Virus record (IMG/VR): IMGVR_UViG_3300031952_001327
Location: 1-37,628 of that record
From: a virus
Length of the DNA stretch: 37,628 bases
Direction: 5' to 3' (one strand)
Shown: piece by piece, positions 1 to 37,628 of the stretch
How positions within the stretch are numbered: position 1 is the first letter of the stretch
How the letters are laid out: the number at the start of each line of letters is the position of its first letter
Notes under the pieces: generated by a model
Seen by the model: the letters and a program-made list of their open reading frames with translations, nothing else
Database searches by the model: none
Told to the model about the DNA's origin: nothing
Position numbers and translations under genes: made by a program

Positions 1-1
1 G

Positions 2-1048
2 TTTCCGGACTTCTTCAGTAACTCTGTAAAGGTCAAAGGTGTTATTGAGAAGGGTGGTGTCCGGCTCTCTAGTATTGACAGGGACAAGTGGACGTTCAAA
101 GTTCATAGCGGAACAGAAGAGGGTCTCTGGTACGAAGTTGTGATTCGGTGGAAGGACGTGGAGAAGGATGTCCAGAAACTTGTTTCCGACCGTAGAAACT
201 GGACTAAGGATAAGAAACGGGCGGATCTAAGAAAAATTGCCGCCAAACTCTTCAAGGATGGGAACGTTGAACTAAGTTGCGAGTGTCCGGCACAACAGTA
301 TTGGGGACCTGCATACCAACTTACACAGAGACATGCTAAGTATGGTGATCAAGAAGATCGATCACCTGGTATCCGGAATCCTAAGGAATACGGACAGTAC
401 TGTAAGCACGTCCAAGTTCTGATGCGAACCCTTCCTTTCTACAAAACTACTATTGCTAACTGGCTGGGGAAAGAGTTCAAGGATCTGATTCAGAGGACTG
501 AAGGGGAAGCCGTCCGGACTACTCAGCGATACAGGACAGCGGGCCGAGCTCTCGGCCAGCGCTTGGCGAGAGAGTCCGTACAGGAGACAGTGGCAACACT
601 TCCTGAGCTGCAGAAACGAATGTATAAGGCCTTCAAAGTTTCGGACAAGTTGATTCCGAATGTTTTTGAAGATGACTACAAATTCTGGATTCTAAATGAT
701 GGATCTGTGATTCCGATTGATACAACCCATGGACAAGCAGCTTATAATGTTCTGAGTGACCTGATTTCTTCTGAATCTGAAGATATAATGCTTCAGGATG
801 ATGCCGCACATGCCGCACATAATGAATTTCTCTGGAGTGGGGCGATTCGAGGGTATCTTATTCCTGGTGATTCTCCTGAGTTAGGAGTGGAACATTCAGG
901 TGAGGTTACAGATGCTCAGATCAAATCACTTCAGCGTCTTTTCGTTAAGTATGGTGTGAGGTCTTTTGCTGTTGGAGCAAAGAGATATCAGAATATCTCT
1001 TCTGATCGAATCGTATACACAATTCGAGAAACTATTCAAGAAGAATAG
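2..1048 (+). CDS. SWIM-type zinc-motif phage protein (5' partial)
   Basis: The reading frame is open from the window edge, so the true start lies upstream; at least 348 residues are present. A GTG at 140 could be taken as a start, but in-frame coding continues before it. A C-x-C ... C-x-H arrangement (Cys codons at about 278 and 284, Cys-Lys-His at about 401-409) fits a SWIM-type zinc-binding motif, with the surrounding CECPA and IRNP elements. SWIM motifs bind zinc and often contact nucleic acid or protein. Its place ahead of neck and tail genes suggests a virion or head-completion role, which is inference. The C-terminal part (YGVRSFAVGAKRY...) is not recognised. I am confident that it is a gene, but not of its function. 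Confidence 0.8.
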   Translation, partial: FPDFFSNSVKVKGVIEKGGVRLSSIDRDKWTFKVHSGTEEGLWYEVVIRWKDVEKDVQKLVSDRRNWTKDKKRADLRKIAAKLFKDGNVELSCECPAQQYWGPAYQLTQRHAKYGDQEDRSPGIRNPKEYGQYCKHVQVLMRTLPFYKTTIANWLGKEFKDLIQRTEGEAVRTTQRYRTAGRALGQRLARESVQETVATLPELQKRMYKAFKVSDKLIPNVFEDDYKFWILNDGSVIPIDTTHGQAAYNVLSDLISSESEDIMLQDDAAHAAHNEFLWSGAIRGYLIPGDSPELGVEHSGEVTDAQIKSLQRLFVKYGVRSFAVGAKRYQNISSDRIVYTIRETIQEE

Positions 1049-1084
1049 TCACTGTTCTTGTCTGGTCTGCTGAGGAGACGAAGA

Positions 1085-2005
1085 ATGAGTAATGGTTTCT
1101 ACGACCTAGCATCGAAACTCCAAGAGGATGGTGGTGTAGGTAGTGTGTCAGGACCCACTTCAGGTGGAGCAACAACTATGGATGCAATTTCTTATCTGCC
1201 CACACAGGTGGGGGTTGTTCGTTCTGCACTATCAAGACTTGGAAAGAAGAAAAAGAAGTGGAATCTCGAGATCCTCGAGACTGGTACGGACAGAACGGTG
1301 TGCTTCGAGGACGCTCTTAAGGTGGTCGTTCCTAACGAACATTGGGACCACTTCCAGCAGATGTTTGATGGACAATTGGACAGCTCATCCTGCTTCGTTC
1401 TTTCGTCTCTTGCTGAGGATACTAAAGGTCTGGAGGATGCTATAGATCTTGAGATCCGAAGAGCTGATGTTCATCTAGCTCTTGAGTCTGTTCTGGATTG
1501 TCCTCAAGTACGATGTGCACAGAGAGTGTATAACAAATGGTCTTCTAAGTTCATACCGGATAAGGATCTGACCTCTGAGAAGGTTCTTCTTCCTCTGACT
1601 AAGAAGGCTGGTGTGGAGAAGCTGTATGAGAAATTGATTGAGTCCTGTTTGGATGACCGGGGACAGTTGGAGATGCTATCTGAGAGATTGGAAGAGGAGA
1701 AGGCCCCCTCTACCTTACAAAAATCTACGAACTGTACGATTTTGGCTGGTGCTCGAATTCACAGTGTGATAGATGGTACAGGAGTGATCTTTGAAGCTAG
1801 AGTTGGTTTCGATAAGACCGTACAGTTCTCCGTTCTTGTTGAGGATGATGAGGTGGCTGATCGTCTTCAAGAATCTTTGGTGTTTGGTGCTCGAAGGGTT
1901 GGAAATGTATTCTACTTCTGTCCAGGACATTTCGAATGCCAGGTCAATGTTCTTGATCTCCTTATGGAAGCCACCCATGATGTAAAGGATGAGAAACATG
2001 AGTAA
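1085..2005 (+). CDS. Hypothetical protein, neck-region gene
   Basis: This encodes about 306 residues. A TTG at 1058 is in frame, but the ATG at 1085 has GAGGAG at 1072-1077 with proper spacing and is preferred. The N-terminus carries a low-complexity Gly/Ser/Thr stretch and a basic KKKKK patch around residues 55-60. The middle is charged and probably helical, and the C-terminal third (from about residue 220) looks like a compact alpha/beta domain. I recognise no family. It overlaps the next gene and lies between the SWIM-motif protein and other unknown structural-region genes, so it is probably a virion or assembly protein. Confidence 0.75.
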   Translation: MSNGFYDLASKLQEDGGVGSVSGPTSGGATTMDAISYLPTQVGVVRSALSRLGKKKKKWNLEILETGTDRTVCFEDALKVVVPNEHWDHFQQMFDGQLDSSSCFVLSSLAEDTKGLEDAIDLEIRRADVHLALESVLDCPQVRCAQRVYNKWSSKFIPDKDLTSEKVLLPLTKKAGVEKLYEKLIESCLDDRGQLEMLSERLEEEKAPSTLQKSTNCTILAGARIHSVIDGTGVIFEARVGFDKTVQFSVLVEDDEVADRLQESLVFGARRVGNVFYFCPGHFECQVNVLDLLMEATHDVKDEKHE

Positions 2006-2435
2006 ACTCCTCGAATCGAAAAATCTTGAGTTATATCGAAAACTCCTCCGTATTCTTGGAACATACTGTAAGAACGTTCCTGCTACAGGAGTGGATCGAT
2101 TGTTTGATCAGGTTGTAGAAACTGGGATACGAGTCCTTCCAAAGGACAAAGTAGCTCTTGCGATTCTGGACTACATTCTTCGGGAGAAGGATGTTCCGAA
2201 CAGTGTTCAGACCCTTCTGAATATTCATTTCTCATGTCTGCCTGTGAAGGTCAGACCTTTGGTGAAGAAAGGTCGTCGTCATGAGGTGGCGTTCTGGTCT
2301 AGAGGTGATCAGAAATTCGACCGCGTGAAAGATCTTCTTGATCCTGAAGGATCAGGGAAGGTTGGTAAGTGGACAGATATCGATGGAAATAGCGTACAGC
2401 TTATTGATATGTCCAAAGAAGAAAAGGAGGCGTAA
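1998..2435 (+). CDS. Hypothetical protein, about 145 aa
   Basis: Two ATGs compete, at 1989 and 1998. The second has AAAGGA at 1984-1989 at good spacing and overlaps the preceding stop by a few bases, so it is chosen. The first 75 residues look helical (LYRKLLRILGTYCKNV...), followed by a basic VKKGRRHEVAFW segment and an acidic C-terminal tail. No membrane segment or catalytic motif is visible. The tight coupling to its neighbours argues for co-expression with the neck genes. Function unknown. Confidence 0.7.
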   Translation: MSKLLESKNLELYRKLLRILGTYCKNVPATGVDRLFDQVVETGIRVLPKDKVALAILDYILREKDVPNSVQTLLNIHFSCLPVKVRPLVKKGRRHEVAFWSRGDQKFDRVKDLLDPEGSGKVGKWTDIDGNSVQLIDMSKEEKEA

Positions 2436-2440
2436 TTCCT

Positions 2441-3373
2441 ATGTTTAATGATACAATGAATTTTGGTGGGTTGATGCAGTTTCTTCGTGAGGACAAAGAG
2501 TATCCTGGAAAGAAATCTTCTAAGAAGAAGCCTGAGGAGCGTCCTGCCGCAGATACCATGGCCGTACAGAAGAAGCCTGATGTTGATCATGAGGCTGTTG
2601 GTGCTGAGACCTACGAAAAGGATGATTTGACCAAGGTCAAAAGTCAGACTCCGAAGAACAAGAGATTGGCCGTCCGTAAGGTGGCTGATAAGGAGGTCGA
2701 GACTCCGATTCCACCGGTGAAGCCTCCAACCAAAGAGAGCCGCACAGGAACTCTCTACCTGTGTAACGAGTGCCTCAAAACCTCCCGAAGTACTGAGGCC
2801 AAGTGCGCACTCTGTTCTTCTACCTCTGTTGAATCAATTGTGACCATGAAGTTAGCAGAGGGTGTTTCAGAGTTGGTAGGTGAACTCGAAAATATAACTA
2901 TAAGTGACCAAACAGCTGTCCGTAATGCGATTGAAGCAGGACAGATTTCTGATGAGTGGCCGACTGAAGACGAAATGATTGATGCTCTGAGTTCTCTGGA
3001 GGACATCGTTGATCCAATGGAGAATCCAGATGTGGACGTGAAGCTATTGTACCTTGAGCATGTTCTTGTTCCAAAAGCCCTTTCTGTACAAGGAGAGGCA
3101 TCTGAAGGCAAAGTCCCTTCGGATAAAGACGATGACGAGCAGAAGATCGTTCAGAAACTAACGGAGGACGAGAATAACACCTGGAGTGACAAAAAGATAG
3201 AAGAGACACTTCTAAATCCTGTTGGCTCTATTCTAGGAGAAACAAATCTTGGCTACTACCACTCAGAGACACGTGTAGATCAAGATGGATCAAGGATCTA
3301 CGAGTTTACTTCAGTTGCAGGTGCTCCTGTTATTGAAGTTCATGTGAAGAGTCCAGTGACAGAATCGAAGTAA
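2441..3373 (+). CDS. Zinc-ribbon protein of unknown function
   Basis: The 310-residue product starts at an ATG preceded by AAAAGGAGG. Residues 20-105 are Lys/Glu/Pro-rich and probably disordered. They lead into a zinc ribbon with C108-x2-C111-x10-C122-x2-C125 (LCNEC ... CALC). The remainder is acidic, ending in a beta-rich segment around GYYHSETRVDQDGSRIYEF. Such small ribbons usually stabilise a fold or bind nucleic acid or protein. A disordered basic/acidic linker plus ribbon in a structural operon could be a scaffold or assembly factor; that is inference. I do not recognise a specific family. Confidence 0.75.
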   Translation: MFNDTMNFGGLMQFLREDKEYPGKKSSKKKPEERPAADTMAVQKKPDVDHEAVGAETYEKDDLTKVKSQTPKNKRLAVRKVADKEVETPIPPVKPPTKESRTGTLYLCNECLKTSRSTEAKCALCSSTSVESIVTMKLAEGVSELVGELENITISDQTAVRNAIEAGQISDEWPTEDEMIDALSSLEDIVDPMENPDVDVKLLYLEHVLVPKALSVQGEASEGKVPSDKDDDEQKIVQKLTEDENNTWSDKKIEETLLNPVGSILGETNLGYYHSETRVDQDGSRIYEFTSVAGAPVIEVHVKSPVTESK

Positions 3374-3386
3374 CAAGGCGAGCAAC

Positions 3387-4319
3387 ATGGATGACCTAAT
3401 GAGCAGGATTCTGAGAGAGTCCCTTGTGGACTTTGCCCGCCCCAATCTCTCTCCCCATGTTTGGACCTGTGAGGGTGGTGAGTATCGGCTCTCACTGTAT
3501 GCTGAAAAAACTATACAGAATGTCCTTACAGCGTTTTCAGACATGAACGACATGAACCTTCTGGAGATCGCTGATCAGATTCACATAGTGGGATCCATCA
3601 CCACCAATCTGTATGTTGATGATACGGACGTCGATGTTCACATCGTTCCAAAAGATGTAACTCAGTGGTTAGAGGATGATGTCCTCGATCTTCGGAAGTG
3701 GTTTGAGGACAATCGAGATTCAATTGGAGGATACATCGGAACGCATCCAGTGGAGGTCTACATACAAACGAACATCAATCAAGATCTCCTCTCTGAAGGT
3801 GTTTATGATGTCAATAGTCGAAAGTGGCTGAAAGGTCCTAAGATCTTCCCGGAGGACTACAATCCTTACGAGGACTTTTCGGACATCGCAGATGAGATCC
3901 GAAGTTCTGCTGAAGATGCAGATCTTCTTCTTGGTGAGCTGAAGCGCGATGTTATTGATTACGACACCATCAAGGCCGCCCTTACTAAGATGTCTCCTGA
4001 GCAGAGAAAGAATTTTCTTGAGGTCCTTCAAAGGAAGTTGGACGAAATCGAGTTGGACATAGAGAAGCTGGTTCGGATGAAAAAGGACTGGGTTGGATCT
4101 CGGAGATCAGCCAGTCAACCAACTACACCAGAGCAAGCTCTCCAAGATGTAGAGATGGCGAAGACCTGGAGGAACAAAAACGCCATTTTCAAGTTCCTTA
4201 CTCGATATCGGTATCTTTGTGTGATCAAAGATCTTGGGAATCTGATTGATGATGAGGAACTTACCCCAGGAGATGTAGGGGTGATCAAAAAGATTATAGG
4301 GGGAACTGATGTTCCATGA
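3387..4319 (+). CDS. Polymerase-beta-type nucleotidyltransferase-like protein
   Basis: The 310-residue product has the nucleotidyltransferase superfamily signature: G69-S70, ten residues, then D81-V-D83 (TDVDVHIV), followed by a hydrophobic-flanked E123 in PVEVYIQ that fits the third metal ligand. The C-terminal half (after about residue 160) is helical and charged, with no recognised domain. NTase-fold proteins transfer NMP groups to proteins, RNA or small molecules, and include toxin-like MNT enzymes. Its placement among neck genes is unusual for a pure enzyme; it may be injected, act in assembly, or be a morph of a virion component. The fold call is good; the substrate is unknown. Confidence 0.75.
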   Translation: MDDLMSRILRESLVDFARPNLSPHVWTCEGGEYRLSLYAEKTIQNVLTAFSDMNDMNLLEIADQIHIVGSITTNLYVDDTDVDVHIVPKDVTQWLEDDVLDLRKWFEDNRDSIGGYIGTHPVEVYIQTNINQDLLSEGVYDVNSRKWLKGPKIFPEDYNPYEDFSDIADEIRSSAEDADLLLGELKRDVIDYDTIKAALTKMSPEQRKNFLEVLQRKLDEIELDIEKLVRMKKDWVGSRRSASQPTTPEQALQDVEMAKTWRNKNAIFKFLTRYRYLCVIKDLGNLIDDEELTPGDVGVIKKIIGGTDVP

Positions 4320-4530
4320 ATTAGTGAATGAGACACTAGGGACGGAATTAGGATTTGCTCTTCAAAATCGACTCAAGGAGGAAGGGTATTTTCTGGTGGA
4401 CGGCTCTTTTGATGATCTCGAAATCCAAGACATCCGAGATGCTTGGAACGAGCTTTCTTTAAGCGGAGCAGAAGCAGCCGTGGACTATCTGGAAACATCT
4501 TTTGGGTTTTTCTTTGAGCAAAAGGGATAA
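4309..4530 (+). CDS. Small acidic protein, 73 aa
   Basis: The ATG at 4309 overlaps the end of the nucleotidyltransferase-like gene and has AGGGGGA just upstream. The product is acidic and predicted helical (FDDLEIQDIRDAWNELSLSGAEAAVDYL), with an aromatic C-terminus and no membrane span. Overlap with one neighbour and near-contact with the next suggest translational coupling. The family is not recognised; it could be a small accessory or regulatory partner of the upstream enzyme. Confidence 0.6.
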   Translation: MFHELVNETLGTELGFALQNRLKEEGYFLVDGSFDDLEIQDIRDAWNELSLSGAEAAVDYLETSFGFFFEQKG

Positions 4531-4532
4531 GT

Positions 4533-5015
4533 ATGTCGAAGCTGATCCCCCGCAGAACAATTGATGCGATCCGGAGGATGGTAGATGTAGGTCTGGATGC
4601 AACAGGCATCGCCTGCACCCTTTACATTCCGACGGAGCAGTCCTTCCTGACCGCAGAGAAGCTAGATGTTTACTCGAAGCCGGCTGATTACACCTTTACC
4701 TCTTACAATACCAATGTAGGAATCAAGTGGAGTCCATCGGTCTATGAGCTGAAGAAGTTTGGTCTTTTCGTTGAAGGCCAGACTCCTATCATGGTGCAGT
4801 TCGGATTCAACGCTGTGGCACTTGAAGGATCAACAGCTGGCCAGATCGTTCCGATCAACGTTACTCGGCATAGCTACTTCAGAATCGAGCCGGAGTTCTC
4901 CTCTGGGAACTATGTGGGTGTCTCAGAGTTTCAGATTGTGAATGCTGCTACCAATCTTCATGATGCTTCGTTGAAGCGGTTGTTCTCAGCAGCCCCTCGA
5001 AGAGTTAAGTTGTAG
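4533..5015 (+). CDS. Probable virion structural protein, 160 aa
   Basis: The protein has a basic N-terminus (SKLIPRRTIDAIRRMVDVG) and then an all-beta-looking body with many short hydrophobic strands (ITCTLYIP-like, TPIMVQFGFNAV, RHSYFRIEPEF). The ribosome-binding site is AAAGGGA. The size, beta content and position two genes before the tail terminator and sheath suggest a head-completion or neck ring protein. No sequence motif proves this, so the call rests mainly on context. Confidence 0.6.
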   Translation: MSKLIPRRTIDAIRRMVDVGLDATGIACTLYIPTEQSFLTAEKLDVYSKPADYTFTSYNTNVGIKWSPSVYELKKFGLFVEGQTPIMVQFGFNAVALEGSTAGQIVPINVTRHSYFRIEPEFSSGNYVGVSEFQIVNAATNLHDASLKRLFSAAPRRVKL

Positions 5016-5025
5016 GTGAAATTAT

Positions 5026-5214
5026 ATGAAAGTTCGTGAGATCATGAACACCTCTAGCGAGACGATAGAGGTGAAACTGGAAGATGGATCAGCTACAGTA
5101 GCTCCTGGCTGTGGAATCCGAAACGTGCGTGTTGATGAGGCTGAACTCAATCGGATTAGATCGAAAACCAAAGTGAAACTAGATCTGACCGAAATCAAAG
5201 GTCTTCTGGACTAA
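5026..5214 (+). CDS. Small hypothetical protein, 62 aa
   Basis: The ATG at 5026 is preceded by AGGTGAA. The product is charged and mostly beta-strand-like (ETIEVKLEDGSATVAPGCGIRNVRVDEAEL), with a C-terminal KVKLDLTEIKGLLD segment. It fits between two structural genes with gaps of 2-11 bases. The shape resembles small phage head or neck accessory proteins, but I recognise no family. Confidence 0.55.
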   Translation: MKVREIMNTSSETIEVKLEDGSATVAPGCGIRNVRVDEAELNRIRSKTKVKLDLTEIKGLLD

Positions 5215-5216
5215 AA

Positions 5217-6164
5217 ATGGAATCAGTTCTGTACACATACGATGTTGCCATGCGAACTCTGGTATATACCAGATTTGCATCCATCTTAGGTATCAATTCA
5301 GAGCCTACAGTCGCCGATTCCATAAACAAAGGTGTTATTCTTGTTCCTAAAGGGATCGCACAGCGAGAAGTGGCTGAGAAGCGGGATCAGACCTTTCTAG
5401 AGTTTATCAATGTGTACCGGTCATCTGTTGCTTTCAGTTGGCAGAGACAGAATACACTAATTGCACGGAGAGGTTTTAACTATACGAAGGCTGCTGGTGG
5501 TATTGGAACCATCAAAGCAGATGCCACTGACATCACATACAACATGTGGTTCTGGAGCAATGATCTTGATAAGGTGAACTTGTGTGTCGAGAAGTACATC
5601 CAATGGCAACATGAGACACCAAAAGTCTCTCTTCTTTTCAACGACGAATTCTCAATGAATCCTGACCTTCAGTTCAGTCCTGTGGTTGATGAATCACAGA
5701 TTGAGGATGTGTTCGAGGATGGGAAGGTCTGGTGCTTCCGGATGACAGCTAAGGTGGATGGCTGGCTTCCTAAGTTGTTGGACATTAGTGGACCCATTCA
5801 AAAAATACAATTAACAACCTATGACAAAGACACAGTTCTGAACTACGAAGTTATTGTAGTTCCTGGATCGGGTCAGAATCAGGAACTGGAGGCTGCTCTT
5901 CGAATGTTCCGTTCCAGTTTGTACAGAATTACAGGTGTAAGTTCTGCTGGAAAGAACTTCAAAGTCGCAAAAAATAGATCTAGTGAGTTTACTGCTGGTG
6001 TGACTTTCACAGTAGAGAACTCTACAGAGAACGATGAATTCTACACCACAGCAGGATCAACTTACTCTGTAGGAGATGATGAAACAACTATCACGGTGGT
6101 AGAGGCTATTGGTGGTAATATCGTAGATGGAAACATCTACCGACCAGAAGCTACTGCATCGTGA
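5217..6164 (+). CDS. gp15-like tail terminator / sheath stabilizer
   Basis: The 315-residue product lies immediately upstream of the sheath gene, the position of gene 15 relative to gene 18 in T4-like phages. By eye it shares family features: an N-terminal YxYDxAMRTLVYTRFASIL segment like the conserved opening of gp15-type proteins, a central ITYNMWFWSNDLDKVN stretch like the gp15 YELSIFTR region, and KVDGWLP matching the V-N-G-W element near the end of the conserved domain. In that family the protein caps the finished tube and sheath and joins the tail to the head. The last 90 residues (from about 225) look like an added beta-rich domain. A moderately strong call from order plus motifs. Confidence 0.65.
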   Translation: MESVLYTYDVAMRTLVYTRFASILGINSEPTVADSINKGVILVPKGIAQREVAEKRDQTFLEFINVYRSSVAFSWQRQNTLIARRGFNYTKAAGGIGTIKADATDITYNMWFWSNDLDKVNLCVEKYIQWQHETPKVSLLFNDEFSMNPDLQFSPVVDESQIEDVFEDGKVWCFRMTAKVDGWLPKLLDISGPIQKIQLTTYDKDTVLNYEVIVVPGSGQNQELEAALRMFRSSLYRITGVSSAGKNFKVAKNRSSEFTAGVTFTVENSTENDEFYTTAGSTYSVGDDETTITVVEAIGGNIVDGNIYRPEATAS

Positions 6165-6168
6165 GTGT

Positions 6169-6187
6169 AAGCTTTGGAGTAAAGCTT
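6169..6187 (+). promoter_or_regulatory. Perfect 7-bp inverted repeat before the sheath gene
   Basis: AAGCTTT (6169-6175) and AAAGCTT (6181-6187) flank a 5-base loop, directly after the upstream stop codon. No U-run follows, so it is not a typical intrinsic terminator. It may be an mRNA processing or stability hairpin upstream of a highly expressed gene. Function is inferred. Confidence 0.4.
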
Positions 6188-6215
6188 CAGAACAAATACA
6201 GTAGAGGAGAAGACC

Positions 6216-7838
6216 ATGACGACGATGCTCAGTCCCGGTGTTTATGTTAACGAAAAAGACATTTCGGATATTGTCCCGACCGTAGCAAGTGCATCTGCTG
6301 CAATCGTTGGATACTCAACGAAAGGAAGTACTGCTAGTATCACTTTGATGACCAGTGATAAACAGTTCATTGAGGAGTACGGAGAGCCTGATCCTGCTTC
6401 AGGACATTACTTCCACTATGCAGCACTGGCGTATCTGGCGAAAGGTAACACTCTGTACTGCCTCCGAATTGCTAACGGAGCCCTGTACGGTGGTGTGAAT
6501 ATCATGATGTCCAGTTCTGTTCTGCCCAATGTTGCACTAGGTGTTGGCAAGTCCACCGCCGTATTTTCTGTTGCTTCAGGACTTTCTGGCGATGTTCTGT
6601 TTCAGATCATCGGGAAAGATCCTGGTGTTTGGGACAACAAGGTTGGTATCTTGATCCAGAATGTGAAAACTGGATCTGATGAGGTGGTTGTGGATCAGTA
6701 CACCTTTGAGATTGTGGTGTACTACCAAGATTCCGATGGTGCCTACAATCAGGTTGAGAAGTTTCAAGTATCTCGTAAGAACAAGGTGGACGGATTTGGC
6801 AAGGACTTGTACTTAGAAGACCGAGTCAATGGTGTTAGTCAATACATCCAGGTGTTCGATAACACAACCCTGGCAGATACTTTTCTTCCGAAGGTTCAAG
6901 CAACTCGACTGGATCTCGGAGCAGGATCTGATGGAAGTACACCTTCCGCTGCTGATTTTATCAATGGATGGGATGAGTTTGCTAATCCAGCTGATATCGA
7001 TGTGAGGATTCTCATCAATGGTGGCGAGACTGCTGTGCCCGTGCAGAATAAGATGAAAACCATTGCTGAGGCCAGGGCCGATTGCATTGCTGTTCTAGAT
7101 ATACCATGGGCGTCTGTTCAGACCGTAACAGATATGATGACATTCAGATCTACTACCCAGAACTTCAACTCTAACTACTGTGCTTTGTACACCTCTTGGG
7201 TTCAAATCTACGATTCATACAATGACAAGTTGATCTACGTTCCACCATCAGGACACGTGGCCGCACAGATGGCGTACAATGATTACGTGGCGAATCCGTG
7301 GGATGCCCCTGCCGGATTCAGTCGGGGGATTCTGGATGTTATCTCAACATCTTACATCTTTACTCAAGGCGAGAGGGATTCTTTGTATCCTGTTCAGATC
7401 AACCCGATTCAGCTGTTCCGGGGAGAAGGTATTGTGATCTGGGGACAGAAGACCCTACAAAAGAAGTCATCCGCTCTGAGCAGTGTTAATGTGAGACGCC
7501 TCCTTATTGTTATTGAGAAGGCGATGGCCATCGCTCTTCGGACATTCCTCTTCGAGTCAAATGATGAAGTTTTACGGTTCCGAGTTACTGCCTTGCTAGA
7601 TGAGTATCTGGACAGGCTGTCCTCTCAAGGAGCTTTCCAGCGTGAAGGTGGTGACAAAGGGTACCATGTTCTCTGTAGTGCGGCGAACAACACTCCGGCG
7701 ACGATTGATGATAATCAACTAAACGTTGATGTGTTCATCAAGCCCATTCGTGCTGCAGAGTACATCAAACTCCAGAGTGTTATCACAACTACTGGAGCGT
7801 CCTTCGAAGAGCTGATTGCGAAAGGTGTTATGTTTTAA
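6216..7838 (+). CDS. Contractile tail sheath protein (gp18-like)
   Basis: The 540-residue product is a clear tail sheath protein. The N-terminal LSPGVYVNEKDISDIVP and the following AAIVGYSTKGS are hallmark sheath features, and the C-terminal part (NVRRLLIVIEKAMAIALRTFLFE ... VDVFIKPIRAAEYIKL) contains the conserved sheath domain that links subunits around the tube. Sheath subunits polymerise on the tube and contract to drive it through the host envelope. The start ATG follows GAGGAGA. The gene stands slightly apart, with 50-60 base gaps and a hairpin-like repeat on each side, consistent with separate expression control. Size is usual for myophage sheaths. Confidence 0.97.
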   Translation: MTTMLSPGVYVNEKDISDIVPTVASASAAIVGYSTKGSTASITLMTSDKQFIEEYGEPDPASGHYFHYAALAYLAKGNTLYCLRIANGALYGGVNIMMSSSVLPNVALGVGKSTAVFSVASGLSGDVLFQIIGKDPGVWDNKVGILIQNVKTGSDEVVVDQYTFEIVVYYQDSDGAYNQVEKFQVSRKNKVDGFGKDLYLEDRVNGVSQYIQVFDNTTLADTFLPKVQATRLDLGAGSDGSTPSAADFINGWDEFANPADIDVRILINGGETAVPVQNKMKTIAEARADCIAVLDIPWASVQTVTDMMTFRSTTQNFNSNYCALYTSWVQIYDSYNDKLIYVPPSGHVAAQMAYNDYVANPWDAPAGFSRGILDVISTSYIFTQGERDSLYPVQINPIQLFRGEGIVIWGQKTLQKKSSALSSVNVRRLLIVIEKAMAIALRTFLFESNDEVLRFRVTALLDEYLDRLSSQGAFQREGGDKGYHVLCSAANNTPATIDDNQLNVDVFIKPIRAAEYIKLQSVITTTGASFEELIAKGVMF

Positions 7839-7849
7839 TCGTCCGTGAC

Positions 7850-7870
7850 GAAGCTTTTCTACTAAGTTTC
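7850..7870 (+). promoter_or_regulatory. Hairpin-forming repeat after the sheath gene
   Basis: GAAGCTT (7850-7856) can pair with AAGTTTC (7864-7870) as RNA with one G-U pair around a 7-base loop. It lies in the 58-base gap between sheath and tube genes and mirrors the repeat before the sheath gene. No terminator-type U-run follows. A role in mRNA stability is possible but unproven. Confidence 0.3.
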
Positions 7871-7896
7871 AACGACGAATCAAAGGAGATCTGATC

Positions 7897-8415
7897 ATGG
7901 CGGACATGGGCATTGATATTTTGAGAAATAATCTTACGAACCCTGCCAAGACGTACTTGTGGGCAGTGGTTTTTCCAAAGATGATAGGTGGTGGTGATGG
8001 TAATACACTTGCTACCCGATGTCAATCTGCAGGCCTCCCCGGACGGTCGACCAATAGTATCCGAATTCCGTTCCGGGGAACACCAGGATTCAAGGTTCCT
8101 GGGCAGGCCTCACTATCCCAAGTGTGGAATCTGGAGTTCTTGGAAAGCACTATTGACAAGAAGACCTTCACTGCTTTGTACAACTGGCAGCAGATAATCA
8201 ACAACATGAGGACGGGTCTTGGAAGTCCTGATCCTTCTGTTAAGGCTGATCTATACTTTCAGGCACTGGATCAAGCTGGAGCCACATGGCTGACCATCAA
8301 GCTCATTGGAGGCTATGTTGAATCTATGGGGGACATCTCTGTTTCCTACGGAACCAACTCCACAATGACGTTCCCCTCCACATTCTCCTACGATTGGTGG
8401 GAGATGGTTTCGTAA
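7897..8415 (+). CDS. Tail tube protein (gp19-like)
   Basis: The 172-residue product directly follows the sheath gene and has the gp19-type layout: an N-terminal NPAKTYLWAVVFP strand, a CQSAGLPGRSTNSIRIPFRG loop, a KVPGQASLSQVWNLEFL segment and a C-terminal SMGDISVSYGTNSTMTFPSTFSYDWWEM that matches the conserved end of myophage tube proteins. It forms the hexameric rings of the inner tail tube. The start ATG has AAAGGAG upstream. The size is normal for the family. Confidence 0.93.
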   Translation: MADMGIDILRNNLTNPAKTYLWAVVFPKMIGGGDGNTLATRCQSAGLPGRSTNSIRIPFRGTPGFKVPGQASLSQVWNLEFLESTIDKKTFTALYNWQQIINNMRTGLGSPDPSVKADLYFQALDQAGATWLTIKLIGGYVESMGDISVSYGTNSTMTFPSTFSYDWWEMVS

Positions 8416-8434
8416 TCCATCAAGTGAGTATAAT

Positions 8435-9109
8435 ATGAGTCTAGGACTTCTGGATCTGCCTTTTGACTTCTCTGGAGTAGGCTTCAAAGCCCTCACTAGA
8501 GCATGGATGTTGCAGAGAAAATATCTCTGGCAGCTTTTCATGCCCGAATCAATTAAAGGTGTATTTGGGCATCTGGTCTCACAGTACTGCCAAGATGCTT
8601 CATTCGGACCGTATGGTCTTAATGAAGTTGTGAAGATGCAGCACGGAGCTTTTGTTCGGTTCTATGCAGGTTTGCAGAACATTCGATCTGTGAGCCTGAC
8701 TTTTCTCATGCCCACAGATAACACAGTCATGGACTACTTTCATGGCTGGTATAATCTGATGATCGATGAAAGTGGATATCATCATCCAAAGAACAACTAC
8801 GCTAAGCAGATTATTATCTCCTTGTATGACAGGTCCGGAATTGAGTCGGTAAAGTTTATCATGCGAGGGGTCTTTCCTATAGCAAAGCCCATGCTGAACT
8901 TGTCCTACGGAGCCAATGAGGTTCAGTACGTGGACGTTCCTCTTAGTGTAGATAACATTGATATGTGGAGTCTCACAGGATCTATCCGGTCATCTATCTC
9001 AGGATTGATTGGAGGTACTGTTGGTGAAATCTTAGGAGCCCCTGCAACTAATGTCATAACAGGTGCAATAGGAGGTACAGTAGCTCGAGGATTGAGCAGT
9101 TTCTTATAA
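8435..9109 (+). CDS. Tube-like tail protein (paralogue of the tail tube)
   Basis: The 224-residue product looks like a second member of the gp19/tube superfamily: KYLWQLFMPE, YAGLQNIRSVSLTFLMPTDNTV and LNLSYGANEVQYVDVPLSVDNI correspond in order to the strands of the preceding gene. The last 40 residues are Gly/Ala-rich and fairly hydrophobic (SGLIGGTVGEILGAP, ITGAIGGTVARGL). T4-like systems use tube-fold proteins (gp48, gp54) to join tube and baseplate, so this could be a tube-initiator or a second tube subunit. The start ATG has only a weak ribosome-binding site (AGTGAG). Confidence 0.7.
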   Translation: MSLGLLDLPFDFSGVGFKALTRAWMLQRKYLWQLFMPESIKGVFGHLVSQYCQDASFGPYGLNEVVKMQHGAFVRFYAGLQNIRSVSLTFLMPTDNTVMDYFHGWYNLMIDESGYHHPKNNYAKQIIISLYDRSGIESVKFIMRGVFPIAKPMLNLSYGANEVQYVDVPLSVDNIDMWSLTGSIRSSISGLIGGTVGEILGAPATNVITGAIGGTVARGLSSFL

Positions 9110-9135
9110 TCAGGTGTTTGCCAGGAGAAAAGAAC

Positions 9136-9849
9136 ATGCCAGAAACATATCTTCCCATTCAGTTGCCCTCAAAATGCTTGTCATATCCGGACATCAAATC
9201 TTCTGATGTCCAAATTAGACCATACAACGGAGAGGACGAAGCTCTACTCGCCCAAATCAATCCAATCAATCTTGAACGAAACTTCTTGGTGGTAATGCAC
9301 AGAATTATGAAAGGAATCGATCCTTCCCGGTTGACCCTTGGAGATCGATTTTATGTAATTCTCTGGCAGTACATCAATAGTTACTGCGAGATGGTTAAGG
9401 TCAAAGGTGTATGCTCACACTGTTTGACCTCTGTTGAGTTTGATGTGGATCTTCGTAAACTCCATGTTGCCCAACTTCCGGATGATTATCATCAGCCTGT
9501 TCCTATACAACTTCCTTCTGGAAAGACAGTGAATCTGCGTCTTCTTACAGTAGCAGATGAAATTGAGATCGAGAAGTATCAGCAACAAGCTGGTGATTCA
9601 TATTTGTATCGCTGGGCACGATCTGTTGATGGTGTGGATCCTGTGAAGCAGGCTATTGAAATGAGAACTTGGTCATCAAAAGATATAGGTCGTATTCGCT
9701 TGTTTCATGAGCAGATGGATCATGGTCCGGACTTCTCAATCACGATGCCTTGCCCGAAGTGCAAACAAGACGAAGAGGTGATCGTCCCCTTTCGACTTGA
9801 CTTCATTCTTCCAGTTGGTTCCTCCCTTAGAAACTGTTTTGGAACGTGA
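9136..9849 (+). CDS. gp26-like baseplate hub / tail assembly chaperone, zinc knuckles
   Basis: ATG at 9136 with AGGAG at 9123-9127 is preferred over TTG 9118, giving 237 residues. The order of motifs resembles the T4 gp26-type family (PF12322-like): VQIRPYNGEDEALLAQI, then RFYVILWQYINSYCEMVKVKGVCSHC. Two CxxC pairs, C93/C96 and C206/C209, probably bind one zinc. In T4 this family is needed for hub assembly. It sits just before the tape measure, where tail assembly chaperones lie in most tailed phages. The reading frame ends abruptly in an unlikely tail (SSLRNCFGT), while the +1 frame continues with a coupled 3' ORF; see the extension feature. Confidence 0.75.
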   Translation: MPETYLPIQLPSKCLSYPDIKSSDVQIRPYNGEDEALLAQINPINLERNFLVVMHRIMKGIDPSRLTLGDRFYVILWQYINSYCEMVKVKGVCSHCLTSVEFDVDLRKLHVAQLPDDYHQPVPIQLPSGKTVNLRLLTVADEIEIEKYQQQAGDSYLYRWARSVDGVDPVKQAIEMRTWSSKDIGRIRLFHEQMDHGPDFSITMPCPKCKQDEEVIVPFRLDFILPVGSSLRNCFGT

Positions 9850-9982
9850 ATTTCAGCTGTGTAAAAACATTCCGGGTTTTACTCTTGAAGGTATCCGTGC
9901 CACACCTATTCGTTTGTTAGATTGGCACTATGGAAGAATGATCCGCGATATACAAGAGAAGCAAGACCGAGCTCAAGAATGA
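9782..9982 (+). CDS. Out-of-frame 3' extension of the gp26-like gene (probable frameshift product)
   Basis: The +1 (equivalently -2) frame is open from just after a stop at 9779-9781 to 9982 and overlaps the last 68 bases of the gp26-like gene. It encodes VPPLETVLEREF, then LCKNIPGFTLEGIRATPI and LLDWHYGRMIRDIQE, a helical segment like the second part of tail assembly chaperones. It has no good start of its own (TTG 9797 lacks an obvious ribosome-binding site), but its TGA overlaps the ATG of the tape measure gene as ATGA, which implies ribosomes finish here. Possible slip sites are CCC-TTT (9787-9792) and CTT-AGA (9826-9831). A sequencing error is the main alternative. Confidence 0.6.
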   Translation, partial: SSPFDLTSFFQLVPPLETVLEREFQLCKNIPGFTLEGIRATPIRLLDWHYGRMIRDIQEKQDRAQE

Positions 9983-11550
9983 TCAAACGCAAGCGATACT
10001 ACTACGAAAATCTCATGGTCACCGGTGTTGATAAAACCACCATGTACCAGTTAGAAGCTCTCTACACAAAATACACCAGGGACTATCTTCCGTACTTCAG
10101 GTCTCTTGCCCAGATGTACAAGAAAGGTGATCAGAAGAAGTTCTCCGAAGAATCCGTTGTAGCTGTAGAAAAGGTTCGGAGTTTGATTGATAGCATTCTG
10201 AAAACAGGAAGTATCAACGAACAAGATACACAGAAACTAGTCGATCTTATCGATGAAATCGAAGATCGAAAAGATTCCTTTGTTCGTAAGGCTCAGACTA
10301 ATAAGAGCTTGGCTGATAAGATGGATGAGGTGTCCAAACGAACAGGTATCACTCCTGAGGATATGAATGTCACAAAGGAGATCGGCAGTAGAGCTGCTGC
10401 CCAAGCGAAACAGGTCACTAGAGAAGGAAGAGAGGGGGTCCTTCCATTTCTTCGAAGAACAGCTCCTAGGACATCTCGTATCATATCTGAAGCCACAACT
10501 TCAGCTTTAGGTCCATTTGCTCCTATGGCCTCTTTGGCTAAAGATGTTGCTGGTGAAGTATTCAATGTTGGTAGAGGAGCCAAAGAGAAAATTCAGGGTT
10601 GGCGGGATTTCAGACTTCAGTCCAATCTCAGGCCTGTGTCAGGTCTAGGATCTCCAGATCCCTTCAATCTTCTCAATCCTAGAACTGCGGGTGGAGCTCA
10701 CATGCCTTTGGTGAGAGGGGATCCTTCTCGAAGGGATGAGCAATTCCAATTCGCTTCACTCATGATGTTTTTTGACAAAGGAGCATATAAAGCCAAGTGG
10801 ACAAAAGAATTACTTGACGTTACGAAGAAGTCTGCTGAAAGAGCAAGAGGGCTTGATGGGGGTGTGAGTATTACATCCGTTCTGGATGGCCTTAAAGAAT
10901 TCGGAGCAGCTCTTGTTCCATTTCTTGGAAAAGCTGGTCTTCTGGCCGTTTTAGCACTAACAGTTGGAGCCACAGCTACAGCTGTTAAATCTGCTTCAGA
11001 TAAGTACGAACTTGCTAAAAAAGAAGAGTCTGGTGCTGCTGAAAGACTGGCAAAGGCTTATCAAGATCAGATGGAAGTAATCAAGAAGGTGGGGCTTGAT
11101 GCATATTCTAAAGCTGCTGGAAAGTCCCCAAAACAAGTTCTGGTTGAAAAAGAGGGGGAAAGACAGAGGATCCAGCAAGAAAGGTACAGATCTCTCCCCT
11201 GGCATAGCAGGGAGAAACTTCATGGTAGGTTCATAGGTGCTTATACTGGACGAAATCCATACGCTCCAGAAAATCAGAATCTCGTGCCATATGAACGAAG
11301 GCTTCAAATTCAAGAAGAGCAGTTAAAAAAACTACAAACTGGTCAATCAGGTGGCTCTTCTAAGATGCCGGAGATCAATGTGACTGTTCCTGGACTGGAT
11401 GGGGTTGGAAGACAAATTCAAGAGCTGATGGAACAGATGAAACAGAATGTCCAGGTACAACAACCAGGACCAAGGCTCGTAAATGTTCATGATTCCGGGG
11501 ATGTCCTCACTCGTGAGCATGCAAAAGGAAATCTTACTCTCGGGGATTAG
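9979..11550 (+). CDS. Tail tape measure protein (gp29-like position)
   Basis: TTG 9922 would give a longer product, but ATG 9979 in ATGA overlap with the extension ORF is preferred (523 residues). The protein is Lys/Glu/Gln-rich and mostly helical, with a hydrophobic segment at about residues 307-338 (ALVPFLGKAGLLAVLALTVGA) as is common in tape measures, and a C-terminal helical region rich in Gln. It follows the chaperone-like gene and precedes the gp48/54-like gene, the place of gp29 in T4. At about 1.5 A per residue an extended helix would specify a tail of roughly 78 nm (inference). It carries no lysozyme or peptidase motif that I can see. Confidence 0.75.
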   Translation: MIKRKRYYYENLMVTGVDKTTMYQLEALYTKYTRDYLPYFRSLAQMYKKGDQKKFSEESVVAVEKVRSLIDSILKTGSINEQDTQKLVDLIDEIEDRKDSFVRKAQTNKSLADKMDEVSKRTGITPEDMNVTKEIGSRAAAQAKQVTREGREGVLPFLRRTAPRTSRIISEATTSALGPFAPMASLAKDVAGEVFNVGRGAKEKIQGWRDFRLQSNLRPVSGLGSPDPFNLLNPRTAGGAHMPLVRGDPSRRDEQFQFASLMMFFDKGAYKAKWTKELLDVTKKSAERARGLDGGVSITSVLDGLKEFGAALVPFLGKAGLLAVLALTVGATATAVKSASDKYELAKKEESGAAERLAKAYQDQMEVIKKVGLDAYSKAAGKSPKQVLVEKEGERQRIQQERYRSLPWHSREKLHGRFIGAYTGRNPYAPENQNLVPYERRLQIQEEQLKKLQTGQSGGSSKMPEINVTVPGLDGVGRQIQELMEQMKQNVQVQQPGPRLVNVHDSGDVLTREHAKGNLTLGD

Positions 11551-11553
11551 CCC

Positions 11554-12393
11554 ATGGCAGAGATTGGAATCCGGACATCTTTTATGAAGGAGACCTTCAG
11601 GACCAAGGTTGGTGCTGGAGGAGTCGGAACAACAAAACTAACGGAGTATGGTTATACTCCAGATGGGAGTCCTGTTCCTGATGAGTACCTGTGTCGAGTC
11701 ACAAGCATTCGAAATCAAGCCACAGTTGTAGCTCCGCTACAAGATAGTGTCACGCTTCGAGTGGAGTCGTACTGGGGACCTGCTGTCCCAACATCTGTTT
11801 CTGAGCTTGCGAACAAAGTATTTCAGTTTGCGTCTCAAGGACGAATGTCCGCAATCACTCGAGCCACCACTCGTAGGATCTGGATGGGCACACGGCCTGT
11901 TGTTCTTACACTTCGGTTGATGTTCCAAGCAGTTGAAGATGCTTTTCGTGAGGTTGTTGAGCCGACCAGATTACTTCAGTGCATGGCCCTTCCGAGAGGT
12001 CCACGGTCAGCTGATGAGCCTGGTGAGGAGGGATGGGTCGGAGGAGCTCAAAAAGTCGTTCCTTTTCTAGCACCTCCAGGGCCAACGCCGTTCTCACTTG
12101 AGGGTGTTTTGAATCTTCGAGGAGTCAACGAAAGTCGATTGCTACAATATGTTGAAGGTCTGAAGGGTGGCGATAAGATCATGGTGGAGATCGGAAGATT
12201 TCTCACCTTTCCGAATGTTATCATCACATCTGTTTCACCCACAATCCCAATCGCATTTACACCTGAGGGCAATCCGGTCCGGTCCGAGGTTTCTGTTACG
12301 TTTGAGACCTACGAGATGATGACTGTTGAAGATCTTAATGATGCGTTCAAGAAAACAACTGCTACTGATCAGTACGGTGAAGGAATTGGTTGA
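11554..12393 (+). CDS. gp48/gp54-like baseplate tube-junction protein
   Basis: The 279-residue product ends with VEIGRFLTFPNVIITSVSPT, then IPIAFTPEGNPVRSEVSVTFETYEMMTVEDL. This pattern (a strand with G-x-F...V-I-x-x-V, then dG-x-P-x-x-a-e-V-x-V-x-F...) is typical of the tube-fold proteins gp48/gp54 and their relatives that cap the hub and nucleate the tube. The N-terminal half is Gly/Thr-rich and less conserved. It sits between the tape measure and the gp53-like gene, and its TGA overlaps the next ATG (TGATG). The split between gp48 and gp54 roles cannot be settled by eye. Confidence 0.7.
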   Translation: MAEIGIRTSFMKETFRTKVGAGGVGTTKLTEYGYTPDGSPVPDEYLCRVTSIRNQATVVAPLQDSVTLRVESYWGPAVPTSVSELANKVFQFASQGRMSAITRATTRRIWMGTRPVVLTLRLMFQAVEDAFREVVEPTRLLQCMALPRGPRSADEPGEEGWVGGAQKVVPFLAPPGPTPFSLEGVLNLRGVNESRLLQYVEGLKGGDKIMVEIGRFLTFPNVIITSVSPTIPIAFTPEGNPVRSEVSVTFETYEMMTVEDLNDAFKKTTATDQYGEGIG

Positions 12394-12707
12394 TGGATCG
12401 GACTAACTTCTATCAAGAACTTCTTGTTGTTGATACCAAAGAGTTAGATCCTCTTTGGAACTCTCTGTCACAGTTCTCGATGGAGTATCAACCGTCTTAC
12501 TACCGCACTACAGCTGCTGATTCAATGCGCCCTGACAAGGTCAGTTTTACTGTGTATAGTACAGGTGATTTCTGGTGGATCTTGTGCCTGGTCAATGGGA
12601 TAACAAATCCTCTGATTGAACTGGTGGAGGGTCTAGTTCTTACTATTCCGAACAAGTTGGACATTTACAACTTTCAGCGGAAGTTCAGATTGAGAAGGAG
12701 CAAGTAG
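12393..12707 (+). CDS. gp53-like / LysM-like baseplate wedge protein
   Basis: The ATG at 12393 overlaps the previous stop as TGATG; TTG 12390 is a less likely start. The 104-residue product has the compact pattern of small baseplate wedge proteins: YQPSYYRTTAADSMRPDKVSFTVY, then GDFWWILCLVNGITNPL and LVLTIPNKLDIYNFQ. The dual Trp followed by N-G-I-x-N-P resembles the LysM-like fold shared by T4 gp53 and small LysM proteins in P2-type tails. In T4, gp53 joins wedges around the hub. The size and neighbours (hub and spike next) fit well. Confidence 0.75.
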   Translation: MDRTNFYQELLVVDTKELDPLWNSLSQFSMEYQPSYYRTTAADSMRPDKVSFTVYSTGDFWWILCLVNGITNPLIELVEGLVLTIPNKLDIYNFQRKFRLRRSK

Positions 12708-13886
12708 TTGGAACTTGCTGGAAACTACACATTGAATATTACTGTGGGAACTTCGGAGGTGACCATTCCTCCGCAGATGATCCAAGAACTTACAATTACC
12801 CAGGATGCAGATCGTTTAGTTCCTACTTTTAAGATGGCTCTCACAGATGCGACCAACCTTCTTTCTGATATCCTTCCGTATGACAAAAACACATCTAAGC
12901 TATCGATCGAGTTTGCCCGAGTTGGTAGTGCTTCAGAACTTAATGTTCTTCACTTCCGAGCAATTCGAAGAAAATCAAAATCTCCTGAGGGATCTTATGA
13001 AATTGAGGGTGTTCTAGATGTTCCTCAGCTATTGACACATCGACGGAGTAGGGCTCTTAGCGGAGATGTGAAAACCATTCTTGAAGATATGGCCCGGACT
13101 GATCTCCAGATACCTTCCTCAGAAGTTGGAGCGTCTCTTTCTTATGAAAAAACCATACTTCAACCGGGCTGGACCGATGCAAAACTGCTTCGATATCTGA
13201 GGACTAATCTCAAGGGGAGGAACAACGAAGGTGGGTACCAGTGTTTCATCAAAGTGACACAAGGGAATCCAACCTTTGTATTCAAGAGTTTGGATGAAAT
13301 TCTGATATCCCCTGTGGCCTACAAGTTCATCGTGGGATATAAGGACTATAAGGACTTTTATCCCATAGGTGAATACCAAGTGTACGACGATTCAGGTATT
13401 CTTACTGACCTAAGTGCTAAACAGCAGGACTACGGATTTTTCAACTATGATACCGGGGCTTGGACTGAAGGAGCCATCAATATAGCGAACTGTCCTGCCC
13501 TTTCGGAACTTTATTTGGTAGACGCCGATAAGGACGCAAATGCGAACTACATTCTTCGGACAGGACGGTCAAACGACTTCACCTCCGATTTCCAGGACCG
13601 AGTTCGGAACGATTTCTATCTTCGTATTAGCAACCTCGTTCATATGTGGGCATCAACTTGGGGACTTGAAAGCATTGCCCCCGGGGATATTGTGGAGGTA
13701 GTCTTTGCAGAGGCTCTTGATAGGGGTCAGCTGTTTCTCTACCAGCACTCAGGCCTCTGGATGGTAAAACGGGCCGTGCACATCTTTGGTACGTCTTACA
13801 TGACGAACATGTTGCTAACACGTTGCGGAGTTGACACAGATATCTCAACAACTCTTCAGGAAGTGACTAACCGGAAACGAAGATGA
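12708..13886 (+). CDS. Baseplate hub protein (gp27 / gpD-like)
   Basis: The 392-residue product starts at TTG 12708 immediately after the preceding TAG, with GAAGGAG at 12694-12700 as a strong ribosome-binding site. The layout is that of gp27/gpD/Mu gp44 hub proteins: an N-terminal barrel (VTIPPQMIQELTITQDADRL, KMALTDATNLLSDILP), a middle part with MARTDLQIPSSEV and TDAKLLRYLRTNLKGRNNEGG, and a C-terminal barrel ending in SIAPGDIVEVVF and GLWMVKRAVHIFGTSYMTNMLL. A trimer links the tube to the spike. The downstream spike gene overlaps it by ATGA. Confidence 0.85.
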   Translation: MELAGNYTLNITVGTSEVTIPPQMIQELTITQDADRLVPTFKMALTDATNLLSDILPYDKNTSKLSIEFARVGSASELNVLHFRAIRRKSKSPEGSYEIEGVLDVPQLLTHRRSRALSGDVKTILEDMARTDLQIPSSEVGASLSYEKTILQPGWTDAKLLRYLRTNLKGRNNEGGYQCFIKVTQGNPTFVFKSLDEILISPVAYKFIVGYKDYKDFYPIGEYQVYDDSGILTDLSAKQQDYGFFNYDTGAWTEGAINIANCPALSELYLVDADKDANANYILRTGRSNDFTSDFQDRVRNDFYLRISNLVHMWASTWGLESIAPGDIVEVVFAEALDRGQLFLYQHSGLWMVKRAVHIFGTSYMTNMLLTRCGVDTDISTTLQEVTNRKRR

Positions 13887-14542
13887 ACAGAGATTTTGAA
13901 CAAAATGATCTACACTTTCCGTACATGTACAGAGGTGTGGTTCTGGATACCAACGATCCGGACAAGAGAGGACGAATCAAGGTTCGGGTATTTGGTATAT
14001 TTACAGCAGATATGTTAACAACGAAGCTTCCATGGGCTGCTCCTGCCCAACCTATTTTTACAGGATCTGGATCCGGGTTTGGTCACTTCGCTGTTCCTGA
14101 GGTGAACTCTCAAGTCTTCGTGTTTTTTGAGGGTGGTGATCTATACCAGCCTGTGTACTGGGCTGAAGCACCAAATGGGGTTCACGGACTTCCCTCTGAA
14201 AGGATAACGAATTATCCGAACCGAAGGGTCATCAAAACAAAAGCTGGACTTGGCATCTACGTGGATGACACGGACAAGGTAGTTCAGATTATTCATCCAT
14301 CAGGGAAGTTTATACAGATAGATAGTAATGGTGATGTTATCATCTCAGGTGATGTTAACATCTTAGGTGATGCTGATGTTTTAGGTGATGCTGATGTTTC
14401 AGGAAAACTCACTGTGTCAGGCAAAGTACGATCTGATGAAAAATTTAACATCTTAGGCACAGATGGTACTACAGGAACATTTGTATCAAAAGACAACAAG
14501 GTAGTAACAGTAACAGGTGGTCTTGTCGTAAGTATCTTGTGA
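13883..14542 (+). CDS. Baseplate central spike (gp5/gpV-like OB-fold with beta-helix)
   Basis: The 219-residue product begins with an OB-fold domain (MYRGVVLDTNDPDKRGRIKVRV, LPWAAPAQP, FAVPEVNSQVFVFFEGGD, QPVYWAEAP), the classical gp5/gpV/VgrG spike core. After about residue 135 the chain becomes a hexapeptide repeat (xGDxxV / xGKxxV), expected to form a trimeric beta-helix needle. There is no lysozyme domain, unlike T4 gp5, and no separate PAAR tip gene is visible nearby. It is translated in ATGA overlap with the hub gene, consistent with assembly as a hub-spike complex. Confidence 0.9.
   Translation: MNRDFEQNDLHFPYMYRGVVLDTNDPDKRGRIKVRVFGIFTADMLTTKLPWAAPAQPIFTGSGSGFGHFAVPEVNSQVFVFFEGGDLYQPVYWAEAPNGVHGLPSERITNYPNRRVIKTKAGLGIYVDDTDKVVQIIHPSGKFIQIDSNGDVIISGDVNILGDADVLGDADVSGKLTVSGKVRSDEKFNILGTDGTTGTFVSKDNKVVTVTGGLVVSIL
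14327..14416 (+). repeat. 18-nt coding repeat array in the spike gene
   Basis: Five consecutive 18-nt units encode NGDVII, SGDVNI, LGDADV, LGDADV and SGKLTV. The third and fourth (14363-14380 and 14381-14398) are identical at the nucleotide level, a recent tandem duplication. The pattern sets the coil length of the spike needle. Confidence 0.85.
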
Positions 14543-14543
14543 G

Positions 14544-14945
14544 ATGTTTTGGACGGTAGATATGGCGATCTCAATACAAACTGTTGTATGGTCAGATCTT
14601 GATCATCGATTGATTCAGGACGGACAAGGCCGTTTGAAGTTGGTTGAGAATGTTGCATCGGTGATGACATCCATAGACAACATTCTTCGAACTGCACCAG
14701 GTGAACGTGTCATGCTTCCTCAGTTCGGTGCTAATCTTCGGGGCATGGTTTTTGAAAACATCACCCCAACATTGATGAAGTTTCTTTCTAGACAAGTGAA
14801 AGAAGTTATTGAAGTTTGGGATGACCGTGTCCTTGTTCAAGAGGTCGAACTTCGGGCAGATCCTGATGCGAGCTCTGTTTCGATCACAGTAGTCTTCAGT
14901 ATTCGAGGTTTTCCGAATATTTTTGAGTACCAGTCCGCCCTGTAA
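14544..14945 (+). CDS. gp25-like baseplate wedge protein
   Basis: The 133-residue product carries the signature of the gp25/W family: ENVASVMTSIDNILRTAPGERVMLPQFGANLRGMVFE, shown here in parts (SIDNILRTAPGERVMLPQFG is the diagnostic core). This small protein initiates sheath polymerisation on the baseplate and forms the core bundle with gp6. An in-frame ATG at 14562 (MAISIQTVVW) is an alternative start that matches the usual length of the family better; neither has a strong ribosome-binding site, and the first may be coupled to the spike gene stop two bases upstream. Confidence 0.93.
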   Translation: MFWTVDMAISIQTVVWSDLDHRLIQDGQGRLKLVENVASVMTSIDNILRTAPGERVMLPQFGANLRGMVFENITPTLMKFLSRQVKEVIEVWDDRVLVQEVELRADPDASSVSITVVFSIRGFPNIFEYQSAL

Positions 14946-14970
14946 GGATTGAGGTGTTTCCGGAGGAAGC

Positions 14971-16692
14971 ATGCCTGCGAATTTGTTAAACTATGCCCAG
15001 TACGATTTTGATCTTCTAGTGTTACAACTACAAGATCGGCTCAAGAACACAGACGCATGGAAGGACATCTACCGGTCTGGTACTGGTGAGATGTTGATTG
15101 AGTTCCTGGCGTATGTGCTGAATCTGTGTATGTACTATGTTGAGAGGCGGGCAGAAGAGTCATACCTCCCCACAGCACAGAACCGATCTAGTGTTGTTAA
15201 TCTGGTAGCTCTACTTAACTACAATCCTAAGAGACAAACCTCAGCAGTAGGAAATCTAGAGTTTTCTATTGATTCTCCTATGGCTACAATCGTGTACATT
15301 CCTAAGTACACAGAGTGTCAAACAGCCGATGGGGTTAAGTATCTTACCAATGAGGGTGGTGCTATACAAAAAGGACAGACCTCTGTAACACTGAAAGGTA
15401 TTCAAGGTGAGTTGGTCCAAACGGAGATTTCTTCGAATGGAATATCTAATCAAGAGTACCTCATAAGTGATACCAGTGTTGAGAACTCTTCAGATACAGA
15501 GAATCCTACACTCCGCGTAATCGTAGATGGTACTGAGTGGACCATGGTCTCGTCTTTTTTGAATAGCAATAGCACCTCACAGCACTACAAAATTATCAAT
15601 GAGATGGATGGTAATGTATCTGTGCTGTTCGGGGACAATGTGAACGGAAAAACTCCTGTAGTCGGATCTACTATCGTGATTCAGTACATCAGATCATCTG
15701 GAGCTGATGGGAATGTAACGTACACAGGTCGGATCACCACACTTAACAGCACTATTTATGATGAGGACAGTTCTGTAGTCACCGTTTTGGTGACGAATGT
15801 CTGTTCCTTCCTAGGAGGGGACGCTGAGGAGAGTATTGAGGAGATTCGTACTGAGGCTCCTCAGGTGTTCCGAACCGGTGATAGGGCAGTCACCCGAGGA
15901 GACTTCATTGCAATTCTGGAGAATTATTCTGGTGTGGCCGCTGCTAATGTATGGGGGGAAAACGAAGAGGCCGAAGTTGCAGGTGTTGCTGCTGATTACC
16001 AGATGCTGAATAGGGTTAGAATGTCGATGATCCTCCAGGAGTGGGAACTCCCCGATGTAACATTTAAGGCCACTGTTGCTGCATCAATCTATGCCAAATC
16101 GATGTTGACAGTGAAGTACGAATGGATCGATCCAGTTATCCTGACTGTAATTCCTATTCTTACTGTCAAGGTGACGAAAGGATCTTCACTTTCCGGAACG
16201 CAAGCTGATATTGAGACAGCACTGGCAGCCCAATTTTCTCTGGGGGACACGACTAAAATTGGAACACTGATCAAGTACAGTCACGTGCTTGCAGCTGTAG
16301 ACAACATTACCAGTGTGGCCTATGCCAACATGACCCTGGAGATCAAGAAAGCTCTTTCGAATACCTATTCATCCACATGGGATTGGGGAGCTACGATTGA
16401 TGCCACACCTGTGAAGCCTGGGACAGTTCGTTTGTTCATTGGTAGTACTTATCAGATAACAGATGTGGATAACGGCGATGGAACAGGATCGTTTTCAGGG
16501 ACACCATTCTCTTACACAATTAGTGGAACTATCAACTATACTACAGGTGTCCTAACGTTGAATGTGAGTCCAGCGGCTTCTAGTGTATACGTACGATATC
16601 AACAAGATGAATCTGGTAACATTCGTCCAACATTTCGTCAGATATGTAAGTTAGACTCAGTAGACATCACAAGCATAACGATGGAGAGTTGA
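14971..16692 (+). CDS. Baseplate wedge protein (gp6 / gpJ-like)
   Basis: The 573-residue product follows the gp25-like gene, as gpJ follows W in P2-type phages. The first 70 residues (FDLLVLQLQDRLKNTDAWKD, SGTGEMLIEFLAYVLNLCMYYVERRAEESYLPTA) match the conserved N-terminus of baseplate J/gp6 proteins, and EEIRTEAPQVFRTGDRAVTRGDFIAIL is the hallmark core segment. It is longer than P2 gpJ, near the size of T4 gp6; the C-terminal 130 residues (from about 440) form an added beta-rich domain (GTVRLFIGSTYQITDVDNGDGTG). It forms the wedge dimer ring of the baseplate. Good ribosome-binding site GGAGGAA. Confidence 0.92.
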   Translation: MPANLLNYAQYDFDLLVLQLQDRLKNTDAWKDIYRSGTGEMLIEFLAYVLNLCMYYVERRAEESYLPTAQNRSSVVNLVALLNYNPKRQTSAVGNLEFSIDSPMATIVYIPKYTECQTADGVKYLTNEGGAIQKGQTSVTLKGIQGELVQTEISSNGISNQEYLISDTSVENSSDTENPTLRVIVDGTEWTMVSSFLNSNSTSQHYKIINEMDGNVSVLFGDNVNGKTPVVGSTIVIQYIRSSGADGNVTYTGRITTLNSTIYDEDSSVVTVLVTNVCSFLGGDAEESIEEIRTEAPQVFRTGDRAVTRGDFIAILENYSGVAAANVWGENEEAEVAGVAADYQMLNRVRMSMILQEWELPDVTFKATVAASIYAKSMLTVKYEWIDPVILTVIPILTVKVTKGSSLSGTQADIETALAAQFSLGDTTKIGTLIKYSHVLAAVDNITSVAYANMTLEIKKALSNTYSSTWDWGATIDATPVKPGTVRLFIGSTYQITDVDNGDGTGSFSGTPFSYTISGTINYTTGVLTLNVSPAASSVYVRYQQDESGNIRPTFRQICKLDSVDITSITMES

Positions 16693-16694
16693 TT

Positions 16695-17210
16695 ATGAAC
16701 AGTTGTTCAGATATACTTCGTTACGAAGCCCTTTGGACTGTGCGGCATCTTCGAGCTGGACAGGTTATTTGGCAGATCGAGGATAAGCCGAATCTTCTCA
16801 TGAATGAAGGCCAGAGAGCGATTCTTGAAACTTTCTTTCGAGACCGGGGAAGTAATTTCTTCGGAATGGTTGATTTTTGGATTGGTTTGTTCAGAGGAAC
16901 ATTGTCCAAAACATCAGTTCTTTCAACTGTTCCGAACGAACCCTCTGGAAACGGATATGCTCGGATAGAGGTGGAGAGATCCGCTGTAGGTTTTCCCACA
17001 ATCGAGCAAAATGATAGTGATTGGAGGGTGGTCTCAAAAGAGGTTGAGTTCGAAGCTTCCGGCGGGGATATCGGACCTGTTGGTGGTGCTTTTCTCTGCA
17101 CGTCAACAGATGCTACAGGTGTTCTAGTTGGTTCCTTGTCCTTCGGAATTGAGAGAACAATCAAGGCCGGAGACATCATGACATGCAAAATGAAGATCAA
17201 AGTCAAGTAA
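16695..17210 (+). CDS. Probable baseplate/tail structural protein, 171 aa
   Basis: TTG 16689 is in frame, but ATG 16695 with GGAGAG upstream is preferred. The N-terminal 65 residues (RYEALWTVRHLRAGQVIWQIEDKPNLLMNEGQRAILETFF) are a mixed segment seen by eye in small phage tail proteins near fibres, and the rest is beta-rich and ends SIERTIKAGDIMTCKMKIKVK-like. Beta-sandwich proteins in this place often link fibres to the baseplate. I recognise no precise family. It is coupled to the preceding gene by a short overlap region. Confidence 0.6.
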   Translation: MNSCSDILRYEALWTVRHLRAGQVIWQIEDKPNLLMNEGQRAILETFFRDRGSNFFGMVDFWIGLFRGTLSKTSVLSTVPNEPSGNGYARIEVERSAVGFPTIEQNDSDWRVVSKEVEFEASGGDIGPVGGAFLCTSTDATGVLVGSLSFGIERTIKAGDIMTCKMKIKVK

Positions 17211-17268
17211 GATAGAACAGTTCTGATAAAATTTCAGTTTCGTGGGTCGTATAATATTGAGGTGATTC

Positions 17269-18792
17269 ATGGCTCAGCCTGCAAATATGGTATGGGAAAT
17301 ACGAACAACAGGTGTGCAAACAAGTGGTAGTGGATTCGCTTGGGTGTCTCTTGTAAATGCCACGTATAAATGGACTAAATCAGGTAGTGGGACCAACGAA
17401 TATTATTGTCAGACTGCGGCCGGAGGTAACCCCGGTCTTACAGAAGCAAAGTGTTGCACTACTGATGGAACATTCAAACTCGACACTAATGGTACGTTGG
17501 GCACTCTGGCGGCGGGGGAATGGGATTGGGGAGATAATGATGCCTTGGGATACAGTACAGTTTATGTTCGATTAGATGATGATATTGATCCTGATTCGAA
17601 GAACTATCATTTTGTTCAAATTGGAGCACTTGGTGGTTACGATTATTCACAGCAGAATGTTCCTCAACTCTCACTCGCCAATGTAACTACCGATGCTACA
17701 GGTACTATACTTTCAACCGTTACTGGGGGTTCATTTACAGCTTTGATGTGCGCTAACGGGGCCTATATTACCGGCGGTGGAACGACACCGGGATGGTACG
17801 AGATAACAGTATTTACCAGCGGTACACAAGTAACGATTGATCGTAGTTGTGGGGCCAATAAAAATACAGTCACGGTAAATGTTGGTGGCGCTTTTAAGAT
17901 AGGCGGGTCGTTAGACAATGATTTCTGGGGGAGTACAGCAAAGACTGCTGGAAACAAGATTTTTATTAAGAATGGGGCTTATACATTAGGAGAAACTGTA
18001 AGTGTGGCTTCTAATGGTTTATTGGCTACCCCCATAATAGTAGAAGGTTACAATGTTATAAGAGGTGATGCACCCATTGGAGTTGACAGGCCATCTATTG
18101 AGTGCACAGCCAGCTATGCATGGGGTAATGCTGGTTACAATCACTGGGTCCATAAGAATTTGATTTTCTCGGGTTCGTTTACTACTGTTTTTAATTCAGG
18201 CGGTATAGGGTGGTGCGAGAACTGTAAATTTACTAATTCCTCCGGTACAGCAGATAGGATTGCAGCAAGTATTGGGAGTAATTATCATAATTTTATACAC
18301 TGTGAAGCCATATGTACCAATGGAAGGGCTATTACTAATGCGATTGGCGGGGTTGGGGTATTTGTTATCGGTTGTTATGTTCATGATAGTGTTACAGGTA
18401 TAATAGGTTGTCATGTAATTAACAGTGTAATAGATACTTGTTCTTCATTTGGAATAAGACCAGCACTGATTGCTATTGCCGCACTAATTTATGGAAATAC
18501 CATTTATAATTGTGGTGTTGCAATTTCTGAGTCTACAGTTAATTATATGGCTTTGAATAACATTATTTCCGGAAATACTACTGGTGCTTCAAGTACTACA
18601 CTTATTGGTTCGCAGTACTGCGATTATAACTGTTGGAACAATACTACAGATGTATCTAAAGTAAATAAAGGTCCAAACGATATAACTGGAGACCCGTTGT
18701 TGAATGCACCTGCTGGTGGAGATTTTACCCTTAAAACAGGGAGTCCATGTTTCAATGCTGGTTTAGAATTGGGCCCAATAGTAGGACTATAA
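17269..18792 (+). CDS. Right-handed beta-helix tailspike/fibre protein
   Basis: The 507-residue product is a candidate receptor-binding or glycan-cleaving spike. The middle and C-terminal halves (about residues 200-480) show irregular solenoid coils rich in Gly, Asn, Ile and Cys (NGAYTLGETVSVASNG, CYVHDSVTGIIGCHVINS, GNTIYNCGVAISES). The end (DPLLNAPAGGDFTLKTG, SPCFNAG) is the typical cap of pectate-lyase-like parallel beta-helix proteins. Catalytic residues cannot be assigned by eye. Codons are visibly more A/T-rich than in neighbours, suggesting acquisition from another source. The 58-base gap before it contains a small AGAACAGTTCT palindrome and a TATAATAT string; neither is convincing as a promoter. 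Confidence 0.8.
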   Translation: MAQPANMVWEIRTTGVQTSGSGFAWVSLVNATYKWTKSGSGTNEYYCQTAAGGNPGLTEAKCCTTDGTFKLDTNGTLGTLAAGEWDWGDNDALGYSTVYVRLDDDIDPDSKNYHFVQIGALGGYDYSQQNVPQLSLANVTTDATGTILSTVTGGSFTALMCANGAYITGGGTTPGWYEITVFTSGTQVTIDRSCGANKNTVTVNVGGAFKIGGSLDNDFWGSTAKTAGNKIFIKNGAYTLGETVSVASNGLLATPIIVEGYNVIRGDAPIGVDRPSIECTASYAWGNAGYNHWVHKNLIFSGSFTTVFNSGGIGWCENCKFTNSSGTADRIAASIGSNYHNFIHCEAICTNGRAITNAIGGVGVFVIGCYVHDSVTGIIGCHVINSVIDTCSSFGIRPALIAIAALIYGNTIYNCGVAISESTVNYMALNNIISGNTTGASSTTLIGSQYCDYNCWNNTTDVSKVNKGPNDITGDPLLNAPAGGDFTLKTGSPCFNAGLELGPIVGL

Positions 18793-18793
18793 T

Positions 18794-19204
18794 ATGTCAC
18801 AGTATTTTGTAAATATAGGTCCATATCAATCAAAGTCTGCCGGATCGGACTATAAGGTTAATATTGGTCCATATCAAGGAGAACTCCCAGCAGGATCTCC
18901 ACCAAACATAACTTCTCAATCTGGTGATAAGGTTGCTTTGAATGGCACCGAAGTAACTCTTTTTGTTGTAGCAACTGGTTCCCCAACGCCGACTTACCAG
19001 TGGTATAGGAACAGTGTTTTGATATCAGGAGCAACATCCAGTACATACGTATTCTTTCCGACTTTTTCTGATGTTGGATCGTATACCTGTACAGCAACAA
19101 ATGCTGCTGGGTCAGATATCTCCGATCCTATCGAAGTTGCTGTTGTTTCTAATTCGTATAGATACAATGCTTTTCTCCTTCCTTTGGACCCCGATAGGAG
19201 CTGA
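18794..19204 (+). CDS. Ig-like domain decoration/adhesion protein
   Basis: The 136-residue product has one immunoglobulin-like (I-set) domain at about residues 38-118: PTYQWYRNSVLISGATSSTY and FSDVGSYTCTATNAAGS are diagnostic, with the Trp and Cys of the core. Phage Ig-like domains usually bind weakly to cell-surface carbohydrate. The N-terminus carries two copies of NIGPYQ sixteen residues apart, possibly an attachment element. Composition resembles the upstream beta-helix gene, which it nearly abuts, so both may have arrived together. The end overlaps the next ATG. Confidence 0.85.
   Translation: MSQYFVNIGPYQSKSAGSDYKVNIGPYQGELPAGSPPNITSQSGDKVALNGTEVTLFVVATGSPTPTYQWYRNSVLISGATSSTYVFFPTFSDVGSYTCTATNAAGSDISDPIEVAVVSNSYRYNAFLLPLDPDRS
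18812..18877 (+). repeat. Imperfect 18-bp direct repeats encoding NIGPYQ
   Basis: Copies at 18812-18829 and 18860-18877 differ by one base and are 48 bases (16 codons) apart in the Ig-protein gene. They define a duplicated N-terminal unit, perhaps binding to the trimeric spike or baseplate. Confidence 0.75.
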
Positions 19205-19206
19205 TG

Positions 19207-20451
19207 ATGGCAACAACTTGGTATCTTGATGAAGGATTCTATCTTGACCAAGATGAACTGGCGGTTATAGAGGGGACCGTGGAGTTCGAGGCGGAGGTCG
19301 TATACAAACATCGACCTTTTGAGAATCTTGAAATGGTCATTGAAGTTGAACTGGACATCAGTGTTGTTCATGCTGTTCCTCTTGATCTACTGCCCCTGAT
19401 TCCAGAGAAGTTTCGAGATTCTGCGATTCTTCAAGCTTTTGTTGATGAAGCAGAGATTCAGTTTGGGGACTTCCTGACCAAGGTTCGAGATATCGTTCTC
19501 CTTCTAAGTCCTAATACTGTGTCCTCAATGACGTACCTTCGGTATCTGGGCGCATTGATTGGTGTTACGTTTCCTCCAGAAGATGAGTCCTCCGAAGGTG
19601 AGATTAGAAAAATCTTATCACAAGCTATCGATTGGTACAAAATTAAAGGAACGTACGAATCTGTACAGATTATCGCACTAACACAGTCTTATTCTGTGGA
19701 CCTTTTCGATATGTATACAGATGACTACGCAACATTCCTTCTGACTGATTGGTTTGTTGGTGAGGAGAATGAGAATCCTCCTGGTCTTGGGCCAGCGTAC
19801 TATAAAAGTCCGCATTTTGGTGTTCAGGTGAGTCTGAATCAGAAGTATGTTGTTGGTTCTCAAGACCATCTCTGGTCCAAGGACTTTTTAGATAATTTCG
19901 CACAACAGCTGGAGGACACACGCCCTGTTCACACAGTTCCACACTATATCCTTCTTCTTAACCCCAAGACGGATGAGTATGGACATGTGATTGAAGTCGA
20001 TGGGGGCATCAAGGCCAGAGTAACGTTGAACTGGCAGTATGGTACTAAGTATTTTGACGCTGTCAAAAGTGGTCATATTTGGACATTTGATTCTGGTCTG
20101 ATGACATTTGATAGTTCGGCAGAGGTGATCATTAGGAGTATAACACAGTGGGTACTAGGGACAGGGAACTACCCTTCGCATATTGACACTTCTGCAGGTC
20201 CTAGTATTGATCATCCTGTTCTTACAGGTTCAATAGATCTAGATGATATTGTGATTGATAGCGAGAAGTATCAATTTGAGTTCATCGTTCCGAAATCCAC
20301 AGTCCAGAGCGGTCTATCTGAACTAGGTTTGTATATACCAGGTGTACCAACTCTGGTTTTTGTAGCAACCTTCCCGAAAGTTGATCTTGATGGTCGTGTG
20401 GAGTTTCGAGTCTGTGTGCAAGTCTATAAGCGAGATTTGTCAACAGAGTAA
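19207..20451 (+). CDS. gpI-like tail protein (Tail_P2_I-type) with C-terminal extension
   Basis: Two adjacent ATGs, 19204 and 19207, are possible; TAGGAG at 19195-19200 favours the second (414 residues). Residues about 55-155 fit the P2 gpI pattern: SAILQAFVDEAEIQFGDFL, SSMTYLRYLGALIGVTFPPE, then IRKILSQAIDWYKIKGTYES, where the K-G-T element is the family signature. gpI proteins bridge gpJ/gp6 to the tail fibre. The remaining part is a beta-rich extension, with VHTVPHYILLLNP and a terminal fibre-docking-like domain. In P2-like order gpI directly follows gpJ; here a spike and an Ig gene have been inserted between them. Confidence 0.8.
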   Translation: MATTWYLDEGFYLDQDELAVIEGTVEFEAEVVYKHRPFENLEMVIEVELDISVVHAVPLDLLPLIPEKFRDSAILQAFVDEAEIQFGDFLTKVRDIVLLLSPNTVSSMTYLRYLGALIGVTFPPEDESSEGEIRKILSQAIDWYKIKGTYESVQIIALTQSYSVDLFDMYTDDYATFLLTDWFVGEENENPPGLGPAYYKSPHFGVQVSLNQKYVVGSQDHLWSKDFLDNFAQQLEDTRPVHTVPHYILLLNPKTDEYGHVIEVDGGIKARVTLNWQYGTKYFDAVKSGHIWTFDSGLMTFDSSAEVIIRSITQWVLGTGNYPSHIDTSAGPSIDHPVLTGSIDLDDIVIDSEKYQFEFIVPKSTVQSGLSELGLYIPGVPTLVFVATFPKVDLDGRVEFRVCVQVYKRDLSTE

Positions 20452-20464
20452 GGAGAAGTAGAAA

Positions 20465-21742
20465 ATGCCAGTGAATGTTGGTGGACAAACGATCAGCTTG
20501 AAGTATGGTTCCCCCGGGAACTCTGCTGAGATTAACGAGAGATTTCTCAGCATTCGGTCTGTAGGTATCTATACAGGCGGACTTCTTACGGTCAGCGATG
20601 GATCTCATGCTACTATCAGTCCTTTGGTCTGTGAGATCAACGATGGGACACACCAAGTCCGTATTCAGACTACGATTAACGTGACCCTGGCTGTAGCTTC
20701 TGCAAGTCCATATGTTGTACTTAGATGGTCATACACAGGAGATACTGCTGATTACATGGAGCTCTTGGCAGTGGCCTCTGGTTCGGTTGTATCAGCGACG
20801 GATGTGGTCATAGGAAAGTGTGTGTTCACCGCAGGGTCCCTCACAGGATTTGATTACGGGGATTCAACCTTCTCTCGGACAGTGCCGTCAACACATGATT
20901 TGTATCTAAAAGTGGTGCCTAGTGTTGGAACCACACTAAAAGCTTTGGTCATGCCAGGATGGATACAGGCACAGCAAGTGAAACATTTTGTCCCGATGCA
21001 AGAGACAAGTGCTCTTGTTCCACCTGTAACTCATCCAAAGATTTATCTAGTGATTGTTGATGAAGCTGGTACCATCTCGATTGATAGTACTGGAACTGAG
21101 GCAGCAACACCTGTAGCTCCAGATTATATCAGTCGCCACGTTCTTGCTGAGATCACACTATCTCCTGGGGACACTTCAATCACTTCTGATAAGATTCAAG
21201 ATGTCCGAATGTTCTTAACTAGACACTCTCCAGATCCAGACGAAATCACGATTACAACAGATGTTTCTGGTCAACTGAAAGTTGTTGATCCTGTGTATCT
21301 AGTTCTTCAGGACGATAACGAGCAGGCCGTAAATCAGGTGAACTGGACGAAGTTGGTATTCGATACCCAGATAAAAACTTCAGGTATAGGGCAGACCTCT
21401 GGTGTTATTACTCTTCCAGCTGGAAAACTCTATGTTATGTCCTATTCAATCACATTTATGGGTCTACTTATAGGGAACTGTAATCTTGCTGTTGAATCAA
21501 GATTTCGAGTTCTGAGCGGGGATATTTCTTGGGGTTTTGACAACAGTTCTAACAATGTTTCCTGGCAACGAATTCTCCAGTTCGGCACCTCGTTGCCCAC
21601 CTTTCACGATAGCTTATCTGGTACGTATATTATCCTTCCTGCTACTAACACACAGATTCAACTCGAAGTAAAAACAATACAGAGTTCTGTGATCTTGTCT
21701 GGACGTGTTACAAACTGTTCAGTGTCCATTTTCAGTCGATAA
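20465..21742 (+). CDS. Tail fibre/baseplate fibre-linker protein, paralogue A
   Basis: The 425-residue product and the next gene share an ordered set of motifs, though they have diverged: SVGIYTGG versus PTGIYLGG, PYVVLRWSYT versus PYLVLRWAHT, DVVIGKCVFTAGSLTGFDY versus DLVIGKMTFTGAALTGFDY, and RHVLAEITLSPGDTSITSDKIQDVR versus its counterpart. This N-terminal module of about 250 residues seems to be a virion-attachment or fibre-shaft domain. The unique C-terminus (from about residue 270) is beta-rich and looks like a small receptor-binding or collar domain (WTKLVFDTQIKTSGIG). Strong AAGGAG site. Position after gpI is standard for fibres. Confidence 0.75.
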   Translation: MPVNVGGQTISLKYGSPGNSAEINERFLSIRSVGIYTGGLLTVSDGSHATISPLVCEINDGTHQVRIQTTINVTLAVASASPYVVLRWSYTGDTADYMELLAVASGSVVSATDVVIGKCVFTAGSLTGFDYGDSTFSRTVPSTHDLYLKVVPSVGTTLKALVMPGWIQAQQVKHFVPMQETSALVPPVTHPKIYLVIVDEAGTISIDSTGTEAATPVAPDYISRHVLAEITLSPGDTSITSDKIQDVRMFLTRHSPDPDEITITTDVSGQLKVVDPVYLVLQDDNEQAVNQVNWTKLVFDTQIKTSGIGQTSGVITLPAGKLYVMSYSITFMGLLIGNCNLAVESRFRVLSGDISWGFDNSSNNVSWQRILQFGTSLPTFHDSLSGTYIILPATNTQIQLEVKTIQSSVILSGRVTNCSVSIFSR

Positions 21743-21753
21743 CGGAGAAAAAC

Positions 21754-22905
21754 ATGGGAACAACGAATCATGGTACCCAAAGTATTACATTTCAGTACTT
21801 TCTGGAGGCAACATCTGAGAACTTTGGAAAGCTGAGCATGGATGTTATCCCAACTGGGATCTACTTAGGCGGACGTGCAGAGATCCTAGGCGACTCATCT
21901 CTACAAATCAGGCCTTTTGTTATTGCGATCCGGGATGCTACGAATCAGGTTATCGTACGGTCAGCTGTTAACGCAGTCTTGACCACTGGAGTTCTAGATT
22001 CTGGAGGAGTGTCCTCAGCAACTCCGTACCTCGTGCTTCGATGGGCCCATACAAGTTCAACGGCGAACTATGTGGGAATACACGCGATTGCTTCGTTGTC
22101 CGATCGTCAGCAGTACGATCTAGTTATTGGGAAGATGACGTTCACCGGAGCAGCTCTTACAGGGTTTGACTACACGGATAGATCAAATCCACGTAGTTCA
22201 GATGTAGCATTTCGAGTTGAGCCCACGGCCACGCCTAGTATGAGTTTGATTGTCCATGGTGGACGGGTCCCTGTAGGAAGCTCTAACTATTTAGTTCAGA
22301 ACATGCAAATCGGGCCTTTTGCACTGCCCGCAGCTCCGTTCTCAAGGATTGATCTGGTGTACATACCTACCACAGGGGTGTTAACAATCCTTCAAGGTAC
22401 ACCAGCTGTTACTCCTTTGGTTCCTGACTATGGTGGTCGATTAGTTCTTGCTGAGGTGCGAGTAGTCAATGGTGATACTGCGATCACTTGGGATCGGATC
22501 ACAGATGTACGACCTTCTATTTGGCCAATTGTTATCCCTGATGAGACAACGATTCGCAGAAACACCACTACAGGACAACTTGAAGCAGTTTCTTCAGCCG
22601 GATCAATGTTTGGATCCTGGACGAATCTGGATAGTTTAGGTAACTCACTTGTAGCTGGCAGTGTTTATAAAGCTACATTAGACGGGTTCGTATGCGCCAC
22701 GACAGTCAATGGCGCTACACTGATTTCCGGTTATACGGATGGCTCGAATCCTCCGACGACTCTGCGCGTCACCAACTACGGCAACGGCGCGGCGCCGCCC
22801 GTCTCGATCACCATGCCAGTGAAGAAGAGCGACTACTGGAAAGTCACTGGAGCAATAACTGTTTACTGGTTACCTTTTGGTAGTGGTCAGTGTGTAAAAC
22901 AGTAG
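21754..22905 (+). CDS. Tail fibre protein, paralogue B, with a divergent C-terminal tip
   Basis: The 383-residue product repeats the N-terminal module of the preceding gene and then switches to a different tip. From about residue 310 the sequence is VCATTVNGATLISGYTDGSN, PPTTLRVTNYGNGAAPPVSI, with a terminal KKSDYWKVTGAITVYWLPFG, a short beta-sandwich-like tip seen at the ends of fibre proteins. Codons in this tip are strikingly GC-rich (about 22738-22830), unlike the rest of the gene, suggesting tip exchange. It is the last structural gene before the carbohydrate cassette. Confidence 0.75.
   Translation: MGTTNHGTQSITFQYFLEATSENFGKLSMDVIPTGIYLGGRAEILGDSSLQIRPFVIAIRDATNQVIVRSAVNAVLTTGVLDSGGVSSATPYLVLRWAHTSSTANYVGIHAIASLSDRQQYDLVIGKMTFTGAALTGFDYTDRSNPRSSDVAFRVEPTATPSMSLIVHGGRVPVGSSNYLVQNMQIGPFALPAAPFSRIDLVYIPTTGVLTILQGTPAVTPLVPDYGGRLVLAEVRVVNGDTAITWDRITDVRPSIWPIVIPDETTIRRNTTTGQLEAVSSAGSMFGSWTNLDSLGNSLVAGSVYKATLDGFVCATTVNGATLISGYTDGSNPPTTLRVTNYGNGAAPPVSITMPVKKSDYWKVTGAITVYWLPFGSGQCVKQ
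22738..22830 (+). other. GC-rich patch in the fibre tip
   Basis: A short run of GC-ending codons, including GCG-GCG-CCG-CCC, within a gene otherwise using A/T-ending codons. It coincides with the likely receptor-contacting C-terminus and may mark recombination with a foreign fibre gene. Confidence 0.7.
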
Positions 22906-22960
22906 ATTAGATGGTGCTACTGTGGGCCTGTTCATTCCTCCACAAAACAAGGGGGGTTCC

Positions 22961-23674
22961 GTGCTGAAGGTACATACTGTGTCCGCCCCAATGTTGGCTA
23001 CAAACATTACTGGTGTACTGTTTTCTGGTTGTTGGGAAGGGCAGACATGTTTTATTTTAGGAGGAGGGCCCACCCTTGAAGGATTCAACTATCAGTGGCT
23101 ACAAGGACAGAAGGTCATCGGTATTAACAAAACCTTCTCAGTCTACCCGGCAACTGTGAACTACTCGATGGACTATAATTTCTTTGACCTGGTACAGTTT
23201 ACAGCAGCTGATCCAAGGTCGAAGAACCACCCTCTCTACGTATCTTGGATGGCATACACTGGTATCAAAGTTTTCCTTCATCATGGTGAGAAGGATCGAT
23301 TTGCTCAAGGAATCCATTATGTGAATGAGCTTCGAGAGAAGGGAATCAGCTTCGATCTTAACAAAGGAATCTACCCAGGAAACAACTCAGGTTGTGGGGC
23401 TCTGATGCTCGCAGTAGCTCTCGGGTGTAAAAAGATTGGTCTGCTTGGGTATGACTTCAAGGTCCAAGGAAAGAAAACTCACTGGCACGAAGGATACGGG
23501 TATTCTCTTGAGGATGTTGTGAGGAGTCTTAAGGACTTTCAACAGAAAATTGATGAGATTGGTCCTGATATTCTTGAGATGGGAATACAAGTTGTGAACT
23601 TGAGTCCAGATAGTGCTCTTCAGAGCTTTCCTCGTTCAGATATTCGAACCTTCCTTGAACAGTATAATCAATAA
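22961..23674 (+). CDS. MptE/Maf-like (DUF115) glycosyltransferase-type protein, copy 1
   Basis: GTG 22961 with AAGGGGGG just upstream is preferred over GTG 22922, which lacks a site (237 residues). CFILGGGPTLEGFNY at the start is the nucleotide-binding G-G-G-P-[ST]-L motif of the DUF115/MptE/Maf-like fold; it is followed by KVIGINKTF and a central SGCGALMLAVALGCKKIGLL then GYDFK, which match the S/G-A-L-x-L-A...L-G...I-x-L-x-G-x-D pattern of this group. Maf proteins transfer nonulosonic acids to flagellin in the cytoplasm; related folds include GT42-like sialyltransferases. The exact donor is unknown. A paralogue lies 330 bases downstream. Confidence 0.75.
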   Translation: MLKVHTVSAPMLATNITGVLFSGCWEGQTCFILGGGPTLEGFNYQWLQGQKVIGINKTFSVYPATVNYSMDYNFFDLVQFTAADPRSKNHPLYVSWMAYTGIKVFLHHGEKDRFAQGIHYVNELREKGISFDLNKGIYPGNNSGCGALMLAVALGCKKIGLLGYDFKVQGKKTHWHEGYGYSLEDVVRSLKDFQQKIDEIGPDILEMGIQVVNLSPDSALQSFPRSDIRTFLEQYNQ

Positions 23675-23683
23675 AGGATCTCC

Positions 23684-23905
23684 ATGTGGTCATGGTTACA
23701 AATGTGCGATATTCTGGGCAGTGTACTGATACTTCTTGGACTGTGGAACGAATCAAGAGATCGGCGTTGGTGGCTCGTCTACTGCGCAGGATCAGGTTTC
23801 TTTTTGTATGTTGTTATTTCCAAAGGACTGGTCGGTCTGACGATCATGGGTCTCGCAACACTAGTTACAGGACTGAGAAATTCAAGAAAGAAATCAAAGG
23901 TATGA
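23684..23905 (+). CDS. Small membrane protein, 73 aa
   Basis: The ATG follows AAAGGAT. Two hydrophobic segments, about residues 7-21 (MCDILGSVLILLGLW) and 31-62 (WWLVYCAGSGFFLYVV, GLVGLTIMGLATLVTGL), suggest two or three membrane spans with a basic C-terminal tail (NSRKKSKV). Its stop overlaps the next ATG as ATGA. It lies between two DUF115-type genes and could anchor or recruit a glycosyltransferase to the membrane; that is inference. No family recognised. Confidence 0.7.
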   Translation: MWSWLQMCDILGSVLILLGLWNESRDRRWWLVYCAGSGFFLYVVISKGLVGLTIMGLATLVTGLRNSRKKSKV

Positions 23906-24012
23906 GTTTCAAAAGACATACAAGAGGACCCGATCCGTGTAAACTATGTGGGAAAGCTCACAAGAACGGAATGCAAAAGATTTGGGGCTTTTCGAGGAGT
24001 AGCTTTGGATAA
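23902..24012 (+). CDS. Micro-ORF with CxxC knuckle, 36 aa
   Basis: ATG 23902 overlaps the preceding TGA as ATGA. The product, GPDPCKLCGKAHKNGMQKI in its centre, has CKLCG followed by a His, a half zinc-knuckle pattern. Its stop (24010-24012) lies just after a GAGGAG-led TTG (24005) that could start the next gene, so both junctions look like translational coupling. It may be a small regulatory or zinc-binding peptide, or a leader; the alternative is chance. Confidence 0.45.
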   Translation: MSFKRHTRGPDPCKLCGKAHKNGMQKIWGFSRSSFG

Positions 24013-24682
24013 TTCTGTGTTTATTGTCGGGGGTGGTCCCTCGCTAACAGGATTCAATTTCCATGTCCTTGATGGAAAAGATACTATCGCTATCAATCAA
24101 TCTCTCTTTCGGTTGCCCTCCGCAAAATTCTTTTGCACAATGGACTACACATGGAGGCTTCATCTTGATGAATCGAAAGAGAGGGAGCATAAACAAACAT
24201 TCCTGAAGCACTCAGCGCGTAAGATTTTTGTAGTAGGATTTGCCAAGCCACGTTTAGTGGTTCACGGAGATCGGTGTATCGAAGATGCGGATCATCGGTT
24301 GAAGTACGACCTTTCTGATTTCAATCAAGTCGCATACTGCAATGGATATGGAGGAGTTGGAACCACCTGGGAGGACTTTCGGGTTGGCAGTGAATCAGGA
24401 TACGCAGGTCTCCAATTAGCAGTTCTACTTGGATATACTAAGATCTATCTCCTTGGTTTCGATTTCAAGATAACTCCATACCAAACTCACTTTCATCAAG
24501 ATTACTTGTCAAGAGATCCTGTAGAGTTCATGCGTCGTCTTGATGAGTACTACACACCATATCCTAACGCAATCTTTCAGATCCGGCAGATGGGGATTGA
24601 GATTTTCAGTGGTTCTGCTATTAGCAGACTGAACCATCACTTGTTGTATGTTGACGTAGAGAATCCCACATGCCAACACTAG
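24005..24682 (+). CDS. MptE/Maf-like (DUF115) glycosyltransferase-type protein, copy 2
   Basis: TTG 24005 with GAGGAG at 23994-23999 gives 225 residues that start close to the nucleotide motif, as in copy 1; GTG 23948 (244 residues) is the longer alternative. SVFIVGGGPSLTGFNFHVL, DTIAINQSLFRLP, SGYAGLQLAVLLGYTKIYLL, then GFDFK correspond to the same elements as copy 1. A THFHQDY segment matches the THWHEGY of copy 1, so the His pair may be functional. The two copies differ greatly outside the motifs, implying different acceptors or donors. The end overlaps the next gene. Confidence 0.75.
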   Translation: MDNSVFIVGGGPSLTGFNFHVLDGKDTIAINQSLFRLPSAKFFCTMDYTWRLHLDESKEREHKQTFLKHSARKIFVVGFAKPRLVVHGDRCIEDADHRLKYDLSDFNQVAYCNGYGGVGTTWEDFRVGSESGYAGLQLAVLLGYTKIYLLGFDFKITPYQTHFHQDYLSRDPVEFMRRLDEYYTPYPNAIFQIRQMGIEIFSGSAISRLNHHLLYVDVENPTCQH

Positions 24683-25428
24683 GCTTTGTTATGACCTACT
24701 GCAATCGCCCTGAGCAGCTAAGGAATACTCTACAAGCTCTACGTCATAGTTTTCAAACCGGAGATCAGCTGATCATCGTTGATGATGCTAGTGCCCCAGA
24801 TCAGAGTGCTAGACAGGTACTTAGCGGCTTTGATCTGCCGGTTGTGCTGGTTGAGATCACTCCGGAACAGAAGAAGTGGATCAATCCCAGTATCCCATAC
24901 AACATGGGTTTCTCGAAGGCGACAGCAGATGCTGTTGTTATCATGAATGCTGAGTGTATTCCCATCAGTGGAGCTGTTGAGCGTCTCCGAGCTCAAGTAG
25001 ATGATCACAACTACGTTGTCATGCCCTGCTACACATCAACACAAGTAGAGTTCAATCATTTGTGTGCTGTTCGAAATCGATCCGATGTACTGTTTGCCTA
25101 TCACAAGGTCGTATTTCCTTTCAAACAAGACCAATGGTACCACCATCCGGTACACCTCCCCACTTGGTATCACTTCACCACGTGCCTCACACTGAAGAAT
25201 CTTCGGACCTTGGGCGGATTTAATGAAGCTTTTGCTACAGGGTACTGTTTTGAAGATAATGAGTTTCTCTGGCGTGTTCGGAAGATTCTTGCAGTTCAAG
25301 GTTGGGATGAGAATCACGGATACGTTATTCATCAGTGGCATCCTAAAGATACTAGATTCAGGGGTGGATGTCCTGAGTGGGAACGGAATAGACAACTCTG
25401 GTTAAGGATCAAAGAAGGAAGAGAATGA
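24670..25428 (+). CDS. GT2-like glycosyltransferase
   Basis: The 252-residue product starts LGFVMTYCNRPEQLRNTL and QLIIVDDASAPDQSA, the standard GT-A opening with the uridine-binding Asp pair. The metal-binding position reads MNAECIP, where N-x-E replaces the usual DxD; this variant occurs in the GT2/GalNAc-transferase branch. LGGFNEAFATGYCFEDNEFLWR supplies the acceptor-binding and catalytic E-D region. No membrane segment is present, so it acts in the cytoplasm. It overlaps both neighbours. Confidence 0.85.
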   Translation: MPTLGFVMTYCNRPEQLRNTLQALRHSFQTGDQLIIVDDASAPDQSARQVLSGFDLPVVLVEITPEQKKWINPSIPYNMGFSKATADAVVIMNAECIPISGAVERLRAQVDDHNYVVMPCYTSTQVEFNHLCAVRNRSDVLFAYHKVVFPFKQDQWYHHPVHLPTWYHFTTCLTLKNLRTLGGFNEAFATGYCFEDNEFLWRVRKILAVQGWDENHGYVIHQWHPKDTRFRGGCPEWERNRQLWLRIKEGRE

Positions 25429-26285
25429 GACGCATTCCAAAAGTTTGTTACTTCTATTGGGGTGGTAAGGTCATGCCGTACCTTCGGTACATGTCCATGA
25501 CCACTTTTAAGAAGTACAACCCTGAGTGGAAGGTCGTCGTTTTCACCCCTGTCCAGTTGACAACGAGCCAGTCTTGGACGACCTTCGAGAACAAAGAGGA
25601 ACTGAATACAAAAGACTACATGCCGGAACTTCAGAAGGCTGGTGTGATTGTGTCCCCGTTTGATATGCAGGGCATTGGATTCACAAATGATCTACCTGAG
25701 GTTTTGAAATCCGATATCCTCCGAATGTTCCTTCTATCGAAGTTCGGAGGATTGTGGTGTGATGATGATATTTTGTTCTTCCGTCCGTTGACTCACTCAC
25801 TAGAACCAACAGACTGCTCTGTGTATTTCTGTTTTCGTCGAGGTGGACCGACACAGGACGATACACCAAAGAATGGGCCACGGTACCACTCTATCGGATT
25901 CTTAGCAGGGGAACCGGGGAACAAACACTTCTCGAAGCTGTTTGATGGAGTATGCAATGTTTTCAATCCGACACAGTACCAGAGTGCAGGTTCGCCGTAC
26001 TACAAGACTGTGTATAGCGAATTGAATATGAACAGCTGTCCTGATGTTTACAACATTGATGTAAACACTGTCTACCCGACACGAGCAGCCCTCAGCATTT
26101 TTACACTACCTGCCGGTCACTTTATGAACGAGGTTTTGACACCGAAGTGTATTGGTATCCACTGGTACGGAGGTGCTCCTGCAAGTGGACAGTATCAGAA
26201 TTTGGTTACAAGAGAAACCTACAATCAGTACGATAATATCGTGTGTTGGCTGCTACGGAAGATCAACGAAGGTGTGCAGGTATGA
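25425..26285 (+). CDS. GT32-like glycosyltransferase (DXD sugar-binding family)
   Basis: The 286-residue product has the Gly_transf_sug (PF04488/GT32, OCH1-like) signature: PKVCYFYWGG at the start, SDILRMFLLSKFGGLWCDDD then ILFFRPL around residues 103-128, where D-D-D binds the nucleotide sugar metal. Later, IGFLAGEPGNKHF and GIHWYGG complete the fold. Start ATGA overlaps the preceding stop, and the stop overlaps the next ATG. These enzymes commonly add mannose, galactose or related sugars; the donor cannot be told from sequence. Confidence 0.87.
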   Translation: MRRIPKVCYFYWGGKVMPYLRYMSMTTFKKYNPEWKVVVFTPVQLTTSQSWTTFENKEELNTKDYMPELQKAGVIVSPFDMQGIGFTNDLPEVLKSDILRMFLLSKFGGLWCDDDILFFRPLTHSLEPTDCSVYFCFRRGGPTQDDTPKNGPRYHSIGFLAGEPGNKHFSKLFDGVCNVFNPTQYQSAGSPYYKTVYSELNMNSCPDVYNIDVNTVYPTRAALSIFTLPAGHFMNEVLTPKCIGIHWYGGAPASGQYQNLVTRETYNQYDNIVCWLLRKINEGVQV

Positions 26286-27133
26286 GTAAGATCACAGAAG
26301 TTCAGGCGAACTTTGATTGGGCAGAAACTCGTGGTAAGAAACTCGTGGTCTTCATGCCAAACTACAAATGGCCTGAATTCACTGAGTTTTCGATCAAAAA
26401 CATCCACACCACTGTTGATCCCAAAGACTATCTGATTATCATAGGAAATGATAACGTTGCTGTGAATTGGGAGTATCTTTGGTCGCATAACGTGCGATGC
26501 TTTACACTTCTTCGGGATGAGCAAGGTCCTCGAAACTCTTGTTTTGTTCGGAACTACGCAATAAAAAGATGCCAGTGCGACATTCTTCTCAACAAGGATT
26601 GCGAAGTAGTTCTAACCGGAGATTTTATTTATAATGCTATCAATTTTCATAACGCCTGGCGTCCAGGAAATGTGTTTGTTCTTGATCCTTCTCAGACTGA
26701 TGAGCTGCTTAAATTAGGAGATCCTGATAAATTCATCCAGGACAGAACTCCCACGAAACGAACTGAGATGATGGTAGCTATGAATAGTTACCATGCCAAG
26801 GAGATCATCCAACTTGCCGATGGAAAGATCAATCCTTCGACGTACTATCACTATGCGTATGCAGTTGATTTGAAATATCTTCACTACTTGGGTGGATATG
26901 ATGAGGACTACTGGTCCTATGGATGGGAGGATAGTGATATGTTCGTACGGCTGTTTCATATTGGAGTTCAACCAATTCCTGATTACACGTGTACAGCAAT
27001 TCATCCGTACCATTTTCGTCGTGAGGATTGTGTTCGGGAGAAAGAGATTTCAATGCGAGATGTTTTTGTTCAGAAGAGTCCTGCTGATTTCTTTCGAAAC
27101 AAAGACGGTTGGGGTGAAGGAGTTCATGTTTGA
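26282..27133 (+). CDS. GT-A glycosyltransferase (GT2/GT7C-like C-terminus)
   Basis: ATG 26282 in ATGA overlap is preferred over the upstream in-frame TTG 26243 (283 residues). The protein begins with GKKLVVFMPNYKWPEFTEFS, and has LIIIGNDN, RNSCFVRNYAIKRCQCDILL then NKDCEVVL (putative metal-binding region). YLGGYDEDYWSYGWEDSDMFVR is the conserved G-G-x-D-E...G-x-E-D-x-D element of galactosyl/GalNAc-transferase C-terminal domains. A cytoplasmic enzyme extending a glycan is the simplest reading; acceptor unknown. Confidence 0.82.
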   Translation: MSKITEVQANFDWAETRGKKLVVFMPNYKWPEFTEFSIKNIHTTVDPKDYLIIIGNDNVAVNWEYLWSHNVRCFTLLRDEQGPRNSCFVRNYAIKRCQCDILLNKDCEVVLTGDFIYNAINFHNAWRPGNVFVLDPSQTDELLKLGDPDKFIQDRTPTKRTEMMVAMNSYHAKEIIQLADGKINPSTYYHYAYAVDLKYLHYLGGYDEDYWSYGWEDSDMFVRLFHIGVQPIPDYTCTAIHPYHFRREDCVREKEISMRDVFVQKSPADFFRNKDGWGEGVHV

Positions 27134-27145
27134 GGAGGTGTCGTA

Positions 27146-27841
27146 ATGGCTCTGAATGTGAGGAGTAACATCATGGACAATTTAGGAAAAGGAATTCATC
27201 TTTCTATGGCGGATGCCGTTGGGGTCCCTGAACCCTTGAAAGCAGGATTCTACCAGGCTCATACGAACTTCGTGCATGGAACATGCCTCGAGTTTGGTGT
27301 AATGTATGGAAACTCGTTCATGTGGCAGATCCTCCAGATCTTGAATTTCTTTCCGAAAGACCAGCTTATCGGTTTTGATTCCTGGCAAGGGCTTCCGAAG
27401 GAGACTCCAGGAGTGTGGGCTCCTGAGCGGCATCATGAAGGGGCGTTTTCCACAACGAAGGACGTTGTTATTGGTCGAATGGAGGAGTATAACGTGTTTA
27501 TTGGGGACCGGTTCAAGCTGGTCGATGGATTCTTTTCCAAGAGTTTGACTCCAGAACTTCAATCCGTGATTGGTGAAGGAGATAGCAAGGTGATCTTTAT
27601 CAACGTGGATGTAGATATCCACTCGTCGGCGATGGAAGTCCTTCGCTGGGTCCGCCCACTCCTTCAAGTCGGAACAGTTCTTTATTTCGACGACTGGAAA
27701 GATCCAATTGATACGCACGATGGTCCGTGGGGTGAACACTTGGCGTGGGCGCAGTGGACAAAGGAGAACCCCTCCATCCAGGCCAAACTCGTTTCTCTCA
27801 ACGATGTGAACCAGAGAGCTTTTGAAATCACGGCGTTATAA
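27146..27841 (+). CDS. TylF/MycF-like sugar O-methyltransferase
   Basis: The 231-residue product has the TylF family pattern: GTCLEFGVMYGNSF (SAM-binding loop), LIGFDSWQGLPKE, INVDVDIHSSAMEVLRWVRP and GTVLYFDDWKD. The acidic residues in VDVD and DDW correspond to the metal-binding Asp pair of macrocin-type O-methyltransferases, which methylate sugar hydroxyls. It is led by a strong GGAGGTG site. In this cassette it probably caps or modifies a glycan residue. Confidence 0.87.
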   Translation: MALNVRSNIMDNLGKGIHLSMADAVGVPEPLKAGFYQAHTNFVHGTCLEFGVMYGNSFMWQILQILNFFPKDQLIGFDSWQGLPKETPGVWAPERHHEGAFSTTKDVVIGRMEEYNVFIGDRFKLVDGFFSKSLTPELQSVIGEGDSKVIFINVDVDIHSSAMEVLRWVRPLLQVGTVLYFDDWKDPIDTHDGPWGEHLAWAQWTKENPSIQAKLVSLNDVNQRAFEITAL

Positions 27842-27849
27842 GGTGACCC

Positions 27850-28701
27850 ATGGACGAATGGCTCAGACTGATACAAGATTATCCGACCGTAGCATTTAAC
27901 TACAAAAATTTCAATGGTAGTGTGAACTCTCCGGAAGCAGGTTTCAAGTTTCTTGTTCAGTGTGAGCCATATATCGGGATGCGTGAGAATTGGGATGTGG
28001 CGATCCTCCGACGGTATCAAACAGTAGTCACATGGAACAGGAAGTTCTATACTAACTACGTGAATTTGCTTCCGAGCATGCGATTGGTCACAGGATGCTT
28101 GGGCTGCAACGCACCAGAACCCCTCACTGAATTAGTACCTTGGGACAAGAAGATTCACGGAGTCTGTTTTCTGAATCATCTTCGGAGTACAGGACTCCCA
28201 GGGGATATTTACTGGCTCAGGAATGAAGCTCTTCAGAATATCGGGGGAGATCTGACTCGCCATGTTTGGTGTACAAAAAAGTGGGGGGGTGAGCACTACC
28301 AAGGAGCAGTTGAAGCTCCGTATCACCACAGTCATACGAATCATCTCAAGAAGATATCTGAGTATAAATTCTGTCTGGCTTTTGAATCGTCCTATCATTC
28401 ATTCTGGTCAGCTGGATTCATCACCGAGAGGATTCTCAACTGCTTCAGAGCAGGAACGGTTCCAGTGTACATTGGTGCGTGGGACATACAGGACTATATT
28501 CCGGTTGATCTGTTCCTTGACTTTAGGAAGTTCTGGCCTTTTCTTGGAGCACCTCGGTACTACCCAGAGTTTACCAAATATCTACTGGAGTTCCCAAGAT
28601 CTCAATACGAGGATATGGTTGGACGAGCTTATGAGTGGGTCAAAACCTGTCGAATCGGAAGTATTCCTGATCTTGAGGCAGTACTAAGGAGCTTACTGTG
28701 A
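27850..28701 (+). CDS. GT10-like fucosyltransferase
   Basis: The 283-residue product carries the C-terminal alpha-1,3-fucosyltransferase signature: ISEYKFCLAFESSYHS, then SAGFITERILNCFRAGTVPV and YIGAWDIQDYIPVDLFLDF, which align in order with the typical YKF-x-L-x-x-E-N-S ... G-Y-x-T-E-K ... VPVYxG motif block (donor-binding Rossmann domain). The Lys of T-E-K is Arg here. It acts as a GT-B enzyme, most likely using GDP-fucose or a related 6-deoxy sugar. RBS AAGGTGA; the stop overlaps the next GTG. Confidence 0.8.
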   Translation: MDEWLRLIQDYPTVAFNYKNFNGSVNSPEAGFKFLVQCEPYIGMRENWDVAILRRYQTVVTWNRKFYTNYVNLLPSMRLVTGCLGCNAPEPLTELVPWDKKIHGVCFLNHLRSTGLPGDIYWLRNEALQNIGGDLTRHVWCTKKWGGEHYQGAVEAPYHHSHTNHLKKISEYKFCLAFESSYHSFWSAGFITERILNCFRAGTVPVYIGAWDIQDYIPVDLFLDFRKFWPFLGAPRYYPEFTKYLLEFPRSQYEDMVGRAYEWVKTCRIGSIPDLEAVLRSLL

Positions 28702-29240
28702 TTCTAAATGTGGGTGGACAACAAACAAGAGATAGGTATCCGCAAGGCTGGATCTGTGTGGACATTCTACCTGGAGCAGATTACTACTGTGATGTGTCCA
28801 AGATGGAGCTTCCGTTCAAGAACGAAACATGTGAAGCTATCTACTGCTCACACATGCTTGAGCATATCTGGTCGTGGCGACAGGACTTTGTGATGTCGGA
28901 GTTCTTCCGAGTTCTTAAGCATAACTGTCCGATCCGGATTGTAGTTCCTGATATGGACATCGCAATTAACAACTATGTAGCAAATCGAGCAGATGGTTCG
29001 CCTGGTCGTTTGGCCGGATGTATGGACTGGTGGTTTGATCCGCAACCAGATAAAGATGGGAACGGACAACTCAGCCATGTATACGGATTCAACTGGTTTT
29101 CAATGCATTTCCAGGTAACTCGGGCTGGATTCATCAATGTAATCCGGAGTCAGTATAATAAAGGGTCACAGGTGTTCTCTGGATGTGATAACCCGGGGCA
29201 CGAACATACATCGTTGTATGTTGAAGCAATCAAGTCATGA
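28698..29240 (+). CDS. SAM-dependent methyltransferase (Methyltransf_11-like)
   Basis: The 180-residue product starts at GTG 28698 in GTGA overlap, with AAGGAG at 28686-28691. MILNVGGQQTRDRYPQGWIC then VDILPGADYYCDVSKMELPF, CEAIYCSHMLEHIWSW and FFRVLKHNCPIRIVVPDMD follow the pattern of predicted SAM methyltransferases seen in surface-polysaccharide clusters (L-N-x-G, D-x-x, S-H-x-L-E-H, R-V-L-K, V-P-D). Its acceptor may be a sugar. The glycine-rich loop is short, so it may be a minimal enzyme. Confidence 0.83.
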   Translation: MILNVGGQQTRDRYPQGWICVDILPGADYYCDVSKMELPFKNETCEAIYCSHMLEHIWSWRQDFVMSEFFRVLKHNCPIRIVVPDMDIAINNYVANRADGSPGRLAGCMDWWFDPQPDKDGNGQLSHVYGFNWFSMHFQVTRAGFINVIRSQYNKGSQVFSGCDNPGHEHTSLYVEAIKS

Positions 29241-29251
29241 GAGGAGTTGCA

Positions 29252-30340
29252 GTGGCGACCAAGACAATTGTTACAGTGGTTGGAATTAGACCTGACTTCA
29301 TACGAATGAGCCGGGTGTTTGCTCTGCTTGATCAGAGTAAGTTCAATCACATTCTTATTCACTCAGGTCAGCACTTCGATCGGATGCTGTCCGATGTTTT
29401 CTTCCAGGATCTCAAAATTCGTCAACCGGACTACAATCTAGGTATTGGAGGTCATGGGAAGGAGCACTGGCAACAGTTGGGTGAGATCTCTGAAGCTATG
29501 ATCCACTTGTTCCGGAGAGAGCATATTGATCCTGCTCTAGTTCTGTTTCTTGGTGATTCCAACTCGGCCGCTGTTTCGATGGTTCTCAAGAAGGAAGGTT
29601 ACGAGATTGGACATATCGAGGCTGGTATGCGTTCCGGTGACAAACGCATGCTTGAAGAGATCAACCGCACTGTTTGTGACCACTGCTCGACCCTTCACTT
29701 TGTTTACCATCAAGATTATGCGGCCAATCTTGTTCGTGAGAATCTTCCGGCACAAGGAATCCACACTGTGGGTAATACCATCGTAGAGGTCACACGTCCC
29801 TTGGCCGAACCTCTGTGGCAAACGAAGAAGGCCAGCAACTACATTCTTCTGGATATCCATCGACCTGAGAACTTCAAGTATCCTGAGCGTCTTCGGAACA
29901 TCTACCGCTTTGCAATCCTATGTGAGAAAAATTATGGGGTTCCTGTGAAATTTCTCAAGTTTGGACGTAGTGTACAGGCTTTTGAAGAGGCCAAGATTCC
30001 CACCAATGCTTTTTGTATGGTGGACTTAATGTCCTACAAGGACTTCTTAGCTACTCAATATCACAGTTTGTTCATGATTTCGGACTCAGGAACAGCTCAG
30101 GAAGAACCTGCACTACTCAACACACCAGTTATCGTTCCCCGTGAGTTTACTGAGAGGCCACAATCGATGCAGAACAACTGCTCGTTCTTGCTCAATCGAT
30201 TAGAAAGTTTGGAGCAGCAGGACGATGCTTGTCAGTGGGTAAATAGCTATATTCAGGGCTGCATACAGTCTAGTTCAATGTGGTTGGGTGATGGACATAC
30301 GGCCACAAACATCGTTGACATTTTGGAAGGGGAGCTATGA
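29252..30340 (+). CDS. wecB: UDP-GlcNAc 2-epimerase (WecB-like)
   Basis: GTG 29252 with GAGGAG at 29241-29246 is preferred; ATG 29237 is the ATGA-coupled alternative. The 362-residue product has the whole WecB/CapG motif series: VVGIRPDFIRMSRVF, HSGQHFDRML, FLGDSNSAAVS, IEAGMRSGD, LEEINRTVCDHCS and ILLDIHRPENF, including the catalytic Asp, two Glu and His of the family. It interconverts UDP-GlcNAc and UDP-ManNAc, or the corresponding L-sugar forms as in L-FucNAc synthesis (CapG/WbjD). It is cytoplasmic and supplies a donor for the cassette. Confidence 0.93.
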   Translation: MATKTIVTVVGIRPDFIRMSRVFALLDQSKFNHILIHSGQHFDRMLSDVFFQDLKIRQPDYNLGIGGHGKEHWQQLGEISEAMIHLFRREHIDPALVLFLGDSNSAAVSMVLKKEGYEIGHIEAGMRSGDKRMLEEINRTVCDHCSTLHFVYHQDYAANLVRENLPAQGIHTVGNTIVEVTRPLAEPLWQTKKASNYILLDIHRPENFKYPERLRNIYRFAILCEKNYGVPVKFLKFGRSVQAFEEAKIPTNAFCMVDLMSYKDFLATQYHSLFMISDSGTAQEEPALLNTPVIVPREFTERPQSMQNNCSFLLNRLESLEQQDDACQWVNSYIQGCIQSSSMWLGDGHTATNIVDILEGEL

Positions 30341-31278
30341 TATTCCCTTGGAAGAAGTACGAAGAGATCCCACTTAGTTGTAGAAACACACTTCAGGTCT
30401 TCATAACAACTAAGTGTAACCTTCATTGTGCAGGTTGTTTTGCTAGAAAGGTCATGGATCATCAGGAGGAGATCAGATACCAGGAGTATGTTGAGGCCGT
30501 TGCCAACGCCCAAAGAAAAGGAGCAGAGCAGATCAATCTTCTTGGGGGTGAGCCCACTCTTCATCCTGATCTTTCGAGAATGGTCATGTTCAATCAGGAT
30601 CTGGGACTGAAAACAACATTGTATACCAATGGTTACTTTCTGAAGGATTGGTATGAAAGTGGTGCGAAGATTCGAATATCTCTCTACTCAGCTCATGGGG
30701 ACTACAAGAGTCTGGATACTCTTCAAGTGGACTATCCGGTGGACATTTGCTTCATGGTATCCAATAAGACCACAGTTGAAGAACTTCTTGGGGTGGTCGA
30801 AGATCCGCGATGCCAGATCTTGTTCATTTCTAGCCTTCGGGAGCTGGACAATCCACGGCACGAATTTTTTGATGATACGGTCAACACAATGCCGGTCATG
30901 CAGTACAAAGAGTTGGTGCACGAGTTTCTTTGGAGATATGATGGCCCGAAGGAAATTCATGTATCTAAGCGTGGGATGTTTGAGAGCACCATCAATCCAG
31001 GTCTGTACCACTGCCGCTTTGCTAACTATATTCCGGGCAACAAGATTATTCAATGCCCGTACGATATTGTTAATCTGAGATACCAAAAAGATTATCAGTT
31101 TGGCATCCGCCCATGTCAGCACAACTCAACCTGTTTGATGTCCAAGGTTATCTATAGGAGGAGGATTCTCGATCATTTCAAGGATGTTCGAGAGAGTGTT
31201 GCTCGATGGCCTGAGTGGAAACGGAACATTGGACATGGTCTTGGACCTACACTTTCGGAATCAGGAGAAGTTCTATGA
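30337..31278 (+). CDS. Radical-SAM enzyme with C-terminal cysteine cluster
   Basis: The 313-residue product has the radical-SAM motif C27-x3-C31-x2-C34 (TTKCNLHCAGCF) and the SAM-binding LLGGEPTLHP near residues 68-78. Four additional cysteines (C226, C240, C260, C266) lie in YHCRFANYIPGNKIIQCPYD and GIRPCQHNSTCLM, suggesting a twitch/SPASM-like auxiliary Fe-S cluster. Such enzymes modify peptides or sugars through the 5'-deoxyadenosyl radical. Length excludes QueE-type enzymes. Its place inside a glycan cassette is unusual for a phage. ATGA overlaps on both sides. Confidence 0.87.
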   Translation: MIFPWKKYEEIPLSCRNTLQVFITTKCNLHCAGCFARKVMDHQEEIRYQEYVEAVANAQRKGAEQINLLGGEPTLHPDLSRMVMFNQDLGLKTTLYTNGYFLKDWYESGAKIRISLYSAHGDYKSLDTLQVDYPVDICFMVSNKTTVEELLGVVEDPRCQILFISSLRELDNPRHEFFDDTVNTMPVMQYKELVHEFLWRYDGPKEIHVSKRGMFESTINPGLYHCRFANYIPGNKIIQCPYDIVNLRYQKDYQFGIRPCQHNSTCLMSKVIYRRRILDHFKDVRESVARWPEWKRNIGHGLGPTLSESGEVL

Positions 31279-32138
31279 GCATCGGTTGTTTGATGATCAC
31301 AACAAATCGCCCTGACCGATTCGAGATGACTCTTCAGGCGATGGACTCGGTGAACAAGTGTGGACACGATCTGGATCAGAAGGTCCTCTCAGTTGATCTT
31401 CTTCCTGAATGCTCTCATATTCAACCTGGATATGAGGCGAGTTTGATCTCAGCGGCAGAGAAGTGGGGCTGGCAGGTCGTGACTGGTGAGTGTACCGGAC
31501 ATCAAGCAATGATTCATAACATTTGTAGGGGACTAAGCATAATTCACACTAATTGGTTGTTCTACTGCGAAGATCATGTTGTTATACAACGAATACCTTC
31601 TGAAGAGAGTCTGGACTTCGCTGATAGACACGCATGTATCGAATGGGTATGCTACAACACACATATCCATCAGGAGAATCTTCTCAATGTTCCAGGGTTT
31701 ACCGAGCGTCCTGGTCGAGAGGGACGTCTGGCCTTCGTAAACGATCCAGCCAACTGGTTCAGGACATTCATGGGTGCAGAGTTCCTTTTGAAAGATACAC
31801 CAATTCAGGATGAGTACTATCTGAACTTCCCAGCAGCAATTACGTACACTGAGCTGTTTAGGGAGTTACTCTTGTATGGGATTAAGAACTACCACGGAAT
31901 CGGAATCGAGGTTGGATTCACAAAAGCCTGGTTCGATACCAGATCTAATCGGGCGAACTGCTGTGCGATTTACACACAGCCAAAAACAATCGAAGAACTA
32001 CCGCTGGCCAGTTTTGCAGCTCTCCATCAGAGAGCTTGTATGCGTTTTAGGAACAACGATCCATCAATGCTGCACAGTTCCATAATTCCTCATTCTGTTC
32101 TGCCTACGGACGTGAAGATGCAGAGGAGTTTCTTCTGA
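31275..32138 (+). CDS. GT-A-like glycosyltransferase
   Basis: ATG 31275 in ATGA overlap, with AGGAGAAG upstream, is preferred over ATG 31215 (287 residues). SIGCLMITTNRPDRFEMTLQ is the GT-A opening. TNWLFYCEDHVVIQ carries the E-D-H element at the usual DxD site. The rest (ANWFRTFMGAEFLLKDTPIQ) is not recognised, so acceptor and donor are open. It is followed by the CTG-started homing endonuclease, whose start overlaps this stop. Confidence 0.7.
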   Translation: MSIGCLMITTNRPDRFEMTLQAMDSVNKCGHDLDQKVLSVDLLPECSHIQPGYEASLISAAEKWGWQVVTGECTGHQAMIHNICRGLSIIHTNWLFYCEDHVVIQRIPSEESLDFADRHACIEWVCYNTHIHQENLLNVPGFTERPGREGRLAFVNDPANWFRTFMGAEFLLKDTPIQDEYYLNFPAAITYTELFRELLLYGIKNYHGIGIEVGFTKAWFDTRSNRANCCAIYTQPKTIEELPLASFAALHQRACMRFRNNDPSMLHSSIIPHSVLPTDVKMQRSFF

Positions 32139-32854
32139 CCGAGTACTATGAACATCTTTGTGCTTGCGGATGCGGTCAGCAGATCCTGGTAAAGGAGTGC
32201 CATAAGTATGCTGGAATTCCAAAATATCTCAAGGGCCACAGATGGAAGAATCAGAAACAACCAAAGGATCTAAATCAAAGAAGAAGAGAGAAGTCCACGG
32301 GTCGAAAACACACAGATGAGGTGAAAGAGAAGATACGGAAATCAAAGTTGGGTGGACACCGTACGACCTCAGAACAAGCAAGGAAGAACATCTCTGCTGC
32401 AAGAATTGGAAAGCACAGGAGTGAAGGGACGAAGAAGAAGATTGCAACGAAGTTGAGAGGAACTAAGCGGAGCGTTGAGACATTGCAGAAAATGAGGCGG
32501 GCAGGACAAGAATGCTGGACCAGCCCTGATTTTGTGAAGAAACAAATGTCCGCTCGTCATGTTGCTCAGAACAAGGCTGAGAAGTTTCTTGAATCATTGC
32601 TTGATCAGTTCCCTGGTTTCGAGTTTGTAGGTGATGGTAAGAAGATCATCTCTGGTAAGTGCCCTGATTTTGTCAACGAAGAAAAACATCTCATTATCGA
32701 GCTCTTTGGTGATTACTGGCACGAACCTGAAGAGATCGAACCTCGAGTTCAGCTGTTTGAATCGATGAGGTACAGAGCGCTTGTGATCTGGGAACATGAG
32801 TTGAAAGACCCAGAAAAGCTGATTCAGAGAATTAAGGAGTTTACTAATGGATGA
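32135..32854 (+). CDS. Free-standing homing endonuclease, NUMOD3 repeats plus Vsr-like nuclease, CTG start
   Basis: The coding frame is open from 32051 with no ATG, GTG or TTG before 32321. Translation from CTG 32135 (GAGGAG at 32123-32128, overlap CTGA with the previous stop) gives 239 residues that begin with a plausible zinc element, EHLCACGCGQQI ... KECHKYAGIPKYLKGHRW. Residues about 56-123 hold four NUMOD3-like DNA-binding repeats (GRKHTDEVKEKI, GGHRTTSEQARKNI, GKHRSEGTKKKI, GTKRSVETLQKM). Residues 147-230 form a Vsr-like nuclease (NKAE149, CPDF178, HLIIE189, FGDYWH196, IWEHEL). It is a mobile selfish gene that cleaves DNA to spread. Confidence 0.85.
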   Translation: MTEYYEHLCACGCGQQILVKECHKYAGIPKYLKGHRWKNQKQPKDLNQRRREKSTGRKHTDEVKEKIRKSKLGGHRTTSEQARKNISAARIGKHRSEGTKKKIATKLRGTKRSVETLQKMRRAGQECWTSPDFVKKQMSARHVAQNKAEKFLESLLDQFPGFEFVGDGKKIISGKCPDFVNEEKHLIIELFGDYWHEPEEIEPRVQLFESMRYRALVIWEHELKDPEKLIQRIKEFTNG

Positions 32855-33827
32855 TGCCAAGAAGGTTCTGGTGGTGGGGGGTGCGGGATACGTAGGAGGA
32901 ACCTTAGTTGACCAACTGAGATCTGCGGGATTCAGCCCGACAGTGTATGATATATTAGCCTACGAAGATCGGTTTCTGAAAAACGTTAACTTCGTTTATG
33001 GTGATGTCCGGGACCGAGAAAAGCTCCTCAGACTTCTCCCGGACTACGACATCGTCGTATGGCTTGCCGCAGTTGTAGGAGATGGCGCTTGTGCTGCTGA
33101 TCCGTTCTTATCTGAATCTATCAATGAAATCTCGGTTAAGTGGCTGGTGGACAACTATGGTGGTCGGATCATCTTCCCGTCCACTTGTTCTGTCTACGGG
33201 GTGAACAATGATCTGATTGATGAGTGTACCACACCCAATCCGTTATCTGTGTACGCCAAGACAAAACTGGCTGCTGAGCAGTACATGCTGGATGTGGCTG
33301 GTGAACGTTCCTTAGTGTTTCGACTTGGAACTTTATATGGTATCGGTGATGCTCACTCTCGTCTTCGTCTGGACTTGGTTGTCAACATCCTGACCAAAAG
33401 AGCTGTCCAAGGTGAGACTCTTCGAGTTTGTGGTGGTGAACAGTGGAGACCATTGATTCATGTTCAGGATGTTGCCCGGGAGATGGTTTTCGGAGCCTAT
33501 AACGAAATTACAGGGCTCTACAACCTAGCTACTCAAAATAGTACTATAAGGGAAATTGCAGAAGAGGTATCTGCAGTAGTTCCGGAGTGTAAGGTCGAGT
33601 ACACCGAGGGTAAGTTTGAAGATCTCAGAAACTATCGAGTAAACTGTGATCGATGGAAGTCCACCGCTAGTTCCTGCGGAGTACTGCTATCCAGATGGGG
33701 ATGGGCCCTAAGACAAGGTATCCTTCAGGTTGCCCAGGTGATAAAAGAAAACCGCATCAAGAATCCCCAAGATCCTATCTACTCAAATGAAGCTCACATT
33801 CAGGCCTTGTATCGGAAATGGCCGTAA
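32847..33827 (+). CDS. Extended SDR sugar-nucleotide epimerase/dehydratase
   Basis: The 326-residue product has the NAD-binding G-G-A-G-Y-V-G at residues 11-17, the substrate-site PSTCSVYG, catalytic YAKTK and WRPLIHVQDVA, hallmarks of extended SDR sugar-nucleotide enzymes such as 4-epimerases and 4,6-dehydratases. The T-D-E motif of dTDP-glucose 4,6-dehydratase is absent, so an epimerase or a divergent dehydratase is more likely. It overlaps the homing endonuclease end by 8 bases and has AAGGAG upstream, so it was evidently adapted to that insertion. Confidence 0.85.
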   Translation: MDDAKKVLVVGGAGYVGGTLVDQLRSAGFSPTVYDILAYEDRFLKNVNFVYGDVRDREKLLRLLPDYDIVVWLAAVVGDGACAADPFLSESINEISVKWLVDNYGGRIIFPSTCSVYGVNNDLIDECTTPNPLSVYAKTKLAAEQYMLDVAGERSLVFRLGTLYGIGDAHSRLRLDLVVNILTKRAVQGETLRVCGGEQWRPLIHVQDVAREMVFGAYNEITGLYNLATQNSTIREIAEEVSAVVPECKVEYTEGKFEDLRNYRVNCDRWKSTASSCGVLLSRWGWALRQGILQVAQVIKENRIKNPQDPIYSNEAHIQALYRKWP

Positions 33828-33844
33828 ACTAAGGAGGGTGACTC

Positions 33845-34078
33845 ATGTTGCCGTATCTGTTCGTTCGATGGCTGTATGGTTTCTGTTTGCTTATCGATGG
33901 TATTATCGTGGTGTTGTCCTTGGGGTTCGTGAATCCTGATCTAAGTCTTTCAGTATGGAGTCTTGCTAACTTCGAGGATCGCGAAGATCACACACACGAG
34001 GCGAAGGAAGTTGCACAGGAACTGAGGAGTAACGAAAGAGAGAACACTAGTTGGTATGATAACTGGGAGGAGATGTAG
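33845..34078 (+). CDS. Small single-span membrane protein, 77 aa
   Basis: The ATG follows AAGGAGGGTG, the strongest site around. Residues about 5-30 (LFVRWLYGFCLLIDGIIVVL) form one membrane segment; the rest is highly charged (EDREDHTHEAKEVAQELRS) and probably helical in the cytoplasm. Its place between two sugar-nucleotide genes suggests an anchoring role for a cytoplasmic enzyme complex. No known family. Confidence 0.65.
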   Translation: MLPYLFVRWLYGFCLLIDGIIVVLSLGFVNPDLSLSVWSLANFEDREDHTHEAKEVAQELRSNERENTSWYDNWEEM

Positions 34079-34079
34079 T

Positions 34080-34580
34080 ATGAACAATGATGTGAAAGGT
34101 GTGAATACCGTTCCGATCTTAATCAAGGGTGCCCGATTCGTTGATGATCGGGGGAGCTTGAACTTCTGCAATGAGTGGTCACCTCTTACTGCAGGAGTAA
34201 AACGATTTTACCAGGTTCAGAATCACCGATCAGACTTCATCCGAGCATGGCATGGGCATCAGAAGGAGGCCAAATTTGTCTACGTGGCCCAAGGTGCTGC
34301 TCTGATTTGTGCTACACCCTTATTTAAGAATCCTGTCGAGGGTGGGAGTCCACAATATCCAGTTCCAATTGATCCGGTTATGTACAAGTTCGTCATGGCA
34401 GAGGATACCCCAGCTATTCTGTTCATCCCCGCAGGTTTCTATAACGGATTCAAAACTTTGATCGCAGATACGATTCTTCTGTTCTTCTCCACTTCAACTC
34501 TGGAAGAAAGCAAAGGAGATGACATTCGTCTGCACTGGAATGTGTTCGGAACCAAAATGTGGGGGGAGGACTACCGATGA
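34080..34580 (+). CDS. RmlC-like cupin sugar epimerase
   Basis: ATG 34080 with GGAGGAG upstream is preferred over ATG 34056 (166 residues). The fold matches RmlC-type sugar 3- or 3,5-epimerases: FVDDRGSLNF, IRAWHGHQKEAKFVYVAQGA and FIPAGFYNGFKTLIADTI. The His in RAWHGHQ is in the place of the catalytic base. The family His in GFAHGF is Asn here, so specificity may differ. It is coupled to the next gene by ATGA, like the fused cupin of CapF split in two. It probably epimerises a 4-keto-6-deoxy sugar nucleotide. Confidence 0.8.
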   Translation: MNNDVKGVNTVPILIKGARFVDDRGSLNFCNEWSPLTAGVKRFYQVQNHRSDFIRAWHGHQKEAKFVYVAQGAALICATPLFKNPVEGGSPQYPVPIDPVMYKFVMAEDTPAILFIPAGFYNGFKTLIADTILLFFSTSTLEESKGDDIRLHWNVFGTKMWGEDYR

Positions 34581-35443
34581 AGCACGTATTGATTCTTGGT
34601 GCAACTGGAATGTTGGGGTCTGCAGTAGCAAAAAAACTCACGGGGTCTCGGAAGTACCGTGTGACTGCTACCTGTAGAGGTACGGCATGGAGTACACTCG
34701 AAGAGGTCGTACCAAATGGTCTTGGAAACACTCGGATGGTTTTTGATCCTGAATGTTTTACGGATCATGATGATAACCACTATATTCCGTTCCGGAACGA
34801 GCCCTACGACTACATCATCAATTGTATTGGAATTATCAAACCACAAATCACCAAGGTGGGCACTGAGTGTGCTGTCCGTGTAAATTCACTGTTTCCACAT
34901 GTTCTAGCTCGATACTGTGCGGAACATCATATCGGACTGATTCACATCACCACCGATTGTGTGTACTCAGGGGTCAAGGGCAACTATATTGAAACAGATG
35001 TTCATGACTGTGATGATGTTTACGGAAAAACCAAATCGCTGGGCGAGCCCGCAGATCAGGCCATGGTCCTAAGGACGAGTATAATTGGACCTGAGATCCA
35101 TAACTTCTCCAGCCTTGTTTCTTGGGCTCAATCACAGGCCGGAAAAGCCGTCAACGGATTTACAAATCACAAGTGGAACGGGATCACTACAAAAATGTAT
35201 GGTGCAGTCGTTGAGACCATCATTGATAATACGATGTGGGGTCCAGGACTCTTCCATGTATTCTCACCACGGCCAGTGACCAAGTTCGAGTTGCTTCAGA
35301 TGATTGACAACAGATATGAGCTTCATCTGGCCATCAATTCGACTGAGGCGACCGTACCAGTTGACCGAATACTAGATACGAAATGGGGATTGTGCCACAC
35401 ACTTAACATTCCTGATCTCAGAACACAGATAGCGGAGATGTAA
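34577..35443 (+). CDS. RmlD/CapF-type sugar-nucleotide reductase (SDR)
   Basis: ATG 34577 in ATGA overlap has GGGGGGAGGA upstream (288 residues). LILGATGMLGSAVAKKL is the NADP-binding start; ITTDCVYSGVKGNYIE, DDVYGKTKSLGE and MVLRTSIIGPEIHNFSSL, with NHKWNGITTKMYGAVV and GLFHVFSPRPVTKFELL, follow the WbjC/CapF/RmlD-like reductase branch in order. These reduce the C4 keto group to give L-rhamnose- or L-FucNAc-type donors. Together with the preceding cupin and the 2-epimerase it sketches an L-6-deoxy sugar pathway. Confidence 0.87.
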   Translation: MKHVLILGATGMLGSAVAKKLTGSRKYRVTATCRGTAWSTLEEVVPNGLGNTRMVFDPECFTDHDDNHYIPFRNEPYDYIINCIGIIKPQITKVGTECAVRVNSLFPHVLARYCAEHHIGLIHITTDCVYSGVKGNYIETDVHDCDDVYGKTKSLGEPADQAMVLRTSIIGPEIHNFSSLVSWAQSQAGKAVNGFTNHKWNGITTKMYGAVVETIIDNTMWGPGLFHVFSPRPVTKFELLQMIDNRYELHLAINSTEATVPVDRILDTKWGLCHTLNIPDLRTQIAEM

Positions 35444-35815
35444 ATGCTTGGTCGAACTAATCTACGAGAGCAGATTGGCTACATCACTGTAGGTCTTCTG
35501 GCTCACTGCATGATTGATAGGAATAAGGAGTGTAAGCAGATTGTTCTTGATTCCCTTCGAACAATTCTGGATCCCACCTATGTTGGACACACGGCCTGGA
35601 AGGACCTAGCATTTCAAAGATACCAGGAGTATGATTGTCTTACTCGAACTCTCGAGCAGGAAAAGATGACGATTCCAGAACTGATCGTAGCTATCGAATT
35701 AAGGAAAGCACAAGAATTTTTTAGCAAGTTGGCACATCAAGCAATTCTGGATACGGAATATAGAACCTGTCAGGTTTCACCCGGAGTTCGGACCTTCTTG
35801 GTGAAGAATGGATGA
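35444..35815 (+). CDS. Hypothetical protein, 123 aa
   Basis: The ATG abuts the preceding TAA and the stop overlaps the next gene. The protein is helical and Leu/Glu-rich (IGYITVGLLAHCMIDRNKECKQIVLDSL), with no membrane segment or catalytic motif. It does not match a family I know. Its fixed position within the cassette suggests a partner of the neighbouring sugar enzymes. Confidence 0.65.
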   Translation: MLGRTNLREQIGYITVGLLAHCMIDRNKECKQIVLDSLRTILDPTYVGHTAWKDLAFQRYQEYDCLTRTLEQEKMTIPELIVAIELRKAQEFFSKLAHQAILDTEYRTCQVSPGVRTFLVKNG

Positions 35816-35826
35816 GGAGTCAAAAT

Positions 35827-36552
35827 ATGGCTTGGGTGGTGGTCGGGTACTACACAGTCGGAACTTTGTATGAAACTGAAGCCAAGCGCCTGATTCCTTC
35901 GTTTCAGAAATTCAACATACCATACTTCATCTCCCCCACTGCGGATCAGGGAAGCTGGTACAAGAACACTCAATTCAAACCAACATTCTTGAAGAGCATG
36001 ATGCAGCAGTTCGCATCAAAATCTATTATCTATGTGGATATCGATGCGGAGTTCATGCAGTATCCTGACCTCTTCGACCAGCTAGATCAAAGGCCAGATG
36101 TCCATATTGGAGTACATCTTCTAGATCATGCCAAGAGGGGACGTCCTCAGGCCGGATTTGAGATGTTAAGTGGAACAGTCTACCTGAAAAATACTTCTAT
36201 AGTTCATCAGGTGATCGATACTTGGATTCAGAAGTGCAGTGTTGGAGGACTGTTGTGGGATCAGGTTGCCCTTAAAAATGCAATCGGATCTGTTCCGTAC
36301 TATATTCTTCCTGAGCAGTACTGCATGATCTTCGATTACATGTCAGATGTTCAGAATCCAGTTATCAAGCACTATCAGGCATCTCGAAGGTGCAAGAATA
36401 TCCAAGGACCTACTCCTGAAGCAAATCATATGCCAGTGTCTCCTAATGAAGCCCCGAAAATGCTGAATGGCCTTCCTCCGCATCCTAGAAAGGTGGTTTC
36501 TGGGGGTCTTGTTCGTTATCATAGAAAATGGCGGGGTCTTGGAACAGTATAG
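35827..36552 (+). CDS. Nucleotide-diphospho-sugar transferase-like glycosyltransferase (PF03407-like)
   Basis: ATG 35827 with GAGGAG at 35814-35819 is preferred over ATG 35812 (241 residues). MAWVVVGYYTVGTLYETEA starts a GT-A fold; SKSIIYVDIDAEFMQYPDLF contains the D-x-D metal site; FEMLSGTVYLKNTSIVHQV, LLWDQVALKN and YYILPEQYCM match PF03407/GT77-like DxD transferases, and VIKHYQASR gives the late His. Cytoplasmic, likely adding one sugar to the cassette glycan. It is the last gene of the block. Confidence 0.8.
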   Translation: MAWVVVGYYTVGTLYETEAKRLIPSFQKFNIPYFISPTADQGSWYKNTQFKPTFLKSMMQQFASKSIIYVDIDAEFMQYPDLFDQLDQRPDVHIGVHLLDHAKRGRPQAGFEMLSGTVYLKNTSIVHQVIDTWIQKCSVGGLLWDQVALKNAIGSVPYYILPEQYCMIFDYMSDVQNPVIKHYQASRRCKNIQGPTPEANHMPVSPNEAPKMLNGLPPHPRKVVSGGLVRYHRKWRGLGTV

Positions 36553-36565
36553 AGAGGAGTGCCGA

Positions 36566-37012
36566 ATGATTAGAAAATCCACTGTTACTGTCTACTATGC
36601 TACGCCCATTCGAGGAAACATGGGAGCTGATGCTACAGTTGAGTATATGGCCACCAACTGTGCGAGAGCCAAGAGAAACGTTGAAGTTCTTCAGACCATG
36701 TTTCCAGAAATCGAGTGGGTATCAGTAGCTCCGTATGACCGGATCGTCCAGAAGCTTCTGGCCCGAAAACAGGTCAAGATCCAGGATGTGCTTCAGGCAG
36801 ATTTCGAGGTTGGTGACGAGTGCGATGGACTTCTGGAGCATCTGTGGGAACCATCAGGAGGAGCTGATGAGGAATTCGAGAGGCAATCAGATCGGGGCAA
36901 GATGTGCTTAAAACTGATGCATGCAACTGATTGGCAGATCTGGAAGTGCAACATCCCGGATCTTGAGCAATTCGTCAAGGATGTTATGATGAAAGTACTT
37001 CCGTATTACTGA
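36566..37012 (+). CDS. Nucleoside 2-deoxyribosyltransferase/DUF4406-like protein, copy 1
   Basis: ATG 36566 with AGAGGAG upstream gives 148 residues; the longer in-frame start at 36467 lies inside the preceding gene and is rejected. TVYYATPIRGNMGADA, TMFPEIEWVSVAPYD, DECDGLLEHLWEPSGGADEE and the trailing R-x-x-x-x-x-G-K follow the NDT/DUF4406 fold (Asp and the S-G-G-x-x-x-E site). Members cleave or exchange N-glycosidic bonds of nucleosides or nucleotides. A role in nucleotide salvage or base modification is possible. Confidence 0.65.
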   Translation: MIRKSTVTVYYATPIRGNMGADATVEYMATNCARAKRNVEVLQTMFPEIEWVSVAPYDRIVQKLLARKQVKIQDVLQADFEVGDECDGLLEHLWEPSGGADEEFERQSDRGKMCLKLMHATDWQIWKCNIPDLEQFVKDVMMKVLPYY

Positions 37013-37023
37013 TAGGTACTCTG

Positions 37024-37464
37024 ATGCGTCCACAAATCTATTATTCACACCCCATTGCAGGGATGGCAGGATACGGAGATGGAGGACGGAACTTCAACGC
37101 ACAGTATGAGCTGAGTAACTGTCAGACAGCTGTTGAGAATACCTTGTGGCTACGACAGCACTTCCCGGAAGTAAGATGGTATTGTCCTGGGGAGGTCGAG
37201 CCACCAATTATGGTAGCTCGTCAACTAGGTTTTCTTACAGTAGGACAAGTACTCGATATTGATTACCACATCATCAAAACACAAAGTAGTGGTGGTCTTA
37301 TACACCGATGGGAGGAATCGAACGGAACATGCAGGGAGGAGGAACTAATTATCAAGCTACAATACCCCAACTTAGTGCTTACAGAGTCACGGCACATCTC
37401 AGAATGTTCGGTCTACAGGATTAGGACTTTGGTCGATTCAGTACTGGCGAATGTAAAGGAGTAG
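37024..37464 (+). CDS. Nucleoside 2-deoxyribosyltransferase/DUF4406-like protein, copy 2
   Basis: The 146-residue product resembles the preceding one: IYYSHPIAGMAGYGDG (matching YYATPIRG), a conserved N-rich helix and HFPEVRWYCPGEVEPP (matching MFPEIEWVSVAPYD), then LDIDYHIIKTQSSGGLIHRW and a TCREEE segment. The copies diverge elsewhere, so they may form a heteromer or act on different substrates. It is the last complete gene in the window. Confidence 0.65.
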   Translation: MRPQIYYSHPIAGMAGYGDGGRNFNAQYELSNCQTAVENTLWLRQHFPEVRWYCPGEVEPPIMVARQLGFLTVGQVLDIDYHIIKTQSSGGLIHRWEESNGTCREEELIIKLQYPNLVLTESRHISECSVYRIRTLVDSVLANVKE

Positions 37465-37469
37465 GGACG

Positions 37470-37628
37470 ATGAAAACAAAGGTTAGTGATTTTCGTAACC
37501 AAGTAGCTGAACTCACAAACAAACATCCTTCTTGGGGTGTTGCGGATCTAGCAGGAGCCCTCAAGTGCTCATCACCTGATCGTGTTCGAAGAGCACTTGG
37601 ATGGTTGCAGAAGAACCGATCAGATTCT
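37470..37628 (+). CDS. Possible HTH-type DNA-binding protein (3' partial)
   Basis: ATG 37470 is preceded by AAAGGAG. Fifty-three codons remain before the edge and no stop is reached. VSDFRNQVAELTNKHPSWGV, then DLAGALKCSSPDRVRRALGWLQ, resembles a helix-turn-helix or winged-helix start (ADLAGAL...RVRRALGWL as recognition helices). The rest of the gene lies outside, so function stays open. Confidence 0.6.
   Translation, partial: MKTKVSDFRNQVAELTNKHPSWGVADLAGALKCSSPDRVRRALGWLQKNRSDS

Follow-up and report, generated by a model that had tools for sequence, protein, structure and literature searches.

The 13.6-kb cassette at 22961-36552 of this T4-like contractile phage, which lies on the plus strand just after the fibre genes, probably encodes a cytoplasmic, membrane-independent system by which the phage glycosylates its own virion proteins, most likely the fibre/baseplate products of orf24, orf25, and orf26. 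This reading rests on sequence comparison and predicted folds; the acceptor, the order of steps, the identity of the sugars, and the biological role are what we infer. The phage is represented by a linear IMG/VR fragment of 37,628 bases, all of which was analyzed (the window). The cassette itself, described in an earlier note on this DNA, was confirmed as real, and its presence is beyond chance because the same block occupies the same place in 11 of 11 informative relatives.

Gene content and layout of the cassette

All genes discussed here are on the plus strand. Upstream of the cassette, orf24 (19204..20451) encodes a tail protein that is a conserved neighbour just ahead of the fibres, as judged from conserved synteny and a weak Pfam match to Tail_P2_I (E 0.011). 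It is followed by two fibre-like paralogues, orf25 (20465..21742) and orf26 (21754..22905), both candidate acceptors. The N-terminal ~260 aa of orf25 are conserved and its C-terminus is variable (alignment A3), and orf26 showed a weak PHROG match to virion structural proteins. The model of orf26 was of low confidence (pLDDT 71), with weak Foldseek matches to the phi812 baseplate and a cyanophage tail fibre, and a fold name was dropped because the model was too poor. No acceptor motif was found. The S/T content of orf25 and orf26, 0.20-0.21, was high, yet ordinary next to orf20, orf22, and orf23, so no acceptor was chosen on this basis. Downstream, the cassette is followed by two unassigned paralogues, orf46 (36566..37012) and orf47 (37024..37464).

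The end of orf26 at 22905 is separated by 16 nt from the earliest possible start of orf27 and by 55 nt from GTG 22961, which is preceded by a strong Shine-Dalgarno sequence. Spacing between cassette genes ranged from overlaps to +42 nt and was similar among the structural genes; the ORFs, strand, and gaps agreed with the earlier description of a cassette running on from the fibre genes. Terminator and promoter signals at the orf26/orf27 junction were near background, with no excess, and the single match to the T4-type late promoter TATAAATA lay on the minus strand and was attributed to chance. No tRNA genes were found in the window.

Of the cassette genes, seven are supported as glycosyltransferase genes and an eighth is possibly one; two encode methyltransferases, four encode enzymes of sugar-nucleotide metabolism, and one encodes a radical-SAM enzyme. 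The conserved first gene, orf27 (22961..23674; start GTG 22961 or 22922), and its partner orf29 (23948..24682), present as a second copy in all tabulated relatives, encode Maf/GT42-like proteins matching PHROG 4603 (E 6e-26 and 2e-20, respectively), a family named alpha-2,3-sialyltransferase; with Pfam MptE-like (PF01973) they scored 22.2 and 21.3 bits, under the curated cut-off of 34.6. Pfam matches above cut-off identified orf30 (24670..25428) as a GT2 glycosyltransferase (PF00535), orf31 (25425..26285) as a Caps_synth/DXD sugar-binding glycosyltransferase (PF05704, PF04488), orf32 (26282..27133 from ATG 26282, with a longer GTG start at 26243) as a galactosyltransferase-type enzyme (PF02709), and orf34 (27850..28701) as a GT10 fucosyltransferase-like enzyme (PF00852). 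The same criterion assigned the SAM methyltransferases orf33 (27146..27841; TylF/Methyltransf_24-like) and orf35 (28698..29240; PF08241) and the radical SAM enzyme orf37 (30337..31278; PF04055), whose CxxxCxxC motif is intact (CNLHCAGC). The last gene, orf45 (35812..36552), is also conserved. It gave no family match in profile scans; a GT-A fold was predicted through a modelled relative, and the two aspartates of a DxD motif (D76 and D78) are invariant in alignment A4.

Among the sugar-nucleotide enzymes, orf36 (29237..30340) is of the non-hydrolysing UDP-GlcNAc 2-epimerase type (PF02350, E 1.5e-63), and orf40 (32847..33827) is an NAD-dependent nucleotide-sugar epimerase-type SDR (PF01370, E 2e-29; nearest solved structure 6VO6). 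An RmlC/FdtA-like cupin sugar epimerase or isomerase is encoded by orf42 (34080..34580; PF00908 barely above cut-off, weak PDB match), and an RmlD-like SDR reductase by orf43 (34577..35443; PF04321 above cut-off, PDB search). The earlier suggestion of an L-6-deoxy-sugar pathway was not established: neither a nucleotidyltransferase (RmlA) nor a 4,6-dehydratase (RmlB) was recognized in the cassette, which has RmlC- and RmlD-like genes only, and the nearest solved structures were 2-epimerases of the WbpI/CapG type, to which orf36 was closest, and an epimerase/dehydratase-family SDR. NCBIfam rmlC and rmlD scores fell far under their cut-offs. With these low scores, RmlA and RmlB unrecognized, and differing PDB neighbours, a dTDP-L-rhamnose pathway was not accepted.

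Family matches bore out the methyltransferases, sugar-nucleotide enzymes, and radical-SAM enzyme of the earlier inventory. Seven of the eight glycosyltransferases that it listed are supported and the eighth is unproven, as neither orf38 (31275..32138 from ATG 31275, with a longer GTG start at 31215), a possible glycosyltransferase with a 52% relative in L135, nor orf44 (35444..35815), a 123-aa protein with no assigned role, matched a Pfam or PHROG family. That inventory had also overlooked orf39 (32135..32854; start GTG 32321 or CTG 32135), a homing-endonuclease-like insertion with NUMOD3 and Vsr/DUF559 matches in Pfam and a PHROG homing endonuclease match; a block of orf36-38-40-42-43-45 in contig G031 lacks it.

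A hydrophobic span was present in just two cassette proteins, the 73-aa membrane protein orf28 (23684..23905; 41% relative in G010 at 48711) and the 77-aa orf41 (33845..34078; 72% relative in L133), each with its span seen by hydropathy. No multi-span export protein, that is, no ORF with at least three spans, and no flippase or polymerase candidate of the Wzx/Wzy type was found within the 37,628-base fragment or the cassettes of its T4-like relatives. PF00953 (initiating polyprenyl-phosphate sugar transferase) had no match in the window, with a positive control search, and PF02397 was matched by no cassette ORF in Pfam scans. For the cassette, hydropathy upheld the claim that two short membrane proteins are present and a Wzx/Wzy-like protein is not. 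The argument built on this absence, that it points to a cytoplasmic acceptor, is weak, because host lipooligosaccharide can be decorated on the cytoplasmic face with the help of host flippases.

Constant ends in relatives and in other phages

The co-occurrence of cassette and fibre genes, which the earlier note had proposed to check, was found in all 11 related contigs reaching both cassette ends. In each, the fibres orf24-25-26 (or the part within the slice) are followed by two orf27-like genes, and orf45 comes last. Between these ends the content differed strongly: the cassettes measured 6.9-16.8 kb and comprised 9-21 genes from first to last, and the interior genes held in common ranged from nearly all to none. 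The recognized interior genes were nearly all glycan enzymes or methyltransferases, and no ORF with at least two membrane spans was found in the 11 cassettes. The shared flanks may be partly inherited, because the T4-like relatives form one lineage. Homing endonucleases and an intein were also seen within the cassettes or close by.

Linkage to virion structural genes was found in more than one phage lineage. A scan with the single orf27 protein gave one locus, so relatives were gathered with alignments. Relatives of orf27 and orf45 are adjacent or fused in other phages, forming one polypeptide in L118, L126, L127, and more phage and MAG loci. Although orf27 relatives were present in just 21 of 50,697 phage records, an independent scan for orf45 gave 57 loci, of which about 40 carried an orf27-family gene in the same locus or on the same contig. 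An orf27-like gene or pair lies directly behind or a few genes from central tail fibre J or J-like proteins in six loci (L139, L144, L146, L147, L148, L151), near a collagen-like fibre in L122 and, more weakly, in L125, and beside a head protein in L199.

Predicted folds, proposed pathway, and alternatives

An AlphaFold2 model of the fused relative L118 (pLDDT 87) was used for fold comparison. Its orf27 half best matched Maf 5MU5 (Z 15.6, 197 residues, rmsd 4.0), and its orf45 half PBCV-1 A064R (2P72/2P73/2P6W; Z 17.7, 178 residues, rmsd 2.9), suggesting that the orf27/29 family has the fold of the Maf catalytic domain and that the orf45 family has a GT-A fold with DxD. Identity in these matches was 11-15%, at which a shared fold would lack the power to fix the acceptor, and glycogenin and GT6 enzymes were only 2-3 Z under the top match for orf45. 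GT42 enzymes are also known for lipooligosaccharide sialylation. Maf is an O-glycosyltransferase of flagellin Ser/Thr (PMC11339370), and its direct, lipid-carrier-free transfer to a self-assembling surface protein resembles the proposed model. It differs in that orf27 has ~250 aa, compared with 632 residues in the 5MU5 chain, of which only residues 253-513 are matched, with weak sequence similarity; moreover, orf27 sits with phage fibre genes, and no flagellar gene was recognized in the window.

In the proposed pathway, transcription of the late virion operon would read through into the cassette, and orf36, orf40, orf42, and orf43 would turn NDP-sugars of the host into at least one rare sugar. 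A sugar would be placed directly onto Ser/Thr of folded virion proteins by orf27 and/or orf29, and the chain extended by orf45 together with the variable glycosyltransferases orf30, orf31, orf32, orf34, and perhaps orf38. O-methylation of the glycan could be carried out by orf33 and orf35, and orf37 may modify a sugar or the protein. Constant ends and an exchangeable middle would diversify the glycan among related phages in the manner of a serotype locus.

The main rival reading is that during infection the cassette alters a glycan on the surface of the host, be it the lipooligosaccharide core, the O-antigen, or the capsule, through the host flippase/polymerase, blocking superinfection or changing the infected cell. 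It is the main rival because no phage flippase is necessary, the lipooligosaccharide core being extended on the cytoplasmic face; LOS sialyltransferases are among the GT42-type folds, and O-antigen loci likewise have conserved flanks and a variable middle. Host surface modification is also how the sugar ('LPS') clusters of P-SSM2 and other T4-like cyanophages have been read in print; these clusters vary in content among relatives and combine numerous glycosyltransferases with epimerases, cupin isomerases, and, in some cases, O-methyltransferases (PMC7824862, PMC9602691). However, the orf27 and orf45 profiles, the two anchors used in this search, matched nothing in P-SSM2, which suggests a different gene set and lends no support to P-SSM2 as a homologous cluster. 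Host surface modification also does not explain why, in several lineages, the genes sit in the late virion operon just after those for fibres, J, or heads, and for both end enzymes the nearest folds belong to proteins that work on virion proteins or flagellin; we consider it unlikely.

The earlier note had named virion proteins or DNA as the cytoplasmic acceptor. Virion proteins are favoured by the orf27-orf45 fusion, the Maf- and A064R-like folds, and a constant place after the genes for fibres, J, or heads in several lineages; DNA is not. Phage glycosyltransferases acting on DNA are well known (T-even glucosylation; Pyle 2024, cited in PMC12619734), but a search for PF00303 (thymidylate-synthase/hydroxymethylase type) gave no support, as it was absent from the window and from T4-like relatives of up to 103 kb, all fragments; the one match was in G028, a distant contig of 160 kb. 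The locus goes with structural genes and has no gene for nucleic-acid modification next to it, and the varied glycosyltransferases and O-methyltransferases suggest a long oligosaccharide, which makes DNA an extremely improbable acceptor. A free or lipid-linked small molecule such as a glycosylated metabolite, or a protein of the host (flagellin or pilin, for example), is an improbable product or target. The radical-SAM enzyme and methyltransferases do recall natural-product pathways, flagellin is the Maf substrate, and a second cyanophage sugar cluster has been suggested to serve secondary metabolism (PMC7824862), but carrier, peptide-synthetase, and precursor genes were not among the family matches, expression with late structural genes would leave little time, and synteny is with fibres, not host-takeover genes. 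It is very improbable that the cassette is a cargo island of assorted functions, with no single acceptor, at a recombination hot spot by the variable fibre genes: the high interior turnover and the mobile elements noted above would fit, but nearly all recognized interior genes share one theme, and the end genes stay the same and occur fused in other phages.

Relation to known systems

Neither virion glycosylation by viral enzymes nor the clustering of sugar genes in phages is new. The earlier impression that the cassette looks new holds only in part: virion glycosylation is known in chloroviruses and mycobacteriophages, and multi-gene sugar clusters in T4-like cyanophages (PMC9614988, PMC12363180, PMC7824862). 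In PBCV-1 (A064R, A061L, A111/114R), a methylated glycan is built on a virion protein by viral glycosyltransferases, mostly soluble and cytoplasmic, together with methyltransferases and some enzymes of sugar-nucleotide metabolism, with A064R domain 1, the closest match of the orf45-family model, as a builder of the capsid glycan (PMC9614988). In contrast, PBCV-1 is an algal virus whose glycan is N-linked to the major capsid protein, its genes do not lie in a virion operon, and a Maf-like enzyme is not described for it. A064R, a rhamnosyltransferase, is 11% identical to orf45 and has an adjoining methyltransferase domain, whereas orf45 is a single ~200-aa domain and the phage methyltransferases are separate genes. 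In mycobacteriophages Che8, Corndog, and Myrna, phage-encoded glycosyltransferases decorate capsid and tail-tube proteins in the host cytoplasm (Freeman 2023, via PMC12363180 and PMC12619734); 1-2 glycosyltransferases per phage are described in these sources, whereas the present cassettes have 9-21 genes, conserved ends, and a sugar pathway of their own.

With nearly even chances, tailed phages may carry a serotype-like locus for virion glycosylation, in which a conserved two-part core of a Maf-type and an A064R-type enzyme would add an O-glycan to receptor-binding fibres or head proteins within the bacterial cytoplasm and cap it, and swapping of the genes that lie between the two would provide each phage with a distinct glycan coat; such a locus would recur in several unrelated lineages, in small form in isolates, and might explain some 'LPS' clusters. 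The long-standing view that sugar clusters let lytic phages modify the host surface has little direct evidence behind it in the literature cited. The conserved orf27-orf45 core, its fusion, and its fixed place behind fibre, J, or head genes offer a testable alternative, that the particle itself is coated. If true, host range, binding to mucus, recognition by the immune system, and evasion of receptor decoys would hinge on a rapidly swapped glycan locus, and the two anchor families would serve as markers for such phages in metagenomes and as a source of compact, soluble protein glycosyltransferases. A literature search found no published phage sialyltransferase-tail clusters. Small sets, annotated without function and with no orf45 relative detected, were seen in two isolates: Caulobacter phage CcrSC carries an orf27-like 'alpha-2,3-sialyltransferase' and a methyltransferase directly behind tail genes, and Tetraselmis virus S20 carries an orf27-like gene annotated the same way, a methyltransferase, and glycosyltransferases among head and tail genes.

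Cassette gene content and its phage context

The window is a linear 37,628-base IMG/VR record that covers part of the genome of a contractile T4-like phage. On the plus strand only, it encodes the tail sheath and tubes, the hub and wedges of the baseplate, and fibre-like proteins. Its sheath shared less than 60% identity with every one of 50,697 phage records, and identity to IMG/VR relatives reached 81%. Among the structural genes, orf05 (3387-4319) was kept in most related phages whose contigs extend to it; it had a single PHROG match, to a family without known function, and appeared nucleotidyltransferase-like by eye.

An earlier note had described a glycan-synthesis cassette (22961-36552; here orf27 to orf45) running on from the fibre genes, and its ORFs, strand, and spacing matched this description. 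The gap between orf26 and orf27 was 16 nt, or 55 nt when measured to the better start (GTG at 22961), and genes within the cassette either overlapped or were separated by no more than 42 nt. Family matches identified glycosyltransferases (orf27, 29, 30, 31, 32, and 34), methyltransferases (orf33 and orf35), sugar-nucleotide enzymes (orf36, 40, 42, and 43), and a radical SAM protein (orf37). No family match was obtained for orf45, to which a model of a relative assigned a GT-A fold, and family searches gave no assignment for orf38 or orf44. Hydrophobic spans in the cassette were limited to one each in orf28 and orf41. One gene missing from the earlier description was orf39 (32135-32854, plus strand, probable CTG or GTG start), a NUMOD3 and Vsr/DUF559 homing-endonuclease-like ORF; related copies (36-49% identity) were dispersed across the related contig G002, whereas G031 showed no orf39 in its corresponding block. 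Tandem paralogues, orf46 and orf47 (36566-37464, plus strand), followed orf45, as in several relatives; no family match was found for orf46 in Pfam or for orf47 in PHROGs.

Constant ends and variable middle in related phages

Gene order was compared in the fetched related contigs, and the informative set comprised the 11 that span both cassette ends (the window, G016, G017, G018, G019, G021, G022, G025, G029, G031, and G032). In all 11, the orf27 gene and an orf29-like second copy opened the block and orf45 closed it, and the opening pair always lay behind fibre genes 24-25-26, or whatever part of them the slice contained, with one other gene intervening in G022. Counted from orf27 to orf45, the blocks measured 6.9-16.8 kb and held 9-21 genes. 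The interior had nearly all its genes in common with the window in G031 and no recognisable ones in common in G016 or G017. The interior genes that could be recognised were again glycosyltransferases, methyltransferases, and sugar enzymes, and the orf36/40/42/43 set was found again shortly before orf45 in G018, G022, G030, and G031. No protein with at least two predicted spans was found in any of the 11 cassettes.

The radical-SAM gene of G018 (L113:16222-17865) contained an intein (Intein_splicing domain), and a nearby metallophosphatase-like ORF carried a LAGLIDADG domain. The same tail-plus-cassette synteny occurred on a 179-kb contig (L190; G032:C1:26682-38739) in the MAG Candidatus Borrarchaeum weybense, probably a phage contig binned into an archaeal genome.

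A two-enzyme core linked to virion genes

A profile of orf27 retrieved 15 phage loci. Beyond the T4-like relatives, an orf45 relative directly adjoined orf27 in L122, L123, L125, and L128 and was fused to it in L118, L126, and L127. A separate orf45 scan retrieved 57 loci. In about 40 of these, the locus or its contig also carried a member of the orf27 family, and several others were fusions. Because orf27 relatives occurred in only 21 of the 50,697 phage records, this co-occurrence is far above chance.

A model of the fused relative L118, built from 30 sequences, reached a pLDDT of 87. Residues 35-264 of the model best matched Magnetospirillum Maf (5MU5; Z 15.6, 197 residues, rmsd 4.0, 15% identity), and residues 280-467 best matched domain 1 of PBCV-1 A064R (2P72_B; Z 17.7, 178 residues, rmsd 2.9, 11% identity), with glycogenin and GT6 enzymes ranking next at Z 15. 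Maf O-glycosylates flagellin Ser/Thr (PMC11339370), and A064R makes the terminal part of the PBCV-1 capsid glycan, including methylated L-rhamnose (PMC9614988). In the alignments, DxD was invariant in the orf45 family, and the orf27 family was marked by GG, NK, MD, and, close to HxGY, a conserved H; orf27 itself has conserved His residues at H187/H189. A predicted fold match alone is not proof of the acceptor.

Structural genes also neighboured the core in other lineages. In six loci (L139, L144, L146, L147, L148, and L151), the gene immediately before the orf27-like gene, or the one before that, encoded central tail fibre J or a J-like tail protein; in L122 a collagen-like fibre lay two genes ahead of the orf45-orf27 pair, and L125 had a weaker fibre match several genes upstream. 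Among isolates, the orf27-like gene of Caulobacter phage CcrSC, HOU03_gp516, followed tail proteins, that of virus S20 had genes for head and tail proteins around it, and that of PAJU2 was ORF010, labelled 'structural protein' and adjoining the head-tail adaptor; no obvious virion gene lay beside the one in XacN1. In L199, from a Zixiibacteriota MAG, a head protein lay upstream of the orf27-like gene at a distance of two short genes. In one phage group, the fused gene was always preceded by phrog_24071, a family of unknown function (L126:8853-9842, L127:6177-7211, and L157:6092-7093), whose protein may be an acceptor of the fused enzyme.

Candidate acceptors and sugar

Taken together, the sequence and model evidence suggests that the cassette probably glycosylates virion proteins directly in the cytoplasm. 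The acceptors would be products of the same late operon, and the leading candidates are the fibres encoded upstream. The earlier note had reasoned from missing Wzx/Wzy to a virion-protein or DNA acceptor. The absence itself held in all 11 cassettes, but it is insufficient alone to indicate a virion acceptor, because a lipooligosaccharide core can be extended at the cytoplasmic face and the host supplies flippases. Accordingly, the main rival, which we consider unlikely, is that the cassette alters the host surface; this is the published reading of P-SSM2-type clusters (PMC7824862, PMC9602691). The profiles found no orf27 or orf45 relative in P-SSM2. Phage DNA as acceptor lacks support, PF00303 being absent from the window and from the fragmentary contigs, up to 103 kb, of the T4-like relatives.

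Virus-encoded virion glycosylation is already known in chloroviruses (PMC9614988) and in mycobacteriophages (as described in PMC12363180), and T4-like phages are known to carry sugar clusters (PMC7824862). Judged by the searched sources, the novelty lies in the conserved two-enzyme core and its fusion, in the way this core recurs next to genes for fibres, J, or head proteins, and in a serotype-like layout of conserved ends and variable middle.

The nearest relatives of orf36 were WbpI/CapG-type 2-epimerases, and that of orf40 was 6VO6, a putative sugar-nucleotide epimerase/dehydratase. Since neither a 4,6-dehydratase nor a nucleotidyltransferase was recognised, the putative pathway would draw on sugar nucleotides supplied by the host. 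The related contig G010 encodes a cupin resembling orf42 and a small membrane protein resembling orf28 (C1:60150-60632 and 48711-48914) well away from its tail genes, a hint that this relative has a second sugar locus.
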